Origin: Pararhodobacter zhoushanensis
GTDB taxonomy: Bacteria > Pseudomonadota > Alphaproteobacteria > Rhodobacterales > Rhodobacteraceae
Assembly (NCBI RefSeq): GCF_003990445.1
Contig: NZ_REEZ01000016.1
Location: 1-64,000, forward strand
Reading direction: 5' to 3'
DNA: 64,000 bases
Shown: piece by piece, positions 1 to 64,000 of the stretch
Numbering within the stretch: position 1 is the stretch's first letter
How the letters are laid out: every line of letters starts with the position of its first letter
Made by a program: the position numbers and the translations under genes
The notes under the pieces: generated by a model
Databases searched by the model: none
Seen by the model: the letters and a program-made list of their open reading frames with translations, nothing else
Told to the model about the DNA's origin: nothing

Positions 1-25
1 GACGGTTGCATGGGGGGGGGGGCGA

Positions 26-76
26 GTTGGGGTGAACCCCGACCTACGGGGCGTGTAGGTCGGGGTTCACCCCGAC
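26..76. repeat. Long inverted repeat, probable terminator or REP-like element
   Basis: Two 22-base arms (26-47 and 55-76) pair with one G-T wobble around a 7-base loop. A run of G lies just upstream at about 12-22. The position, upstream of the first complete gene, suits a transcription stop for a gene that lies off the left edge. No T-tract follows, so a dispersed palindromic element is equally possible. Confidence 0.6.
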
Positions 77-181
77 AGTGCAGACCCTGATATAAGCAGA
101 TCGTAAGGCCCTATTCAATCTGCGCATAAGCGGCGCTGACACCCGCGTGCTAGGCTGCGCGCATCAAGGGAGGAACCCATC

Positions 182-1555
182 ATGACCGCCAAGACCCTGT
201 CCGACCGCATCCGCGAGAGCGGCACCGCCGCGAAAATGCTGCAAAACGCGGCGACCGGCCCGTATCAATTCCCCATCCCGCCCGCCTATACCAACTGGAT
301 GGAAGAAGCGCGCGCCTGGCGCAACAGCGCGGTGTTGCTGAACCAGTCGTACCACATGACTGACCTCTATCTGCGCGGGCCGGACGTCAAGAAGCTGCTG
401 GAACGCGTCGGCATCAACAGCTTCGCCAACTGGGGCCGCAACAAGGCCAAGCAACTCGTTTGCGTGAACGAGGACGGTTTTGTCATCGGTGACGTGATCT
501 GTCTGGGGCTGGAAGACGATGAATCCTTGCTGATCGGCCGCCCGCCGGTGTGCAACTGGGTGGCGTATCAGGCCGAGATTTCGAGGCTGGATGTCACCAC
601 CGAGTTCGACATCCGCAGCCTCGAGAACCCCGACCAGCCGCGCAAACTCTACCGCTATGAGGTGCAGGGCCCCAGGGCGCTGGAGATCCTCAACGAGGTG
701 AACGAGGGCGGTCCGCTGACCACCAAGTTCTTCAACATGGGCGAGATCACCATCGCGGGCTGCAAGGCGCGGACGCTCAGCCACGGTATGGGCGGCGCGC
801 AAGGGCTTGAAATCTGGGGGCCTTACGCCGAGCACGAGAAAGTCTATGACCGCCTGATGGAAGTCGGCGCGAAATACGGCATGCTGCGTGCTGGTGCGCG
901 GGCCTATTCGACCGCGGCGATGGAATCCGGCTGGATTCCCTCACCGCTGCCCGCGATTTATTCGGGCGACGCGATGCAGGCCTACCGCGACTGGCTGCCC
1001 GCCACCGGGTTCGAGGCGACCACCGCCGCCGGCGGCTCGTTCGAGCCCGAGGATGTCAGCGACTACTACCTGACGCCGTGGGATCTGGCCTATCACCGCG
1101 TGATCAAGTTCGACCACGATTTCATCGGTCGCGCCGCGCTGGAGAAAATGGTGGATGGCCCGCACCGGGTGAAGGTCACGCTGGTCTGGGACAAGGAAGA
1201 CGTGCTCAAGATCTTTGGTGGTCTGATGGAGGCCTTCCCCGGCCCCAAATTGATGGAAATGCCCACCGGCAACTATGCCGCGCATCCCTATGATCAGGTG
1301 CTGCTGGATGGTGAATTGGTCGGCCTGTCGACCTACCCGACCTATTCCGCGAACGAGCGGGCGTGGATCTCGCTGGCGATGGTGCGCGCCGATCTGGCCG
1401 AGCAGGGCACCAAGCTGTCGATCCTGTGGGGTGAGGCGAATGGCGGCTCGGGTAAGCCGCACGTTGAAGAACACACCCAGATGGAAGTGGGCGCCGAGGT
1501 TCACCCCTGGCCGATCCATGACGCATCCCGTCTCACCTATCGCAAGCAGGACTGA
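182..1555 (+). CDS. GcvT-family O-demethylase, LigM-like
   Basis: A cytoplasmic protein of 457 residues in the aminomethyltransferase fold. The GcvT folate-binding domain spans about residues 45-300 and the C-terminal barrel about 345-450. Its length and opening segment resemble LigM-type vanillate/3-O-methylgallate demethylases, which pass a methyl group from an aromatic ether to tetrahydrofolate; glycine-cleavage T proteins are usually shorter, near 370 residues. The ATG has a GGAGG ribosome site eight bases upstream. It converges on the acyltransferase gene, with a shared hairpin between them. The substrate is inferred from family likeness, and another methyl donor is possible. Confidence 0.7.
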   Translation: MTAKTLSDRIRESGTAAKMLQNAATGPYQFPIPPAYTNWMEEARAWRNSAVLLNQSYHMTDLYLRGPDVKKLLERVGINSFANWGRNKAKQLVCVNEDGFVIGDVICLGLEDDESLLIGRPPVCNWVAYQAEISRLDVTTEFDIRSLENPDQPRKLYRYEVQGPRALEILNEVNEGGPLTTKFFNMGEITIAGCKARTLSHGMGGAQGLEIWGPYAEHEKVYDRLMEVGAKYGMLRAGARAYSTAAMESGWIPSPLPAIYSGDAMQAYRDWLPATGFEATTAAGGSFEPEDVSDYYLTPWDLAYHRVIKFDHDFIGRAALEKMVDGPHRVKVTLVWDKEDVLKIFGGLMEAFPGPKLMEMPTGNYAAHPYDQVLLDGELVGLSTYPTYSANERAWISLAMVRADLAEQGTKLSILWGEANGGSGKPHVEEHTQMEVGAEVHPWPIHDASRLTYRKQD

Positions 1556-1564
1556 GACGGTCGG

Positions 1565-1584
1565 GGGGCGCCTTCGGGCGCCCC
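1565..1584. terminator. Bidirectional hairpin terminator with TTCG loop
   Basis: An 8-bp perfect GC stem (GGGGCGCC paired with GGCGCCCC) closes a TTCG tetraloop. It lies between two convergent genes and directly abuts the stop codon of the leftward acyltransferase gene. Confidence 0.7.
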
Positions 1585-2703
1585 TCAGCGTTGCGCGACC
1601 TGACCCAGCGGCTTGTGGCGCAGGGCCAGAAAGCGGCTCTCGTAGAAACGGAAGCTGATCTCGGCCATCAGCCACGCCAGTCCCCAGTAAAGCGGGATAT
1701 AGAGGATCAGCACGTCCTCGGGCGCGCCCGCCACCCGGCGCACCGCGACCCCGGCAATGTGGTCAGCGCTCAGGTGCAACAGGTAGATGCCATAGCTCAC
1801 CACCCCGATCCGCACGACCGGGCGCAAGGTGAGCAGGGGCATCAGCGGCCCATCCTCGCGCATCACCAGCGACCCCAGCCATGCGGTCATGGTCACATGG
1901 ACGATGAGCAGCGGCCAGCCCAGCAGCGTGACCGGCAACAGCGCCAGCTCGGCCAGCAGCAGCAGCGCCAGCACAAGCGACGTCCAGCGCCCGCCAAGCA
2001 AAGCCCAGAGCCGCGCGAACCCGCGCCGGCCATGGATCACCAGCGCCAGACCCGAGCCCAGCAGGATCGCGGTATAGGGCACCGCCGTCAGCTCAACCGC
2101 CAGCGGTCCGGGCCGCCACGCCCCTGCGCCCAGCCCGGCCATGATCGCCAATGTGTAAAGCCCGGCGAACCCCACAACGATGCACTTCAGCGTTCGGCGC
2201 GTCAGCAAAACCAGCAGCAGCGGCCAAAGCAGGTAGTATTGCTCTTCGACCGACAGCGACCATGTGGGGCCAAGCAGCGGGATGTGGTCCGTCAGGAAAT
2301 TGGCAAGAAACACATAATAGTACGGCCATGCAGCGCTTGCACCCGGCTCTTGCTTGACCAGCACGTAATAGGCCCCGATGGTGGTGATCACCAACAGATA
2401 GAGCGGCAGAATCCGCAGCGCGCGCCGCCAGTAGAAACCGTGCAGCGAGATCCGGCCCTCGCGCACCTGTTCGCGCAGCAACAGCGTGGTGATCAGATAG
2501 CCCGAGATCACAAAGAACAGATCCACCCCCAGAAACCCACGCGTGAACAGGCGCGATACCTCGCCCAGACGGTCGGAAAGGGGGCTGTGCAGCACCAGAA
2601 CGCCAAGGATCGCCAGAAACCGCAACCCATCCAGCGCCCCGAACCGATTGCGCGCCCGGTAAGCAGCATGGGCGGAGGCGGCAGTCAAAGGCTCGGTCTG
2701 CAT
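1585..2703 (-). CDS. Acyltransferase-3 family integral membrane protein (OafA-like)
   Basis: A polytopic membrane protein of 372 residues. It opens with the family signature LDGLRFLAIL followed by a conserved His (VLVLHS), then FFVISGYL, and has about ten hydrophobic segments. This family moves acetyl or other acyl groups onto surface sugars such as O-antigen or exopolysaccharide. The frame stays open for 160 further codons upstream, but that stretch is low-complexity and unlike the family, so I place the start at the ATG at 2703; an ATG at 2766 is the alternative. The acceptor cannot be told from sequence. Confidence 0.8.
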   Translation of the reverse strand: MQTEPLTAASAHAAYRARNRFGALDGLRFLAILGVLVLHSPLSDRLGEVSRLFTRGFLGVDLFFVISGYLITTLLLREQVREGRISLHGFYWRRALRILPLYLLVITTIGAYYVLVKQEPGASAAWPYYYVFLANFLTDHIPLLGPTWSLSVEEQYYLLWPLLLVLLTRRTLKCIVVGFAGLYTLAIMAGLGAGAWRPGPLAVELTAVPYTAILLGSGLALVIHGRRGFARLWALLGGRWTSLVLALLLLAELALLPVTLLGWPLLIVHVTMTAWLGSLVMREDGPLMPLLTLRPVVRIGVVSYGIYLLHLSADHIAGVAVRRVAGAPEDVLILYIPLYWGLAWLMAEISFRFYESRFLALRHKPLGQVAQR

Positions 2704-3570
2704 TGCGGTCGATCCGGTTTGTCGGGGGAGAGGAGGGGCGGCGGCGGCCAAACCCTTTCTTTGCATAGCGTTTGCGTTTTTGTCGCGCAACGCCGCTGCC
2801 GTAGTGCCGCGCCGCGGGTGGCCCGCATGCAACGTCAGATGCGCCGCGACCCTTTCCGGCGGTGGGGTTGACGGCTTGCCCCATGGTGACCGTTCAGCCC
2901 GCAAACTCGCCCTGCGGTGGCAGCGATACTGTGAGGGTCGGCTTTCCCGGGTTTGCGGGCGTTCTGGCCCGTGTCGCGGCGAATCACATGGTTTTCCAAT
3001 ATTGCGGACAATTTGTCCAAACAGCCTGCAAACACCCGATCCTGGAAACGTCGCGCTGCCCCCGGACCGCGCGTGTTGCCTTGGAGGCGGGCACGTCGCA
3101 GTGGTTCTATATGCCGGACAATCCCGCCCTGTCGCGACCACAAAAAGGCGCTTCGCTGACGATTCAGGGGCAAAAAAGGCCAATAACCGGCCAAAATGCG
3201 GCCAAAATGGGGCGAAAATTGTTTCTGAAATCGAAACGCTCGTCTTCGTGCTGCCGCCTGACCCGGCAATGGCAGACCGCGCAAAAGCACGTCAGCCCTT
3301 GATTTCTTTTTGTTAATTATCGGCAACTGATATACTGAGATACGGCCCAGTGTGGGTAGTCAGGCCATTGGGGTGGTCTGGCGGGATGCTGCCAAAAGTA
3401 TCCGGGGTGTTTGAGAGATTGTTTCCCGACCGTGGTCGCACGATGACTCATGCCATGGACAATTTCTCACAAGACCGGCGCCGCTGTCGCCGGATGGGTG
3501 TGCCGGATGCCGCTGAGGTCCGGTGTGAGTAATTGAGATTTTGTCCGCGCGCGGACAGCAGGAGAAGACA
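2704..3570. other. Gene-free intergenic region between divergent genes
   Basis: About 870 bases separate the acyltransferase from the RTX gene. Reading frames here on either strand lack family features. Repeats of the type GGCCAAAA occur near 3178-3215, and AT-rich stretches near 3305-3345 could hold promoters. I see no RNA gene that I can name. Confidence 0.5.
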
Positions 3571-5088
3571 ATGCCGCCGATTAACAATCCGCAGAACCCG
3601 ACCCCCCAGGCCGCTGGGGTTGTCGATGGAACCGACGCTGGCGAGGTGATCCGCTCGGGCTATGTTGACGGCGAAGGCGATGCCTTCGACGAAAACGGCT
3701 CGGTGATCGACGCTGGCGGTGGCAATGACACCGTCTACGGCAGCTATTCCCCTGACACCATCGACGGCGGCGCCGGCGATGACTGGGTGTTTGGCGGCGA
3801 CGACAATGACAGCCTGTCGGGTGGCCTGGGCAATGACACGCTCTGGGGTAACGAGGGCAACGATACGCTTTTGGGCAACGACGGCGACGACAAGCTGATC
3901 GGCGGTGGCGGCGATGACCTGATCATCGGCGGCGCGGGCAATGATCTGCTGATCGGTGACAACAACCCCGGCGATGCCGGTGGCCGTGAACCGACCGACC
4001 CGGCCGAGCCGACCTATGGCAATGACACGCTGGTGACCGACACCGGCGATGACACGGCGCATGGCGGCTCTGGCGACGACGTTTTCCAGGTCTTTGATGA
4101 TTTCGGCAACCACGTGATCGTCGGCGGTGAAACCGGCGAAACCGCACTGGGTGACAAGCTCGATCTGACGCAGGTGACCGAAGGCGTGAACGTCGTTTAT
4201 TCGGGCGATGAAGAAGGCACGATCGACCGCACCGGCGCGCAGATCAACTTCTCGGAGATCGAGCGCAACTTTCTGGGTACGGGCGATGACAACGTCGAAG
4301 TGATCACGTCGACCACCGGCTATGTCCATGGCGGGTCGGGCTTTGATACGCTGGTCCTGCCGGACCCCGCGCCGGGCGATCCCGCGCCGGTGGTGACGGT
4401 GACCAGCGAGATCGACAATGGCGACGGCACCACGTCCAAGACCGGCTATGTCGATTTCCCCGACGGCTCTCGCATGGATTTCGAGAGCTTCGAAGAGATC
4501 ATCTGCTTCACGCCCGACACGCTGATCGACACCACCCGGGGCCGCGTCGCGGTCGAGGACCTGGTGATCGGCGACAAGGTGCTGACCCGCGACCATGGCT
4601 ATCAGGAACTCACCTGGACGGGCCGCCGCGATCTGACCGAAGCCGAGCTGGCATCCTGCCCGGGCGCCGCGCCGATCCGCATCAAGGCCGGCGCGCTGGG
4701 CCGCGATCTGCCCGAGCGTGACCTCACCGTCTCGCCGCGCCACCGGATGCTGGTGACCGGCGCCCGCGCCGAGCTGATGTTCGGCGAGCGCGAAGTGCTG
4801 ATCGCCGCCGCTGACCTCATGGGTCTTCCGGGGGTCGAACAGGTCAGCGAGGGCGCGGTCAGCTACATCCACGTGATGTGCGAGGCGCACCAGATCATCC
4901 GCGCCGAGGGCAGCTGGACCGAAAGCTTCCAGCCCGCCGAAGCGGTGATCAACGCTCTGGAAACCGAAACCCGCGCCGAGCTGCTGGGACTGTTCCCGGA
5001 ACTGGCGACGCAAGCAGGCCGCGACAGCTTCACGGCTGCGCGCCCGGTGCTGACCGGCGCCGAAGCGAAAACACTCTTCGCGGCCTGA
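3571..5088 (+). CDS. RTX calcium-binding protein with C-terminal Hint domain
   Basis: A protein of 505 residues. Residues about 45-150 carry tandem glycine-aspartate nonapeptides (GGxGNDxL type) that form a calcium-binding beta-roll. Residues about 320-470 form a Hint (hedgehog/intein) domain that starts at the cysteine in CFTPDT. There is no N-terminal signal peptide, which fits type I secretion. No ABC transporter or HlyD gene is nearby. The start is the ATG preceded by AGGAGA. In Rhodobacteraceae such proteins are common and mostly uncharacterised; autoprocessing at the Hint cysteine is an inference. Confidence 0.8.
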   Translation: MPPINNPQNPTPQAAGVVDGTDAGEVIRSGYVDGEGDAFDENGSVIDAGGGNDTVYGSYSPDTIDGGAGDDWVFGGDDNDSLSGGLGNDTLWGNEGNDTLLGNDGDDKLIGGGGDDLIIGGAGNDLLIGDNNPGDAGGREPTDPAEPTYGNDTLVTDTGDDTAHGGSGDDVFQVFDDFGNHVIVGGETGETALGDKLDLTQVTEGVNVVYSGDEEGTIDRTGAQINFSEIERNFLGTGDDNVEVITSTTGYVHGGSGFDTLVLPDPAPGDPAPVVTVTSEIDNGDGTTSKTGYVDFPDGSRMDFESFEEIICFTPDTLIDTTRGRVAVEDLVIGDKVLTRDHGYQELTWTGRRDLTEAELASCPGAAPIRIKAGALGRDLPERDLTVSPRHRMLVTGARAELMFGEREVLIAAADLMGLPGVEQVSEGAVSYIHVMCEAHQIIRAEGSWTESFQPAEAVINALETETRAELLGLFPELATQAGRDSFTAARPVLTGAEAKTLFAA

Positions 5089-5110
5089 GACGGCGGCGAT
5101 CGAGACGAGA

Positions 5111-5137
5111 AAGGGCTGCCCGCGCGGGCAGCCCTTT
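5111..5137 (+). terminator. Rho-independent terminator after the RTX gene
   Basis: A GC stem (AGGGCTGCCCG against its complement) is followed by TTTT, 23 bases after the RTX stop codon. Confidence 0.75.
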
Positions 5138-5177
5138 TGCGTGGTGGCCTTTTGCGTGACAGCCTTTTGCGTGACGG
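5133..5177 (+). repeat. Three tandem 15-bp repeats built on a terminator tail
   Basis: CCTTTTGCGTG recurs at 5133, 5148 and 5163, an exact 15-bp period. The first copy uses the end of the terminator stem and its T-tract, so the array may have grown by slippage from that tail. Confidence 0.6.
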
Positions 5178-5249
5178 GCCCGCTTCGAGCAACCGGGCAG
5201 GCGGGTGCGGCGCTCGGGGGGCGCTGCCCCCCACCGGGCCGTTCCGGCC

Positions 5250-5330
5250 CGCCCCCCGGGATATTTCAGGCATAAAGTTGGTTAACAGAACCCTAACGCC
5301 CAACTTTATGCTGCAAATATCCTCGGGGGG
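5250..5330. repeat. Large two-level palindrome
   Basis: A 12-bp perfect arm pair (GCATAAAGTTGG at 5270-5281 with its complement at 5300-5311) sits inside a second pair (GGATATTT at 5259-5266 with 5315-5322). C-run and G-run flanks extend it further. It lies between convergent genes. The layout suggests a dispersed intergenic palindrome or a strong bidirectional stop. Confidence 0.6.
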
Positions 5331-5351
5331 TGAATTCGCGACAAGCGAAGA

Positions 5352-5370
5352 GGGGGGCTGAAAGCCCCCC
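5352..5370. terminator. Hairpin terminator for the acyl-CoA ligase gene
   Basis: A stem of GGGGGGCT and AGCCCCCC closes a three-base loop 27 bases beyond the stop of the leftward gene. T-rich sequence follows on both strands. Confidence 0.65.
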
Positions 5371-5396
5371 TTTCCCTGTTGTCCAGAGGCGAGACC

Positions 5397-7040
5397 TCAG
5401 ATGGTGGGAAGAGCGTAGTCCTTGAACTGTTCGCGCAGTTTGTTTTTCTGCATCTTGCCCGTTGCGCCCAGCGGGATTGCGTCGACGAACACGACGTCAT
5501 CGGGCAGCCACCATTTGGCGATCTTGCCGTCGAAGAAGCCGAGGACGTCTTCTTTCGTTATCTCGACGCCCGGTTTGGCCATGACGACCAACAAGGGCCG
5601 TTCATCCCATTTCGGGTGGTGCGCCGAGATGCAGGCGGCCATGGCGACGCCGGGGTGGCCCATGGCGATGTTCTCCAGATCGATCGAACTGATCCACTCG
5701 CCGCCCGATTTGATCACATCCTTGGTGCGGTCGGTGATCTGCATGAAGCCGTTGGCGTCGATCGCTGAAACATCCCCGGTCGGGAACCAGCCCAGACCCG
5801 CCGCATCAAAGCGCAGGGTGTCTTCGCCGTGGCGGTTGAAGTAGCTCTCGACGATCCACGGACCCCGCACCAGCAACTCGCCCGAGGTTTTGCCGTCCCA
5901 CGGCAGTTCGTTGCCATCTTCGTCGACGATCTTCATGTCGACGCCAAAAATCGCCCGACCTTGTTTGGACAGCGTCGCAAAGCGCTCATCCGCGGTCATG
6001 GTTTCAGCACCGGCTTTCAGCGTGCAGACCGTGCCCAGCGGCGACATTTCCGTCATGCCCCAGGCGTGCAGCACCTGAACGTTGTATTTCTCGTCGAAGG
6101 CGCGCAGCATTGCCGGGGGGCAGGCCGAGCCGCCGATCACGGTACGGCGCATGGTGCTGAAGGTCAGATTATTGGCTTCGGTATGCCCCAGCAGCCCCTG
6201 CCAGACGGTCGGCACACCGGCCGAAACGGTGACGCCCTCATCCTCGAACAACTCATACAGCGACTTGCCGTCCATGGCTGCGCCCGGGAAGACCATCTTG
6301 GCCCCGGTCAGCGCTGCCGCATAGGGCAGGCCCCAGGCGTTGACGTGGAACATCGGCACCACCGGCAGGATCGCGTCGCGCGCGCTCAGGTTCAGGGCGT
6401 CGGGCATGACCGAGCCAAAGGCATGCAGCACGGTCGAGCGGTGGGAGTAGAGCACACCCTTGGGGTTGCCCGTGGTGCCCGAGGTGTAGCACAGCGACGA
6501 GGCCAGATCTTCGTCGATCTGCGGCCAGTCGTAGGCGTCCGACGCCGCCTCGACCAGATCCTCATAGCAGAGCAGATTGGGGATCTTTGTGTCTGCGGGC
6601 ATATGCGCGCGGTCCGACATCAGCACGAAATTCTTGACGGTGGCGTAGCGCGCGGCGGTCGCTTCGATCAGCGGCAGGAAGGTGATGTCGAAGAAGATCA
6701 CCTGATCCCCGGCGTTGTCGGCGATCCAGATCAGCTGGTCGGGGTGCAGGCGCGGGTTCAGCGTGTGCAGGATCATGCCCGCGCCCGAGGCCGCGTAATA
6801 CAGTTCCATATGCCGGTCGGTGTTCCAGGCCAGTGTCGCGACGCGCTGCGAGGCCGCTATACCCATGCCTTCGAGCACATTCGCCAGTTTGCGTGACCGC
6901 TGCGCGATCTTGCGCCACGAGCTGCGATGGATGTCGCCCTCAGGCCGGCGCGTCACGATCTCGCGGTCGCCGTGGTGTCGTTCCGCGTGCACCAGCAGGC
7001 TGGAAATCAACAGCGGCTGGTTCATCATCTGGCCAAGCAT
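5397..7040 (-). CDS. dmdB: AMP-binding acyl-CoA ligase, DmdB-like
   Basis: A protein of 547 residues of the ANL adenylating superfamily. The P-loop motif [11 protein letters not shown] is at residues 185-195, and the C-terminal catalytic lysine lies in [11 protein letters not shown] near residue 525. The opening MLGQMM and the overall length match the Roseobacter 3-methylmercaptopropionate-CoA ligases, which activate the product of DMSP demethylation; medium-chain fatty-acid ligases are close relatives. No dmdA, dmdC or dmdD is in view, so the substrate assignment rests on likeness alone. The gene stands by itself with its own terminator. Confidence 0.72.
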
Positions 7041-7269
7041 AGTCGGTTCTCCCCTTTTGCCCTATGGGTATCCGAATGACCGGGGTGGTCAAGCATCACG
7101 ACGCTGCGTCGGATAAGCCTTTGACCTAGCGGAACCCTTATAACGGGCGCTGTGGTCTCGGCGGTGCTTGCGCTCGGCGTGACGCAGGCTGCGATCCGTT
7201 TGACGCAACAGCGACAACACCCCCGAAACGCCCCGGATCGAGACGTGCCGCGCCGCCAGATCGTCGTGG

Positions 7270-8349
7270 TCAGTCCCCGGTCTTTCCGACAGCGTCCGAG
7301 CGCTGTGGCAGGCGTATTTCCAGTGTCAGCCCCGGGTTTCTCTGCGGCACAATCCGGGCTTCGCCACCATGGGCGCGGGCGATGGCGCGCACGATCGGCA
7401 GGCCGAGGCCCGAGCCGCCGGAACTGCGCGCGCGGGAGTCGTCGGCGCGCCAGAACCGATCAAACGCGCGCGCCTCACTTTCGGCAATCAGACCCGGTCC
7501 GGTGTCTGAACAGCGAAAGACGACCGCGTCGCGGTCGGTGCGGGTCTCGACATGCACGCGGCTTTGCGGCGCATAGCGCAGGCAGTTTTCCAGCACCGCG
7601 ACGCAGGCCTGTCGGAGCCGCGTCTCGTCGGCCAGCGTCTCTGCCCGGCCCAATGCGCGGGTTAGGGTGATTCCTGCCGCCGTCAGTTCGGACTCGAGTC
7701 CGGTTACCGCAGCGCCGACCGCATCGGCCAGATCGACCGGGCTGCAGATCAGGTCAAGCTGCCCGGCATTGCTCAACGCCAGCGTCCGCAGGTCTTCCAC
7801 GATGACGGACAGATGATCAACATGCGTGATCAGTCTGTCGTAGAGCTGCGGCGTGGGCGAGAACACCCCATCCGACAGACCCTGCAAGCGACCGCGCAGG
7901 ATGGTCAGGGGCGTGCGCAGTTCATGGGCAATCGCGGAATTGGAGTAGGCAAGCTCGGCCTCGGCACGTTCCAGACGCTCGGCCATGGCGTTGAAGTCCA
8001 CCATCAGATCCGCGGCTTCGCGAAAGCTGCCGACGGGCAGGGCGGCGCGGGCCGAGAAATCGCCGGTGGCGATCCGTTGCGCGGCGCCTGCTACCGATCT
8101 CAGCGGCTCAACGATGCGCCGTGCAAGCCGCCAGCCGATCGCCGATGCGGTCAGCAGGCCAAAGGCCAGAAGCACCAGCACCATGACAGTGTCCGCCGTC
8201 CGCCAGCCGGCAAAGTCGTCGGGGTCAGGGTAAAGCCATTCATAAATAAACAGAAAATAGGCCATCAGGCCCAGATAGACCACCAATGCCGCGATCAGCG
8301 TCAGCGCGATCATCGTCCGGGTGATGCGCGCATTAAGATTAACGGACAT
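7270..8349 (-). CDS. Sensor histidine kinase of the efflux locus (BaeS-type)
   Basis: An inner-membrane kinase of 359 residues. Two membrane spans (about 8-34 and 52-74) flank a very short periplasmic loop. A HAMP linker (about 75-128), the phospho-acceptor H142 in IAHELRTP, and a C-terminal ATPase with DTGPGL and GSGLGL follow. The start at 8349 overlaps the regulator gene by 11 bases, so the two are translated together. The loop of under 25 residues suggests sensing within the membrane rather than of a periplasmic ligand. Its order downstream of the regulator and pump genes suggests it controls them. Confidence 0.85.
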   Translation of the reverse strand: MSVNLNARITRTMIALTLIAALVVYLGLMAYFLFIYEWLYPDPDDFAGWRTADTVMVLVLLAFGLLTASAIGWRLARRIVEPLRSVAGAAQRIATGDFSARAALPVGSFREAADLMVDFNAMAERLERAEAELAYSNSAIAHELRTPLTILRGRLQGLSDGVFSPTPQLYDRLITHVDHLSVIVEDLRTLALSNAGQLDLICSPVDLADAVGAAVTGLESELTAAGITLTRALGRAETLADETRLRQACVAVLENCLRYAPQSRVHVETRTDRDAVVFRCSDTGPGLIAESEARAFDRFWRADDSRARSSGGSGLGLPIVRAIARAHGGEARIVPQRNPGLTLEIRLPQRSDAVGKTGD

Positions 8350-9037
8350 CGGGCACCTCCAGACGGTAGCCGATCTCGCGCACACCCTCGAGCAGGCGAT
8401 CCGCCCCCGCCGCCGCAAGTTTGCGGCGCAGGTTGCTGACGTGGCTGTCAACGGTGCGATCCAGCGCCGGGCTGTCGGGAAGGCAGGCATCAACCAGATC
8501 GCCGCGGCTGAACGCCCGGCCTGGCGCGCGCGCCATATGGGCAAGGATGCGGTATTCGGTGGGGGTCAGATCCAGCATCACAGCCCGGTCGGCCCCGTCG
8601 ACCCTGGCGCGGTAAGCGTCAGGATCGACGGTCAGTGGCCCGACGCGCAACACATGGGTTGGCGTCTGACCCCGTGTGCGGCGCAACACGGCGCGTGCGC
8701 GGGCGACGACCTCAAGCGGATTGAAGGGTTTGACGACATAGTCATCCGCCCCGATGCGCAGCGCCTGCAATTTGTCGAGGTCTTCTGCCAGAGCGGTGAC
8801 CATGATGACCGGCGTCTCGCCGCGCCGCCGGATGGCCGCCAGCACTTCGTACCCGTCCTGTCCCGGCAGCTTGATGTCCAGAACCACCAGATCGGGGCGC
8901 AGGCGCTGGTGATGCGACAGGCCGGTCGTGCCATCCCGCGCGCAGATCACGCGAAAGCCTTCGCGGGCGAAATAGGTTTCGAGGATGTCGGCGATCTCGG
9001 GTTCATCCTCGACGATCAGGATCAGGGCGTCGGTCAT
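8339..9037 (-). CDS. OmpR-family response regulator of the efflux locus
   Basis: A protein of 232 residues with a receiver domain (phospho-acceptor D54 in VVLDIKLPG, conserved Lys in VKPF) and a C-terminal winged helix that ends in VREIGYRL. The gene start overlaps the stop of the RND pump gene by four bases (ATGA), and its end overlaps the kinase start. Pump adaptor, pump, regulator and kinase are thus one transcript, an arrangement also seen in BaeSR- and Sme-type loci. Confidence 0.88.
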   Translation of the reverse strand: MTDALILIVEDEPEIADILETYFAREGFRVICARDGTTGLSHHQRLRPDLVVLDIKLPGQDGYEVLAAIRRRGETPVIMVTALAEDLDKLQALRIGADDYVVKPFNPLEVVARARAVLRRTRGQTPTHVLRVGPLTVDPDAYRARVDGADRAVMLDLTPTEYRILAHMARAPGRAFSRGDLVDACLPDSPALDRTVDSHVSNLRRKLAAAGADRLLEGVREIGYRLEVPDVR

Positions 9038-12000
9038 GGATCGGCCTTTCCGGTCACGCCGCCCGATGGCTTTTGCGTCAGACGGCTGACCATAACATAA
9101 AGCACGGGCACGAAGAAAACCGCCAGAACCGTTGCCGAAACCATGCCGCCAAAGACCCCGGTGCCGATGGCATTCTGGATCTCGGACCCCGCACCCCGGG
9201 CCAGCATCAGCGGCACAACGCCCAAGATAAAGGCCAGCGAGGTCATGATGATCGGGCGGAGCCGCAACCGCGCTGCCTGCAAGGTTGCCCGATGCACGCC
9301 CATCCCCTGATTGCGCAGGTGGCGGGCGTATTCGACCATCAGGATCGCATTCTTGGCCGAGAGCCCGATGATGGTAATCAGACCCACCTTGAAGAAGACG
9401 TCATTATCCATCCCGCGCATCAGCACCGCACTAACCGCGCCCAGCACCCCCAACGGCACCACCAGCATCACCGAGAAGGGCAACGACCAGCTTTCGTAAA
9501 GCGCCGCCAGCACCAGAAACACCACCAGCATCGACGCGGCGAGCAACAGGGGGGCCTGAGTGGCCGATTGCCGCTCTTGCAGGGATTGGCCGGTCCATTC
9601 CAGCGCAAAGCCCTGCGGCAGTTCGCTTGCCAGCCGCTCCATCTCGGCCATGGCCGCGCCGCTCGACACGCCCGACGCCGCCGCGCCAGAGATGCGCGCG
9701 GCGCGGTAGCCGTTATAGCGGTCCGTTTGCAGCGCCGCGCTTTCCCAGACCGGCGTGACCACTTCGGACAGCGGCACCATGCCGCCGTCAAGATTGCGCA
9801 CCTCAAGCTGCAGCACATCCTCAGCATGCATCCGCGCGTGCGCATCGGCCTGCACAATCACCTGTTGCAGGCGTCCCTGGTTGGGAAACTCGTTCACATA
9901 GGCAGAGCCGACGGCGGTTGCGATCGTCTCGCTGATCGTGTCGAAGCCCAACCTGTAGGCCTGCGCCCGCTGCCGATCTATCCGCAACGCGATCCGCATG
10001 CCGTCGGGCAGGCCTTCGCTCATCACCTCGTCCAGAAGCGGGCTCGCGGATGCGAGCGCGATCAGCTGATCCTCTGCGGCTTTCAACGCGTCGGGCCCGG
10101 CATTGGCGCGGTCCTCAAGCCGCAGGGAGAAGCCCGATGTTGTGCCCAGCGATTCAATCGCCGGAGGCTTCATGATCATGGCGATGCCTTCGGGAATGTC
10201 GGCCATCGCCGCCTCGGCAGCCGCGATTTCTTCATCGACCGTGGTGTCGCGCTCGCTCCAGTCTCTCAGGCTGGTGAAGGCCTGCGCCGCATTTGGACCC
10301 GAGCCGGAAAAGCCGAACCCAAGGATCACCGTGCTTTCGGTGATGTCGGCGCGGGTCGCCGTGTGGGCCTCATAGGCGGCGATCACGGCGCGGGTGCGCT
10401 CGGCGGTGGCACCGGCGGGCAGCTCGAACATCGCCATGAAGTTTCCCTGATCCTCGTCAGGAACAAAGGACGTGGGGAGCCGCATATAGCCGATACCCAT
10501 TGCTGCGATCAGCGCTGCATACAGCAAAACCATGCGTCCACCGCGTCGCAGGGTCCAGCCGACCCAGCCGGTATAGCGCCGCGTCAGCGCATCGAAGCGG
10601 CGGTTGAACGCACCGAAAAAGCCGCGTCTGGGTACGTGCCCGGTCACGGGTTTGAGGATTGTCGCACAAAGCGCAGGCGTCAGCGTCAGCGCAAGAAAGG
10701 CCGAGAACAGAATTGAGACCGCCATGGAAAGGCTGAACTGGCGGTAGATCGCACCGACCGATCCGCCTGCCAGCCCCATCGGGATGAAGACGGCGACCAG
10801 CACCAGCGTGATGCCGACAATCGCGCCCGAAATCTCGCGCATTGCCTGTTGCGTCGCAGCCTTGGGGGACAGGTTCTGGCGCGTCATGATACGTTCGACA
10901 TTCTCGACCACGACAATGGCATCATCGACGATAATGCCGATGGCCAGAACCATGCCGAACATTGTCAGCACGTTGATCGAATACCCCGCAACGCTCATCA
11001 CGGCAAAGGTGCCTAAAAGCGCGATGGGCGCGACGATTGTCGGAATGAGCGTGTAGCGGATCTTTTGCAAGAACAGCAAGATCACCAGAAAAACCAACGC
11101 CATCGCCTCGAAAAGTGTCTGGATCACCTTGGTGATCGACACTTTCACGAAAGGCGCGGTGTTGAACGAGATCGAGACTTCCATATCGTCGGGCATGGCA
11201 AGGCGCAGCTCGGCGAGGCGGGTCTCGATGGCGGCAGCGGTGCGCACGGCATTGGCGCCCGGTGACATCTGGATCGCGGCGGCGGCGGCGGGCCGGCCGT
11301 TGCTGCTGACGCTGAAGGCCATGGTTTGGGCGCCCAGTTCAACCCGGGCGACGTCGGCCAGCACAAGGCGCGAGCCATCGACATTGGCGCGCAGGGGAAT
11401 TGCCGCAAATTCCTCGGGGGTCAGCAACTGGCCCTGAATTGACAGCGGGGTCGACACGCGGGTGCCCGGCACGGTCGGTTGGTCCCCGACACGACCCGCC
11501 GTCGCCTGCACGTTTTCACGGGCGATCGCTTCGGTCACATCGGTCATCGTCAGGCCATGTGCGCCCAGCGCCGCCGGATCAATCCATATCCGCATCGCGC
11601 GTTCCGAGCCAAACTGCTGCACGCGCCCGACACCCGGAACGCGTTTGAGCTCTTCGGCGAGGCTGCGGGTCAGGTACTCGCCAAGGCTCAGCTCGTCGGT
11701 TGAGCCATCGCGCGATCTCAAGGTCAGGACCATCAAGAAACCCGACTCGGCCGCCTCGACGCCGATGCCCGCGCGACGCACGGCGGCGGGCAGCATGGCC
11801 TCGGCGTTTCTCAGGCGGTTCTGGACGTCAACCTGCGCCAGTTCGATGTCCGTGCCGGGGGTGAAGGTCACGGTGATGTTCGCGCCGCCCGTCGAATCCA
11901 CACTGGATTCGTAATACAGCACGTTCCTGACGCTGGAGAGTTCTTTCTCTATCGGGCGGATCACGCTGTCGCTGACGGTTTGCGCATCGGCACCCGAATA

Positions 12001-12144
12001 GCTGGTGAAAATGCTGATACTGGGGGGCGCGATATCTGGAAAACGCGCCACCGGCAGTCGCGCAAGCGCGGCGATCCCTGCCAGCGCGATAAAGATCGCG
12101 ATGACCCAGGCAAAGACCGGGCGGGTGATGAAGAATTGCGACAT
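9034..12144 (-). CDS. RND-family multidrug efflux pump, inner-membrane subunit (AcrB/MexB-like)
   Basis: A protein of 1036 residues, the normal HAE1 length, with 12 expected membrane segments and two large periplasmic loops. The start FFITRPVFAWVIAIF is the classic first segment. IIVDDAIVVVENVER in segment 4 carries the paired aspartates for proton transfer. It exports hydrophobic drugs or toxic compounds with the adaptor encoded just upstream. No TolC-type outer-membrane channel gene is present, so one encoded elsewhere must be shared. Confidence 0.9.
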   Translation of the reverse strand: MSQFFITRPVFAWVIAIFIALAGIAALARLPVARFPDIAPPSISIFTSYSGADAQTVSDSVIRPIEKELSSVRNVLYYESSVDSTGGANITVTFTPGTDIELAQVDVQNRLRNAEAMLPAAVRRAGIGVEAAESGFLMVLTLRSRDGSTDELSLGEYLTRSLAEELKRVPGVGRVQQFGSERAMRIWIDPAALGAHGLTMTDVTEAIARENVQATAGRVGDQPTVPGTRVSTPLSIQGQLLTPEEFAAIPLRANVDGSRLVLADVARVELGAQTMAFSVSSNGRPAAAAAIQMSPGANAVRTAAAIETRLAELRLAMPDDMEVSISFNTAPFVKVSITKVIQTLFEAMALVFLVILLFLQKIRYTLIPTIVAPIALLGTFAVMSVAGYSINVLTMFGMVLAIGIIVDDAIVVVENVERIMTRQNLSPKAATQQAMREISGAIVGITLVLVAVFIPMGLAGGSVGAIYRQFSLSMAVSILFSAFLALTLTPALCATILKPVTGHVPRRGFFGAFNRRFDALTRRYTGWVGWTLRRGGRMVLLYAALIAAMGIGYMRLPTSFVPDEDQGNFMAMFELPAGATAERTRAVIAAYEAHTATRADITESTVILGFGFSGSGPNAAQAFTSLRDWSERDTTVDEEIAAAEAAMADIPEGIAMIMKPPAIESLGTTSGFSLRLEDRANAGPDALKAAEDQLIALASASPLLDEVMSEGLPDGMRIALRIDRQRAQAYRLGFDTISETIATAVGSAYVNEFPNQGRLQQVIVQADAHARMHAEDVLQLEVRNLDGGMVPLSEVVTPVWESAALQTDRYNGYRAARISGAAASGVSSGAAMAEMERLASELPQGFALEWTGQSLQERQSATQAPLLLAASMLVVFLVLAALYESWSLPFSVMLVVPLGVLGAVSAVLMRGMDNDVFFKVGLITIIGLSAKNAILMVEYARHLRNQGMGVHRATLQAARLRLRPIIMTSLAFILGVVPLMLARGAGSEIQNAIGTGVFGGMVSATVLAVFFVPVLYVMVSRLTQKPSGGVTGKADP

Positions 12145-12171
12145 GGGGGCCGGTCTTTCGCGGTTCTGCGG

Positions 12172-13344
12172 TCAGGGATTGAGGGCGGCGGGCGGATCGC
12201 CTGCGGCAAGGGTCGTCACCGGCACCGCTGTGCCGGGCTCCACGCGGTCCTGTCCGCGGACTGCCACGACATCTCCGGGCCTGAGGCCCGAAGTGACCAC
12301 GATGCGATTGCCAACGCGGTCACCAAGGCTGACATCGCTGCGCGTCGCCTCGCCCTGCGGTGAGACAAGGACAAGCTGCGCCGCGCCGCCGCCGCTGCGC
12401 AGGACGGCCTCTTCGGGCACTAAAAGCGCGTCAGGCAATACCCCGCGCGGCAGATAAGCGCGCACCAGCATACCCGGCAACAAGGCAAGACCCGGGTTCG
12501 GGGTCTCGATGCGGACCGAAACATCGCCGGTCCCGGGATCGACGATCAGATCCGACGACCTGACCAGCCCCTCCAGCACCGGACCATCGCGCCGGGCGGT
12601 TGTGATCCGAACCGGGCTCAGCCCGGCGTCCGACGCCGCCAGAATGGCATTCAGCGCATCGGCTGGCAGCCGCACATCAACAAAAACGGTCTCAAGATCC
12701 TGAACTATGGCCAGTGGCCGTTCGCTTCCCTGCGCGGCAAGCCCGCCGAGATCGGTAACCCCGGCGGCGACATAGCCGTCAATCGGCGAGCGCAGCGTCG
12801 TGAAGTCAAGATCGAGCCTCTTGCGCGCCACGGCGGCCCGCGCTTCGGCCAGACTGGCGCGGGCGAGCAGCAGATCATTGCGCGCGCTGTCGTTCCTTTC
12901 GATGCTGACCGCATTTCGGGCCAGCAGGGCATCCGAACGCTCCAGCGCGCGCTGGGCAAAGGCCTCAGCCGCCTCGGCCCGTGCCATGGCGGCTTGAGCG
13001 GTACCGAGATCGGCATCGAAGGGGGCAGGATCAATACGGAACAGAACATCCCCAGCCGAGACCCGGGTGCCTGCGTCCACCAGTCTTTCCAGAATCACGC
13101 CGCCGATCTGCGGGCGGATCTCGACCCGGCGAAAGGCGGCGACACGGCCGGTATACTCAGTCTTAAGCGTGATCCGCTCGGGCTGCACCGTCTCGACACT
13201 CAGCAAGACCGGGATGGCAGACCCCATGTCCTGCGCGACCGCCTCTTGCGGGTGTTGGGCAAGGCGGACAAAGACCAACGCCCCCGCCATCAGCCCAATG
13301 ATCAAAAAGAGTGTGACGCTTCGGCGTGCCATCGTTCTGTCCAT
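12172..13344 (-). CDS. RND efflux periplasmic adaptor (membrane fusion protein)
   Basis: A protein of 390 residues: an N-terminal membrane anchor (about 8-28), a split lipoyl motif (RPQIGGVILERLVDAGTRV and RSPIDGYV), an alpha-helical hairpin rich in Ala, Arg and Glu (about 110-170), and beta-barrel and membrane-proximal domains to residue 380. No lipobox cysteine is seen, so it is held by the N-terminal helix. It is the first gene of the leftward efflux operon, 27 bases upstream of the pump gene. Confidence 0.88.
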   Translation of the reverse strand: MDRTMARRSVTLFLIIGLMAGALVFVRLAQHPQEAVAQDMGSAIPVLLSVETVQPERITLKTEYTGRVAAFRRVEIRPQIGGVILERLVDAGTRVSAGDVLFRIDPAPFDADLGTAQAAMARAEAAEAFAQRALERSDALLARNAVSIERNDSARNDLLLARASLAEARAAVARKRLDLDFTTLRSPIDGYVAAGVTDLGGLAAQGSERPLAIVQDLETVFVDVRLPADALNAILAASDAGLSPVRITTARRDGPVLEGLVRSSDLIVDPGTGDVSVRIETPNPGLALLPGMLVRAYLPRGVLPDALLVPEEAVLRSGGGAAQLVLVSPQGEATRSDVSLGDRVGNRIVVTSGLRPGDVVAVRGQDRVEPGTAVPVTTLAAGDPPAALNP

Positions 13345-13497
13345 CCCTATCGCTGGGCCTGTATCTGGCAGCGCGCTGTGGAAGAACGGCTCAGGTTTCG
13401 TGGAGATTTCGTGGAGATCGCTGCCGACCGCCAGCCGTTGCGCAAACTGCGCGCGCCGTGACTGTCTGGGTGGTTCAACCGCCCCCTTGGACCGTGC

Positions 13498-14034
13498 TCA
13501 GGTGCTCAGCCGGTCAAGCACCGCCTCGACATCGTCAAGGAAGTTGCTCCAGAGGCCGTCTTCGTCGATGCCGTTGATGCGCATCAGGAACAGCCCCTCG
13601 ACGGCAAGAAAGGCGACACGGGCGGCTTGTGCGTCAGCAGACGTGCCGCCGAGCCGGTCGAAGATCGCGCGATACCAGTCGCGCGTTTCGCGCAGGTTGG
13701 CGGGGTCTTCCAGATAGCTGACGAGCAATCCCACCATCTTGGCATTCATCGCCTGCTGTGAAGCCCGTGTGGCGGCGATGTAGCGCCGGACGAAGGGCAG
13801 GGGGGCGTCGTCTGCCGCACCCTCGAGCAGGGCATCGAACTGGCTGGTCCATCGGTCGATCAGGCCGCGGATCAGATCATCCTTGCTGGCAAAGGAATAT
13901 TGCACCCCGCCCTTGGATATCCCCGCCGCCTGCGCCAGCGCCCCGATGGTCAGCGCAGCCCCTCCGCCCGTCCTCACGATCTCCTGAGCAACGTCCAGCA
14001 AGGTTTCACGGTTGATCGTCGGTTTTCTGCCCAT
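13498..14034 (-). CDS. TetR-family transcriptional repressor
   Basis: A protein of 178 residues. The N-terminal helix-turn-helix covers about residues 10-55 (TIGALAQAAGISKGGVQYSF), and the variable ligand-binding domain follows. It is divergent from the MFS exporter gene 85 bases away, and a 12-bp perfect palindrome lies between them. The likely role is repression of that exporter and of itself until a toxic ligand binds. Confidence 0.85.
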   Translation of the reverse strand: MGRKPTINRETLLDVAQEIVRTGGGAALTIGALAQAAGISKGGVQYSFASKDDLIRGLIDRWTSQFDALLEGAADDAPLPFVRRYIAATRASQQAMNAKMVGLLVSYLEDPANLRETRDWYRAIFDRLGGTSADAQAARVAFLAVEGLFLMRINGIDEDGLWSNFLDDVEAVLDRLST

Positions 14035-14061
14035 GGGTTGTTATCTCCGCAAATATCATTA

Positions 14062-14089
14062 TTGCAATCCATACGTACGTATTTATATG
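14062..14089 (+). promoter_or_regulatory. Promoter with TetR-type operator for the MFS gene
   Basis: TTGCAA (14062-14067) and TATATG (14084-14089) are spaced 16 bp apart. The perfect palindrome ATACGTACGTAT (14071-14082) fills the spacer. A repressor bound there would block polymerase. The assignment is inferred from the divergent layout. Confidence 0.55.
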
Positions 14090-14118
14090 GGCGCCTGCAA
14101 CGGCATTCGAGGTGAATC

Positions 14119-15639
14119 ATGCAACAACGTCAACCTGACCCGAAACGCTGGCTGGTTCTGCTTGCGGTCATGCTGGCGTTCTTGCCGGTGGTGCTGGACA
14201 TGACGATCCTGCACGTGGCGGTTCCCACGCTGACGCAGGCACTGGCGGCGTCCAACACGCAAGTGCTGTGGATCATCGACATCTATCCCTTGCTGATGGC
14301 CGGGCTTCTGGTGCCGATGGGCACGCTGGCCGACCGCGTGGGCAACCGGCGCATTCTGCTGACCGGGTTGGCCGTTTTCGGCCTTGCCTCGGCGCTGGCG
14401 GCCTTTGCGCCGAATGCGCCGCTGCTGATTGCCGCGCGGATGATGCTGGCGCTGGGCGGTGCGATGATCATGCCCTGTGTGCTGGGCATCATCCGGCGCA
14501 CCTTCGAGGACGAGACCGAGCGTGGCATCGCCCTTGGCCTCTGGGGCACGGTCGGCGCCGCCGGTGCTGCCGTCGGGCCGTTGATCGGCGGCGCGCTGTT
14601 GGGGCATTTCTGGTGGGGCTCGGTCTTTTTGATCAACGTCCCCGTGATGGCGGTCGTCCTGCCCGCCTGCTGGTTTCTGCTGCCCCGGCGCGAGCACATC
14701 ACCCCCGGCCATTGGGCCATCGGGCAAGCGGTTGTGCTGATCCTCGGCATGATTGCGACGGTCTATGCGATCAAGGCCGGGTTCGGTGCCAAACAACCGC
14801 TGGGCGTCGTTGCCGTGGTGCTGACCACGGGTCTGGGGCTGTTGTGGCTGTTTGTCCGCCTGCAGTTGCGCAGCGCTGTGCCGATGCTGAATCTGGCGCT
14901 GTTCAAACGTCCGGCAATTCTGGCGGGGATCATTATGGCCATCGTCGCAAGCGGGTCGCTGGCCGGGGTAGAGCTGACCTTGGCACAAGAACTGCAATAT
15001 GTGCTGGACAAGACGCCGCTTCAGGCAGGGATCTTCATGATCCCGATCATGGCGGCGGCGGCACTGGGCGGTCCGGTCGCCGGTTGGCTGACAGGCCGCT
15101 TCGGTCTCAGATCGGTGGCCTGTCTGTCGCTGGCGGTCGCGGCGGGGACGCTTGCGGGCCTTGCGGTCACGGATTTCCACGATCCCGGGGTGATCGTACC
15201 CGTGCTGCTGGCGGGCCTTGGCCTTGCGTTGAGCATCGGCCTGACAGCTTCGTCCATCGCGATCATGGGCGCTGCCGATGCCAGTGAAGCCGGGGCTGCG
15301 GGCTCTTTGGAGGCAACAGGCTATGAACTGGGCAGCGGTCTGGGCATTACGCTGTTTGGCGTGTTCATATCGGTTGTCTTCCAACACCATCTGGTCCTGC
15401 CCGATGGCGCGCCGCAGATCCTGATCGATCAGGCTGCCAGCTCGATTGGCGATCTCTATCTCGTCGCCCGGCAGCTTGATGCCGAGCAGGGTATGGCGCT
15501 GATCTCAGCCGGCAAGGCCGCGTTCTCGGCCACCCATGCGGCGCTGTTGACGACCGCTGCGGTCCTCATGGGGCTGCTGACGGTTCTGGTGTATGCCCTG
15601 CTGGCAAACACCCGCGTGAGCACGCTGCCCCACCACTGA
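14119..15639 (+). CDS. MFS drug exporter, DHA2 family (14 membrane segments, SmvA-like)
   Basis: A protein of 506 residues with about 14 hydrophobic segments. Motif A-like LADRVGNRRILL follows segment 2, and the D in LDMTILHVAVP of segment 1 is typical of DHA2 drug:proton antiporters. Relatives export quaternary ammonium compounds and methyl viologen. A TetR repressor gene lies divergently upstream. Confidence 0.85.
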   Translation: MQQRQPDPKRWLVLLAVMLAFLPVVLDMTILHVAVPTLTQALAASNTQVLWIIDIYPLLMAGLLVPMGTLADRVGNRRILLTGLAVFGLASALAAFAPNAPLLIAARMMLALGGAMIMPCVLGIIRRTFEDETERGIALGLWGTVGAAGAAVGPLIGGALLGHFWWGSVFLINVPVMAVVLPACWFLLPRREHITPGHWAIGQAVVLILGMIATVYAIKAGFGAKQPLGVVAVVLTTGLGLLWLFVRLQLRSAVPMLNLALFKRPAILAGIIMAIVASGSLAGVELTLAQELQYVLDKTPLQAGIFMIPIMAAAALGGPVAGWLTGRFGLRSVACLSLAVAAGTLAGLAVTDFHDPGVIVPVLLAGLGLALSIGLTASSIAIMGAADASEAGAAGSLEATGYELGSGLGITLFGVFISVVFQHHLVLPDGAPQILIDQAASSIGDLYLVARQLDAEQGMALISAGKAAFSATHAALLTTAAVLMGLLTVLVYALLANTRVSTLPHH

Positions 15640-15679
15640 GCACAGCCCGGCGGCGATCAACCGTCGCCGGGAGATCAGC

Positions 15680-16114
15680 TTGCCGCGCGCCCATATGGTT
15701 GACGACCGCAAGGTGTTTTACCACGGCCCGGACCGCGTGATGGTGATAGGGGCCAATCCGCGTCTGGCAGACGGTCTTGCCCTTGGTGCCGGGCCGGGTG
15801 TCCAAGTCCGCGATTGCGGCGCGGACTTCGCCCATGTTTCGGTGCAGGGCCCCAAATCGCGCGCCTTGCTGCAAGAGCTCGCCGGTGACGATCTCTCCAA
15901 CACGGCGCTGTGCTATCATGATTTCCGCGATGGCGTGGCCATCGCCGGAATTCCGCTACAAATCAGCCGCTTGGGCTTCACCGGCGGGCTTGGGTGCGAG
16001 CTTTTCCTGCCGGTGGCCAGGACGCCGGACCTGTGGCGCGCGCTGACCAAGGCGGGCCAGAAACACGGTCTGCGGTCGGTCAGGGGATCGTTTCGCAGAA
16101 CACGCGGCTATTGA
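15680..16114 (+). pseudogene. GcvT-family (aminomethyltransferase) fragment
   Basis: About 144 codons match only the middle of the GcvT fold: a VSVQGPKSRALLQ segment, then LGFTGGLGCELFLPV, ending near HGLR. The first half of the folate domain and the whole C-terminal barrel (about 250-300 residues) are missing. The frame has only a TTG as an early start, and the last residues run into the opposing gene. I read it as a decayed remnant of a 370-450 residue enzyme, not a working gene. Confidence 0.65.
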
Positions 16115-16728
16115 ACGTGCAGCCCCGCCGTGGTCATGCGCTGTTCAGCCTGCGCGGTCGGGTTCGCAGCCAGGGTGCCTTGCTTCACGACCGTTACCGC
16201 GTATCCACGGTTGCGCGCCGCGAGGGCCGTTTTCAGCACGCAGTAGTTGAAATCCAGCCCGACGATGCGCAGGCTTCCGACCCCCAGCGTTGCCAGCAGC
16301 CTGTCCAGATCCCCGGTTTCGAACGCGTCTTGCACACGTTTGACAAGGACGTGCTCAGCAAGCCCGGAGAAAGGCGCTGCCAGTTCGACGCCGGGGCTGC
16401 CTTCCACCGCCTGGCCCTTCATTGCCAGCCTTGCGATCACCTTGGTCGACGGGATCGACCATTCCTGACGGAGGGCGATAATCGGCAGTCCGTTCCGTTT
16501 AGCTGCGCTGATTTCATCGAGGATGGCGGCCTCGGCGTCCGAAGTTGCGGCCTCGGTATAGGGGCCGTGATCCCAAAAAACCGTTTGCAGGTCGATCAGC
16601 AGCAATGCCGCCCCTGTCCGCGCGCCAATCGGCTTTCCGCGACTGATCGCCCCGATGCGCCGGATGCCGAAGCCCAGCCAAAGGGCGGCGGCCAAAACCA
16701 GTGCGGCAAGCAGTAAGGCGATGGTCAT
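16108..16728 (-). CDS. Membrane-anchored isochorismatase-family cysteine hydrolase
   Basis: A protein of 206 residues. Residues 1-20 form a membrane segment, followed by a hydrolase core with the full catalytic triad: D46 (LLIDLQ), K130 (LVKRVQDAF) and C163 (DFNYC). The family includes nicotinamidase and isochorismatase. An N-terminal membrane anchor is uncommon in it. The start overlaps the MarR stop by four bases, so the two genes are an operon. The substrate is unknown. Confidence 0.8.
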   Translation of the reverse strand: MTIALLLAALVLAAALWLGFGIRRIGAISRGKPIGARTGAALLLIDLQTVFWDHGPYTEAATSDAEAAILDEISAAKRNGLPIIALRQEWSIPSTKVIARLAMKGQAVEGSPGVELAAPFSGLAEHVLVKRVQDAFETGDLDRLLATLGVGSLRIVGLDFNYCVLKTALAARNRGYAVTVVKQGTLAANPTAQAEQRMTTAGLHVQ

Positions 16729-17171
16729 GGCTGTTCATCCGTTATCTGTTTCAGCTTTACAGTGACCGCCTGAACCACCCGCAACGCGGTGGCGATGTCG
16801 TCGTCTGTGAAGTCGGTCGCGATGTGTGTCATCAACGCCATCTCCTTTTGCAGGATGTCGTCGATCAAGGCGCGCCCCTGACCGGTCAGCGCCAGAAGGG
16901 GGGATCGCTTGTGTCGGGGGTTGGGCCGCTGCACCGTGAAGCCCGACGCCAGGGTTTCATTCACCATCACCTGCACGTATTGCCGCTGAATTTCGAGCTT
17001 TGCGGCAATGTCGGGAACGGGCAGTTCGCCGTCTGAAAGAAGTATTTCCAGAACGGCCCGCATGCGGACGGTCAGGTCGGTACCGGCAAGCCCTTTCTCC
17101 ACACAGGCTTCTGCGGCCTGCATCAGGGGGCGGGACGTCCAAACGAGATCATAGAGAGTCTTGGGTTTCAT
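16725..17171 (-). CDS. MarR-family transcriptional regulator
   Basis: A protein of 148 residues with a central winged helix (about 50-115; DIAAKLEIQRQYVQVMV is the recognition region, and RHKRSPLLALT the wing). A start five codons earlier would lie inside the likely operator palindrome, so I choose the ATG at 17171. The gene is coupled to the hydrolase gene, which it probably controls along with itself. Confidence 0.82.
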   Translation of the reverse strand: MKPKTLYDLVWTSRPLMQAAEACVEKGLAGTDLTVRMRAVLEILLSDGELPVPDIAAKLEIQRQYVQVMVNETLASGFTVQRPNPRHKRSPLLALTGQGRALIDDILQKEMALMTHIATDFTDDDIATALRVVQAVTVKLKQITDEQP

Positions 17172-17173
17172 AA

Positions 17174-17190
17174 TGACATTATACATGTCA
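17174..17190 (-). promoter_or_regulatory. Likely MarR autoregulatory operator
   Basis: TGACAT and ATGTCA form a perfect inverted repeat with a 5-base AT-rich centre, three bases upstream of the MarR start codon. Confidence 0.6.
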
Positions 17191-17334
17191 ATTAGGCAGC
17201 ATCAATGTCAAAAATGCAGGGCTGCGCCGCTTTGGAGTTGCAGTTTCGAAACTCAAATCAAACCGTGGCCACCAAGATGCTGGGATGGCAAGTTCCTCGC
17301 GATCCCTGCTGCCATCGAGGCTGGTCTCGCCGTG

Positions 17335-18627
17335 TCACATGTCGTGCGCCGGGGCCGGTCGAACGCACTCTTGGGCCTGCCTCCCCGCAGCGCAAACAAG
17401 CGCGAGAAACATCACCCACCCGGTGACATTCAGCACCAGGGCAAGGTCGGTGAACCGCAGGGCACCGAGCCGCAAGGCGACATAGAGCGGGAAGGCCGAC
17501 GCCACGATCACCACGACCGAGGCCACAAGCCGGCGCGAGGCAGGCATTCGGGCGATTGCGCCGGGGGCCAGCAGCAACGGCAGGACATAGTAGTGCTGCC
17601 ATCCGATAGGCCCGAACAGCGGGACCGCGATGGACAGTGCCGTAAGCCCCAACACAAGGCGCTCGCGCCGGGGGAGCTGCCAAAACCAGAAGACAACCGC
17701 CGTTACAAAACCAAGGGTCGCAAGCCGCAATCCGATGCCCAGCGCGGCCGGTATGGTGACAACGTCAGTCGGGTGCTGAAGCTCGGGTATCGCCCCAAGG
17801 GCTGAAAGCAAAGGAAGCAGGGCATTGCCCAATGTCGGGTTGAACGCCCCAAAACTGGTCTGCCATCCCATCGCTGCCATCGTATCAAGAAAGGCGCGGT
17901 GCAGCGGCCATCCGGCCAGCGCAACCGAGGTTGCCGCAAGCAGGGCACCGGCCACGCCGAAGGCGACAACCGCCTTGGGCTGACGGTCCAGCACAAAGAT
18001 CAGAACGAAGACGATGGGCGTCAGCTTTATCGCTGCCGCGAGCGCAAGCAGAACGCCGGCACTGGCAGCCTTGTCAGCCAGCAGCCGGTCGACCGACGCC
18101 AGGATCAGAAACGTCACGGTAATCGTCGGTTGGTTCTGAAGAAGCGCGTGTAGGGCTGGCGTCGACAATGACAGCAGAGCAATGCCGATCAGGGTCCAAG
18201 CGCTCCACGAGACCGACGCAGGGCGGGCAATACGGCCCGCCAGCACAACACAGAATGCAAGCAGCACGACGTGGTAGATGAGCACAAGATCTGCGAACTG
18301 TTGCGGGCCCGTTGCGCGGGCGCCGTAGGACGCAATGACGGCCCAAAGGGGCGGGTAGAGGAAGGGAAAGCTATCCAGATCCGCAATGCCAAGCCCCGTT
18401 AGCACCGGGTGCCAAGTGTCAGAAATGCCGCCAAAAAAGCCGGGTGGCACCGCGTAGATCAGCGACTCCTGACCGCTGGCCCACAGCCAGCCCGCGATAT
18501 AAACCGCCGAGATGTCCGGTGCCCAATTCCCCAAGAAGAAGCGCACAGCCAGAATGCACCAGATACCGAGCAGCGCCGCACAGATGGCAAATTCGAAACG
18601 CAGGGGACGAAGGAACACTCGGCACAC
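17335..18627 (-). CDS. GT87-family (DUF2029) integral membrane mannosyltransferase-like protein
   Basis: A protein of 430 residues with about ten hydrophobic segments. YPPLWAV near residue 92 and an early aspartate after the first segment (APDISAVY) fit the GT-C fold of polyprenol-phosphate-dependent glycosyltransferases. It stands alone, so the sugar acceptor cannot be inferred. Its start is about 250 bases from the prophage attachment site. Confidence 0.72.
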   Translation of the reverse strand: MCRVFLRPLRFEFAICAALLGIWCILAVRFFLGNWAPDISAVYIAGWLWASGQESLIYAVPPGFFGGISDTWHPVLTGLGIADLDSFPFLYPPLWAVIASYGARATGPQQFADLVLIYHVVLLAFCVVLAGRIARPASVSWSAWTLIGIALLSLSTPALHALLQNQPTITVTFLILASVDRLLADKAASAGVLLALAAAIKLTPIVFVLIFVLDRQPKAVVAFGVAGALLAATSVALAGWPLHRAFLDTMAAMGWQTSFGAFNPTLGNALLPLLSALGAIPELQHPTDVVTIPAALGIGLRLATLGFVTAVVFWFWQLPRRERLVLGLTALSIAVPLFGPIGWQHYYVLPLLLAPGAIARMPASRRLVASVVVIVASAFPLYVALRLGALRFTDLALVLNVTGWVMFLALVCAAGRQAQECVRPAPAHDM

Positions 18628-18680
18628 TCAGGGTTGCAACAGTCAGTTGATATGCAATCATGGGGTATGAAGTGAGCCGA

Positions 18681-18709
18681 GACAATATGTCAGGTTAACC
18701 GATATTGTC
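18681..18709. promoter_or_regulatory. Nested palindrome upstream of the GT87 gene
   Basis: GACAATAT (18681-18688) pairs with ATATTGTC (18702-18709) around a central GGTTAACC palindrome. The position 54 bases upstream of the leftward gene suits an operator. No regulator is assigned. Confidence 0.4.
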
Positions 18710-18876
18710 TGCGACCGTCACATCAGGCCGTTCAGGCCAGCTGGCCCAGACCGGACATATAGGCGCACTGCCACCGATCAAGTTCGGCGCATAGTTCGCC
18801 AAGCAATTGGCGGGATCGCAAGGCCGGGCGCGCGCCGCGAGAAACATGAACCGCTCGCGCAAACATCCCGGCGCGC

Positions 18877-18961
18877 CCCTTGCGCCCAACGCCCCAACGT
18901 GCTGAAAACGTTAGCAGTGGCCGCTTGCTGGAATGGTAGACAGACCGGACTTAAAATCCGT
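18877..18961 (+). repeat. attL: 85-bp copy of the tRNA-Leu 5' half and leader
   Basis: This stretch is identical to 61222-61306. It holds 42 bases upstream of the tRNA and its first 43 bases, ending in the 3' side of the anticodon stem. The rest of the tRNA is absent here, so this half is an orphan left by integration. Confidence 0.92.
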
Positions 18962-19288
18962 GAAAAAGCCTTTAAGTTCCAATGCTTCCGGTTGAAACGT
19001 CTTGCCGGACAAACCTAGTCCAAACCAAGAACCTTGAAACGGCCACTTTCGCGAGTGTCCTGTGCCTTCCGAGGTCAGACCGCTTGCACGTTCGTTCGAG
19101 CACCGGTTCGTCTGTGTTCAGCATTCCGACCACTTCGTGATCCTGAAGGTCTGCGCGAAGGGCGGGAACCGGGCATTCGCTGCGGTGGGAACTGAGGTCT
19201 GCTGTGCGGACTTAGTTGCCCTTCGGCACGAGGCCCGAGAGGGTTCAGTTGTGAGACGACGGGTTTGGCGAATACGCCCCTACGGCTA
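18962..19288. other. Gene-free attL-proximal segment with integrase arm-type sites
   Basis: No coding frame here has recognisable features. TTGAAACG occurs at 18992-18999 and TTGAAACGG at 19034-19042, matching two copies beside attR at 61191 and 61203. I read these as arm-type integrase sites. Confidence 0.5.
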
Positions 19289-20245
19289 TTACGGTGTCGA
19301 GCGGAGTTCCGTCTCTGAATCGTACAGGTCGCGGGCGAGTGCTCTTCCTTCTGCGACGGCCGCCTCATAGGCATCGCATTCTCCATCTTGGGTGCGCGAT
19401 GAAGCGCCGAAGGCGGCGCGCAGCGCCTGATCAGATGGCATTTCGAAGTCTGGAACGAGGCCCCGGAGAAGGCTGCGATTCGCGGCGAGCCACTCAATAC
19501 TAGCGGCGGTGAGGGCTAATGCACGGCAGGTTGGGGAGGGGTGGGTAATCGAAGGTTCACCAAGTGTCTCCTCTCTGACTACTGCGTCCATAATGAATGG
19601 AAGCCCTCCCACAGGCGCGAATTCTTCGATTGAAAACACCTCCAGCATGCATCCGTCTGCCTGCCCCTCAAGCGTCATCATATCGAGATCGGTTGCATCG
19701 TCATCGAGATGCCCCAAGGCGGCGTGGCACATTTCATGAAGGTTGACGGTGGAAATAGCCGACGCGATCCCGCCAAGGACGGTCTCAGCATAGAGAGCCG
19801 AACCTCGGAGCGAGGTGACTGCCCATGCATGGTCAGGATGAACCTCGTCGAGGAATGGCATGCGTGAGGGGGAACGAATTTCAATGAGCTGTTCGACATA
19901 GGCGGCAATAAGGTCACAACTATGCGTGTCGAGAAAACACCCCAGCATAGCGTCTGACACGAAGGGAACAGGGCCAAGGGAACGCCGAGGAAACTGAATT
20001 CGGAACACGTTGTCGAAGGCGCGCGAAACCCGCGGCGCGCGCCCTCCAGACGTATACGCGATTTCAAATTCGAGTATTCGACCGTCGGTCAGCGGCCCTA
20101 ACGTTGCATATTGCGTGGCATCGGGCAGCGTCATGCTTTCCTGCATGGCACTCCTGATCTGGTCGCGAAGGTCGGTCTGAGACAGTGCCGGTCCGGACAG
20201 TGCGCAGTATGCAGCGATCGAGATCAGAAAAGAGATAGGTCGCAT
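19289..20245 (-). CDS. Secreted zincin-type metalloprotease of unknown family
   Basis: A protein of 318 residues. Residues 1-23 form a cleavable signal peptide (hydrophobic core, then SGPALSQ). A HEMCH (HExxH) zinc site lies at residues 170-174, followed by EGQAD at 193-197, the order seen in gluzincins where the later Glu is the third ligand. Five cysteines in the mature part suggest disulphides, which fits a periplasmic or extracellular place. The start at 20245 is 14 bases after the preceding membrane-protein gene. I do not recognise the family, and the substrate is unknown. Confidence 0.6.
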   Translation of the reverse strand: MRPISFLISIAAYCALSGPALSQTDLRDQIRSAMQESMTLPDATQYATLGPLTDGRILEFEIAYTSGGRAPRVSRAFDNVFRIQFPRRSLGPVPFVSDAMLGCFLDTHSCDLIAAYVEQLIEIRSPSRMPFLDEVHPDHAWAVTSLRGSALYAETVLGGIASAISTVNLHEMCHAALGHLDDDATDLDMMTLEGQADGCMLEVFSIEEFAPVGGLPFIMDAVVREETLGEPSITHPSPTCRALALTAASIEWLAANRSLLRGLVPDFEMPSDQALRAAFGASSRTQDGECDAYEAAVAEGRALARDLYDSETELRSTP

Positions 20246-20258
20246 GGGTTTCCTCACA

Positions 20259-20789
20259 TCAAAGTGCGCCGACAGCCAAACGGATCTCCGCAAGAGAATT
20301 ATCAGGGTCATCTAGTATAGCGTCGATCTCCGCATCGCGGCCTGCGTCCCGCAACGCTTCAATCTGCAGTGTCAGTGAGAGGATTGACTGGGCCAAGACG
20401 AGTGAGCCATCTGTCGCAAGCCGTCCCTCTTTTAGGGCAAGTTCCGTGTAAGTCCGAGTGAGCCGCTGATTGTAGAAGAATAGGGATCGCTCGGTTGACT
20501 CAAGTGTTCCTTCACCGCCATCTTGTGAGACGGTAACGGTCTTTTCTCTGAGAATTGGGTTTGCCAAGCTGACATAGACATAGCCGAGCAGAAGGAGCGC
20601 GGCGACGAACGGCTTCGTGAGTTCGAATGCAATGGAACCTGCAGTTCCTTTGAGACGGGCAGTTTGCGACGCAGTGTCTTTTCTGTAGGCCCAAAGCAGA
20701 AAGATTGATACGCCAACGAAAATTATCGCCAGAGATATGCGCTCGGCCAACCGGAACCATAGAAGCGCCTCGTCGAATTCAAATCTCAT
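20259..20789 (-). CDS. Two-segment membrane protein, partner of the metalloprotease gene
   Basis: A protein of 176 residues starting at the ATG at 20789. Hydrophobic segments cover about residues 17-34 and 58-77, and a soluble, probably helical region rich in Leu, Glu and Asp follows to the end. It precedes the secreted zincin gene by 14 bases on the same strand, so the pair is likely co-transcribed. I do not recognise the family. As cargo next to attL the pair may serve host or lysogen fitness rather than phage growth. Confidence 0.55.
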   Translation of the reverse strand: MRFEFDEALLWFRLAERISLAIIFVGVSIFLLWAYRKDTASQTARLKGTAGSIAFELTKPFVAALLLLGYVYVSLANPILREKTVTVSQDGGEGTLESTERSLFFYNQRLTRTYTELALKEGRLATDGSLVLAQSILSLTLQIEALRDAGRDAEIDAILDDPDNSLAEIRLAVGAL

Positions 20790-21210
20790 ATCAGTACGTG
20801 TCCTCGCTGCCGAACATGACAGTACTTGATGACAGGTGCGATGCAAGCATCAGAGATGTATATTCAGTTGCACTCGTCTCGCAATCGCTCCCTTCCGACA
20901 CATCTCCGTGGGAAGAGTGAGATCGGATACTTGGTTGTCCCGTAAGGCTGTCCCGAAAGACTTGCTGATAGGCGTCACTTTGGGCTCAAAGCGGCCGTTC
21001 ACTGCGGACGGTGCGAAGATCCGGTAAGGGCCGAGAGCGTCATGGTGCCCTGCTTGGAGTGCCGCCCTCTACGTCGCAGTGCCGCATGACCGGTTAGAGC
21101 CCGTTCAAGACTTTGGGAAACCTAGTAATCCCTCGTTGCGACCCAGACCTGTCGAATAAATAGGAAGGCCCGCCCATGCCGGCTTGGCCTAGCCAGTATC
21201 TCTTGTGGAC
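20790..21210. other. Gene-free stretch between cargo genes
   Basis: About 420 bases without a convincing coding frame. A segment near 20985-21010 resembles GC-rich degenerate sequence seen again near 38930, both with a TTCxCTGCGGA core. I see nothing else. Confidence 0.4.
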
Positions 21211-21993
21211 TCAACGCTTCTCTGAAATTGTGTCTTCAAATATCACTGTCTCCATCTGCGGAGGTGCAGTCCATAGACCATCCTTTGCTCGCACGTAGTT
21301 TCTGCAAAGACATGCAATTTTGTGATCGGTACCAAGACCAATCTTCAACTTGTCGATCTCTACAATGTTTTCGATGGACTTTGTTGCAAAGCCAGAACTC
21401 GAGAGAAGGACACCTCCATCGACAGCTTCCCTTGCGATGGTGTGAACGAACTGATTTATGACTTCGCCGCCAACCCTCTTCCCGGATCGCCAGTGCTTCA
21501 CTTCAACAAAGAATGTTCGATTTCTAACTCCATCCGAATACTTCACCACGACGTCCTTGCCACCATCACCAGAGCATTGTGTGAGTTCCACACTGAAGCC
21601 GAGACCTTCAAAGACTTCGGCAACAAGACGCTCTAAGTCTCGCCACTCTATTTCGTCTAAAGCGGCAGGATGCTTCGCAACTAGGTGGGCTAGCTTTTTG
21701 CATAGATCGTCCAGGGCCACTTGAACATGCGCTCTGACGCCGCTTGCGATCAAATCCGCGTCGTCTTCGTCGGACGTGCTCTCTTCTGTGACGTAGTCGT
21801 TCTTTCGAATATTCGCGGCAAAAGGACCTTTGGGTCCTTCGACGACTTCAAACTCAATTTTATCGCCCTCACAAAGGTCGTCGAACGGAACGTCCAACAG
21901 CTCCATGCCATGGAAAAAGATATCTCTACGTAAATCCGACCTTGCGATGAACCCGTAGCCACTGTCGCGTATTCTAACAACTGTTCCTTGCAT
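21211..21993 (-). CDS. Cold-shock-domain and Mrr-type nuclease fusion
   Basis: A protein of 260 residues. Residues 1-66 form a cold-shock/OB fold (GTVVRIRDSGYGFI, then DIFFH and an EGDKIEFEV strand), which binds single-stranded nucleic acid. A short acidic linker leads to an Mrr-like PD-(D/E)xK domain (about 115-240): LERLVAEVFEGLGF, catalytic D147 (DGGKD), E164 and K166 (FFVEVKH). Mrr-type domains cut modified or foreign DNA; the cold-shock part might target RNA or single strands. It stands alone in the attL-proximal cargo. I infer a defence role and know no characterised homologue with this layout. Confidence 0.7.
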   Translation of the reverse strand: MQGTVVRIRDSGYGFIARSDLRRDIFFHGMELLDVPFDDLCEGDKIEFEVVEGPKGPFAANIRKNDYVTEESTSDEDDADLIASGVRAHVQVALDDLCKKLAHLVAKHPAALDEIEWRDLERLVAEVFEGLGFSVELTQCSGDGGKDVVVKYSDGVRNRTFFVEVKHWRSGKRVGGEVINQFVHTIAREAVDGGVLLSSSGFATKSIENIVEIDKLKIGLGTDHKIACLCRNYVRAKDGLWTAPPQMETVIFEDTISEKR

Positions 21994-22321
21994 TTCACGA
22001 ATCCATTGACAGTGTCTAAATCAATTTGGCATTTTTGCTTACGGCAGCAACAGTTCAAAAAATTACCCGCAGAAAGGACTCATAGTAATACTCTCGGGTT
22101 ACGAGTAACCGACGGCATCCGTTACAGCCGTCGAATGTCTCACATGTCCGCTCTGTTGGCCTTCACTATCTGAGAATGCTGCGCGATGCACCAATGGCCG
22201 GTCAGGTGAAGCTGCGGCGCAGCGCAAAACCACGGAGCGAACGGCAGGTCTGGGCCGGGAGCGGCGGTGTCGGAAGGCAGAACGTAAGGATTTCACGTCG
22301 AGGTATCCCGGTACCCGCTTT
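21994..22321. other. Gene-free region with a palindrome
   Basis: It holds upstream sequence for the cold-shock/Mrr gene. A perfect 14-bp palindrome GGTTACGAGTAACC lies at 22097-22110, about 100 bases upstream of that gene. No reading frame here looks coding. Confidence 0.4.
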
Positions 22322-23392
22322 CTACACCGCCCGCAGCCGCCCTCTTCCCTGCCGCTCACTCCCGCCCTCTTCGGCGGTCAGGCTCCAGATAAGCCCCTCA
22401 ACTTCTCCGAGTGGAAGACCTAGCTCTCGCGCGATGTCAGCCTTGGTTACGCGCTCTTGCCAGAGCATCGTAAGCACCTGGCGCCAGACCTTTGACTTCT
22501 CACGGTCGATGCCGATCGGCTCACCGGTACGGTAGCCGCGCTTTGTCAGGTCGATGCAAATCGACTTGTACTGCCATTCCGAAAGTCGCTTCAGTTGATG
22601 AAGACGGTAAGCCATAGCCATTGCCGAGACGCGCCATCGGGCCTTTGCGCGAATGACGGTATCGGTCGTCACTCGCCTCGGGATGCGGGCTATGACATCT
22701 TCGGCGGGCATCAGGAACGCCGAAGCAAAGGCGTTTGCCTCTCGCTCTACATTTCTTCCCTTCTTGGGGTCGCCATGCTTGTGCATGGCGAGGTGAGCCA
22801 GTTCATGCGCGGCATCAAAACGACTGCTTTCGGCGGTCTTGAAATTGTTCAGGAACATATACGGCTTGCCTCCGCGCCAGAAAGAGAAGGCGTTGACCGA
22901 CGCGGTGTTCTCGGTAAGCGAGAACAGACGAATTCCTTTGACTTCCAGAAGCGCCATAAGGTCAGCGATGGGTTGCTGCCCAAGCGACCATTGTTGCCGC
23001 ATGTGAGACGCTGCAACCTCGGGGTCGCTTTCGTAAGACAGATCGATCAGGTCGGGCTCCGGCAAGCCAAATCGCTCCTCGACCCATCCGCTCAGCATCA
23101 GCCCCACCGATCCGGCACCAAGAGACGCATCGCGCTCCTTGGCCGTCATCTTCGAGAATGAGCGGAAACTGACGGCACCAGGATCGACGGCATCGACCTT
23201 GGGTCCGAAGAAGAATTCTTCCGGGTATCCAAGCGCCTCTGCCAGTTTCCCCACGGTATGCGGCTCAGGTTCGTTTCGACCTTGTTCGAGACGTTTGATG
23301 GTGTCGACGCTTACGCCAGCCTGCTCGGCAAGCGCTTTCGCCGTCAGCCCGCGGCGCGCACGTGCTAATTTCAATCGTGATTCTTCAAACAT
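22322..23392 (-). CDS. XRE-family regulator fused to ImmA/IrrE-type metallopeptidase
   Basis: A protein of 356 residues from the ATG at 23392. An XRE helix-turn-helix covers about 7-60 (LAEQAGVSVDTIKRLEQGR). A zincin domain follows, with HELAH at 196-200 and EREANAFASAFLMP as the third-ligand helix. Fusions of this kind occur in phages and mobile elements; ImmA-type peptidases cleave a repressor after DNA damage. Here the DNA-binding and peptidase parts are one chain, so it may control itself or a partner. The gene upstream ends eight bases before it. Confidence 0.78.
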   Translation of the reverse strand: MFEESRLKLARARRGLTAKALAEQAGVSVDTIKRLEQGRNEPEPHTVGKLAEALGYPEEFFFGPKVDAVDPGAVSFRSFSKMTAKERDASLGAGSVGLMLSGWVEERFGLPEPDLIDLSYESDPEVAASHMRQQWSLGQQPIADLMALLEVKGIRLFSLTENTASVNAFSFWRGGKPYMFLNNFKTAESSRFDAAHELAHLAMHKHGDPKKGRNVEREANAFASAFLMPAEDVIARIPRRVTTDTVIRAKARWRVSAMAMAYRLHQLKRLSEWQYKSICIDLTKRGYRTGEPIGIDREKSKVWRQVLTMLWQERVTKADIARELGLPLGEVEGLIWSLTAEEGGSERQGRGRLRAV

Positions 23393-23399
23393 GTGACGC

Positions 23400-24020
23400 T
23401 TACCTGCGCACGATCTTGGGCTCAAAATTCTCCGCGATGCCGTCGTCGTCGAGGTTCAGGAGCGTGTCATCTTCGTCGCCCTCGGGAAGCAGGAATATGC
23501 GCTCAACTGCGCCTTCGAAGGTCTTGCCGGAAATCTTGGGGCGCGTGAGTTCTGCCCGTCCCATTTCATCCACCATGAGGTAATAGAACGCGAGCCCCGC
23601 TGCATCGTTACGGACGAAATAGCGAAGTTCATCCGGATCGAAAAGCATCGGGCCGCAGGCACGTTCCGACGCCGCACCCTTGTCCGAGCGCGGCTTCGGA
23701 GCCTTGTCGCCACATGCGCGATCGACATTGCAGAACCCGATTTTCAACCCTTTCTGGTCATTGCGTATTGTCTCAACCCCATCTTTCCGGTCGATCACCC
23801 AGTCGCCGCCAATGAACTCCTGGCGGAGAGTTGCAACGCCTTCGTGATAACCAAAGGTGCCTGCCGCGTTCGAAGGATGCAGCGCCGTCGCGTTTCCACT
23901 CGCAGTGCGAGCTGCGCGCACCGCGTTGATCAGACCCTCTATCGCCAATCCCATCTCGGCGATACGGCGGTCCACATGCCAAGGCTCGCCGAGTATCTTC
24001 GTTTCAAGCCATCCAGCCAT
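23400..24020 (-). CDS. Uncharacterised protein paired with the XRE-ImmA gene
   Basis: A soluble protein of 206 residues from the ATG at 24020. It has three cysteines, an acidic C-terminus (GDEDDTLLNLDDDG) and no membrane segment. It is the first gene of a two-gene unit with the XRE-ImmA protein, behind a 38-base inverted repeat. I do not recognise the family. A toxin, a cleavage target or a sensor for its partner are all possible. Confidence 0.55.
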   Translation of the reverse strand: MAGWLETKILGEPWHVDRRIAEMGLAIEGLINAVRAARTASGNATALHPSNAAGTFGYHEGVATLRQEFIGGDWVIDRKDGVETIRNDQKGLKIGFCNVDRACGDKAPKPRSDKGAASERACGPMLFDPDELRYFVRNDAAGLAFYYLMVDEMGRAELTRPKISGKTFEGAVERIFLLPEGDEDDTLLNLDDDGIAENFEPKIVRR

Positions 24021-24035
24021 GCTCGATTCCTCGTG

Positions 24036-24073
24036 CCCGTTTTTTCTACCTACTTGTAGGTCGGAAAAACGGG
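24036..24073 (-). promoter_or_regulatory. Large imperfect operator-like inverted repeat
   Basis: Two 17-base arms (24036-24052 and 24057-24073), matching at 15 positions, flank CTTG. They lie 15 bases upstream of the first gene of the XRE-ImmA unit, a good place for autoregulation by the XRE domain. Confidence 0.6.
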
Positions 24074-24271
24074 CAAGGTCAAGGTAGCTTTTGCGCTGAC
24101 GTCTGGGTCCGAACGGCACATTCGAGAAAGCTGCACTGCAGCGTCGCCCGGAAAATATATGTCCTCTAGGGGCCGCAAGCGACGGTGATGCGAATCGATA
24201 CATGAGGCGATGTTATGCGCTCCGCCAAACATCACGAATCCAGTTTCCCTCGTTCCCACAAGGCTGATCGT

Positions 24272-24490
24272 TCACTCTCGACGCGAATAGCTCCCCACAT
24301 AAGGCGCATGTGTCGCACCTGAGGCCCATGACTTGATGATGCTCTCCGGTCGACCCCTTCGCCCGCATACATTGCACTTGAGTCGGTCAAACGCCATGAA
24401 CCCCGCTGGATCGCTGCCGAGCGTCTCAGCAGTGAGTGTGGCGATGTGCCCGCAAGCGCAAGACACGCGAATGGTGATGGATCCCTGCAT
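24272..24490 (-). CDS. Small zinc-ribbon-like phage protein
   Basis: A protein of 72 residues with CxC (residues 11 and 13) and CxxC (39 and 42) pairs that could hold one zinc. It lies 70 bases beyond the D tail gene, as the last gene of the leftward late transcript. The spacing is like that of small zinc-ribbon proteins, but I cannot name a family. Confidence 0.5.
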   Translation of the reverse strand: MQGSITIRVSCACGHIATLTAETLGSDPAGFMAFDRLKCNVCGRRGRPESIIKSWASGATHAPYVGSYSRRE

Positions 24491-24560
24491 GACAGGAACA
24501 TAAGGAGAACAAAAGGGCCTGGGAAGTAGTCTCTGAGCAAATCACAGTGCGAGGATACGG

Positions 24561-25637
24561 TCAGCCCACCGGTGCGCCTTCGCACTCGACGCTGCACCGA
24601 TACCCGGCCCCGTCGAGCTGGTGCCGGACCGTCTTGATCAACCACTCGCCATTGATGCCCGGCCGGAAGCCGGACAGGACAAGACGGCCCTCGGCCATCA
24701 AGTCCGCCCGTCCAGGCATGCTGACCGATAGCTGTCGCTCGGCGCGGCGCGAGCGATCGAGCTCGGCCTGCGCCGCGCGCTCGGCCGCTGCCCGCGTTGG
24801 TTGAGCGCGGCGGATCGTGCGGGTCTGTGTTGCCGTCGACAGCAGCGAGTCTGCCGTCGCTTGCGCGTCGGTGATCGAGGTTGCCGTCGAGGTTTGGCGG
24901 GGGGCACCCTCCGCGCGAACGCTGACAGATGCCGCGCTCGCGGTGTCCTGATACGTGGCGACGACAGCCCTGACCGCCTCACGGCGCAGGAACCGCGCTG
25001 TCCAGGACGTTATGTCGGCCGGGGTCACGGCGACGCGCGGGAGCTTCTCACCGCTGGCGCTGGTGCTCTCGCCAGCCTTGACCATCACCAGCCGCCCGCC
25101 CGCAGGCTTGAAGATCAGACCGTTCTCTCGCGCGACGCGGTTCAGGATCGCGATGTCGCTCTCGTCGATCTGGTCGAGGTGCTGCAGCGCAATCTCGCCG
25201 GCGGCCCGGGATACTGCGGCCTGATAGCCCGCCCCGCGGGCAATCGTCTCGACCAGCGTCTTGACGGTGGTGCCGTCGAGCCACGAGCGGCTTCGCTGCT
25301 CGGAGATCGGGCTGCGGCCCTCGTCGCTGTCGCCGTGCGTTGCCGAATAGGCGGTGATGGTCAGCCGGCCCGGGGGACCAGAAACCTGCACCTCATCTGC
25401 GATGTAGAGCCCGACAACCTTCGCGCCCAGCGCGTAGCCCAGCGCGACCTCGATCTCTGCGCCAGTCTTGGGCAGCGCGATCGGCATCAGGCCCACATGG
25501 TCTGTGAGCTCGATCTGAAGCGTGTCCGACTGGGTGCCGGCCGTGTCGACGATCGTGATCGATGACAGGCGCGGCAGAAGGGCGCTGTTGACGTCCTTGC
25601 CGTTCACCGACACCGAAACAAGCGCCTTGAAGTCCAT
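24561..25637 (-). CDS. P2-type late control protein D / tail hub (gpD)
   Basis: A protein of 358 residues, normal for the gpD family. A beta-rich first half (EVALGYALGAKVVGLYIADEV) gives way to a hub domain with the conserved RVARENGLIF segment. It forms the baseplate hub below the tube. The ATG at 25637 overlaps the stop of gene X as TGATG; a GTG three codons earlier is less likely. Confidence 0.85.
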   Translation of the reverse strand: MDFKALVSVSVNGKDVNSALLPRLSSITIVDTAGTQSDTLQIELTDHVGLMPIALPKTGAEIEVALGYALGAKVVGLYIADEVQVSGPPGRLTITAYSATHGDSDEGRSPISEQRSRSWLDGTTVKTLVETIARGAGYQAAVSRAAGEIALQHLDQIDESDIAILNRVARENGLIFKPAGGRLVMVKAGESTSASGEKLPRVAVTPADITSWTARFLRREAVRAVVATYQDTASAASVSVRAEGAPRQTSTATSITDAQATADSLLSTATQTRTIRRAQPTRAAAERAAQAELDRSRRAERQLSVSMPGRADLMAEGRLVLSGFRPGINGEWLIKTVRHQLDGAGYRCSVECEGAPVG

Positions 25638-25858
25638 CAACCCCACAGGCGCACCTCTTGAACGATGGCAGGGGTCGGCGGATCTGGGATAAGGACCTGC
25701 AGCCCGTCCGGCAACACAGGGCCGAAGTCAGCGAGGCCGGGGTTCGCCTCGAGCAGAAGCTCGACACACCGGTTGTCCTGCCGCTCATAGACGGCCCAGG
25801 CGATGCTGTCGGCAGTGTCGCCAGCCTTAGAACGGTAGTAGCGCACGCAAGCCTCCAT
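25637..25858 (-). CDS. Tail protein X, LysM-like
   Basis: A protein of 73 residues with the P2 gpX pattern: a LysM-like fold (KAGDTADSIAWAVY, then LLEANPGLADFGPVLPDGLQVLIP). In P2 it is an essential tail part that joins the hub. The gene overlaps U by 32 bases and D by one base. Confidence 0.82.
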   Translation of the reverse strand: MEACVRYYRSKAGDTADSIAWAVYERQDNRCVELLLEANPGLADFGPVLPDGLQVLIPDPPTPAIVQEVRLWG

Positions 25859-26237
25859 CGTAGCGCGTCATCGACATATCGAAGGCCTGACGCAGCGGCG
25901 CGCCCTGAGCCACGAAGACTGACTGCGTCTCGGCGATCCGCTCCACGCACCACAGGCCGAGGATCCGCCCGGTGCCGCTGATCAGGGGCAGGGGGGACCC
26001 GACCGACGCCATGAGGCGCAGCGCATCAGGTTGGCGTACACCGCCAGCGAAGGCACCGAACACCACGCCCCGCAGGTCGATGGTCTCTGGCCCAAAGCCG
26101 GTGAACTGCAGCGCGTCATTTGTGCCAATCCGCTCTTGCCGCGCCCAGCGGTACTGCGTGGTGCGGGCGAACTCCTGATAGGCCGCCGTGCTGATCGAGA
26201 ACTTATAAGTGCCGAGGCGCATCATGGTTCGGCTCAT
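25827..26237 (-). CDS. Phage tail protein U
   Basis: A protein of 136 residues of the P2 gpU family (FSISTAAYQEFARTTQYRWARQERIG). Relatives cap the tube or complete the tail. The ATG at 26237 overlaps the tape-measure stop as TGATG. Position between tape measure and X matches P2 order. Confidence 0.85.
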   Translation of the reverse strand: MSRTMMRLGTYKFSISTAAYQEFARTTQYRWARQERIGTNDALQFTGFGPETIDLRGVVFGAFAGGVRQPDALRLMASVGSPLPLISGTGRILGLWCVERIAETQSVFVAQGAPLRQAFDMSMTRYDGGLRALLPF

Positions 26238-28222
26238 CACATCCCCGTATCGTAGAGGGCCGAGCGCTCACGGTCTTGCAGTACCTGCAGAACCTGGTCG
26301 GCAATAGCGCGAGGATCCATCCCGGCAGCGGCATGGATGGTGATCCCCCCGAGGTTAAACGTCCGGCTACCGCCCCCCGGTGCCGGAGGCGCGACGCTAT
26401 GACGGGCCGTCGCGAGGAAGTCCTGCACCCCATCGAACAGCTGCGCGACACCAGCGCCGCCGGTGGCCATGCCTTCCAGACGCGAACCCAAAGAGGACCC
26501 CATGTTACTCAGACTTGAGGCGATCTCGCTGGTTTGGCGGGCGGTTGCCACGAACGCCTGACGCGTCGGGAAAATCAGCTCTCTGCCAAGCTCACCCACC
26601 ATCGCGGCGCCCGGCATCAGCGGCCCACCGCTGGCTCGCCGCTGAACTGACCCACGACCCGGGCTCGCGCGCGTCTGGCCGTCACTGGCAGGTGGCGTTG
26701 TCGCGCCGCGCCCAGCGCCGCCACGGCCAGGACTGACCGGGGCGTCGGTCAGGAAGTCGACCACGCTGCCTGCGGTATTGGACACCCACGTGAAGGCATC
26801 TTTGATCGGCTGAAGAAGTGCCGTCACGCGTTCGGCGAGCCACTGGAACTTGTTCACCACCCAATCGACAGCAGCCTCAGCCCCTGCGCGCAATCCTTCC
26901 CATGCCGCGACACCGGCATCTCTGATCGCGTCCCAGTTTGCGATGATCAGCCCTGCAGCGACCGCGACCCCCGCGATGACAAGGCCGACCGGACCCGTCG
27001 CTGCGATCAGCATCCCAATCGCTACGCCCAGCCGCCCGACAGCGATGATCGACGGGGCAACAAACGCCGTGCCAACAGCGATCCCGAGATTTTCCCAGCC
27101 GCCGAGCATATCGGCCATCCATGTGGCGATCTCGACGATGTGCTTGCCGACGGTCAACAGGCCTGCAGCCACGTCGCGGACAACGGGCACGGCCGCGCGC
27201 ACGCCATCAACAAAGACCAGTGCGAACTCGCTCACCCGGTGGCGATTCTCGATCAGCCAATCGTTGATGTGACCCAGCTCTTCGGTAACGATTGGCATCA
27301 GCTCGCCGCCGATGGTGTAGAAGACGCCCTTCATCACCGAGCCGAGCCGCCCGAACTCTCGGCTGAACTCGCGCGCGCGCCCGGCGAGGCTCTCATCGAT
27401 GACGGCACCGGCGCGCTCACCCTCGGCCATCAGGGCGGCAAGCTCTGTTTGCGAGAGCTGCAGCACCTCGATCAGCCGCTCACCAGCGGTGCCGCCGAAC
27501 AGCTCGTCAGAAATACGCTGCCGCTCGGCATCGCTGCCGATCGACGACATGCGCCGCTGCACCTCGGCGAACAGCGCCGCCGTGTCTTGTGCCAAGGCTT
27601 GAACCTGACTCTGCGACAGCCCGATGCGGCGAAAGGCTTCCTCGGCCGGGCCCGCGCCTGTGACGGCGAACTCGTCGGAGCGCAGCGAAAGCTCTTTCAG
27701 GCCGTCAACCAGATCCTCTGTCTCAACACCATATTGCCGCGTGGCATAGCTGAGGCCAGACAGGAATTCGGTCGTCACACCAATGCGACGCGCCCAGCGC
27801 GTCTGTTCCTCGATGTCGCGAGAGGTGGCGATGGTGGTCAAGCCGATCGCGGATGTGACCGCGCCCACAGCGGCGCCGATCACGGTTGCCTGCCTGCGGA
27901 TCGTGTCGCCCGTGCGCCCCCACGCCGTGCCGACACGGCCAATCCCGTCAGAGACGCGCTGCAACCGCTCTTGCCGGCGGCGCAGCTGGTCCATCGTGCG
28001 GCCGAGCTCTGTCAGCTCACGGTCAAGCTCGGCGACGTCGCGCCCTTGGCGGACCCACATGGCGCGCTGTCGATCGAGCTCGCGCTGTCGGCGGGCAATG
28101 TCGGTGATCTCGCGGCCGACGCTCTTCAGCTGACCGGTGACACCGCGCATCGTCGAGCGCACCGACCCGGCCATGGCCGCGCCGACGGTGATGATCGCGT
28201 TTAGTCGCTGGTTATTTGCCAT
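26237..28222 (-). CDS. Tail tape-measure protein
   Basis: A protein of 661 residues from the ATG at 28222 (MANNQRL). A basic coiled-coil N-terminus (about 20-100, rich in RRQRELDRQR) leads to a TP901/P2-type tape-measure domain, then a hydrophobic centre (about 370-430) expected to enter the membrane, and a Gly/Ser-rich C-terminus. Its first bases overlap the end of the E+E' frame. The short length implies a short tail, if about 1.5 angstroms per residue holds. Confidence 0.87.
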   Translation of the reverse strand: MANNQRLNAIITVGAAMAGSVRSTMRGVTGQLKSVGREITDIARRQRELDRQRAMWVRQGRDVAELDRELTELGRTMDQLRRRQERLQRVSDGIGRVGTAWGRTGDTIRRQATVIGAAVGAVTSAIGLTTIATSRDIEEQTRWARRIGVTTEFLSGLSYATRQYGVETEDLVDGLKELSLRSDEFAVTGAGPAEEAFRRIGLSQSQVQALAQDTAALFAEVQRRMSSIGSDAERQRISDELFGGTAGERLIEVLQLSQTELAALMAEGERAGAVIDESLAGRAREFSREFGRLGSVMKGVFYTIGGELMPIVTEELGHINDWLIENRHRVSEFALVFVDGVRAAVPVVRDVAAGLLTVGKHIVEIATWMADMLGGWENLGIAVGTAFVAPSIIAVGRLGVAIGMLIAATGPVGLVIAGVAVAAGLIIANWDAIRDAGVAAWEGLRAGAEAAVDWVVNKFQWLAERVTALLQPIKDAFTWVSNTAGSVVDFLTDAPVSPGRGGAGRGATTPPASDGQTRASPGRGSVQRRASGGPLMPGAAMVGELGRELIFPTRQAFVATARQTSEIASSLSNMGSSLGSRLEGMATGGAGVAQLFDGVQDFLATARHSVAPPAPGGGSRTFNLGGITIHAAAGMDPRAIADQVLQVLQDRERSALYDTGM

Positions 28223-28621
28223 TCTTCGGCAGCCCTTCAATCCACCAGCTCAGCCGCGCGGGTGTCATGTTCTCGATTTCGGCGAGCCCCCAGCCGGTAT
28301 GCGACGCCAGGGCGAGGACGCCCCAGCGCAACTGTTCGGAGCTCAGTCGAGAAAACCCCGGTAGGCGTCCTGCACGCGCCCGTAATCCTTCATCGTCAGG
28401 CCCCGGATCTCGGCGGGGGTGCAGGACGCGAGGTTTGCGAACAGCGCAACCTCCTGCTCGCCGGCGCGGGGGTTAACGGTCTCGGCCGCCAGCTGGTCGC
28501 CGACGGTCGGCTCGCGCATGGCCAGCGTCATCACGGTAGCACCGTCGCGGACATACCCCTTGGCCAGCGTCACCGTGACGGATCCGTCCGCGTTCTTCTC
28601 GATGTACTCAGGCAGGCTCAT
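28212..28621 (-). CDS. Tail assembly chaperone E+E' made by -1 frameshift
   Basis: A -1 slip at GGGTTTT (minus strand 28358-28352) would skip the E stop at 28343 and read on for about 45 residues (LRWGVLALASHTGWGL and NMTPARLSWWIEGLP), ending at 28212 inside the tape-measure start. The extension has no start codon of its own and resembles known E' proteins. P2 gpE+E' and lambda gpG-GT use the same trick. The slip itself is inferred. Confidence 0.7.
28343..28621 (-). CDS. Tail assembly chaperone E (unshifted product)
   Basis: A protein of 92 residues (MSLPEYIEKN start) with the fold of P2 gpE-type chaperones (REPTVGDQLAAE, FANLASCTPAEIRGL). It lies between tube and tape-measure genes. Five codons before its stop lies GGGTTTT, arranged as G GGT TTT in frame, a fit to the bacterial slippery heptamer. 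Confidence 0.82.
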   Translation of the reverse strand: MSLPEYIEKNADGSVTVTLAKGYVRDGATVMTLAMREPTVGDQLAAETVNPRAGEQEVALFANLASCTPAEIRGLTMKDYGRVQDAYRGFLD

Positions 28622-28630
28622 GGTTTCTCC

Positions 28631-29137
28631 TTAGATGCCCAGGGCGGCGCGCTGCGCGGCCAGTTGGTCAGTGCCGTTGACGATGCGGATCATGTTGACG
28701 ACGTCGATCTCGTGGATCGTCACCCCGTCGATTTCCTCGCGATAATAGTCGAGCCGGATCGTGAAGGTCAGCGGCGCGGGGCTTCCCGGCGTCCACGTAC
28801 CCCGCGCGACGCGCACGATGCGCCCGCGCATCTGGTGCAGCGCCGGCTTGACCGCGCCGTCATAGCTCTCGAGCGCACCCCGGGCCGTGAGCTGAGCAGC
28901 GCTGCCCTGCACCAGCCCGAACAGCGCCAGCACATCGGCGGAATACTGCGCCAGCACAAACGAGGTCTCGAGGCCCTCCATGCCCATGTCGAGCGCGACC
29001 GGGGCGTCCATACCGCCCGCCCGGTGGTCTTCGGTGGCGATCGCCAGCTCGGGCGGGTTGTATTCGGTGACTTGGCCGGCATAGCCCCGGCCGTCGACGA
29101 ACAGCGAGAAATTCTTGAGGACGTCACGCGCGGCCAT
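28631..29137 (-). CDS. Major tail tube protein (gpFII-like)
   Basis: A protein of 168 residues from the ATG at 29137 (MAARDVLKNFSLFVDGRGYAG), two bases past the sheath stop. It matches the P2 FII tube family in length and in the TFTIRLDYYREEIDG segment. It makes the inner tube of a contractile tail. Confidence 0.88.
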   Translation of the reverse strand: MAARDVLKNFSLFVDGRGYAGQVTEYNPPELAIATEDHRAGGMDAPVALDMGMEGLETSFVLAQYSADVLALFGLVQGSAAQLTARGALESYDGAVKPALHQMRGRIVRVARGTWTPGSPAPLTFTIRLDYYREEIDGVTIHEIDVVNMIRIVNGTDQLAAQRAALGI

Positions 29138-29138
29138 A

Positions 29139-30662
29139 TCAGACAAGCTCCGTCAGATAATCCGTGGTCAGGATCGAGTTGAAGGTGATGTGCTCCGCCG
29201 GATAGGGCGGCGTGAAGTCGAAGTTGAAGAACACCTTGCCCTGCGCGATGTTCGCCGGCGTGTTCAGGTCCGGGTCAGCCCAACACCGCCCGCCGATCAG
29301 CGCGCCCTGGGCGATCAGCGAGCGCATATAGGCGTTCACCCCTTCCTCGACGTCGCGCAGGTAAGTTTTGGTGATGTTGCGATCCACCGCCCAGAGGTGC
29401 GCACGCTGCAGGCTTTCATTCAGGATGTCCGCAGTGCGACGCACCGACAGGAAGGTCCATTTCGGATCCGACGAGAGCGTGCGGTTGCCCCACAGGCGGA
29501 AGCCATCTTCGCGAATGATCGTCGCAACATTCTGCTCATTGAGCAGGTTGGCGCGGCTGTTCGCATCGCCGAGCTTGAAGTCGACGGGGCGCGCGGTGCC
29601 GGTGATGCCGTTGATCGCCTGGTTCGATGGCGACCACCAGAACCCGCGATCGTTGTCGGTCTTAGCAATCAGGCCCGCGACCCGGCTCGATGCCGGCTCG
29701 ATCGCCGTCTGATCGGACCGGAACACTTTGACCCACGGGTCGACCATGTAGACGCGGGGTGTGCCCCAATCCCCGGCGTAGCTGATCGCAGCAGCATCCG
29801 TTGTGTTCGGGCCATCGGCGATAATCACAGCGCGCAGACGTTCGGCAATGCCGACCATCTCGGCGACAACCGGGTTGGCGCCCGACTCGGGGCGTTGGTG
29901 GGTCCAGCCCGGGGCGCACAGGATGCGCGGGGCGAAGCCGACAACGCTCTCAGCCCCGACCAGGGCGTGCACACCCTCAAGGTTGCCGTCGGTGGCATTC
30001 ACCCCGCCAACGACATTCGCGAGCGTCGCCGTCTCATCCTGGCCCATGGCGACGCGAACAACGATGACGACCGCCCCGATCTGATCCATGATCCCGTCGA
30101 GCGCGGCGGGAAGCGTTCCGGCGAGTGCACCGGGCGTGCCCAGCTTGGCCGCTTCAAGGCGACTGCCGGCGACCAGAACGGGCGTGTTCAGGGGGAAGGG
30201 CTCGTCAACACCGCCGGTGAGCGCAGCCGGCGAGGCGTCCGCGACGACCACACCAGATCCGGCACCGCCTGAAGGATAGGAAACGCCGACCAGCGCGTGT
30301 GCGGCGGCTGCCCCCTCGATGGCTGCTTTAACCTCGGCGGCCGTGGACGTGATGGCACCCGCGCCGCTTGTCGCCAGGTTCACGGTGATCGCGCTGCCGG
30401 TGACTACAACGCCCAGCGCCGCATTGTTCGCGGCGGGATCGAGCAGCTCGACGGTGATCAGGTTGCCCAGCGCGCCCGCTGCCTTCGCCGTGTAGACGAG
30501 CCCGGAGTTGCCCGTACCTGTTGCACCCGTTGCCTTGGTGTCGGGGGCGGCGTTCGGCGCGGTCCCGACAATACCGATCACGCCCGACCGCACGGTGCGG
30601 ATCGGACGCGCGCCGGTGTCGATCTCGATCACCTCGACGCCGTGCAGGAAAGTCTCGGGCAT
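29139..30662 (-). CDS. Contractile tail sheath protein (gpFI-like)
   Basis: A protein of 507 residues from the ATG at 30662 (MPETFLHGVEVIEIDTG). The N-terminal strand is typical of P2 FI, the mid-section carries an immunoglobulin-like insertion (about 50-160), and the C-terminus ends with DFTPPYPAEHITF. It marks the phage as a myovirus. The start is 55 bases after a repeated CCGCCAGAGG motif and follows a terminator. Confidence 0.9.
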   Translation of the reverse strand: MPETFLHGVEVIEIDTGARPIRTVRSGVIGIVGTAPNAAPDTKATGATGTGNSGLVYTAKAAGALGNLITVELLDPAANNAALGVVVTGSAITVNLATSGAGAITSTAAEVKAAIEGAAAAHALVGVSYPSGGAGSGVVVADASPAALTGGVDEPFPLNTPVLVAGSRLEAAKLGTPGALAGTLPAALDGIMDQIGAVVIVVRVAMGQDETATLANVVGGVNATDGNLEGVHALVGAESVVGFAPRILCAPGWTHQRPESGANPVVAEMVGIAERLRAVIIADGPNTTDAAAISYAGDWGTPRVYMVDPWVKVFRSDQTAIEPASSRVAGLIAKTDNDRGFWWSPSNQAINGITGTARPVDFKLGDANSRANLLNEQNVATIIREDGFRLWGNRTLSSDPKWTFLSVRRTADILNESLQRAHLWAVDRNITKTYLRDVEEGVNAYMRSLIAQGALIGGRCWADPDLNTPANIAQGKVFFNFDFTPPYPAEHITFNSILTTDYLTELV

Positions 30663-30716
30663 GGGTTTTCCCTCGTGATGCGTTTGCGGCACTTTGCGCG
30701 GGATCCCCGCGCCGTT

Positions 30717-30726
30717 CCTCTGGCGG
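30717..30726 (-). repeat. Repeated motif CCGCCAGAGG, copy upstream of the sheath gene
   Basis: The minus strand reads GGGCAAACCGCCAGAGGAAC, 55 bases before the sheath ATG and just after a terminator. Four more copies occur upstream of other leftward genes in the prophage. Confidence 0.55.
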
Positions 30727-30736
30727 TTTGCCCGGA

Positions 30737-30764
30737 CAAGAAAGGCCCCGCGTTAAGCGGGGCC
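30737..30764 (-). terminator. Rho-independent terminator between fibre and sheath genes
   Basis: An 8-bp stem (GGCCCCGC with GCGGGGCC), 5-base loop, then TTTCTTG on the minus strand, about 25 bases past the fibre stop. A stop here implies a separate promoter for the sheath and later genes. Confidence 0.7.
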
Positions 30765-30787
30765 GAGTTGTCTACATCGATCGGCGG

Positions 30788-31726
30788 TCAGTGTCCGATT
30801 GCGATCAAATAGGCGAGGGTGCCGCCACCGCCCGAATCATCGATTTGGCAAGTCGTTGTCGATGGAGTGCCTTGGGTGAATAGCGCGTTTCCGCCCTCCC
30901 TTGGTGTGGCTGACACATTCAAGCAGGCAGACGGGAAAACCATCGGATATGTCCAGATGTACGATCCGAAGGCCGGTACCGAACATGTCGTCCACTGCAA
31001 GATCAGGCCGCTGGGCAAACGTTGGTAACCGCTTTCGCTAAGATCTGCTGATGCGTCCCACGCGGCGGACGGGCCTGCGAGATGCCACACTGTGGAGAAC
31101 TGAACGCGGACCAGCGTGGCCGAGTTGCCCGGCTTGATGGTGATGCTTGCCGTTGACCCAGCGCCGCGATCGATCTGCTCCGAACCATTCCCGTCGACGG
31201 TCAGGGCTGCCGTGCCCGTGTTATGGATCGTCACCGCGCCGCCGAAGGCCACGCTCGCAATGGCTGGCAGCGTGATCGTCGCAGCGCTGGCCCCGGTGAA
31301 CACATAACATTTGCCGACATCAGCAGCGGTCAAGGTTACGCTGCCTGTCGCTGCTGTGCCGCCAGCATAGTTGCCCAACGCGCGCTGAACGAAAGCTGTT
31401 GAAGCGATGCGCGTGCTATCGTTGAACTGGGTCTGCGTCGGCACGGTCGGGTTGCCAGTAAAGGCAGGACCCGCCAACGGCGCCTTAGCATTCAGGCCGT
31501 CGGTCAGGCCCGCAATTCCGTCGATGCCGATCGCGGCAAGATCCGCGGCCAGGGCGTCAAACTGCGCTTTGAGCCATACGGTGCGCCGCGCGAGCTGAAG
31601 GTGCGGGATGTTCGACATCCCTGCACCGGTGCCGGGATTGGGCGCGCCGCCAACAACCGGGTCGGTCGTCTCGATTTGATATACGCCACCTTCCCATGTG
31701 GCAGCGGCGTCGGAAAGGTCCGTCAT
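30788..31726 (-). CDS. Tail fibre protein
   Basis: A protein of 312 residues. The N-terminus has the short PHLQLARRTVWLKAQFDAL helix common in baseplate-bound fibres, the middle is Thr/Ala/Gly-rich beta sequence, and the end (about 245-312) looks like the gp53-type fibre tip (ESGYQRLPSGLILQW, then FPSACLNVSATP). It probably binds the host surface. No separate fibre chaperone gene follows. The ATG at 31726 follows the gpI stop directly. Confidence 0.8.
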   Translation of the reverse strand: MTDLSDAAATWEGGVYQIETTDPVVGGAPNPGTGAGMSNIPHLQLARRTVWLKAQFDALAADLAAIGIDGIAGLTDGLNAKAPLAGPAFTGNPTVPTQTQFNDSTRIASTAFVQRALGNYAGGTAATGSVTLTAADVGKCYVFTGASAATITLPAIASVAFGGAVTIHNTGTAALTVDGNGSEQIDRGAGSTASITIKPGNSATLVRVQFSTVWHLAGPSAAWDASADLSESGYQRLPSGLILQWTTCSVPAFGSYIWTYPMVFPSACLNVSATPREGGNALFTQGTPSTTTCQIDDSGGGGTLAYLIAIGH

Positions 31727-31727
31727 T

Positions 31728-32381
31728 TCATGCAACTCCGTGTGAATAGGTGCCGTCGTGGACAATTGCCGCGTCGTACAGATTGACTGCCTGCTGGTAG
31801 TCGAGGGCCCTCAGGTGCGAGCGGACAGGCGCAACCGCCCCGACAATCCGCCGGACCTGTGCAGCTTGTGCAATGCTGATCGGTTGATCGAGCGTCAGCC
31901 TGTACTCGGCCCAATGGTCTGGCTCGTCGTGATTTTTTGTGCCGTCATACAACAGGGAACCGTCATGGTATTTTCGCCCGAACCGTTCGGTCAGCACCGC
32001 ACCGCCGAGGCCGGCAGCGGCAATCGCGTCGCGCACCGCGCCAACGGTCCCCTTGCGCCGATGGACCGAAACAGACAGCGCGATTACCTCGCGTTTGCGG
32101 CCCTCTGGCCAGCTGCTCTCCCACTCATCGACAGAGAGGCCCCACGCCAGCCACGGGAGCAGCTCGGCCGAGCACGTCGCGGGATTCCAAAGGGTGCGAA
32201 GGGGAATATCCAAGAACTCAGGGCGCGCAGTAGCCTGCTCGATCGCTCGCTCCGGGTTGGTCGCTGACGATGGGAGCAGCGACGCCACAATCGTCTGGTC
32301 CGTCCAGAACAAACTGTCATCCCAGACCTCGCCGTCATTCCACATCGCCGACGGCAGAAAGGCGCTTCCGACGTCAGTCAT
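31728..32381 (-). CDS. Phage tail protein I
   Basis: A protein of 217 residues of the P2 gpI family (LPSSATNPERAIEQATAR; LPWLAWGLSVDEW; YHDGSLLYDG). It forms the baseplate part that holds the fibre. The ATG at 32381 overlaps the J stop by eight bases; an upstream in-frame start at 32393 is possible. Confidence 0.87.
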   Translation of the reverse strand: MTDVGSAFLPSAMWNDGEVWDDSLFWTDQTIVASLLPSSATNPERAIEQATARPEFLDIPLRTLWNPATCSAELLPWLAWGLSVDEWESSWPEGRKREVIALSVSVHRRKGTVGAVRDAIAAAGLGGAVLTERFGRKYHDGSLLYDGTKNHDEPDHWAEYRLTLDQPISIAQAAQVRRIVGAVAPVRSHLRALDYQQAVNLYDAAIVHDGTYSHGVA

Positions 32382-33273
32382 CGATCCCGCCATCTGTCAG
32401 AACGATTGCGGAGCACCAGCTGGCCTGCACACTGCTGATTGCGATCGATGCGGCCGGCTCGGCAAGCTCGACGCGCTGGACCCCGGGCCGGTGAAGAGCG
32501 GCATAGATGCCCGAAGTGGTGATATCCCGCCCAACCCGGTGCTGGGCTGCGGCGTATGCCTCGATCGCCTCGTGCGCGGCCGCCAGGATAACGGCCCGAT
32601 CCGGCCCGGCGTAGAAGAACAGCGTGGCCTCGATCGAATAGGCAACGATCTCGGCTGACTGCACCACGACGTTGTCGCAAAGCGGCCGGATGTCATCGTC
32701 TGAAAGCGCAGCCTCGACGGTAGCAACCAGCGCAGGACTAGCGGTGCCATCGCCGGTGGCGGACAGGATCGACACCAGAACGTCACCAGGGCTCGGGCTG
32801 GTCGTGCTGACGTCGAGCACGTCACTGTCGGCGCTGAGGGCGTGGAACACATACGCACCCGAGGGGCCAGCCGTGCTGAAGCCCTCAAGCGACAATTGCA
32901 CCCTGCGGCGCAACGCCGTGTCAGTTTCCAAGACAGCGGCGACCGGCGGCACTGCGCCGTTGTCGGCAGGCGTCACCACCAGGCGGGTCACGCCGAAGAG
33001 CGCAGCGAGGTTGTCGAGATCCGCGCCAGTGGCATAGGCGATCATATTCGCCCGGGCAGCCTCATTGATCCTTTGCCGGATCACCGTCTCGCGATACGCC
33101 GTGACTTCGAGAATTTTATAGGCGGGGTCGCTTTCAACCAAGGCGTCGAACGTCGCATCGCGTGCGCGCAAGTCAGCGAGCATCGCAGCGAATACAGCTT
33201 CAAAGTCCAAGACCTCGACGACGTCCGGGGCAGGGAGCAGGGACAGGTCGACAGCGGTATACGATCCGGCCAT
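32374..33273 (-). CDS. Baseplate assembly protein J
   Basis: A protein of 299 residues of the P2 gpJ family: MLADLRARDATFDALVESDPAYKILE near the start and a DLDNLAALFGVTRL segment near residue 85. It builds the wedge of the baseplate. Gene order V-W-J-I-fibre is as in P2. Confidence 0.88.
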   Translation of the reverse strand: MAGSYTAVDLSLLPAPDVVEVLDFEAVFAAMLADLRARDATFDALVESDPAYKILEVTAYRETVIRQRINEAARANMIAYATGADLDNLAALFGVTRLVVTPADNGAVPPVAAVLETDTALRRRVQLSLEGFSTAGPSGAYVFHALSADSDVLDVSTTSPSPGDVLVSILSATGDGTASPALVATVEAALSDDDIRPLCDNVVVQSAEIVAYSIEATLFFYAGPDRAVILAAAHEAIEAYAAAQHRVGRDITTSGIYAALHRPGVQRVELAEPAASIAISSVQASWCSAIVLTDGGIDD

Positions 33274-33275
33274 CC

Positions 33276-33611
33276 TTAAACCTCGATCCCATCGACTGCG
33301 ATCGGATCGCCAGTCGGGGTATAGATGCCCTCGACGGTCAGCACGATGCGACCGGGCTCAAGCGAGTTCACAGAGACAAGCTGCACGTCGATCCGGGGCT
33401 CCCATATTGCAAGCGCCTCGGCAGTGCTGGCGATGATGTCGAGGATCGTGTCGTCATTGACCGGCGCATCGATCAGGGAAGGGAGGTCGCTGCCATAAGC
33501 ACGGCGCATGACGCGGGTCCCTTTGCGGGTCGTCAGGATGTCACGGATCGACTGGCGCAGGTGCGCCAGCCCTTCAATGTGCTTCCCGGTGGTCGCGTCT
33601 GTGCCGATCAT
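33276..33611 (-). CDS. Baseplate assembly protein W (gp25-like)
   Basis: A protein of 111 residues of the GPW/gp25 family (HLRQSIRDILTTRKGTRVMRR and a YGSDLPSLIDAP segment). I place the start at the ATG at 33611 since the frame upstream is outside the family and holds the repeated CCGCCAGAGG motif. Confidence 0.87.
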   Translation of the reverse strand: MIGTDATTGKHIEGLAHLRQSIRDILTTRKGTRVMRRAYGSDLPSLIDAPVNDDTILDIIASTAEALAIWEPRIDVQLVSVNSLEPGRIVLTVEGIYTPTGDPIAVDGIEV

Positions 33612-33643
33612 CCGCCCATCATGCCCATGTGAGCCTCGCCAAC

Positions 33644-33653
33644 CCTCTGGCGG
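33644..33653 (-). repeat. Repeated motif CCGCCAGAGG, copy upstream of gene W
   Basis: It lies between the V stop and the W start, 33 bases before the W ATG. Here the flanks make a 6-bp stem (CAACCC with GGGTTG) around GCCAGA. Confidence 0.55.
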
Positions 33654-33660
33654 GTTGCCA

Positions 33661-34137
33661 TCAGTGGGGAACCGAGGTGTCCGCGCCGCCCGGGGTGATC
33701 CCGCCGTGAACGTGATCGGCACCCACGTTGACTCCGTTGTGCGTCAACGCCGATCCGTTGATCGTGACGCCGCCGGGTGCCGTGATGTCGACGGCGCCGC
33801 CCGCGATCGTGATGGAAACACCGCCGGGCAGCTCGATCCGATAGGTGCCGCCATCGCTGGACGGGGCAGGGAACGCATCGGACGGAATCGATGAGAGAAT
33901 GACGCCCTGCGCCGTGTCGCCGCTCGGGCAAACGACGACGACCTGCTCGCCCACGACAGGGGGGGCCCAGACCCGGGCGCCGCCGGCGCGCCCGGCCGAG
34001 AACTGCAGCCAGGCGCTTTCCGTGTCACCCCCGAACGTCACCCGTGCCCGAGCGTTCGAAGGATCCACTGCCGTGATCCGCGCCATACGGACTGCGTTGA
34101 GCAGACGCCGCTCGATGTCCGCGATCTGCTGCGTCAT
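33661..34137 (-). CDS. Baseplate assembly protein V (spike)
   Basis: A protein of 158 residues. An N-terminal OB-type domain (RMARITAVDPSNARARVTFG, then LQFSAGRAGGARVWAPPVVGEQV) leads to a repetitive beta-helix C-terminus with GGVTI-type repeats and His residues near the tip (NVGADHVHGG), typical of membrane-piercing spikes that bind iron. Confidence 0.88.
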   Translation of the reverse strand: MTQQIADIERRLLNAVRMARITAVDPSNARARVTFGGDTESAWLQFSAGRAGGARVWAPPVVGEQVVVVCPSGDTAQGVILSSIPSDAFPAPSSDGGTYRIELPGGVSITIAGGAVDITAPGGVTINGSALTHNGVNVGADHVHGGITPGGADTSVPH

Positions 34138-34691
34138 TCGCCGGGATCTCCAAGCACGGTGTCATAATCATCCGCATAATCCGTGCCGATTTCTGGCGAC
34201 CAGCTCGACACGACGCGCTGCGGCAGCGTCCCGTCATTGCGCCAGATCGAAGCGCCGACATGGATCACCTGCGCGAAGTCGACGCGCCAGACGACAAATC
34301 TATCCAGATCCGGGGCGAACTCGTCTGGCTCAACGACCGACACCTGCGCCGGGCTCACCGGCTGCCCGAAGCGGTTGCCCTCGATCAGGTGCGCGATAGC
34401 CAGCGCCAACCGGGGCGCGGCAAGATAGGCTTCGGGCTCTCGAAACCCGACGACGATATGAGCCTCGAACCGCGCAAGCATTGCCAGCTGCTCGGTGCCG
34501 ATGTCGCCAGCACTGTCGCGCTCGAAATCAGCGACGCGCACCATGCATGCGGGTAGGGCGAACTCGCGGCGATCGGGGTCATAGGCCTGGGCCGTCACCC
34601 CGAATCCACCCGCGCCAATGGCAGCCAGCTGGGCGGCGACCAGTGCGTCAAGGTCGATCGCGGTGTCAGGTGTCAGCGGTGTGTCAGGCAT
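34134..34691 (-). CDS. Hypothetical tail protein upstream of V
   Basis: A protein of 185 residues from the ATG at 34691 (MPDTPLTPDTAIDLDAL). It is soluble, with an LPACMVRVADFERDS core like proteins found between minor tail protein Z and V in Mu-like and P2-like phages. Its stop overlaps the V start by four bases. Tail completion or termination is a likely but unproven role. Confidence 0.55.
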   Translation of the reverse strand: MPDTPLTPDTAIDLDALVAAQLAAIGAGGFGVTAQAYDPDRREFALPACMVRVADFERDSAGDIGTEQLAMLARFEAHIVVGFREPEAYLAAPRLALAIAHLIEGNRFGQPVSPAQVSVVEPDEFAPDLDRFVVWRVDFAQVIHVGASIWRNDGTLPQRVVSSWSPEIGTDYADDYDTVLGDPGE

Positions 34692-34850
34692 ACGGCCCTC
34701 TCGTCTTTTGGGTCGTCTTAAGTCGATCATCACGAGAATGCGCGGCTCGCACGCTCACGTTGATGCCCTCATGATCATTGGCCATTTGGCAGAAGACGTG
34801 ACCACCTCTGGCCCGCCGGCCTCGAGCGGCGCGATCTGGTCCTTTTGCCA

Positions 34851-35429
34851 TCAGTTCCCCCGCTGGCGGCCGACCCCGTGCAGCACTCGCGCGCGCAGGT
34901 CGGACATGAAGTTCTTCATGAACACGTCGACGAGATCGTCGAAAACGTCATCTTCAAGGATCACGTCGGCGCGGTCCTTGATCGGGAAGGTCTGCTCGCT
35001 GATGGGAAAGCGACCGCGGCCCGCCCGCTTGTAGATTGTTCGTGCGCCCTTTTTGCCGACGGCGACGAACGCGCCCTGATAGGTGCGACCTCGAAACTCG
35101 GCACCGGTCGCGGTCTTCGCCGGGCGCCCCTTCAGGTCACTGACCGCGAGGTCATTGAGGCCAATCCACAGCGAGATCTCGCGCAGCTGCTGACCGCTTG
35201 AGGATCCGCGTGTTCTCCGGCCCGCCCGCAGCTCCCGCAGGCGTTTGCGCAGCGTATTTGCTCGGCGCACATCCAATCCCTTGCGCAGCGCTCTTGACGC
35301 TCTGGCGCGCATCGTCCCAGCGGTGCGAGACAGCGCCCGGCTGATGGCCATTCCGACCTGCTTTTCGGTGGCGCCAAGGTGATCCGCCGCCGCTTTGATC
35401 TCTTGCCAGTCAATCTCGGTCCTGATCAT
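34851..35429 (-). CDS. Minor tail protein Z-like
   Basis: A protein of 192 residues from the ATG at 35429, overlapping the upstream stop as ATGA. It is basic at the N-terminus and has a GAEFRGRTYQGAFVA segment typical of the GPZ family, which completes the tail near the neck. Confidence 0.65.
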   Translation of the reverse strand: MIRTEIDWQEIKAAADHLGATEKQVGMAISRALSRTAGTMRARASRALRKGLDVRRANTLRKRLRELRAGRRTRGSSSGQQLREISLWIGLNDLAVSDLKGRPAKTATGAEFRGRTYQGAFVAVGKKGARTIYKRAGRGRFPISEQTFPIKDRADVILEDDVFDDLVDVFMKNFMSDLRARVLHGVGRQRGN

Positions 35430-35755
35430 CGGCCGCCTCCGCCCATCTGCGGAGCGATCCTCAGCCGTGACCAACCGTCGCCCTGAACCTCCGGTGACGC
35501 CATGACGTCGAAGGCACGGGCACCGAGGCGGATCTCGTCACCCTTCGTCGCGCCCTGCACGTTCGCCTCACTGGTGGCGATCGTCGGCAGCGTCGTGTCG
35601 TGCCGGTAGTCGCCCAGCGCTGCATCCGCCGACGGCTCATCAAAGAGAACCGGGAAGGATCGCAGCAGAGCGCCATCGCGCCACAGCTGGGCGGTGGTCG
35701 CGAACTCGCCCACGTTCAGGAATTCGCCGAGATCCTCCCAGTCGAGCGCGGGCAT
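35426..35755 (-). CDS. Probable head-tail attachment protein
   Basis: A protein of 109 residues (MPALDWEDLGEFLNVGEFA start, RLGARAFDVMASPEV end). Small beta-rich proteins of this size at this place, between capsid and minor tail genes, are usually the lambda FII-like neck parts. Its start codon overlaps the stop of the interrupted gene upstream. Confidence 0.55.
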   Translation of the reverse strand: MPALDWEDLGEFLNVGEFATTAQLWRDGALLRSFPVLFDEPSADAALGDYRHDTTLPTIATSEANVQGATKGDEIRLGARAFDVMASPEVQGDGWSRLRIAPQMGGGGR

Positions 35756-36081
35756 TATTCGCCCGCGTCGCTGCCTGCGGCTGCGGCCTTCGCCTCATGC
35801 TCGCGAATTTCGGCGATCAGCGTCTCACGACCCTTGCGGCCGGTCTTGATGCCGTACTCGCTGGCAATGTCGCGCAGCTCGTCGTCTGTTCATTCCTCGA
35901 GCGCTGTGATGGACTCACCGTCCTCGAGCGTGACAGGCATGGTCGCCGTTGCCAGCTCCGCCTTGCCACGATGCAGCAGGTTGCGCGCGAGCGGGCCGTC
36001 GACCTCGACGGTTTCGCCCGGCCGAATGATGCGCCCCGCAATCCCGACGGCCGAGGTGATCTTGATCAGAATATTTGCCAT
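35755..36081 (-). pseudogene. Head-region gene interrupted by an in-frame TGA
   Basis: Codons from 36081 give 63 residues (MANILIKITSAVGIAG to SITALEE), then TGA at 35890-35892. The same frame stays open for 44 more residues (TDDELRDIASEYGIKTGRKG, ending AAAAGSDAGE) to a TAA that overlaps the next start. The second part reads as a natural SAP/Rho-N-like tail, so the TGA probably replaced TGG. It may be a nonsense mutation, a base-call error, or a readthrough site. Confidence 0.6.
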
Positions 36082-36130
36082 GTCCTCGTATCCTTTAGGG
36101 TGGACCAGGCCGCGAACGGCCCGGCCGATG

Positions 36131-36493
36131 TCACGGCATGGTGCGCGTCTTGCCGACCATCACGAGGCTCGCCGACACCGTTGGCGAGGTGCCACCGGCA
36201 GCGCGCGAAAGCCGGACGAACTGGCGCAGACCATCGGCGTCGATCTCGGCGGTCACGATGCCGGCGGCCTCGACGGTCAGCTGGTCGAAGGCGTGCGCCA
36301 CCTCCCAGCCGGTCGAGCCGTCGGCGCTGTGCTGCAATTCAAAATCCCAGGTGGGCGACGTGCCGCCGGGCTGGGTGTGCGACAGGATCAGCTTTGCGCG
36401 CCCGATGAACTCGGACACATCAACGGCGGATCCGTTGCCGGTGGCCGTGAGCGCAGCGACAGCGGCAATGGAGGCGATAGCGACTTTCGTCAT
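36131..36493 (-). CDS. Hypothetical head protein
   Basis: A protein of 120 residues, beta-rich, with a short hydrophobic start. It lies between the capsid gene and the neck genes. Capsid decoration proteins often sit here, but I do not recognise a family. Confidence 0.5.
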   Translation of the reverse strand: MTKVAIASIAAVAALTATGNGSAVDVSEFIGRAKLILSHTQPGGTSPTWDFELQHSADGSTGWEVAHAFDQLTVEAAGIVTAEIDADGLRQFVRLSRAAGGTSPTVSASLVMVGKTRTMP

Positions 36494-36550
36494 GGCGGTG
36501 CCCTTATGAAGAGAGAAGCGTCAGGGCCGCAGAACGCGGCCCCGCAAAGG

Positions 36551-38551
36551 TCACGAGGTCTTGCGACCGAGACAGAAGCTTTCGACCCGGCGGTAGGCCA
36601 TATCCACGTCCTGCATCATCACGATGCGAACGCGACCGCGGGCGCTGTGGGTGAACGGGTCGACGGTAATATCGAGACCGCCCCACATGCCAATCAGCAG
36701 GTCCGCCCAGTTGCCGAACATGATGTCGCCACCGTCGACCTGGTTGGTCGCCTCGGCGCCATAGCCGTTGACCGTGCCGCCGGGCTCCCAGATCACACCT
36801 GCGTCGGTGCCGGACGCGAATTTCGGGGTTGTCTTCATGTGGCCGCGCATGGTTGCGCTGAACACATAGGCCATCGAATCGACATCAGCGTTGTCGGCGG
36901 CAATCTTGGTCTCCATGCCAACAACCTCAGCATAGGTCGGCTGAGCTACCGTCGCGAAGTCTTGCGCATTGATGCCGGAAAGCTTCGTGACCCCCAGCGG
37001 CTGATGAGCGGAGCCCGAGCCATAGAAGCCGGCGTGATCGATCGCCAAGGCGAGCGCCGTCGCCAGGTCGCGACGCGCCAGCGCTTCGACGTCGAGCGAC
37101 GACTGCATCATCATCCGGCGAGTCAACTCGGTCATGCCGGCAACGGTTTTCGGTGCCAGCGAGAACTGACCGAATTCCATGGCGGACAGAATGGCCTCAT
37201 CATCTTCACCGAGCCAGTAACCGGTAGCACCGCCGGTCTGCCGCGGCACATCCATGGTGCCAACCAGGCCACCCATCGGCGTCCCAAGCTGCATCAGCAC
37301 GGCGCGGTTGCGCAGCATCTCGACGAAAGACTGCGACATCAGGGTATTGGAAATCAGATAGCCGCCGGTGTCCCCGGCGGCCGAGCCCGAGGTCGAGGTG
37401 CTGATCGCGCGCGTCAGGACGTCAGTCGGAACGAGGGTCCCTTTCGGTGCACGGTGCGCGTGCTGTTCGGCGGCGCGGGCGCATTCAAACTCAAACGCCG
37501 CGGCACGTTGCAGCGACTGGTCCGTCGGATTGGCCAGTGCCCGGATCAGGCGGAGGAACGAATAGTTCCGGGTCTCGCGTTCCGTCATGCCGATTTCAGC
37601 GGCGTTGCCATCGGTGATCTGCCCGCCACGCGACTGGTTCATGCGCTCGAGCAGTGCGGCGTTGAACTGCTCCACAGTGGAGCCGCGCTCGACATGCTCG
37701 CGCAGGAACGGGGCGTCAGCACCAAAGCGGGTGCCGATCTCGTTGAGCTGGCGCACGCGGCCGCGTTCGCGCTCGGCACCACGGGTCTCGGCACCGGTGT
37801 CGGGTTGGGCCGGTGCCTGCGGAGCAGCCGGCGCTGGCGCAGCGGCGCGCTCGAGGATCTCGACGGTGCCAGCGACATCGTTGCCGTCAGCGCCGACCTG
37901 GACGCGGCACAAGTTGCCCTGGGCGTCGCGGTATTCACGGTATTTCATCGCGGTGTCTCCCTGCGATTTCTGTTGATTGGCGGCGCCACTCTCGGCACGG
38001 GATCCGTCCAGCGATCGACCGACGCCCACCGTCGGATCGGCCGGAACAGACACGATGCTGATCTCGTAGGGTTCCCAGTCGGTGATCCGAACGAGGTCTG
38101 ACGCGCCCTTGCGCGTTTCGACCTCGATCTTGTGCACCAGGTAGCCGATCGAGATGTGTCGGCGGATGCCGTCCTGGACGTCGCGAAAAACCTCGTCAGC
38201 GTGAACGGATCGGCCGAAGCGAACCACCGCCCGGCCGATCTTGTCAGCATCGACGCGCACGCTCTCGACAACCCCGATCTGGTCGCGCCAGTCGTGATTC
38301 ATCAGAAGCGCAGCGCCGTTTTGCATCCGGTCGAGGCGTATCGCCTCGCTATCATGCACGAGCACCTCTTCACCGAACCACCGTTCAACCGGCGTCTCAC
38401 TTGAGAACGCCAGCTCAACGGTTCGAGCCTCGATGTCGATCTCGCGCACCGCGACCGCCGCGCGCCGCAGGGGCTGCCCGCCGTTCGCGTTGATCTGCTC
38501 GGGCGTCACCGCCCGTGTCAGGTATGCGCCGATGATCTCGGTTTTCCGCAT
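36551..38551 (-). CDS. Prohead protease fused to HK97-type major capsid protein
   Basis: A protein of 666 residues. Residues about 30-190 form an S78-type protease with the expected His (H86 in LLMNHDW) and Ser (S134 in RRHISIGY). A charged coil region (about 240-300) acts as a scaffold-like delta domain. Residues about 330-660 match the HK97 capsid fold. The protease would cut itself and the scaffold region away during head maturation. Separate genes are the more common form. Confidence 0.88.
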   Translation of the reverse strand: MRKTEIIGAYLTRAVTPEQINANGGQPLRRAAVAVREIDIEARTVELAFSSETPVERWFGEEVLVHDSEAIRLDRMQNGAALLMNHDWRDQIGVVESVRVDADKIGRAVVRFGRSVHADEVFRDVQDGIRRHISIGYLVHKIEVETRKGASDLVRITDWEPYEISIVSVPADPTVGVGRSLDGSRAESGAANQQKSQGDTAMKYREYRDAQGNLCRVQVGADGNDVAGTVEILERAAAPAPAAPQAPAQPDTGAETRGAERERGRVRQLNEIGTRFGADAPFLREHVERGSTVEQFNAALLERMNQSRGGQITDGNAAEIGMTERETRNYSFLRLIRALANPTDQSLQRAAAFEFECARAAEQHAHRAPKGTLVPTDVLTRAISTSTSGSAAGDTGGYLISNTLMSQSFVEMLRNRAVLMQLGTPMGGLVGTMDVPRQTGGATGYWLGEDDEAILSAMEFGQFSLAPKTVAGMTELTRRMMMQSSLDVEALARRDLATALALAIDHAGFYGSGSAHQPLGVTKLSGINAQDFATVAQPTYAEVVGMETKIAADNADVDSMAYVFSATMRGHMKTTPKFASGTDAGVIWEPGGTVNGYGAEATNQVDGGDIMFGNWADLLIGMWGGLDITVDPFTHSARGRVRIVMMQDVDMAYRRVESFCLGRKTS

Positions 38552-38601
38552 CTGGTCCCTCGCTTTCGCCGGACCATTTTCAGTCAGCGCAGCGGCTGGT
38601 T

Positions 38602-38611
38602 CCTCTGGCGG
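38602..38611 (-). repeat. Repeated motif CCGCCAGAGG, copy upstream of the capsid gene
   Basis: The minus strand reads GGGCAAACCGCCAGAGGAAC, the same 20 bases as the copy upstream of the sheath gene. It lies 51 bases before the capsid start. Confidence 0.55.
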
Positions 38612-38663
38612 TTTGCCCGCTGTTGCGATTGCCGAGACTCATTGAGCCGATGAAGCGTGTCGC

Positions 38664-38875
38664 TTAGATCTCAGGGTCTGGCACGAGCTGCAGCCTCTGC
38701 CCGTCAAGGATTGCCGCGGCTTTCCAAGCGGTCTCCATCGGCACGGTGACGGAAAAGTCGCTCATACTTTGCGCGGCAGCAATGGCGCAGCCCTCGGTGT
38801 TGCCCGGCGCCTCGCCCCAGTTCACCTGCGACATGGCATCGCCAGCCGCCAGAAGCCACCTGATAGTTTCCAGTT
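38664..38875 (-). pseudogene. Truncated second copy of the 133-residue head-operon gene
   Basis: The last 70 or so codons match the gene at 46123-46524 by eye at about 80 per cent of bases (AAGDAM-QVNWG, IAAAQSMS-FSV, then VPDP-I and stop). Homology breaks near 38875, where an 8-base change disturbs the frame (AACTG repeated). The front half is missing, and the restriction cassette begins beyond it. Confidence 0.75.
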
Positions 38876-39051
38876 ACTCAGTTCCGCAGTAAGTGGCTCC
38901 CTTATCGCATCGTCGGAATGGACGGGAAGCGGAAGTTCGCTGCGGACGCAAACGGACTAAGGCTTCACCCGAAACCGGACGTTCGAGTCGCACCTGCATA
39001 GATAACCATAGTTGGTATACAGTGGTTCGTGACCACCGATCATCGACACCC
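38876..39051. other. Left junction of the restriction cassette
   Basis: No gene. Similarity to the second gene copy fades here, and a GC-rich stretch around 38930-38990 (TTCGCTGCGGACGC) resembles degenerate intergenic sequence elsewhere. No inverted terminal repeats or transposase gene are seen. Confidence 0.45.
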
Positions 39052-42000
39052 CTAGATTTTTCCGCCAACGCCCTTGAACTTTTCAACGAACGCAGAGATG
39101 CGTTGGAACACATCTCTTTTTTTGGTCAGGTATTGTGGATTGAGCGGACTCATTTTTGGAAGGATCGAGTTCAACTCCGTGCCGTTTTCGCTCGCATATT
39201 CGCGCTTGATCGACGTCGCGATGTAGCGCTTGGCGGCATCCGCGTTCAATTTTTCATCGGTTATCAGTTCTTCCGCTTCCCGGCGTTGTTCGGCTTGTGC
39301 GAAGGCAAAAAACGCCTCAATCACCCCGGCCTTGTCCCCCAGTTCGTCAAGGTTTGTCTGATTGATGAAATCGACGATGAGGCTTTCTTTCGCGCGGTTG
39401 CCAATACTGGCGCGGATGACACGGCGAACTTCGCCAACGAGCTCTGACTTGCTCTTCGTTTTTTTGTTGTGCTCGAAGATTCGCTCAAGGATGTAATCCA
39501 GATTGATTTCCTGGGACTTCAAGAGGTCGACCTCAAAGACGACATCATCCCAGTCGATCGTTGACTCAACCTGCTCGGCGCTCGTCTTTTCACGGCGAAG
39601 CCAATCCCGGATGTCATTGTAGATCGAACGGTAGTCCTGGACCTTTCGGTCAGCAGGCATCTCGATGCTCTTGAGCCCGTCAACGTCATCATCACTCAAA
39701 TGATGCCGCTCCTTGAACGCTCTCACCGCTTCGGCGTCACTCTCGTCAATCTCCTGAAGCTCTCTTAGGCTGGAGAACTCATCATAATTCTGAAGGGTAT
39801 TCTCAACGCGGAGATACTCGCCGAACAGCTTCGCAAAGGCCTTCTTGTCCGCTTCCTTTTCGATGGCGGCGGGGTTCGGGAAACGCTCTTCCAGCTCACG
39901 GACGACATCGACAAAGCCTCGCCGCGCCTCGCCTGTCGTCTGGTCCGTAAAACCTTCCATGTATTCTGAGTAACTCTTCTCCAGAACGACGTTCTTGGTA
40001 TTGGCGTTGCCGAAGAGTGTGATCGCCTTGACGGTCGCCTCTTCCAGGTCGCGGAAGGTAACGATGTTGCCGAAAGACTTGGTCGCATCATAAATGCGGT
40101 TGGTGCGGGAGTAGGCTTGTATAAGGCCGTGAAAACGCAGGTTCTTGTCCACGAACAGCGTGTTCAGAGTCGGCGCGTCAAAGCCGGTCAGGAACATGCC
40201 AACCACAATGAGCAAGTCGACTTCCTTGGACTTCACCCGTTTCGCCAGATCCCGGTAATAATTCTGGAAGCCTTTGCTATCGACGCTGAAATTCGTTCGG
40301 AAATAGGCGTTGTAGTCCGCGATGGCGACGTTCAGGAATTCCTTGGCGCTGCTGTTCAGCGCCGAAACCTCAAAACTCTCGTCAGGAATGTCGCCAATCG
40401 CATCCTGTTCTTCGTTGGCCGCGAATGAAAAGATGGTCGCGATCTTCAAGGGCTTGTCGCTACCGTCCTGCAGCGTATTCAGCTTTTCATAATAGAGCTT
40501 GGCTGCATCAACGCTGCTCACCGCGAACATGGCGTTGAAGCCCTTATTGTCTCCATAGAGACGATGCGTCTTGCGGCGGAAGTTTTCGAGAATGTACTGG
40601 GAAATCTCGGCGATCCGTTCGGGGTGCTGAAGAGCTTGCCGGTTTTCGGCGGCGGTCAGCTTCTTTTCGTCCTGTTCGGTTTCGATCGCTTTGAACTGCG
40701 GGCGCACATCGTTGTAATCGACCTTGAACTTCAGCACCTTCTCGTCGCGGATCGCGTCGGTGATCACATAAGAATGAAGTTCGCTTCCGAATACGCTGGC
40801 CGTCGTCTCCGCACCCGAAGCATTTTCCGGAAAGATCGGTGTGCCGGTGAAGCCGAACTGGCAGAACTGCTTGAACTTCCGATTGAGGTTCTTCTGTGCC
40901 TCACCAAACTGGCTGCGATGGCACTCGTCGAAAATGAAGACGACGCGCTGGGTGTAGACCGGCAGGTCGCCCTCGCTCTTCATCAAATTGTTGAGCTTCT
41001 GGATGGTCGTGACGATGATCCTGTTGTCGTCCTTGGAGAGGTTCTGCTTCAACCCGGCTGTACTGTCCGATCCATTGACGCTGTCTGGCGAGAAGCGCTG
41101 ATACTCCTTCATCGTTTGGAAATCGAGGTCCTTGCGGTCGACCACGAAAAAGACCTTGTCGATGAAATCGAGTTCAGTGGCGAGGCGGGCCGCCTTGAAG
41201 CTGGTCAGCGTCTTGCCTGAGCCCGTAGTGTGCCAGACATATCCGCCGCTTTCCGGCTTTCTAAGCGTCTTGCCTTCGAACGAGCTTCTGATCTTTCGTA
41301 AGATTCGTTCCGTCGCCGCGATCTGATAGGGGCGCATCACCAGCAGCGTGTCGCTGACATCAAAGACGGAATAATCGAGCAACACCTTCAACAGTGTGCG
41401 CTTCTCGAAGAAGGTCGCCGTAAAATCCTTTAGGTCCCGGATCAGGCTGTTATCCGCCTGCGCCCAGTTCATCGTGAAGTCGAAACTGTTCTTGTCGCGC
41501 TTGGTCGTATTGGCGAAGTAGCGCGTATCCGTGCCGTTCGAGATCACGAAGATCTGGAGGTACTTGAAGAGCGAACTGTCCGAGTTGAAGCTCTCCTTGC
41601 TATAACGGTGGATCTGGTTGAACGCCTCCCGAATGGCGACGCCGCGCTTTTTCAGCTCGACCTGCACCAGCGGCAGCCCGTTCACAAGGATGGTCACATC
41701 GTAGCGGTTCGCGTGGGTTCCTGCCTGCTCGAACTGCTTGATGACCTGTATCTTGTTGCGGCAGACTTGACGCTTATCGACGAGATAGATGTTCTGAATC
41801 CTGCCGTCATCGAAGACGAAATCGAAGATGTAGTCGTCATGGAGTTTGCGGGCTTTGTCCGTCACGCTGTCGCTGGGCTTGTCCAAATAGGTTTCGACGA
41901 AGCGCGCCCACTCCTTATCGGTAAACTGAACATCATTGAGCGCCTGCAGCTGCACGCGCACATTGGCCAGCATGGCGTCTGTTGATTTCAGGTCAGGCAG

Positions 42001-42153
42001 ATGCTCATAGCCCTGATTGCGCAGGTCCTGAACAAGCTCGCGCTCCAGGTCGCCCTCAGACTGATAGCTGTCAGCCGCCTCCCAGGCGCGCACGTACTTG
42101 TCCAGAACGATAAAGCGATTGGTCTCGGCGATCGGGGTCGTCTGCTCAGGCAT
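39052..42153 (-). CDS. hsdR: Type I restriction endonuclease subunit R (type IC, EcoR124-like)
   Basis: A protein of 1033 residues, full length. The nuclease site is D152, E166, K168 (VELKK), almost the numbering of EcoR124I. The helicase has motif I HTTGSGKT at 308-315 and motif II FDECH near residue 405. It translocates DNA and cuts far from unmodified sites when bound to the methylase core. Its ATG overlaps the anticodon nuclease stop by eight bases. It is last in the four-gene operon. Confidence 0.93.
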
Positions 42154-43306
42154 TCGGGGCCTCCTCCTGCCAATAGCTGTAATTGTTGCGCAAATGCTCC
42201 AGCAGGAGCTTCACCGTCTGCTTTTCCTGCGGCGACGGCTCGGCAATGGCCTCGCTAGAGAGCGTACTATGGCTCGTAAACTGAATGATGCGGTTCAGGT
42301 AAAGTTGCTGGTCGCCCGGCAGCAACTCTGACCATCGCGGATAGCCCAGAAAGTTCGATGTCTTTTCATAGAGATTGCGCAGCAGTGTGAAATGATAGCG
42401 CTCGATCTTGTCCGCCGCGATTGCCTCCTCCAGCGTCCGCTTGAGGTAAAGGTGATACGAAAAGCTCTGGTTGGAATCGCCATTCTTCGCGTCTAGCTCA
42501 AAGGTTCCATCCTCCAGCCTTTTCAGCATGTAGCAGGTTTTTTTCCCCAACTCATTGAACAGCACGTTAAAGAACAGCGGGCTGTGGGTCGTGATGATGA
42601 ACTTCAGGCCGTTCACGCTTTCACTTCTCTTGATGAGGTCGGCGACATCGACGGCAAGCTGAATGAGATGGTTCTCGTCGAGCGAGCTAACCGGGTCATC
42701 GATGAATATGTATTCGAGATCGTTGAACTGATCCGTCTCGCGCTCATCGACTTCGGCGACATTGCGGGTGCTGATGACCTGATCCAGCAGGCAATAAAAA
42801 ATGCTCCAGATGAAGTTGCTTTCTTCACCCTTCGATATTTTGAGACGTTCTGGGTTGGTCGCCGGATCTTGCCCCAGTGTGAAGATCACTTCGGAAAATG
42901 CCGGGACGGCAATCTCTTTGTTGTCCTTGTCCCTGGTTTTGTATTCCTCATTGAAGCGGGGCGTAAGGTTCTGCTGGGTGTAACGCTGAAACACGGTAAT
43001 CACATTGAGGTCGAGCCCAAGATCTTCGAAGGCGGACCTGGTGAACGCATTCGGCTGAATGCAAAGCTTCCGCTCGGTATCGCCGGTCAGATCATTGTCC
43101 CAGTAAAAGAGGTCTTCGGTGAAGGCGTTGTAGTAGAGCACCTTAGGGCGATAATCGTCGTCCCGTTCTTCGGTCTTCGGGTCGATTAGCTCTCTGAATG
43201 CGCGGGAGAGACGGGTCTTTCCAGACGCATTGAACGCGTAAATCAGCTGCACCTTTTTATCGGCGTCCCGCAGCAACTGCGCGATCTCGGTCAGCGTGTG
43301 TCCCAT
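42146..43306 (-). CDS. prrC: PrrC-type tRNA anticodon nuclease
   Basis: A protein of 386 residues (E. coli PrrC has 396). An ABC-type ATPase covers about 18-260: Walker A AFNASGKT, signature LSKGEESNF, Walker [13 protein letters not shown], and the His switch TTHSPLF. The C-terminus keeps R310, E314 and H346, the same spacing as the PrrC catalytic residues R320, E324 and H356, plus a [12 protein letters not shown] box linked to substrate choice. PrrC cuts tRNA-Lys in the anticodon loop once a phage blocks the restriction enzyme that masks it. Its place between the S-carrying gene and hsdR is that of the E. coli prr locus. Confidence 0.93.
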
Positions 43307-45478
43307 TTAAGTCGCCATGTCATCAGGTTTGGGGAAGCTTAGGAGCAGATCGCGGTAGTGGGTGTACTGTTTTTTGCGGGCACTAAGCTCGGCACTAAGC
43401 TCGGCGGCAAGCGCGGCGAAGCTGTCGAGTATCCGAACAATCTCCCCCTGTATCGCCAACGACTTCTCTGGATCACTGGGGCATGGGATGGGGACGGTGA
43501 TCTGAACCAAATTCCCTTTCGTCAGCTTTGCCCGCCCTTTGCTCGACAAGAAGGGAAGGAAGTTGGTCGTCGTCAAACAGTGGAAAAGGAACCGCGTATC
43601 GACCGCGTCCGTTCCTCGCACAACATGAACATGGTTGTTGGCCCAGAATTTACCGGAGACATATTGGATTGAGTAGTTCTCGAGACTTGCTGAACCGTCC
43701 TCAGCGATGAGGACGTATTCGCCGTTGTGGGTGTGGCCATCGACGTAATCCTGAATGTTGTTAGCGCCGTAGTAGGGGATATCTCCAGCTGCACGCAATG
43801 ATGCTTTGACCGGCCTGCGGGCAGTATTGGCAAGCTCGAAATAGTTGTCATCACCGAGCGGCACCCACGCCACCTCAGCCCCATTCAGCAGCTTATCCAG
43901 AAAACCCGCCGCACTCATGGACTGAGCCTCGTTGGCGTCAATCTCCACAATGATGGCGTCGATATTAGTGCGTAGCTGATCGATCTTCTCAACCTTGGCT
44001 TTGATCTCCTCATTCAGCTCACCAATGTTGACGATCTCGCGCGTATCACGCGGCTCGACATAGGAGCTGACCGAGAGGTTGTAGCCCCGCTCCACGACGG
44101 TCTCATACGGGACCGAGGCGGCGACATGGTCGACGTCTTGCTTGCTATCAAAAATCTCCATCACCCGCCCGATGTGTTCGTCCGTCATCAGATTGGTGTT
44201 GGTGGCCTTTTTGAAAAACTCCTCTCCCGTAGCGTCGATGAATTGGATGGCCGTGTCGGTCTTGTTCTTCGCGAGGACCAGGATCGTCACCGCGATGGTC
44301 GTTCCGTAGAAAAGGTTGGAGGCGAGCGCAATCACCGTCTCGACATAGTTGTTGTCGACCAGATACTGCCGGATCTTCTTCTCCGCGCCGTCGCGATAGA
44401 AGATCCCCGGAAAGCAGACAATCGCCGCGCGACCCTTGGCTGACAGGTAACTCAGGGCATGGAGTACAAAGGCAAAATCCGCCTTTGATTTGGGCGCCAG
44501 CACGCCAGCGGGCGCGAAGCGGTCATCATTGATCAGCGTCGGGTCATCCGAACCGATCCATTTCACCGAATATGGCGGATTGGAGACGATGGCATCAAAG
44601 GGCTTGTCGTCCTGAAAGTGGGGCTGGGTGAGCGTGTCACCGCGCTGGATATTGAACTTGTCGTAATTGATGTTGTGCAGGAACATGTTCATGCGGGCAA
44701 GGTTGTAGGTCGTGTGGTTGATCTCCTGCCCGAAAAAGCCCTCTTCGATGATGTGTGCGTCGAAGTGCTTCTTGGCTTGCAGCAGCAGGGAACCGGAGCC
44801 GCAGGCCGGGTCGTAAATCTTGTTGACTTTTTCCTGCCCATGCATGGCGAGCTGCGCAATGAGCTTCGAGACATGTTGTGGGGTAAAAAATTCCCCGCCG
44901 GACTTGCCCGCATTGGCGGCGTAGTTCGAGATCAGGAATTCATAGGCATCGCCGAACAGATCAATCTGACTGTTGTGGAAGTCTCCGAAATCCAGCTCCG
45001 CAACGCGCTTCAACACTTTTGCCAAGCGGCTATTCTTTTCCGTGACTGTGTTGCCCAGGCGCGTGCTGGTCGTGTCAAAGTCGGCGAACAGGCCCTTGAT
45101 GTCCAGCTCAGAGGGGTAGCCATTGGCGGAGGATTCGATCGCCGCAAAAACCTGAGCGAGATCGGTGTTGAGGCTATCATTGGTGTTAGCGTTCTTCGCG
45201 ACATTGGCGAACAGCTGGCTGGGATAGATGAAATAGCCCTTGGTCTTGATGGCGTCGTCCTTGATGTCATCGGTGACGACATTGTCGGGAAGACCAGCGT
45301 AGTTGATGCTCTCGTCATCCGCCGCGATGTAAGCAGCGAAATTCTCGCTGATAAAGCGGTAAAAGAGCGTGCCGAGGACATATTGTTTGAAGTCCCAGCC
45401 ATCGACTGAGCCGCGCACATCGTTCGCAATGTCCCAGATTTTCCGTTGTAGCGCCGCACGTTGTTCCTGGCCGGTCAT
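43307..45478 (-). CDS. Type I methyltransferase HsdM fused to a single-TRD HsdS
   Basis: A protein of 723 residues. HsdM part: helical start (1-150), SAM motif DPACGSGS at 223-230, catalytic NPPY at 300-303. From residue 521 ([16 protein letters not shown], like an HsdS start whose ATG at 43918 survives) follow one target domain (about 537-675), the conserved helix with two AEL repeats (689-700), [12 protein letters not shown], and a SFPKP end as in full-length EcoR124 HsdS. The second target domain is absent. Two chains could pair to read a palindromic split site. Confidence 0.9.
43380..43415 (-). repeat. Tandem 12-bp repeats in the HsdS spacer helix
   Basis: GCACTAAGCTCG occurs twice in perfect tandem (43380-43391 and 43392-43403), followed by a weaker third unit (43404-43415). 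It encodes the AELS/AELA repeats. In EcoR124 gain or loss of a TAEL repeat at the same place changes the spacer of the target site. Confidence 0.8.
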
Positions 45479-45693
45479 CTCTCTTTGTCCTTCTTCGGAC
45501 TGGCTTCACGCTCGATCCAGTCCTCAATATCCACGCGCCGAAACCGCCAAGTGCCGCCAACCTTGAAGCCGGGCAACTTGCTTTCGGCCGCAAGGCGGTA
45601 GGCGGTTTTCTTGTTGATCCTGAGATAGTCGGCGACTTCATCAATGGTCATGATGTCAGCTGCCATGCGAAGCACTTTCCGAAAATCATCCAT
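45475..45693 (-). CDS. Excisionase/AlpA-type helix-turn-helix protein
   Basis: A protein of 72 residues with the HTH_17 pattern ([20 protein letters not shown], then [20 protein letters not shown]). It is the first gene of the restriction operon and overlaps the hsdM-hsdS start by four bases. It probably controls the operon, like the short HTH proteins often found before type I loci. Confidence 0.8.
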
Positions 45694-46122
45694 TTTGAGA
45701 TTTCTATGGAAATTTGCGGATTCCTACAAGGGGGGAATTCCAAGCGATTTCAGAGTTCTGATGAGATCGGGCTGGCTTTGGGTGTGTCGCTCCTTGTATT
45801 TGGGTTGCGTCGGCGTTTTAGATGTCCTGACACCTGAGCCGTGTCACCGCCCAAGCCCTCTAGCTCTGCCCACGGTCCAGTCGCTGCCGCCTGTACGTAG
45901 AGACTGCGAGTTCGACTGCCCCTTGATTTTGCTAATGCAGCGAACGGCGGGTTCGACGGGCCGCATCGCAGCAACAAGACCGCACAGTGGAGGTCGGCTA
46001 TGGGCCGTCAGCCGCCGCTAGGGCTTTTCGATACTTGGAATGTTCACATGGCTTGCGCCAAGCATAACGAACACCGTCGCCTGGCGCCGCTGCCCGGTGC
46101 TCGAACGGCGCAACTGTCTCGC
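45694..46122. other. Gene-free right junction of the restriction cassette
   Basis: About 430 bases with the likely operon promoter close to 45700-45760 and no convincing gene. I see no transposase remnant, terminal repeat or tRNA. Confidence 0.45.
45700..45713 (-). promoter_or_regulatory. Palindrome upstream of the restriction operon
   Basis: ATTTC and GAAAT are separated by four bases, seven bases upstream of the first start codon. It could be an operator for the HTH protein. Confidence 0.4.
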
Positions 46123-46524
46123 TTAAATCTTCGGGTCGGGCACAAACTGCAAGCTCTGCCCGGCAAGGATTGCCTCGGCATTCCACGCGGTCTGCATCGG
46201 CCCAGCGACCGAGAACACGCTCATGCTCTGCGCGGCAGCGATCGCGCTGCCCTCGGTGATGCCCGGCGTATCACCCCAGTTGACCTGCGGCATGGCATCG
46301 CCAGCCGCCATCAGCCGCCACATGGTTTCCAGTTCCGCCGTGGCGCTCATGTCCTGCATCAGGCGATGCGTCGGCGCGGTCTCAAACGTTGCGCCAGGAT
46401 CTTTCGCGCAGACCTTCCGGCCCCGCGTGAAGCTGTTCGGTCCTCTGCCCATTGCGTCAAAGACGATGGACAGCTTCTCGGCCTGAGCCTCTGGCACGAT
46501 GATGATGCACGGTACATTGGCCAT
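46123..46524 (-). CDS. Hypothetical head-operon protein (complete copy)
   Basis: A soluble protein of 133 residues (MANVPCIIIVPEAQAEKL start). It follows the LamG-like gene by one base. A truncated, diverged second copy lies on the far side of the restriction cassette. I do not recognise a family. Its pairing with the LamG-like protein suggests an accessory part of the virion. Confidence 0.6.
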   Translation of the reverse strand: MANVPCIIIVPEAQAEKLSIVFDAMGRGPNSFTRGRKVCAKDPGATFETAPTHRLMQDMSATAELETMWRLMAAGDAMPQVNWGDTPGITEGSAIAAAQSMSVFSVAGPMQTAWNAEAILAGQSLQFVPDPKI

Positions 46525-46525
46525 G

Positions 46526-47668
46526 TCAGGCGCTCCAATAGTTGTGAAGTTTCAGGATTTCGGTGGGGGTGAGCACGCGGTCGCTCGCGAGAGCGTCAGA
46601 GATAAGCCCAGAGAAGAGGAATAGCGGGGTTCCATTGATGTTCAGTCCGCCCAGCGTCACCCCAAGTCCATTGGACGTAGGGCCACTCTGGGGGGCACTG
46701 TAAACTTCCACCCCGTCAGCATAGAGGTTCACTGTGGACCCATCCCACGTGATCTCCCCGGTGCGCCAGCCGTTACCAAGGTCCGGCCCGCCAAAGATGA
46801 TGCTCGGTGAATTTTCGCCAACACCCCCAGATATTTGCCCATTCGCGTGCCTGGTGAGATAGGCGCGATTGTTGGCACCTGATGAGCCTATGATGCCTCG
46901 AGTTCCCGTCGCCCCTTGCGAGGCCTTGAAACGCGCCGCCAGCGTTCCGGCAACGCCCGGTTTGAACGTAGTCTCCAGCCGGTCATCGCTGCCGTCGAAA
47001 GACAGACCTGTGCTCTGGTATGTCGGGCGCGCACCCGCTGTGGGCTGTACGCCGTGGTAGCCGGGGATTTCACGCACCGAGATGTTGCCGATCTCGACGT
47101 ACTGCCCGGCTTCGGACGGCACGGCGATGCAGCCGACATACATGGTTTCCACCGTCGCGACGAACACCTCATCAAAATCAAACGAGGAAGAAAGCAACGA
47201 CCCTGACGGGAGAGTCGCCAAGTGACCAACGCGATTTGAGATGGCGCCGACAGTGCCCGCAAAGCCAGTCTGGGTCACACGATAGAAGTTACCGACCACA
47301 AGACCGGTGATCTCTTGAGAAACCCCCATTGCCGCCGTCGACGCTGCGGTAACGCGGATGCGCCCGCCTGCCGAGGTGATAACCTCCGATCCCCGCGCCG
47401 CCAACCAACCGTCGACCGCCGCGCCGTCGCCGTTGATCACCCTTTCCGGCCCAGGCTCCGGACCCGGTGTCTTGCTCAGAACCAGACCGGCTGGATTTCC
47501 CGGCGCGGAAACATTCGTGATGCCCGCGCTTGTCAGGAAAAGCGTGCTCAGGTCGCGGTGGGCGAACAAAAGGCCCGTGTCGGACGGGCCGAAAATGGCG
47601 GCAGGTGTCCAGCGGCTGCGCGACCCGAATGGCGATCGCGGATCGAAGGGCGATGCGCGGTTACGCAT
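46526..47668 (-). CDS. LamG/concanavalin-like virion protein
   Basis: A protein of 380 residues from the ATG at 47668, overlapping the upstream stop by eight bases. The middle is beta-rich with a carbohydrate-binding look, and residues about 225-375 fit a LamG jelly roll (GLSFDGSDDRLETTF, WRTGEITWDGSTVNLYADG, FSGLISDALASDRVLTPTEI). It may decorate the head or bind surface sugars. The frame upstream of the chosen start lies within the previous gene. Confidence 0.65.
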   Translation of the reverse strand: MRNRASPFDPRSPFGSRSRWTPAAIFGPSDTGLLFAHRDLSTLFLTSAGITNVSAPGNPAGLVLSKTPGPEPGPERVINGDGAAVDGWLAARGSEVITSAGGRIRVTAASTAAMGVSQEITGLVVGNFYRVTQTGFAGTVGAISNRVGHLATLPSGSLLSSSFDFDEVFVATVETMYVGCIAVPSEAGQYVEIGNISVREIPGYHGVQPTAGARPTYQSTGLSFDGSDDRLETTFKPGVAGTLAARFKASQGATGTRGIIGSSGANNRAYLTRHANGQISGGVGENSPSIIFGGPDLGNGWRTGEITWDGSTVNLYADGVEVYSAPQSGPTSNGLGVTLGGLNINGTPLFLFSGLISDALASDRVLTPTEILKLHNYWSA

Positions 47669-47948
47669 GGCTGACCGAGATAGCCCCCAGCCCGGTTGCT
47701 GATCTCGCCCACACGCGTTTAGCCATCGGCAGCCCGGGGAAGAGGTCAGAGAGCGCCTCATTCCGGGCACCGGTTCCGCAGGGATAGAACCATTCGGCGA
47801 AGTCCCCGGTGGGCTCCGTGCCGCCTGTCGTTGCGGCAATCATCACCTGCGCCCCCGAGATAACCTCGAAGGAAATCGAAGCGACATCGCTCGATGTCAG
47901 CTCGGTCCACTCACCCTCGGGCAGGCTCAGCTTGGTATTACGCGGCAT
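47661..47948 (-). CDS. Small hypothetical head-operon protein
   Basis: A protein of 95 residues from the ATG at 47948 (MPRNTKLSLPEGEWTELT), overlapping the portal stop by 11 bases. It has a beta-sandwich look with an FYPCGTGARN loop. Similar short proteins follow portal genes in other phages; function unknown. Confidence 0.6.
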   Translation of the reverse strand: MPRNTKLSLPEGEWTELTSSDVASISFEVISGAQVMIAATTGGTEPTGDFAEWFYPCGTGARNEALSDLFPGLPMAKRVWARSATGLGAISVSHA

Positions 47949-49584
47949 TCTTTGCGCCTCCTTTTTTCTGTCCGCTGGCAGTATCGCCGTCGTTCGCAGG
48001 CGCATCGGCTTGATCAGCAGGCGCGGGCGGTGCGGTGCCCTTCCGGGTCAGAGCAGCCTCGATGAACTGGTCAGGGATCCCGGCCGCGCGCATCTGCTCG
48101 ACGTCCTGCGCGATCTCGCGCCAGACAGTTTGAGGGTCTCGCCCCTGGTCCCGGATGTAAGACCCAAAGGACCGCATCAAGTTGTCTTTCTCGGTTACTG
48201 CGGCGTCGACGTCAGCCCGCGGGTCGATCCACGACCAGCGCCGGGCCTGCCACAAAACTGACCGGTATTTCTCCAGGCGCTCGGGCTTCAGCGTTCCGCC
48301 GGCTGCAGTCTTGATCCGTCCGGCCAGCAATGCCCGCGGCAACCAGGCCAGGAACACCGGCTCGACTAGCATTTCGATCAGCCATTCCTGAAGACCCTTC
48401 CAGTGCTCGCGCTCGTCAAGCGCGCCTTGCCGGATCGACGAGAAGTTGACCCCCTCGAGATCATTCGCGAGGTTGTTATAGGCCACGCCCATGCCAACCG
48501 AGATGCCGCGAAGCATTTCCTTTCTGAACGGCGCGAGCTCGCCCAGAGGATAGGTCGGGTGGTTCGGGACAGGCTCGACACCCGCGGGAAGCTCCTGCCA
48601 CACGCCCGCCTCAACATCGACCTCGATCGAGGCGTCATCTTCTTCACTTTCAGGGCCATAGCCCTCAGCCCATTTGAAGAATCCGCCCTTCGCTGCTGAC
48701 ACCCGGGCGTTGACCAGCGCCGCCTGTTCGTATCCGGCCAACATGCGCATGCGCCATAGCGCGGTGACCATCCAGGGCAGGCCGCGCTTTTGACCCACCA
48801 TGTCCTCGACAAACCCATGAAGGATTTCAGACGCGGGAACCGTTACAAAGGATCGCCCGCCGAACGCGTAGTCCGCATCGCGCTCATCCGTGGTCGTGAA
48901 CAGGTAGGCGATCGGGCGGCCATAGCGGTTGAATCTGATGCCGTGCCGGATGAACGTCCCATCTTGGCGGCGCTCTTCATCGTAATCGACCGGGCATCGC
49001 TGCGGATCCAGCACCTGCAACGCGAAACCCCATGGACCCGCCTCTGCGCCAAAGATCGTGCGCACCATGAACTCGCCGTCCCGTGCCGCCGTGGCGGCTG
49101 CAGACTTCTGGATTGCGACGAATGAGCGCCGGCCAGTGACGTCAGCATTTTCGCGACGGCACCAGTCGCGCCAAGCTTGCTCGATCGCATCGTTCGCTTC
49201 GGTGTCGAGCGTTCCGCCCTGGTCGCGCGCCTGTGCCTGCAGCCGGATACCGACAGGACCCACCACGTTCTGCGTCACGGTCCGCAGGAAGCCACGGCCA
49301 TAATCGTTGTTCAGTGCCTGGTCACGCGACCGCGCCACAACGGCGCGCTGGTTGTTTCGGATCACCGTGTCGGCTGTTACCGGCGTTGCGGTCCAGCTGG
49401 CCGACAGCCGATCTGTTGCACCGGCATCGAGGTTCCGTGCCGCAGCTCTCGCGGAAGCCATCACAGCCCGCTGACGCGCTCGCCGCACGATCCCGCCAGA
49501 TTGCGGCGCAGCCGTGATGATCGGCTCAGCGCGCGCAGCGCCGGTATTACCCGCCTCTGGCGCGCCTTTCCCAAATCCGAACAT
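47938..49584 (-). CDS. Phage portal protein, lambda gpB family
   Basis: A protein of 548 residues with the lambda-type portal core: NNDYGRGFLRTVTQNVVGPVG near 90-110 and SSIRQGALDEREHW near 375. Twelve copies form the ring through which DNA enters and leaves the head. The C-terminal 40 residues are Ala/Pro/Asp-rich. Unlike lambda, there is no separate head protease gene next to it. Confidence 0.9.
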   Translation of the reverse strand: MFGFGKGAPEAGNTGAARAEPIITAAPQSGGIVRRARQRAVMASARAAARNLDAGATDRLSASWTATPVTADTVIRNNQRAVVARSRDQALNNDYGRGFLRTVTQNVVGPVGIRLQAQARDQGGTLDTEANDAIEQAWRDWCRRENADVTGRRSFVAIQKSAAATAARDGEFMVRTIFGAEAGPWGFALQVLDPQRCPVDYDEERRQDGTFIRHGIRFNRYGRPIAYLFTTTDERDADYAFGGRSFVTVPASEILHGFVEDMVGQKRGLPWMVTALWRMRMLAGYEQAALVNARVSAAKGGFFKWAEGYGPESEEDDASIEVDVEAGVWQELPAGVEPVPNHPTYPLGELAPFRKEMLRGISVGMGVAYNNLANDLEGVNFSSIRQGALDEREHWKGLQEWLIEMLVEPVFLAWLPRALLAGRIKTAAGGTLKPERLEKYRSVLWQARRWSWIDPRADVDAAVTEKDNLMRSFGSYIRDQGRDPQTVWREIAQDVEQMRAAGIPDQFIEAALTRKGTAPPAPADQADAPANDGDTASGQKKGGAKNAA

Positions 49585-50117
49585 CAGAACCTCGCCAATA
49601 TTTGCCGCCCGAGCAGCGATTGCCCGTGCCGCGCCGCCTTCTGCCGGCGCACCTCGTCGCGATAGCGGGATCTGAGCAGCAAGAGGTCGGCAACGGTCAT
49701 CCTCGTGATCGACCGGCCGTTGATCTGATAGGCCTGCTGGTCTTTCGTCGCGCGCCCCTCGATCACAGCCTCAATGGCAACGAGAACGCGTTCGGCATGC
49801 GACCGACCGTCATGGCCGGATGCAATCACAGACAGGTCAGCCTCGAGCGTGAGCTGACCCTCGTCGACAAGCGCGACCTCGGCGCCCTGAACCGCGCGCA
49901 GCGACCACCAGTAGGCTCCGGGTGCCCAGCTGGACGTCATCGCTGCATCAGCGGCAATCAGATGTGAGGATCCGCTGGCAGTCGAAGTCAGATCGATCTG
50001 GGCCGGGCCGCGCAGGTAGAGCGCGAGCGACCACTCTGGTGCCCGGTATGCGGTCAGGGTGATGCTGATCGAAAGAGTCACACCTGCGTAAATCGTGCCC
50101 GGGATGTTTCCCGCCAT
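49584..50117 (-). CDS. Hypothetical protein with gpW-like C-terminus
   Basis: A protein of 177 residues. The first 100 residues are beta-rich, and the last 75 form a helical part with ATKDQQAYQINGRSITRM and ADLLLLRSRYRDEVRR, like the short head-tail joining proteins (gpW type) that normally occupy this place between terminase and portal. The domain join is unusual. The stop shares a base with the portal start. Confidence 0.6.
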   Translation of the reverse strand: MAGNIPGTIYAGVTLSISITLTAYRAPEWSLALYLRGPAQIDLTSTASGSSHLIAADAAMTSSWAPGAYWWSLRAVQGAEVALVDEGQLTLEADLSVIASGHDGRSHAERVLVAIEAVIEGRATKDQQAYQINGRSITRMTVADLLLLRSRYRDEVRRQKAARHGQSLLGRQILARF

Positions 50118-50120
50118 GCC

Positions 50121-52118
50121 TCACCACCTGTTCACCCAGCTCGCCCCGCGCTTCGGGCGTTTCTGGCGTGCGCCTTTGGCGGCAGACTGCGCTGACGGTG
50201 GCTCTTGGTCCTCTGGCGGTATGCCCGCCTGTGCCGTCTGCGCAGCAGCAGAGGCCCGAAGCCGCGCACGCGGTGCGCTGATCGTTTCCACCGGTGCTGG
50301 CGTCGGTTCGTCGTCGTCGACATCCGTCGCCAGGCGCTTCGCCAGGCGCGGCAGATTCGGGTTAATGACCTTCAACGCGGCATAGGCGTAGACACGGCAG
50401 TCAAGCGCTTCGTTCCTGTCACGCGTCTTGTGCCAAGAGCGCACGGCAAATCCGCGCAGATGTTTGGTGACAAGCTTCTCCGCTGTCGCCATCGCGAACC
50501 ATTCGGCGTCACGATCATCGGGAACATGGCAGTAACCCGGGCCGAGGGCGGTTTGGGCGAGCCGCCGCGCAACGATTAGTTTCGCCTCGTCGACGCCGAC
50601 CGAGAACAGGTCGACCTTCCGCGCCCGCTGGCCGGATTTTTTCTTGCTCGGTGCACTGACGATCGGGCGGCCCCAACCTTCGACCCCTTTGATCGCGAAG
50701 AGGCGGCGCCCGGTCTTGCCTCTGGCATAGTCATAGGCGGCTTGTGTGTAGCCGCCGCGCCCCCCGGTATCGAGGCAGGTTGCCGAGATCGGCAACTGCG
50801 CGCCGGACTGGTGCAGCCAGGTGCGCGACAAATGGGCGTCCAGATCATCCCAAACGTCGCCGTGAAGCGGATCGCCCCAGAGCACGGTATAGTCGACAGA
50901 CCAGCTTTCTTCCCCCAGCCCCCAAGCCACGGTTTCGAGCTCGAGGCGATCCTCTTGCATATCAACACCGCAGGTCAGGACTAGCCCGCCGGCGGGCACC
51001 GGTGCCGCGAAGCGTTCCGCGCGGGCAATCAGGTCCGAGGATTTCAGCTGCTCGCCAGCCTCTTCCCAGGTCTCAGCCAAACTCACGTTGACGAAGGTCT
51101 GAAGGTCATTCGCCGCCTTTTTGTCGAGGAAGGACTGCACGATGTCGCGCAGTTTTCGCATCGTCGAGTAGAGCTCGTTAAGATGATAGGAAGCATGACC
51201 TGTGAACGGCCGCTCGGCCTTCCAACCTGCTCCGACCTTCTCAGCGTCCCTGATCGCGGCGACGCGTTCCCCATCGGACCATACCGTGCCGCAGTCCTCG
51301 GCCTCGCAAAGATACCGCGCGCTGGACGGCAAATGCTCACCGCCTGCGCCCTTGTCCCAGACCACCTGCGCCCAGCGCAGCGTTTGGTGGTGGCCGCAGT
51401 GCGGGCAGGCGACATGGAACCTGCGACCATCGCCTTGCTCGAACGCGCTCTCGATCCAGCTCGCACCTTTGATTGTCGGCGTGCTTATCTCGAGCAGCTT
51501 GCGCTGATCTCCAAAGGTTGCCGCGCGCTGCCACAAAAGCCCGACCGGATGGCCTTCGGCTGTCCGATCGTAGCCGTCGGTCTCATCACACACGATGAAA
51601 GGGGCTGAGCGTCCCCGCATGGTCTTTGGACTGCCAGACCAGCTGAACATCAGGAACCCTCCCGGATAGGATTTCATGCGCTGGTTGTTTACCCCGTCAC
51701 GCCCGCGGGGCTTTGCAATCAGCTCCTGGAGCTCGTCGCTCGCCTCGACCAACGGGTTAAACTTGGTTTCCAGCCAGGTGTGCAGGTCACCTTGGCTCGG
51801 CTGCATCATGATCTGCGACGTAGGGTTCTGAGCTATGCGATACGCCTGCGCGCACAGCGCGAGCATTGTTTTGCCGACTTGAGCGCCCCACATGAGCGTA
51901 ATGCGCTGGCAGTCAGGATCCGCCGTCATATCCAAGGGCTCGCGCTGATAGGGCGCGTTGTCGAACCGGATCAGGCCAGGGATGGCGTTGCCGATCGGCG
52001 CCTTAACTGATTGCTCGGCCCACTCAGTGGGACGCAGGTCAGGAGGTGGCCGCAAGTGCCGCTGCGCACGAGAGACCGCAAAGATGATCTCAGACGCGTT
52101 GCCAAACGGCGCGCTCAC
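50121..52118 (-). CDS. Terminase large subunit, lambda gpA family
   Basis: A protein of 665 residues. The ATPase Walker A is WGAQVGKT (77-84), Walker B lies in PFIVCDETDGY (about residue 170), and the nuclease domain follows. It packages DNA and cuts at cos-type ends in relatives. The GTG start overlaps the small-subunit stop (GTGA). The C-terminal tail carries one copy of the repeated CCGCCAGAGG motif. Confidence 0.92.
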   Translation of the reverse strand: MSAPFGNASEIIFAVSRAQRHLRPPPDLRPTEWAEQSVKAPIGNAIPGLIRFDNAPYQREPLDMTADPDCQRITLMWGAQVGKTMLALCAQAYRIAQNPTSQIMMQPSQGDLHTWLETKFNPLVEASDELQELIAKPRGRDGVNNQRMKSYPGGFLMFSWSGSPKTMRGRSAPFIVCDETDGYDRTAEGHPVGLLWQRAATFGDQRKLLEISTPTIKGASWIESAFEQGDGRRFHVACPHCGHHQTLRWAQVVWDKGAGGEHLPSSARYLCEAEDCGTVWSDGERVAAIRDAEKVGAGWKAERPFTGHASYHLNELYSTMRKLRDIVQSFLDKKAANDLQTFVNVSLAETWEEAGEQLKSSDLIARAERFAAPVPAGGLVLTCGVDMQEDRLELETVAWGLGEESWSVDYTVLWGDPLHGDVWDDLDAHLSRTWLHQSGAQLPISATCLDTGGRGGYTQAAYDYARGKTGRRLFAIKGVEGWGRPIVSAPSKKKSGQRARKVDLFSVGVDEAKLIVARRLAQTALGPGYCHVPDDRDAEWFAMATAEKLVTKHLRGFAVRSWHKTRDRNEALDCRVYAYAALKVINPNLPRLAKRLATDVDDDEPTPAPVETISAPRARLRASAAAQTAQAGIPPEDQEPPSAQSAAKGARQKRPKRGASWVNRW
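50210..50219 (-). repeat. Repeated motif CCGCCAGAGG, copy in the terminase tail
   Basis: It lies in the last 30 codons of the terminase gene, 93 bases upstream of the next start codon. Confidence 0.5.
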
Positions 52119-52651
52119 CCCGTGTCGTCCCCGTCATCGTCTTCGTCTTCAAGGTCGTCCGCGCTGAGCAGCTGCGAGTCCGCCAGAGCCTCGAGAGCCC
52201 GGTCGACCTCTTCCTCGAGGACGTGACGGATTCGCGCTTCGTCTTTCTCACCGACGATCATCCTTGGCACGCGCGACGCGATGGTGCGCATGTTTGCGCG
52301 GACCTCGGCGAAGGCCTTGACCATGGCGCTCTCAAACTGCGCAACCGGCGCGACGTCGGCTTTCTCACGAGCAAACGCAAGCTCTTCGCGCCCGGTCATC
52401 GCTGCCAAGCGGCGACGCTTCAGTTCCTGTTCCGAGGCGGTGACGTTGCCGGCTGCCTCATCCCGCGCCTTGAGCTCTCGCCAGGTAGCAACTGCGGCTG
52501 TGTTGAATTCGTATTCGCGCCCCTTGCCGCCGCGTTTCTCAACAGGGCAGCCGTTCCGGATCCAGTGATCGATAGTCGGCATAGCGACGCCAAAGAGCTC
52601 AGCGAGCCCCGTCCTGTTGACTATCCTGCCCGTCTGCCTCCGGTTCGTCAT
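52115..52651 (-). CDS. Terminase small subunit (Nu1-like)
   Basis: A protein of 178 residues with an N-terminal winged helix (RTGLAELFGVAMPTIDHWI) as in Nu1, which binds the cos region and starts packaging. A charged coil follows, and the C-terminus is acidic. It opens the head-gene transcript. Confidence 0.85.
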   Translation of the reverse strand: MTNRRQTGRIVNRTGLAELFGVAMPTIDHWIRNGCPVEKRGGKGREYEFNTAAVATWRELKARDEAAGNVTASEQELKRRRLAAMTGREELAFAREKADVAPVAQFESAMVKAFAEVRANMRTIASRVPRMIVGEKDEARIRHVLEEEVDRALEALADSQLLSADDLEDEDDDGDDTG

Positions 52652-52859
52652 GCGCGCTGCCTATAATAATAACCCATGATTTCAGCGGCCTCGCACATGT
52701 ACATTTTTGCGCTTCCATGCCCCCCGCAGTAAATCCGGCCAGAAAGGACCCGGAAAATTTCCTAGCGTTATCAGTGACTTGACTTGGTCCTCGCACCGTC
52801 CGACCCAGATCACCGTCCAGCACCGTCGGCGCGGCGCGACCACGCTAGGCAGCGCCTCT
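52652..52859. other. Gap between terminase and lysis genes
   Basis: About 208 bases without a gene. In relatives with lambda-type terminase the cos site lies just upstream of the small subunit gene, so a cos site may be here. I cannot identify the cut position. Confidence 0.35.
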
Positions 52860-53081
52860 CTACTGCCCCGCATCGGCATGGACGCACGCGGCGTCGGTGC
52901 GCGCGAGCAGGGTCGCGCCCGTGCTCACCGAGGCGTCGCCACCGTCTGCGAGAAGGGCATCGGCGTGCGCCGCGCGGTCAGCCCGTGTCGCGTCGCACAG
53001 TGCCTCAAGATCGGCGACCGGTGCGGTCGCGCAACCAGTCGCGAGCAGCAGCGGGATCGCCGCGAAGATCAGGCGCATCAT
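52860..53081 (-). CDS. Outer-membrane spanin, Rz1-like lipoprotein
   Basis: A protein of 73 residues with a lipoprotein signal (MMRLIFAAIP, lipobox LATGC). Its start lies within the Rz gene in another frame, an embedded layout known for Rz/Rz1. It would link to the inner-membrane spanin and fuse the membranes at lysis. Confidence 0.75.
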   Translation of the reverse strand: MMRLIFAAIPLLLATGCATAPVADLEALCDATRADRAAHADALLADGGDASVSTGATLLARTDAACVHADAGQ

Positions 53082-53235
53082 CAAGCCTCCGTCTGGTGTT
53101 GCGGTATCCCTCGGCCCGGTCAGCTCGATCGAGAGCGTCGTCACGCTCTTGCGTGCGCAGACGCAACAGGAAGCACAGAGCCGCGAACGCAACCGCCGAT
53201 GCGGCCGATAGCCAAAGGCGCAGACGCGCAATCAT
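53005..53235 (-). CDS. Inner-membrane spanin, Rz-like
   Basis: A protein of 76 residues with an N-terminal membrane helix (about 5-24) and a charged periplasmic tail (RTQERDDALDRADRAEGYR). Its ATG overlaps the endolysin stop as TGATG, and Rz1 is nested in its 3' half. It is short for an Rz. Confidence 0.7.
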   Translation of the reverse strand: MIARLRLWLSAASAVAFAALCFLLRLRTQERDDALDRADRAEGYRNTRRRLDDAPDLRGDPAAARDWLRDRTGRRS

Positions 53236-54047
53236 CACTGCACGCCATCAGCGAGCCGCTTGATGCGGTCGCGCATGATCCACAGCCCCAGCAGCACGAC
53301 AGCCCCGGCGAATGCCAAGGCGAAGATCTGGGCAGTGCCGTCCAGTGCGCCAACGCCCGCCACGGCCGCACCAGCCCCGGTCACGACCTGCGCAACAGAC
53401 CCTCTGAACGCAGCGCCGTCGGTGGGGCGCTCGGGCTCTGGCTCGGCGCGACCGGCAGCCACGTGCGGGTCAGGGATGTGCGCGGCAGCGCCGGGCAGGG
53501 CGGTGGCCATGACAATCGCCCGGTCGATGACACCAGTGTCGGCATCATCCCAATCAGGACGCTCGCCCATCACGCGACGGCGCCAGCCGACGCCAAAAAC
53601 ACCAAACCGCGACAGGGTGCGCAGCCATGCCATGCGGTCACGGCAGAGGGCAGGGATCAGGGATTGCGGGTCAGCTCTCTCGACAGCATTGAGTGTCACC
53701 TCGCCAATCACGCCGTCGGCAGTGACACCAACGGCGCGCTGCAGGAACTGTACAGCGCGACGCGGCCCGCTGTTCACAGCGAAATCGAATACCGCATAGT
53801 CGACGCCAGCAGGCAGGGCGTCGCCCTGGATCGCGTCCCAGTATTGCCGACGATAGATCTCGGTCACTTCGGCGTCGGTGATCTCGCGCACTGACCTAAG
53901 GGCAAGACCCTTGCGGGCGCGGAACGCATCATAGACGCGGCGCGTCACGCCCCGGTTGGTCTCGCCGCCCGGATCGTCGGGGTGGTTTGCATAGCCGCCC
54001 TCGTGCGCCAGCACCCACCTCAAGGCCAGATTGAAGCTATCGCGCAT
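53235..54047 (-). CDS. Endolysin, GH108 muramidase with C-terminal membrane segment
   Basis: A protein of 270 residues. Residues 1-165 form a GH108 lysozyme-like domain with catalytic E16 in HEGGY and DDPGGETNRGVT. A Pro/Glu linker and a C-terminal hydrophobic segment (about 225-260) follow. There is no export signal at the N-terminus, so the C-terminal segment may hold it in the membrane or serve a holin-like role. Confidence 0.85.
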   Translation of the reverse strand: MRDSFNLALRWVLAHEGGYANHPDDPGGETNRGVTRRVYDAFRARKGLALRSVREITDAEVTEIYRRQYWDAIQGDALPAGVDYAVFDFAVNSGPRRAVQFLQRAVGVTADGVIGEVTLNAVERADPQSLIPALCRDRMAWLRTLSRFGVFGVGWRRRVMGERPDWDDADTGVIDRAIVMATALPGAAAHIPDPHVAAGRAEPEPERPTDGAAFRGSVAQVVTGAGAAVAGVGALDGTAQIFALAFAGAVVLLGLWIMRDRIKRLADGVQ

Positions 54048-54049
54048 GG

Positions 54050-54292
54050 TCAGCCCTTCTTGTCGAGCAGGACATTCTCAATTCTGATTACCGACGATCT
54101 GACATCGTCGATGGCGGCGCGGTCCTCTTTGCGCTGCTCATTGCGGTGTGCGAGGTCACGCTCGAGAAGCTCGATTTGGCGCTGATTTGTCAGCACCCGT
54201 CGCACGAGCCAGGCACATGCTGTGACGATCGCTGCCCCAGCTGCTGCAAGGATTGAGATGATGATCTGCTCGATCCGCTCGTATTGCGTCAC
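54050..54292 (-). CDS. Small membrane coiled-coil protein, holin candidate
   Basis: A protein of 80 residues with one strong membrane helix (about 8-30) and a charged coiled coil (QRQIELLERDLAHRNEQRKE). It lies directly upstream of the endolysin, the usual place of a holin, and has the size of one. DUF2730-like proteins look similar, so the holin call is an inference. Confidence 0.55.
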   Translation of the reverse strand: MTQYERIEQIIISILAAAGAAIVTACAWLVRRVLTNQRQIELLERDLAHRNEQRKEDRAAIDDVRSSVIRIENVLLDKKG

Positions 54293-54744
54293 ACTGCCAC
54301 CTGCCTGCCCTTCACCACCTTTGTGGTCTCGGTCTGGCCCGCTACCGTGCCTTTTTCCTCTGGCGGGTTCCCCTCAGCCGGATATCTGAGGATCTCGCGC
54401 ACGCGATAGGTAGAGAGCCCCACCGCCTCAGCGATCTCATCCAGGGCTTTGCCGTCAGCGCGCATGCGGGCGATCTCGCGATTGCGGAACTCACGCACGA
54501 CGAAACCACAGTTGGCGGGCTGGAGGATTGCGCCGCCGAAGTGCCGCCGCATCCGTTCCGCGTCATCGTGGCCCAGACATTGGATCAACCAGTGATCCTG
54601 CGGCATGCGCTTCGGGACGTAGAGCACCCGCCGCCATGGCCGTGAGCCAGATGTGGGCAGCATACCAATTAGATACAGCGCCCGAGCCCGCCCGATGATG
54701 TCAGCGATCTCCTGGGCACTCGACGGGAGTCCTGCAGAGCTCAT
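54289..54744 (-). CDS. Mor-like helix-turn-helix regulator
   Basis: A protein of 151 residues. The middle part AERMRRHFGG and a C-terminal helix-turn-helix (EIAEAVGLSTYRVREILRY) follow the Mu Mor/C scheme, in which a dimer turns on middle or late genes. It sits between early genes and lysis/head genes, a fitting place for a late-gene activator. Its stop overlaps the holin-candidate start. Confidence 0.6.
   Translation of the reverse strand: MSSAGLPSSAQEIADIIGRARALYLIGMLPTSGSRPWRRVLYVPKRMPQDHWLIQCLGHDDAERMRRHFGGAILQPANCGFVVREFRNREIARMRADGKALDEIAEAVGLSTYRVREILRYPAEGNPPEEKGTVAGQTETTKVVKGRQVAV
54357..54366 (-). repeat. Repeated motif CCGCCAGAGG, copy in the Mor-like gene tail
   Basis: It lies in the last 25 codons of the Mor-like gene, 65 bases upstream of the holin-candidate start. 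Confidence 0.5.
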
Positions 54745-54857
54745 CGGGCGAACCTGTCGGTGGCACTGCCCCCGGCCGACCGCCCGGTGCCGCGCTGGCG
54801 GCCGCGAAAGGCCTCAGCAGAGGGCGTGCGGATGCTGAGATCATCGACCACGATCAA
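54741..54857 (-). CDS. Very small coupled ORF with TTG start
   Basis: A frame of 38 codons (LIVVDDLSIRTPSAEAF) whose TTG overlaps the initiator stop as TTGA and whose stop overlaps the next ATG. The tight coupling on both sides supports translation; nothing else does. Confidence 0.35.
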   Translation of the reverse strand: MIVVDDLSIRTPSAEAFRGRQRGTGRSAGGSATDRFAR

Positions 54858-55792
54858 ACACCCCGCTTGCGCAGCTGCGCCTCGGTGACGTGACCGCGCG
54901 CCAGCAGTGCGCCTCGAACCTCGCTCGAAATGGCGTTCGGCGCGATGTAGCCGCTGCCGGTCAGGCGCTTGCGCCAGAACTCGACCCGCTCGTCGAGAGA
55001 GGCGCGGGGGCTCTCGGCACCGCGGGATCGCCTCGAGCTCTTGGACCCGCTGGCATTCTTCGCCGCTCGGGCCATCGCAGGGCCCAGGGCGCGCGGCCCC
55101 TGCGGCAAGTCGGGCTTCTCGAGGGCGAAGGCCCGGGCTGTGGCAATCATTTGAGCCTCGGTCAGGCCCAGCGCCGTCCATGCCTCGCGATACCGGCCAT
55201 CCCGCGCTTCGATCGGCCAGTATCCACTCTCAGCGAGCGACGGCTCACCGAAAGCCTCGGCCATCGACTTCACAAAATCCACATTCAGCCGAGCGCGCTC
55301 GCGCGCATCGTCTTCGTCGTTTACAGGTTCCCTTAAAGGTTCCCTTACAGGGTTAGTGTCCAGATTCTGGACACGGCTCTGCGGTAAATCTGGACACGGC
55401 TCGGGGTCCAATCTGGACACGGCTCCGTGTCCGGTTTCTGGACACGGGTCAGCCTCGTGTTCTTTTTCCGTTCGTGTTTCGCCGTGTCCAGTTTCTGGAC
55501 ACGGGCTTTGTGCGAACTCAGGCTCGAACCCCAAAATATAGCGCGTGGGCCGCTGCCGGCGCGTGGTGGGATCGACCGATCGGACACGCTGGATGTGTCC
55601 CTTTTCCTCGAGCCGCGCGAGGTTGTCATTCACCGACGCACGCGACATGCACGAGGTCTCTGCCAGATAGGACTGGCTCGGGAAACACCCGTTCCGGGGG
55701 TTGTGACAGTCCGCCAGGCACAAGAGCAGCAGCTTCTCGGCCGGGCGCAGGTCGCCCAAGGCAAAGGCCCAGTTCGTCGCAATATGGCTCAT
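54854..55792 (-). CDS. O-like replication initiator
   Basis: A protein of 312 residues. The N-terminal winged helix (about 15-90; FPSQSYLAETSCMSRASVNDN) is of the phage O/DnaD type. The middle (about 95-150) contains repeats PCPETGHG, which are the coding echo of the DNA iterons. The C-terminal domain (about 165-312) probably recruits helicase. No helicase loader gene is present, so the host DnaB or DnaC function must be used. It resembles lambda, where the origin lies inside gene O. Confidence 0.78.
   Translation of the reverse strand: MSHIATNWAFALGDLRPAEKLLLLCLADCHNPRNGCFPSQSYLAETSCMSRASVNDNLARLEEKGHIQRVRSVDPTTRRQRPTRYILGFEPEFAQSPCPETGHGETRTEKEHEADPCPETGHGAVSRLDPEPCPDLPQSRVQNLDTNPVREPLREPVNDEDDARERARLNVDFVKSMAEAFGEPSLAESGYWPIEARDGRYREAWTALGLTEAQMIATARAFALEKPDLPQGPRALGPAMARAAKNASGSKSSRRSRGAESPRASLDERVEFWRKRLTGSGYIAPNAISSEVRGALLARGHVTEAQLRKRGV
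55356..55502. other. Putative replication origin: five palindromic iterons inside the initiator gene
   Basis: GTGTCCAGATTCTGGACAC (55356-55374) is a perfect 19-bp palindrome. Near-full copies lie at 55427-55445 and 55484-55502, with half or partial copies at 55389-55397 and 55405-55420. The flank after 55445 is T-rich. Lambda and its relatives have their origin in the same place. Confidence 0.72.
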
Positions 55793-56148
55793 GCGGTACC
55801 TCGTGCGCCTGCAGGCGTCATCTCAGCCGCCACGGCGGCAACGATCGCCCCCAAGGGCGAGGCGTGGTGATCGGCAGCAGAGCGGGCACTGGGCAGCTTC
55901 AGTAGGCTGTGGCCGAGGTCAGCGGGATCCGCGCCGAGCTGCAGCGCGATGCTGATCAGCACGCAGGCGTCGGAAATCACCGCCGCCATGTCCGAACCGG
56001 TCTTGCCGCCGGCAAAGACCTCGAGCGGTGCCGCTGTTTCAGGGTCAAAGCCGATCGTGACGGTGAAGCCGTGCGCGTGATCATCACGCTGCCACAGGAC
56101 CTGCCGCGTGACCGAAGGACGGCGATCTGGGGGGCGCTGACGCATCAT
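55789..56148 (-). CDS. TSCPD-domain protein
   Basis: A protein of 119 residues from the ATG at 56148. The TSCPD pattern (LEVFAGGKTGSDMAAVISDA, then SIALQLGADPADL) is known at the end of class II ribonucleotide reductases and as stand-alone phage proteins. It lacks the reductase core, so it is not itself a reductase. ATGA overlaps couple it to genes on both sides. Confidence 0.72.
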   Translation of the reverse strand: MMRQRPPDRRPSVTRQVLWQRDDHAHGFTVTIGFDPETAAPLEVFAGGKTGSDMAAVISDACVLISIALQLGADPADLGHSLLKLPSARSAADHHASPLGAIVAAVAAEMTPAGARGTA

Positions 56149-56234
56149 GCGGCCCTCAATTCTTGCCGGTCCCGCTGCATCAATGGCGTCTGGACGGCGG
56201 CAGTCTTGGTGACGCTCAGGACAACGCGTTTCAT
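56145..56234 (-). CDS. Very small coupled ORF
   Basis: A frame of 29 codons (MKRVVLSVTKTAAVQTPL). Its ATG overlaps the RusA stop and its stop overlaps the TSCPD start, both as ATGA. Coupling is the only support. Confidence 0.4.
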   Translation of the reverse strand: MKRVVLSVTKTAAVQTPLMQRDRQELRAA

Positions 56235-56662
56235 CGCAGCAACTCCCGAAGCCCGCGCGGCACAAGGGCGACGATCTCGCTGGCCACCGGCGAAAGGGGC
56301 GCAAGCTCGATGACCGCCACGGCACCGGCCATGGCTGGCGTCCACACCGCCGTCGCGCTGCGGACCCACCTGCGGCTGTCGTCAACGATCACGCCCGCCC
56401 GGACGAACGCATCCAGATAGCCCTTGAGCGTGTTGTCGCTGTCCATGTTGCCGACGCTGTGCTCGCCGACATAGAGCGTGATCGCGACCGGCAGGGTGAA
56501 GCGCGGCGAGGCATTGGCGCGGATCGCATCGAGGACGCTCGCGCGCCACGTCTTGTATTTTGCCGAATGCACACGCCCCTTGCCCGGAACGTTGCAAAAC
56601 AGGTTGTTGGTGCTGATCGGCCCGGGCAGGGCAAGGCAGGCCGAGGAAGGGGAGACGGCCAT
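56231..56662 (-). CDS. rusA: RusA-family Holliday junction resolvase
   Basis: A protein of 143 residues with the RusA core: TNNLFCNVPGKGRVHSAKY near the start and DSDNTLKGYLDAFVRAGVIV, whose aspartates bind the metal. It cuts four-way junctions during phage recombination or before packaging. A GTG one codon upstream is possible. Confidence 0.85.
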   Translation of the reverse strand: MAVSPSSACLALPGPISTNNLFCNVPGKGRVHSAKYKTWRASVLDAIRANASPRFTLPVAITLYVGEHSVGNMDSDNTLKGYLDAFVRAGVIVDDSRRWVRSATAVWTPAMAGAVAVIELAPLSPVASEIVALVPRGLRELLR

Positions 56663-56665
56663 CAC

Positions 56666-56914
56666 TCAGCTCATCCCCAGCGCAGCTTTGTAGAGGTCGA
56701 GGATTGCCTCTTCCTCGGCAATGTCATCGGGCTCGCGCTTGCGCAGCGCGATAATCTTGCGCAGCACGGCGGTGTCGTAGCCGCGCCCCTTCGCCTCGGC
56801 CATGACTTCCTTCTGCTGCTCGGCCAGATCCTTCTTTTCGGCCTCGAGGTGCTCGTAGCGCTCGACAAACTGGCGCAGCTCATCGGCGGTGACGTCATAG
56901 GCGGTGTCGGGCAT
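56666..56914 (-). CDS. GapR-like DNA-binding protein (DUF2312)
   Basis: A protein of 82 residues from the ATG at 56914 (MPDTAYDVTADELRQFVERY). It matches the helical GapR family of alphaproteobacteria, which clamps on overtwisted AT-rich DNA and helps topoisomerases. A phage copy may aid replication or guard against host GapR. Confidence 0.83.
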   Translation of the reverse strand: MPDTAYDVTADELRQFVERYEHLEAEKKDLAEQQKEVMAEAKGRGYDTAVLRKIIALRKREPDDIAEEEAILDLYKAALGMS

Positions 56915-57030
56915 GGTGTCCTCCATCTGCCCGCAGGCGCGGGACAAGGGTGCAGAATATCGGGCGCGCCAGGTGCGGCACGCTGCTGTGGTCTGGTAAT
57001 TGCGGGTGCTGTGCGGCGCGGGCCGCTGGC

Positions 57031-57225
57031 TTAATGCGGCGGCTTCCGCCCAAGGCTGCGCTGCACCTCGAAGGTCAGGGAACCGGTGTCAGACGTCACC
57101 ACGGCCACCGGCCCGGACAGGTCCAGCTCAAAGACCGCGTCGGGTTCCGGCGCGGCGGCGAGGGCGACTCGCAGTGTCGCAATCAAATCGTCAAGCTGGT
57201 CGCGGGTCATAGGGGCCGAGATCAT
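57031..57225 (-). CDS. Small hypothetical early protein
   Basis: A protein of 64 residues from the ATG at 57225, which overlaps the stop of the upstream small ORF. DQLDDLIATLRVALAAAPE is helical, and VFELDLSGPVAVV may be a strand pair. No family recognised. Confidence 0.5.
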   Translation of the reverse strand: MISAPMTRDQLDDLIATLRVALAAAPEPDAVFELDLSGPVAVVTSDTGSLTFEVQRSLGRKPPH

Positions 57226-57335
57226 GCCGGGCCCTCCGGCCGATAGCTCGGCAGAGCAATGGTGCTGCCGCCGTCCACGGGAGAACAAACGGCGACAGCG
57301 ATCCGCGCGGAGAGGAGGTCGCGCGAATAGGTCAT
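57222..57335 (-). CDS. Very small coupled ORF
   Basis: A frame of 37 codons (MTYSRDLLSARIAVAV). ATGA overlaps join it to the genes on both sides. Function unknown. Confidence 0.4.
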   Translation of the reverse strand: MTYSRDLLSARIAVAVCSPVDGGSTIALPSYRPEGPA

Positions 57336-57772
57336 ACGGCGCCCCCTCGAACGCCCATCTTTGTCTTAAGCGCAGCCATCGCATCACCGGTCAGTCGATG
57401 CACGTCGTCGAGCTCGGCATAGGCGCGGGCAATGGCCTGCGGGTCTTCGGGCGCAGCCTCATAGGCTGCGAGTGCAGTCACACCCTCGGTGGCCTCGCGC
57501 AGCATGTCGAGATGGCAGGCCAGCCCGGACTTCATCGGAAGCCCGGACAACTCGCGCGACCGCATGTTCGAGAACGGGTAGCGTCGCGTGGCGTTTTCGA
57601 GAGCACAAACCCACGAGTAAGGAGGTTCGGAGTTGCCATTCTGAATGCGCGACAGGCTGGCCGAAGATACCGAATGCCCGACAGCCGCCTCGATCGCTGC
57701 CATCGCGGCTGGCTGGCCGCCTGCGGCTTTGACCAGCTCATCAAACATATGGGCGCGAAGGTGCAGGGTCAT
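57332..57772 (-). CDS. Early helix-turn-helix-like protein
   Basis: A protein of 146 residues from the ATG at 57772 (MTLHLRAHMFDELVKAAGG). SVSSASLSRIQNGNSEPPYSW looks like a helix-turn-helix of the CII/XRE kind. It is the second gene after the Cro-like gene, as CII is in lambdoid phages. The exact family is not clear. Confidence 0.55.
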   Translation of the reverse strand: MTLHLRAHMFDELVKAAGGQPAAMAAIEAAVGHSVSSASLSRIQNGNSEPPYSWVCALENATRRYPFSNMRSRELSGLPMKSGLACHLDMLREATEGVTALAAYEAAPEDPQAIARAYAELDDVHRLTGDAMAALKTKMGVRGGAV

Positions 57773-57845
57773 TGAAAACGGTTTTCCTTGTTGATGGCCG
57801 ATAAAGACGGATCTTGCGTTCAGGAAGGGAGGTGCTCGGATGGCA

Positions 57846-58046
57846 TCAGGAAGCGGCACGGAGCGGGGGATTTTCCCGCATGTAGGCTCGAACACGGTCA
57901 CCGGTCTCAAAGCGAGGGCTGGATTTACCGTCTTTCCAGTCTCGCCACTGGCCGTGGTTTGCGCCGATTGCCAGCTTCAAGAGCCTTTGAGGCGAGGTGC
58001 CACACTGCGCACAGTAGGCTTCGATGTCTGAGATGAGCTGTTCCAT
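57846..58046 (-). CDS. Cro-like small DNA-binding protein
   Basis: A protein of 66 residues (MEQLISDIEAYCAQCGTSPQ) with a helix-turn-helix look (LLKLAIGANHGQWRDWKDGK). It is divergent from the CI-like gene, and an operator lies 12 bases upstream of its start. By position it is Cro. Confidence 0.65.
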   Translation of the reverse strand: MEQLISDIEAYCAQCGTSPQRLLKLAIGANHGQWRDWKDGKSSPRFETGDRVRAYMRENPPLRAAS

Positions 58047-58058
58047 AGAGGTCTTTAT

Positions 58059-58134
58059 GGGGGATTATTCCCCCGGTACGCAAGGGGAAATCACCTCCAT
58101 TACACGAGCGCCGCTTGAGGGTATATTTCCCCTC
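58059..58134. promoter_or_regulatory. Immunity operator region between cro and cI
   Basis: GGGGGATTATTCCCCC (58059-58074) is a perfect-arm palindrome. Weaker relatives lie at 58083-58098 and 58117-58134. For cI, TTACAC (58100-58105) and TATATT (58122-58127) are 16 bp apart, with the ATG seven bases on, so the mRNA is probably leaderless. The third operator covers this -10. Confidence 0.72.
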
Positions 58135-58770
58135 ATGGAAAAGCCCTTCAAGGATGCCCTGGAGTTTGCGATCGAGACGACCAAGCGGTCGCTTCGCAGT
58201 GTCGCTATCGATGCCGGGGTGTCATACGATCAGCTGAAGAGCCTCATGCAGGGCAAGGCTAAGTCGACGAATTTCGACGACGGCGTGAAAGTGGCCGCTG
58301 CCTTCGGCGTGTCGGTAGAGGATTTTCTTGCGGGCAATCTGACATTCGCAGGCCCTACCGTTGCGGTGGCAGGCTGTGTCGGGGCGGGCGCGTCTGTCGA
58401 GCTTGTTGATGCCTATGACAAGGGCGACGGATTATATCACGTAAGAACGCCCGAGGGTGTTAGTCCGCGCGGCATCGTTGCAGTAGAGGTGGCGGGCGAT
58501 AGCATGTCCCCGGTCTACCAGCCTGGCACGGTCTTGTTCTACAGCCGTGATGTTGTTGGTGTCCCTACTGAGGCCATTGGCAAGATCTGCATCTGCGAAG
58601 ACGAATCTGGCAAGGCATGGGTGAAGGTTGTGCGAGTGGGCCGCGAGGAGGGCACGTTCAGCATGATTTCCCTGAACCCCGAGGCAGGCAACATTCATGG
58701 TGTACGCCTCAAGTGGGCGGCGCCGGTTAAGTTCAGCTTGCCGCCGGAATATGTGCAAAAGATTGAGTGA
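58135..58770 (+). CDS. CI-type repressor with S24 peptidase domain
   Basis: A protein of 211 residues. An XRE helix-turn-helix covers about 20-65, and the LexA-like self-cleavage domain has S123 (VAGDSMSP) and K164 (WVKVV), with a possible cleavage site in GCVGAG. It holds lysogeny by binding the GGGGG-N6-CCCCC operators and would be cut after RecA activation. I choose the ATG at 58135, directly behind the third operator; an earlier start would read through the operators. Confidence 0.88.
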   Translation: MEKPFKDALEFAIETTKRSLRSVAIDAGVSYDQLKSLMQGKAKSTNFDDGVKVAAAFGVSVEDFLAGNLTFAGPTVAVAGCVGAGASVELVDAYDKGDGLYHVRTPEGVSPRGIVAVEVAGDSMSPVYQPGTVLFYSRDVVGVPTEAIGKICICEDESGKAWVKVVRVGREEGTFSMISLNPEAGNIHGVRLKWAAPVKFSLPPEYVQKIE

Positions 58771-58832
58771 CCTTTTTCGAGCTCGTGTGGGCCGCCGCTG
58801 GCGGAAAGTCTGCTGAACTCAATGATGACGCA

Positions 58833-58858
58833 CCCCGCCTAGAGCGGGGCTTTTCTTT
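58833..58858 (+). terminator. Rho-independent terminator after cI
   Basis: CCCCGC and GCGGGG pair around CTAGA, followed by CTTTTCTTT, 63 bases past the repressor stop. Confidence 0.75.
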
Positions 58859-58917
58859 GCGCTGCCAGGGCGCGCCTGCGTGCCTTGGTGCTTAGCGGCG
58901 GCTCGGCTGCTGAATCC

Positions 58918-58968
58918 GGGGGAATTATCCCCCATATTCTATTGACGGGGGAAAATTCCCCCTATACG
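58918..58968 (+). promoter_or_regulatory. Second operator pair and promoter for the integrase operon
   Basis: GGGGGAATTATCCCCC (58918-58933) and GGGGGAAAATTCCCCC (58947-58962) match the cro-side operator. TTGACG (58942-58947) and TATACG (58963-58968) flank the second one, so bound repressor would shut the promoter. The layout recalls lambda OL. Confidence 0.72.
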
Positions 58969-59005
58969 TTCGCTCCCATACTCGAAGGCATCGAAGGGAG
59001 AGACC

Positions 59006-59290
59006 ATGGACACCATCATCGACCGCCTCGGCCCGGTATCGCCCATGCGCACGGATCTTCCTGCGCGCATGTCACAGCATCGGCCGGGTCAGGTCACATG
59101 GCCGGAGCCTCTGCTTGGGCGCAGCTGCGCCCAGTGCGCGCATCTTACCCCGGAGAAGCCCCGCAAGGACGGCACCCTGCGCGGGCGCTGCGCGAAGGTC
59201 ATGACGCACCAAAACGTGCAGGGGGTGGCGTTCAGCTTCGCCGACGCCGTGGCATGCCCGCAGTTCTACGCAGCGGGGCCAGCACGATGA
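59006..59290 (+). CDS. Cysteine-containing hypothetical protein, first gene of the integrase operon
   Basis: A protein of 94 residues with four Cys (CAQCAHL, C in GRCAK and C in AVACPQF) that could bind zinc. It follows the second operator-promoter by about 40 bases. Function unknown. Confidence 0.6.
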   Translation: MDTIIDRLGPVSPMRTDLPARMSQHRPGQVTWPEPLLGRSCAQCAHLTPEKPRKDGTLRGRCAKVMTHQNVQGVAFSFADAVACPQFYAAGPAR

Positions 59291-59439
59291 CCTTTCGCCC
59301 TGACAGCGCCGACCGGCCAGAATGGCAGGCTCTGGCGATCAACATCCTCGTTGGTGTTGCGATCGGCGGGGCGGCGGGGTGGTTCTATCTCGCAATGACC
59401 GCCCAGCGCGTCGCGGCTCTTCTGGTTATTGCGCAATGA
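59287..59439 (+). CDS. Small membrane protein
   Basis: A protein of 50 residues with one membrane helix (about 15-38). It is coupled by an ATGA overlap on both sides. Function unknown. Confidence 0.5.
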   Translation: MTFRPDSADRPEWQALAINILVGVAIGGAAGWFYLAMTAQRVAALLVIAQ

Positions 59440-59777
59440 CGCGGCACCCGTCCGAGGTCAGCTTGCGCCCGACGCCCAGCGCGCTGCGTTACCTCTGGCG
59501 CTGGGCGCAAGAGAAGAGCGCGTTCGCCAAGACGGCTGGCCGGGCCTTCCCGAAGCTCGATCTTCTGCCGATGGGGCTGGCCGGGCAACCCGGGAGCCAC
59601 GTTGAGCTGCGCCACTGGAATGGCGACCGCATGTTGCGCGTCTGGATCGACTACCAGGCTCCGGGCTGCTGGGCGTTGGTTGTCCGGCTCGAGCGCCCGC
59701 TGTCGCGACAGAACGATCAAACCACCCTGAACATCCCGCGTGCCGTGGCGCGTCTGGCGATGGCCGAAAAAGGATGA
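59436..59777 (+). CDS. Hypothetical protein
   Basis: A basic protein of 113 residues with a beta-rich middle (SHVELRHWNGDRMLRVWIDY). It is coupled by ATGA overlaps to its neighbours. No family recognised. Confidence 0.55.
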   Translation: MTRHPSEVSLRPTPSALRYLWRWAQEKSAFAKTAGRAFPKLDLLPMGLAGQPGSHVELRHWNGDRMLRVWIDYQAPGCWALVVRLERPLSRQNDQTTLNIPRAVARLAMAEKG

Positions 59778-59860
59778 CCACTGTGAGCACCACCCGTTCC
59801 GTTCCGCTAACCGCCACCGCCGCCCAGCGCCTCGCGCGCTGGACGCCGAGCTTTGAGTGA
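59774..59860 (+). CDS. Very small coupled ORF
   Basis: A frame of 28 codons (MTTVSTTRSVPLTATAAQRL) whose ATG overlaps the upstream stop. Coupling is the only support. Confidence 0.3.
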   Translation: MTTVSTTRSVPLTATAAQRLARWTPSFE

Positions 59861-59895
59861 GGGGGCCGGTGGCCCGCCCAGCGGATGAGGCCCCT

Positions 59896-60006
59896 ATGAT
59901 CGTTCGAGGCCTCCACCTCGCCCTAAAGCGCCTGCTCTGCCGCCATCAGTGGGAGCGGATCGGCGATCACACCGAATGCGTCAAATGCGGAAGGACCCAG
60001 AAATGA
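59896..60006 (+). CDS. Small zinc-finger-like protein
   Basis: A protein of 36 residues: CRHQW, then CVKCGRTQK at the end. The C-x2-H-like and CxxC pairs could hold one zinc, as in short phage proteins with this ending. Its stop overlaps the next ATG. Confidence 0.5.
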   Translation: MIVRGLHLALKRLLCRHQWERIGDHTECVKCGRTQK

Positions 60007-60170
60007 GCATGCGAGCCATCATCACAGTCGCCGCCATGCGAGAGGCCATTCAGGCCGCAAAGGAAGGTCTGAAAGTAGAGGTCAAGCCTGACGGTACGCT
60101 CATCATTGCGCCGGTTGCATTTGAGCGCGATGCTGGTGATGAGTTCGACCTCGTGAGCATGAAGCGATGA
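60003..60170 (+). CDS. Small hypothetical protein before the integrase
   Basis: A protein of 55 residues (MSMRAIITVAAMREAIQAAK, helix then strands). It is coupled to the integrase by ATGA. Small proteins here are sometimes directionality factors, but this one shows no helix-turn-helix. Confidence 0.5.
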   Translation: MSMRAIITVAAMREAIQAAKEGLKVEVKPDGTLIIAPVAFERDAGDEFDLVSMKR

Positions 60171-61147
60171 AGCGCGAACTGCCGAAATTCGTCTATCCCA
60201 AAGGGAAGCGGGGCTACCTGTATTTCTGCCGCGGGAAGACGACCCAGCGAATTCAGGCCGACTTTGGCACGCCCGAGTTCTGGGCCGAGTATGCTATAGC
60301 TCTGAAGGGCAGGGCGCCCGTCCGGCCCGGGAAGACATTCACCGCGCTGATCGAGAGCTACAAACGGAGCAACCGGTTCAGCCGCCTCGCGCCTCGCACA
60401 AAGGCTGACTATGACAAGGTCCTGACGTTCATCGTGGATCGGATAGGCGGGCTGGATCCGGCAAAGATGCAGCGCCGCAGCGTCATCGCCTATCGGGATG
60501 AGAACGCGGGGGCCGTCCGCTTTGCAAACTACCTGGTGCAGATCCTGCGTATCCTTTTTGAACACGCGCACGACATCGGCTGGAGGAATGACAACCCGGC
60601 GAAGGGCGTCTCCCTGCTCAAATCGACGGCCGCACCGCGCGAGCCGTGGCCAGCTGATCTCGTCGAAGCGTTCCGCGCGAAAGCGACAGGCCCAGCGCTT
60701 TTGATATTCGAACTGTGCCTGGGCACAGGCCAGCGGATCAGTGACGTGCTTCGGATGCGCTGGAACGACATCGAGGCAGGCGGGGTCAACGTCACCCAGG
60801 GCAAGACCGGTGCGCGTTTATGGGTGCCGCTCACGCCTCAACTGCGCGCCGTGCTGGCCGTGACTGCAAAGGACGGTCTCACCATCGTCACGACGCGGGG
60901 CGGGCGGATGATGTCCTACAAGACCGCGCAGGGCCATGTGATGCGGGTTCGATTGCAGATCGGCGGGGAAGGGCACGACATCCACGGCTTGAGGCACACG
61001 GCGGCATCGGAGTTGGCGCGCCTCGGGTGCAGTGACGAGCTGATCCAGTCGGTCACTGGCCATTCCAGCGCCAGGATGGTTGCTCACTACGCGGGCGCAG
61101 CGCGGCAGAAGGCCCGAGCCAAAGAGGCGCAGGAGAGGCGGGAATGA
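60167..61147 (+). CDS. int: Tyrosine-family site-specific integrase
   Basis: A protein of 326 residues with all catalytic residues: R190 (GQRISDVLRM), H273 and R276 (HGLRHTAAS), H299 (GHSS) and the nucleophile Y308. A SAM-like core-binding domain covers about 55-150. It ends 75 bases from attR, the usual layout for integration into a tRNA. It would act at the 85-bp att repeat. Confidence 0.92.
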   Translation: MKRELPKFVYPKGKRGYLYFCRGKTTQRIQADFGTPEFWAEYAIALKGRAPVRPGKTFTALIESYKRSNRFSRLAPRTKADYDKVLTFIVDRIGGLDPAKMQRRSVIAYRDENAGAVRFANYLVQILRILFEHAHDIGWRNDNPAKGVSLLKSTAAPREPWPADLVEAFRAKATGPALLIFELCLGTGQRISDVLRMRWNDIEAGGVNVTQGKTGARLWVPLTPQLRAVLAVTAKDGLTIVTTRGGRMMSYKTAQGHVMRVRLQIGGEGHDIHGLRHTAASELARLGCSDELIQSVTGHSSARMVAHYAGAARQKARAKEAQERRE

Positions 61148-61190
61148 TATTTGTTGGGGCATGGAACAGAACAGGACCGGAACGAGAACC

Positions 61191-61213
61191 TTGAAACGGT
61201 CGTTGAAACGGTC
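61191..61213 (+). promoter_or_regulatory. Integrase arm-type sites next to attR
   Basis: TTGAAACGGTC occurs twice with a 12-bp period (61191 and 61203). Two related copies lie next to attL. Confidence 0.5.
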
Positions 61214-61221
61214 CTGCCGAG

Positions 61222-61306
61222 CCCTTGCGCCCAACGCCCCAACGTGCTGAAAACGTTAGCAGTGGCCGCTTGCTGGAATGGTAGACAGACCGGACTTAAA
61301 ATCCGT
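61222..61306 (+). repeat. attR: 85-bp copy covering the tRNA-Leu 5' half and leader
   Basis: Identical to 18877-18961. The copy ends at the 3' side of the anticodon stem; the tRNA's 3' half, from 61307, is chromosomal. Confidence 0.92.
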
Positions 61307-61349
61307 TGCTCGTATGAGCGTGTGGGTTCGAGTCCCACAGCGGCTACCA
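61264..61349 (+). tRNA. tRNA-Leu(TAA)
   Basis: An 86-base gene with encoded CCA. The acceptor stem GGCCGCT pairs with AGCGGCT, the D-arm is GGAATGGTAGAC, the anticodon loop is CTTAAAA, and a class II variable arm (GCTCGTATGAGC) and T-arm (GTGGG TTCGAGT CCCAC) follow. The outermost anticodon-stem pair is a C-T mismatch. Confidence 0.93.
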
Positions 61350-61508
61350 CCTGGACTCTTTCGCATTGTAACACGTTGATTTGCCGGTGTTACGTTTGGC
61401 GTGGGTCAGGTTAGGCGCTCATCGCTGCGTTTCATGCCGGTTTCAGCAACGCCAGCACCCGCCGCGCTGCGGCGAAGGGCGGGGGTGTCGCTTGCCGACT
61501 GGCGGGTC

Positions 61509-62336
61509 TCAGGGTGCGCCGGGGACATCGCCGGGCAGGTCGCCGCGCCCGGCATGGCGCAGCAGCCACAGGGCGTAAAGCCCGTTCGGCACCACCACGA
61601 TCAGCGGCAGGATCATCAGTGAAAACAGCGCCGGCTCGCCGTCCTTGCCCTGCTGGCGCAGCGCGAGTTCCAGCGAGAACGCACCGAAATTCCACAACAG
61701 ATGATATATCACGGCAGGCCAGATCGAGCCTCGGCGCAACCGCATGGCCAGCAGCAGAAGGCCGGTCGATATGGCGGCGACGGATTGCACGGCGGCGGGG
61801 CGGAAGTCACCGATCTCCAGCCCGTTGCCCATATGGATCAGGCCAAACACCCCGCTGGTCAGCAGCATCGCGGGCCAGATCCGCAGCCGACGCCGAAGGG
61901 CCGGGAACAGGATGCCGCGAAACATCAGCTCTTCGGACACCGCAATCCAGACCATGAGGGCAAACAGACCGATCAGCTGCGTCACGGGAGGGGTGCCGAC
62001 CCAGACGACCAGCGCGCCAAAACCGGGCAGATAGAGCCACGGCAACCACATGATCCGCTGCGTGCCGGGTCTGGGCAAGCCCAGCGCCAGATCCGACCAG
62101 CGAAACGCCAGCAGGCACAGCACCAGAAAGCCGGTGGCGAGCGCTTGCGGCACCGGCGCCTGAGCGATCGGGCCAAAGGTGCCCGGCAGGAATCCCAGCG
62201 AGGAAAGCGCCAGCCAGACCGCGAAGACCACCAGCGCACCAACCAGCCCCAGCGGCCTGCGCGGACGGCCGGTGCCCTGCCATGCGGACGTGTGCGGCGG
62301 TTGCAACTCTGGTTGTGGTTCGGGCGCGTCGGTCAC
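61509..62336 (-). CDS. CPBP-family intramembrane metalloprotease
   Basis: A protein of 275 residues with about eight membrane segments. SEELMFRGILFPAL holds the paired Glu and Arg, and the later GLIHMGNG holds the His of the CPBP (Abi) site. Relatives process prenylated or lipid-linked peptides, or aid bacteriocin immunity; the substrate here is unknown. The start overlaps the DUF3237 stop as ATGA. Confidence 0.83.
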   Translation of the reverse strand: MTDAPEPQPELQPPHTSAWQGTGRPRRPLGLVGALVVFAVWLALSSLGFLPGTFGPIAQAPVPQALATGFLVLCLLAFRWSDLALGLPRPGTQRIMWLPWLYLPGFGALVVWVGTPPVTQLIGLFALMVWIAVSEELMFRGILFPALRRRLRIWPAMLLTSGVFGLIHMGNGLEIGDFRPAAVQSVAAISTGLLLLAMRLRRGSIWPAVIYHLLWNFGAFSLELALRQQGKDGEPALFSLMILPLIVVVPNGLYALWLLRHAGRGDLPGDVPGAP

Positions 62337-62815
62337 GCCGGTTCGACCAGCCAGACGTTGATCTTCACCGCACCACGGTCAGGGGGCAGACTGTTCATCG
62401 AGCCGACAAACACCCGGCGGTTCAGCCAGTCCCAACGGCCCCTGGGCGCGGTGATCCTGACATGCGAGAGCGCATAGCGGCCGTTCGGGGTGGGATCGTC
62501 GATGGTCACGCGGTTCTCGATATGCAGCACGGTGCCATCGTCGACCTGCATCTCGTAAATCGCCTCCAACTCCTTGACCCCGTCGGCGCGCAGCAATTGG
62601 CGGTCCGCGCCGCCGGACAGGACAGTGCCGCTAAGGGTCTCGAACCCCGCGGCGCCACGAAAGAGCCCGCCAATGATGGGCACGATGAACCGTTCGCCAT
62701 AGGGGCCAATGCCCAGATCCTGCTTGGGCTGGCAGGTCACGACCGCCTCCCACAGCAGGCGCGTTTGCGGGGCGGGCGCGGGATTGGCGCGCAGAAGGCT
62801 GTCAAAATCGTCCAT
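62333..62815 (-). CDS. DUF3237 family protein
   Basis: A protein of 160 residues, a single beta-barrel domain: DLGIGPYGERFIVPIIGG near the start and a GLLxG-like FRGAAGFETL segment, then WLNRRVFVGSM. The family function is not established. It is the middle gene of a three-gene leftward group with the TetR gene upstream. Confidence 0.78.
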   Translation of the reverse strand: MDDFDSLLRANPAPAPQTRLLWEAVVTCQPKQDLGIGPYGERFIVPIIGGLFRGAAGFETLSGTVLSGGADRQLLRADGVKELEAIYEMQVDDGTVLHIENRVTIDDPTPNGRYALSHVRITAPRGRWDWLNRRVFVGSMNSLPPDRGAVKINVWLVEPA

Positions 62816-62856
62816 AAACCTCTCCAGATCGCGCGCATCCTGCGGCGCGGGCCCCG

Positions 62857-63441
62857 TCAGCGCAAGGGGGGCAGGACGAGGGTCAGCGCCTGATCGGTCA
62901 GCGCCTCAAGGTCCAGCGCGCCGCCCGGCTTGTACCAGAAACTTGTCCAGGCGAGCGCCCCGTGCAGGAACTGCCGCAGCATCGTGGGGTCCAGTGTCGT
63001 GAGACCCGCAGTCTGCGCGTCGGTCAGCACCTGCTGCCATAGCGCGAAATAGGCGCTGCGCCCGTCCAGCAGCACGGCACGCCGCGCCTCGGACAGCGCG
63101 CGCCATTCGTGGAACAGAACCCCCGTGGCATCGGCGGCAGGGCCGTGCAGGTAGCGCAGCTCGACGCTGATCAGCGCGCGCAGGCGGGTTTGCGGGTCGC
63201 TCGCGCTGGCCAGTTCGGCGCGCAGGGCGTCGTGCATGGCGCTGATGACGCGTTCCATGACGGCAAAGAGCATGTCCTCCTTGCTTTTGACATGGTGGAA
63301 CAAGCTGCCCGACAGGATGCCGACCTCGGCCCCGATCTCGCGCACGGTGGTGGCGGCAAACCCCTGGCGGTGAAACAGCCGCGCGGCGGCAGAGAGCAGC
63401 CGGTCACGGGGTTTTTCGGGATCGAAGAGGGGCGGGGTCAT
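62857..63441 (-). CDS. TetR-family transcriptional regulator
   Basis: A protein of 194 residues with a helix-turn-helix at about 12-60 (TVREIGAEVGILSGSLFHHV) and a TetR C-terminal domain of the acyl-CoA-metabolism type. It is divergent from the BKACE gene, and a 20-bp palindrome of the AAGCGCTT kind lies between them. Confidence 0.85.
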   Translation of the reverse strand: MTPPLFDPEKPRDRLLSAAARLFHRQGFAATTVREIGAEVGILSGSLFHHVKSKEDMLFAVMERVISAMHDALRAELASASDPQTRLRALISVELRYLHGPAADATGVLFHEWRALSEARRAVLLDGRSAYFALWQQVLTDAQTAGLTTLDPTMLRQFLHGALAWTSFWYKPGGALDLEALTDQALTLVLPPLR

Positions 63442-63472
63442 GGAACGTGTCTACGCCGTGACGTGGCGGAAA

Positions 63473-63492
63473 ACAACCAAGCGCTTGCTTGT
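63473..63492. promoter_or_regulatory. TetR-type operator between divergent genes
   Basis: ACAACCAAGCGCTTGCTTGT is a 20-bp palindrome with one mismatched pair. Its core fits operators of TetR regulators that control acyl-CoA pathways. Confidence 0.62.
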
Positions 63493-63531
63493 TTTTGCGG
63501 GCTTGTTAGGCTGGGACGCAGGGAGAGGCCC

Positions 63532-64000
63532 ATGACAGACACCGCCATCATCACCTGCGCGCTGACCGGCGTGCTGACCGACCCGCGCCAACACCCGGTG
63601 CCGGTGACGCCCGAGGAATTGGCCGCCTCGGCGCACGAGGCCTGGGACGCAGGCGCGGTCTGCATGCATGTCCATTTCCGCCAGCAGGGCGCGGGGCGCG
63701 GGCATCTGCCCAGCTGGGACCCCGCGCTGGCGGTCGAAGTGGCCGAGGCGATCCGCGCGGCCTGTCCCGGTGTCATTCTGAACTTCACCACCGGCATCGT
63801 CGGGCGCGACCAGTCCGGGCCGATTGCCTGCCTGCGTGCCGGGCGGCCCGAGATCGCGGCCTGCAACGCGGGCTCGCTGAATTATCTCAAGACGCGCTCG
63901 GGCGGGCAGTGGGCATGGCCGCCGATGTTGTTCGACAACCCGGTCGACAAGGTTGCCGAGATCGTCGGCGTGATGGACGAGACGGGGACAAAGCCGGAAT
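63532..64000 (+). CDS. BKACE-type beta-keto acid cleavage enzyme (partial, runs off the end)
   Basis: The first 156 codons of a DUF849/Kce-like enzyme. H46 and H48 in CMHVHFR would bind the catalytic zinc, and ILNFTTGIV forms the next barrel strand. The family joins a beta-keto acid with acetyl-CoA to give a CoA ester and acetoacetate. The gene is cut by the window end; the start has GGGAGAGG upstream. Confidence 0.85.
   Translation, partial: MTDTAIITCALTGVLTDPRQHPVPVTPEELAASAHEAWDAGAVCMHVHFRQQGAGRGHLPSWDPALAVEVAEAIRAACPGVILNFTTGIVGRDQSGPIACLRAGRPEIAACNAGSLNYLKTRSGGQWAWPPMLFDNPVDKVAEIVGVMDETGTKPE

Follow-up and report, generated by a model that had tools for sequence, protein, structure and literature searches.

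A natural HsdM-half-HsdS fusion beside a PrrC anticodon nuclease homologue in a putative myophage prophage of Pararhodobacter zhoushanensis

A 64,000-nt stretch of Pararhodobacter zhoushanensis DNA (contig NZ_REEZ01000016.1; hereafter the window) carries an operon in which HsdM and half of an HsdS are encoded as a single polypeptide, next to an HsdR and a homologue of the anticodon nuclease PrrC. The operon is likely a horizontally acquired defence cassette that a temperate myophage carries as cargo among its late genes. On the analogy of the PrrC system of E. coli, its products would probably form an (MS)2R2 complex that restricts at a palindromic site, keeps PrrC silent and releases PrrC when restriction is disabled. 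The single M-S polypeptide with one TRD is the most unusual part of the operon, and was overlooked in an earlier note on this DNA. The features of the operon are as follows.

45475..45693, minus strand: HTH_17 DNA-binding protein, 72 aa, gene 1 of the operon (Pfam HTH_17, E 2.5e-18)
43307..45478, minus strand: HsdM-half-HsdS fusion, 723 aa, single open frame (matches to EcoR124 HsdM, 7bst_D, and HsdS, 7bst_A)
43919..43934, minus strand: insertion of ~16 nt at the usual hsdM/hsdS overlap, linker NEAQS (compared with the junctions of L024 and L026-L031)
42146..43306, minus strand: PrrC anticodon nuclease homologue, 386 aa (PADLOC PrrC; triad and ATPase columns in the alignment)
42269..42379, minus strand: codons of the PrrC triad R310, E314 and H346 (E. 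coli R320, E324 and H356; alignment)
39052..42153, minus strand: HsdR, 1033 aa, EcoR124-type endonuclease and translocase (2w00 match; TIGR00348)

The earlier note had described one tightly coupled operon among phage head genes, and this was confirmed. The genes for the HTH protein, HsdM-HsdS, PrrC and HsdR are coupled on the minus strand across 39052-45693 (ORF calls), each at the position reported, and are flanked by portal and protease-capsid genes. The HTH and fusion genes overlap by 4 nt, and prrC and hsdR by 8 nt. The prrC ATG lies directly after the stop of the fusion, with zero gap, and therefore there is no room there for a second S gene. The HTH protein scored 78.8 bits against the NCBIfam MAD1 model, which has a cut-off of 80, and an HTH gene is also located 5' of hsdM in several relatives.

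Residues 1-519 of the fusion match EcoR124 HsdM (912 bits), and residues 521-717 match residues 1-198 of the 404-residue EcoR124 HsdS. As the HsdS match is of half length and Pfam finds one Methylase_S stretch in the fusion, the S part corresponds to the N-terminal half of a type IC HsdS, i.e. one TRD and the following helix region. HsdR aligns over its full length (residues 2-1033) with EcoR124 HsdR (1755 bits), and D152, E166, K168 and K314 all occupy the positions claimed for them. The designation of the operon as type IC stands for HsdM and HsdR, which are of the EcoR124 family and IC-like, but not for the operon as a whole, since no separate two-TRD HsdS was found in it and its half-size hsdS is joined to hsdM. 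An assembly and a target site different from those of a standard type IC enzyme are therefore expected. HsdM and one TRD in one polypeptide, with HsdR separate, is the composition of Type IMS, the name proposed for M-S fusions that have one TRD or two and work with a separate HsdR (accessible text of PMC3510504).

Relatives were taken from 101 PrrC loci (L002-L102), comprising 21 IMG/VR contigs and the best 80 of 471 loci in GTDB genomes, a sample biased to close PrrC relatives; L002 is the IMG/VR copy of the prophage in the window, probably from the same assembly. Among close relatives, L024 and L026-L031 have an ATGA or GTGA overlap between the 3' end of hsdM and the 5' end of hsdS. At the window junction, ~16 nt part the two genes and one frame results, the hsdS ATG being retained in frame just 3'; this internal ATG might also give a free half-S. 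A one-base sequencing error was considered as the source of the fusion and rejected as inadequate, because ~16 nt of the assembled sequence differ from the junctions of these relatives; a larger assembly error at the junction might still account for it.

No hsdS was seen in 4 of the 101 loci and it was cut by a contig end in 8, which left 89, including L023, which begins inside hsdS and was counted as seen though partial. Fused hsdM-hsdS genes were found in two of the 89, namely L002 and L087, and hence in one of the 88 loci other than the window's own prophage; in most relatives hsdM and hsdS are separate and two TRDs are present. L087 (positions 7837-9993), from the flavobacterium Xanthomarina, is a second natural HsdM-half-HsdS fusion beside prrC, of 719 aa and with a different TRD, which presumably resembles the first TRD of EcoR124. 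Unfused half-S genes were found in L027 (Fulvimarina) and L029 (Gluconobacter), the latter 81% identical to the S part of the window. HsdMS matches were found in 113 of the 385 genomes of a class-wide sample; among the matches listed, from the strongest down, only that of the own genome is end-to-end. Three further candidates for a half-S (L014, L043 and L059) were read instead as hsdS split into two ORFs and were not counted, and a candidate fusion in L152 proved to be two separate frames. The apparently split hsdS genes of L014, L043 and L059 lie upstream of prrC, near SKQ-type amino-acid repeats (the upstream ORF of L014 being a predicted one), and these repeats might switch by slippage.

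The 3' part of the window hsdS tracks the central conserved region of the L031 hsdS, and its extreme end tracks the distal one. The same switch, near 43335-43378, was seen in blastn comparisons with L023, L024, L025, L028, L030 and L031. A recombination event joining these two conserved regions would remove the second TRD, and such an origin of the half-S is weakly suggested by the switch. Self-comparison of four full-length hsdS genes backs it only in part: the central and distal regions show a clear likeness in L024 (80% over 41 nt, E 2e-6) and a weaker one in L030 (72%, E 0.05) and L031 (67-79%, E 0.2-0.7), and none was detected in L025. In L029, a half-S occurs without fusion within the same group.

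PrrC is encoded at a single place in the genome. The PADLOC PrrC model covers its residues 3-384 (E 2.8e-141), NCBIfam assigned no family to it, and the linkage of its gene to a type I R-M operon, one of the traits of the family, was found. The E. coli reference for the alignment was the 396-aa PrrC of plasmid NZ_CP116245.1, not that of the original prr strain, with the triad numbered as in the accessible text of PMC2610378. The alignment has 104 rows, mostly close relatives, and the distant L022 was omitted from the counts; the other 103 include the window, its copy L002, one E. coli and one Zymomonas plasmid protein. R310, E314 and H346 are aligned one-to-one with R320, E324 and H356 of E. 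coli, the Arg-X3-Glu-X31-His spacing is kept, and the three columns are invariant in all 103 rows counted. The N-terminal ABC ATPase motifs, P-loop included, likewise line up with those of E. coli PrrC. The catalytic triad with its known spacing and the ABC ATPase, both asserted in the earlier note, are thus borne out, and the outcome named there as counting against PrrC, i.e. motifs that could not be superimposed, did not occur at the sequence level.

PrrC D277 aligns with E. coli D287, which we take to be the wobble-base contact, and Asp is kept in 102 of the 103 rows counted. At residue 27, in the P-loop region, the protein has alanine; this is the residue in 12 of the 103 rows, and 91 have glycine. 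The window and E. coli proteins have 238 identical residues; the former is ten residues shorter, with 16 fewer residues preceding the P-loop (K18 corresponding to K34), and this N-terminal shortfall could affect silencing. An AlphaFold model of PrrC had a mean pLDDT of 70 and a pTM of 0.59, and the stretches 17-37 (with the P-loop), 277-282 (with D277) and 345-353 (with H346) were below pLDDT 50. The top PDB structure matches of the modelled ABC head were Rad50 heads, at low TM-score, and lower-ranked matches of the model were retron complexes, SMC heads, Septu PtuA and Gabija. Structure prediction, which had been proposed as a check, thus gave a Rad50/SMC-like head, but with its low TM-score and moderate confidence it adds little to the alignment. 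A search of PDB chains with a PrrC sequence profile gave no match at E 0.01, and a single-sequence search of the PDB gave just two weak Rad50 matches. Two tRNA pattern searches of the own genome found nothing.

The surroundings of the operon are those of a prophage, with the following features.

18877..18961, plus strand: attachment repeat, exact, 85 bp (repeat comparison)
61222..61306, plus strand: attachment repeat, exact, 85 bp, overlapping tRNA-Leu (61264-61349) and adjoining the integrase gene (60167-61147) (repeat comparison)
47938..49584, minus strand: portal protein (gene annotation)
46116..46346, minus strand: flanking repeat, 3' part of phage ORF 46123-46524, whole upstream copy (81% identity over 231 nt)
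38998..45897, minus strand: R-M/PrrC cassette common to unrelated genomic sites, including a leader of ~200 bp (blastn to L031, L030 and L025; L023 for the hsdR end)
38657..38887, minus strand: flanking repeat, truncated second copy of ORF 46123-46524, downstream of the cassette (81% identity over 231 nt)
36551..38551, minus strand: prohead protease-major capsid fusion, 666 aa (PHROG 617 end to end)

Between the 85-bp repeats lies an apparently complete myophage prophage of ~42.4 kb, with genes for terminase, portal, protease-capsid, connector, sheath, tape measure, baseplate, tail fibre, endolysin, late activator, replication and repressor proteins. The cassette is between the portal and capsid genes, in the same direction as the late genes, and its GC content is 0.52-0.56, as compared with 0.61-0.66 in the surrounding phage genes. 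The cassette matches at other sites (L031, L030 and L025; blastn) start at 38998-39046 and end at 45882 or 45897, and the mobile unit therefore takes in ~200 bp before the HTH gene. The two flanking copies of the phage ORF point to exchange via a related phage, rather than a transposon, as the event that would have brought the cassette in. The portal-capsid gap was also considered as a defence hotspot. In L137, L138 and L139, which are the three best portal relatives with both genes in the family sample and are related prophages of the same family, portal and capsid genes are adjacent without cargo; hence there is no case for a hotspot.

The phage ORF that is whole upstream of the cassette (133 aa) forms a pair with a gene for a LamG-like protein (46123-47839, minus strand), and the pair recurs on contig C6 of the own genome (54585-56109; 47% and 90% identical), where the site is an IMG/VR prophage. 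Of the 198 genomes in the family sample, the own genome has the 133-aa ORF, which was found in none of the 197 others. Near the prophage end, 21211-21993 (minus strand) encodes a protein in which a cold-shock domain and a restriction endonuclease domain of the Mrr type are joined; this may be a second gene for defence, or one for conversion. An HTH and IrrE/ImmA-like metallopeptidase regulator (22322-23425, minus strand) lies beside a 267-aa ORF for which no Pfam or PHROG match was found.

How a cassette within a late operon is expressed had been raised as a question, and it is eased, though not solved, by the cassette's own leader of ~200 bp, which is conserved in L031, L030 and L025. The leader being common to unrelated sites, the cassette probably has its own promoter, but there is no sigma-70 consensus in the leader; none was found in 45400-46200, where 0.2 would be expected by chance. 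The same interval has two terminator-like sites, against 0.9 expected, and one (46088-46070) lies on the operon strand. Around the hsdR end (38500-39200), neither a sigma-70 consensus nor a terminator-like site was found. An own leader and the lack of an end terminator would fit expression in the lysogen and lytic read-through into the capsid gene.

Relatives occur on 21 IMG/VR contigs, the window's own prophage included, such membership being weak evidence of phage. A relative of this phage's terminase was found in 3 of the 20 other IMG/VR loci (L008, L009 and L021), of which L008 and L009 are apparently duplicates. Among 20 flanking proteins from 16 loci (15 viral contigs and L031), ten had a PHROG match at 1e-5, including integrases, a primase, a methyltransferase and a weak tail match, and ten had none. 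In searches of phage records, no match to PrrC was found and 118 records matched HsdMS. PrrC relatives are also found on plasmids; 15 Escherichia plasmid records matched, four being among the matches listed, and the genes of NZ_CP116245.1 alone were examined. On this E. coli IncY plasmid (L144, L177; H11), a type I R-M operon and an anticodon nuclease gene are located beside phd/doc. The plasmid is read as a P1-like temperate phage-plasmid because of its terminase, late promoter activator, phd/doc, antirepressor, lysozyme and tail fibre genes and its IncY type. Carriage of a PrrC cassette by a phage was not taken as unique, as this putative phage-plasmid has one. No PrrC operon in a prophage was found in the literature consulted, which was mostly open and included the accessible text of PMC13113432, PMC9122126, PMC10121019 and PMC9501460.

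In the mechanism proposed for the window operon, two fusion chains would pair via their S helices and would then read and methylate a palindromic split site. The methyltransferase core with two HsdR subunits would restrict unmethylated DNA, and PrrC from the same operon would be held inactive by the Hsd complex. An invading phage that disables the complex would free PrrC, and the freed PrrC would cut tRNA (tRNA-Lys by analogy), so that translation and infection stop. In E. coli, PrrC is silenced by the Hsd complex and freed by Stp (accessible parts of PMC3874165 and PMC12707154), and it is from EcoprrI-PrrC that we infer suicide upon the defeat of restriction. That the fusion is a naturally evolved, working single-TRD Type IMS enzyme, the symmetric two-chain complex of which guards PrrC, is given about an even chance.

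The fusion and the lost second TRD might alternatively reflect decay, in which case R-M would be weak or dead and PrrC off or a surviving passenger. Single-TRD fusions are indeed rare (1 of the 88 other loci with hsdS in view), a broken gene copy flanks the cassette, and the interrupted hsdM of L025 shows that decay does occur in this group. However, all four frames of the operon are open, the catalytic residues checked are present, and the half-S spans the entire TRD and the following helix region. The 81% identical, unfused half-S of Gluconobacter L029 further indicates that the half-S has been kept through divergence, and decay is considered unlikely. The form given in the earlier note, a standard type IC enzyme whose M is separate and whose S has two TRDs, plus PrrC, agrees with the IC-like sequences of HsdM and HsdR but is contradicted by the one 723-aa frame with a single TRD, and is scarcely credible.

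It is also improbable, if less so, that the cassette is mainly a prophage stabiliser and that defence is secondary, loss of the prophage killing the cell through unmethylated sites or freed PrrC. R-M systems can be addiction modules and relatives of the cassette are also plasmid-borne. Type I systems are generally weak addiction modules, however, and related cassettes also occur at sites where a search of the fetched stretch gave no relative of the structural genes of this phage (the queries were 14 proteins of this one phage, so other phages would escape).

Like the fusion in the window, the S. aureus CC398-1 construct joins HsdM to one TRD and one helix, with HsdR separate; the CC398-1 enzyme is presumably of a non-IC family. 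Unlike the window fusion, the construct was laboratory-built, and the accessible text of PMC6158711 does not mention PrrC. According to the same text, this M-half-S fusion of 2018 dimerised and methylated the palindrome ACCN5GGT, and together with HsdR it lowered phage plating only ~tenfold (eop 0.10). A fusion of EcoKI M and S worked in vivo and needed added HsdM in vitro (PMC3510504, accessible part). It resembles the window in that the hsdM/hsdS frameshift is removed, and differs in being engineered, type IA and without PrrC, with an EcoKI HsdS that retains the EcoKI target.

Half-S function in type IC systems is described for EcoR124 delta-50, EcoDXXI truncations and NgoAV in the accessible text of PMC3874165. 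NgoAV, like the window enzyme, is a natural type IC system with a single N-terminal TRD, and its target is palindromic; unlike it, NgoAV has a fragmented hsdS that the same text does not describe as fused to hsdM, and PrrC is not mentioned there for it. The prrABD genes are a conventional type IC system (PMC3874165, accessible text). In EcoprrI-PrrC (prrA-prrB-prrC-prrD), as in the window, PrrC lies within a type I operon, has the triad and ATPase motifs and is accompanied by IC-like HsdM and HsdR, whereas the fused M-S, the half-size S, the leading gene for a 72-aa HTH protein and the prophage location are features of the window. NZ_CP116245.1 shares with the window PrrC and a type I R-M operon on a putative temperate phage element, but its hsdM is separate, its hsdS is of full size, the phage is different and the operon is not between portal and capsid genes.

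No report of a natural HsdM-half-HsdS fusion was found in the literature outside REBASE, which was mostly open and included the accessible text of PMC6158711, PMC3510504, PMC3874165 and PMC10030836. The pairing of PrrC with a type I system was already known; what is new is the natural occurrence, with PrrC, of the fused half-S form, which has until now been described chiefly in an engineered version. A natural single M-S chain with an expected symmetric complex would be a simpler object for studying how the R-M complex holds PrrC silent. If the proposed reading is true, the operon would be the simplest guard-and-toxin set of its class, made of two Hsd polypeptides and PrrC and having a palindromic target, and, as a case from nature, would support the route that has been proposed from type I enzymes to fused ones with a single TRD.
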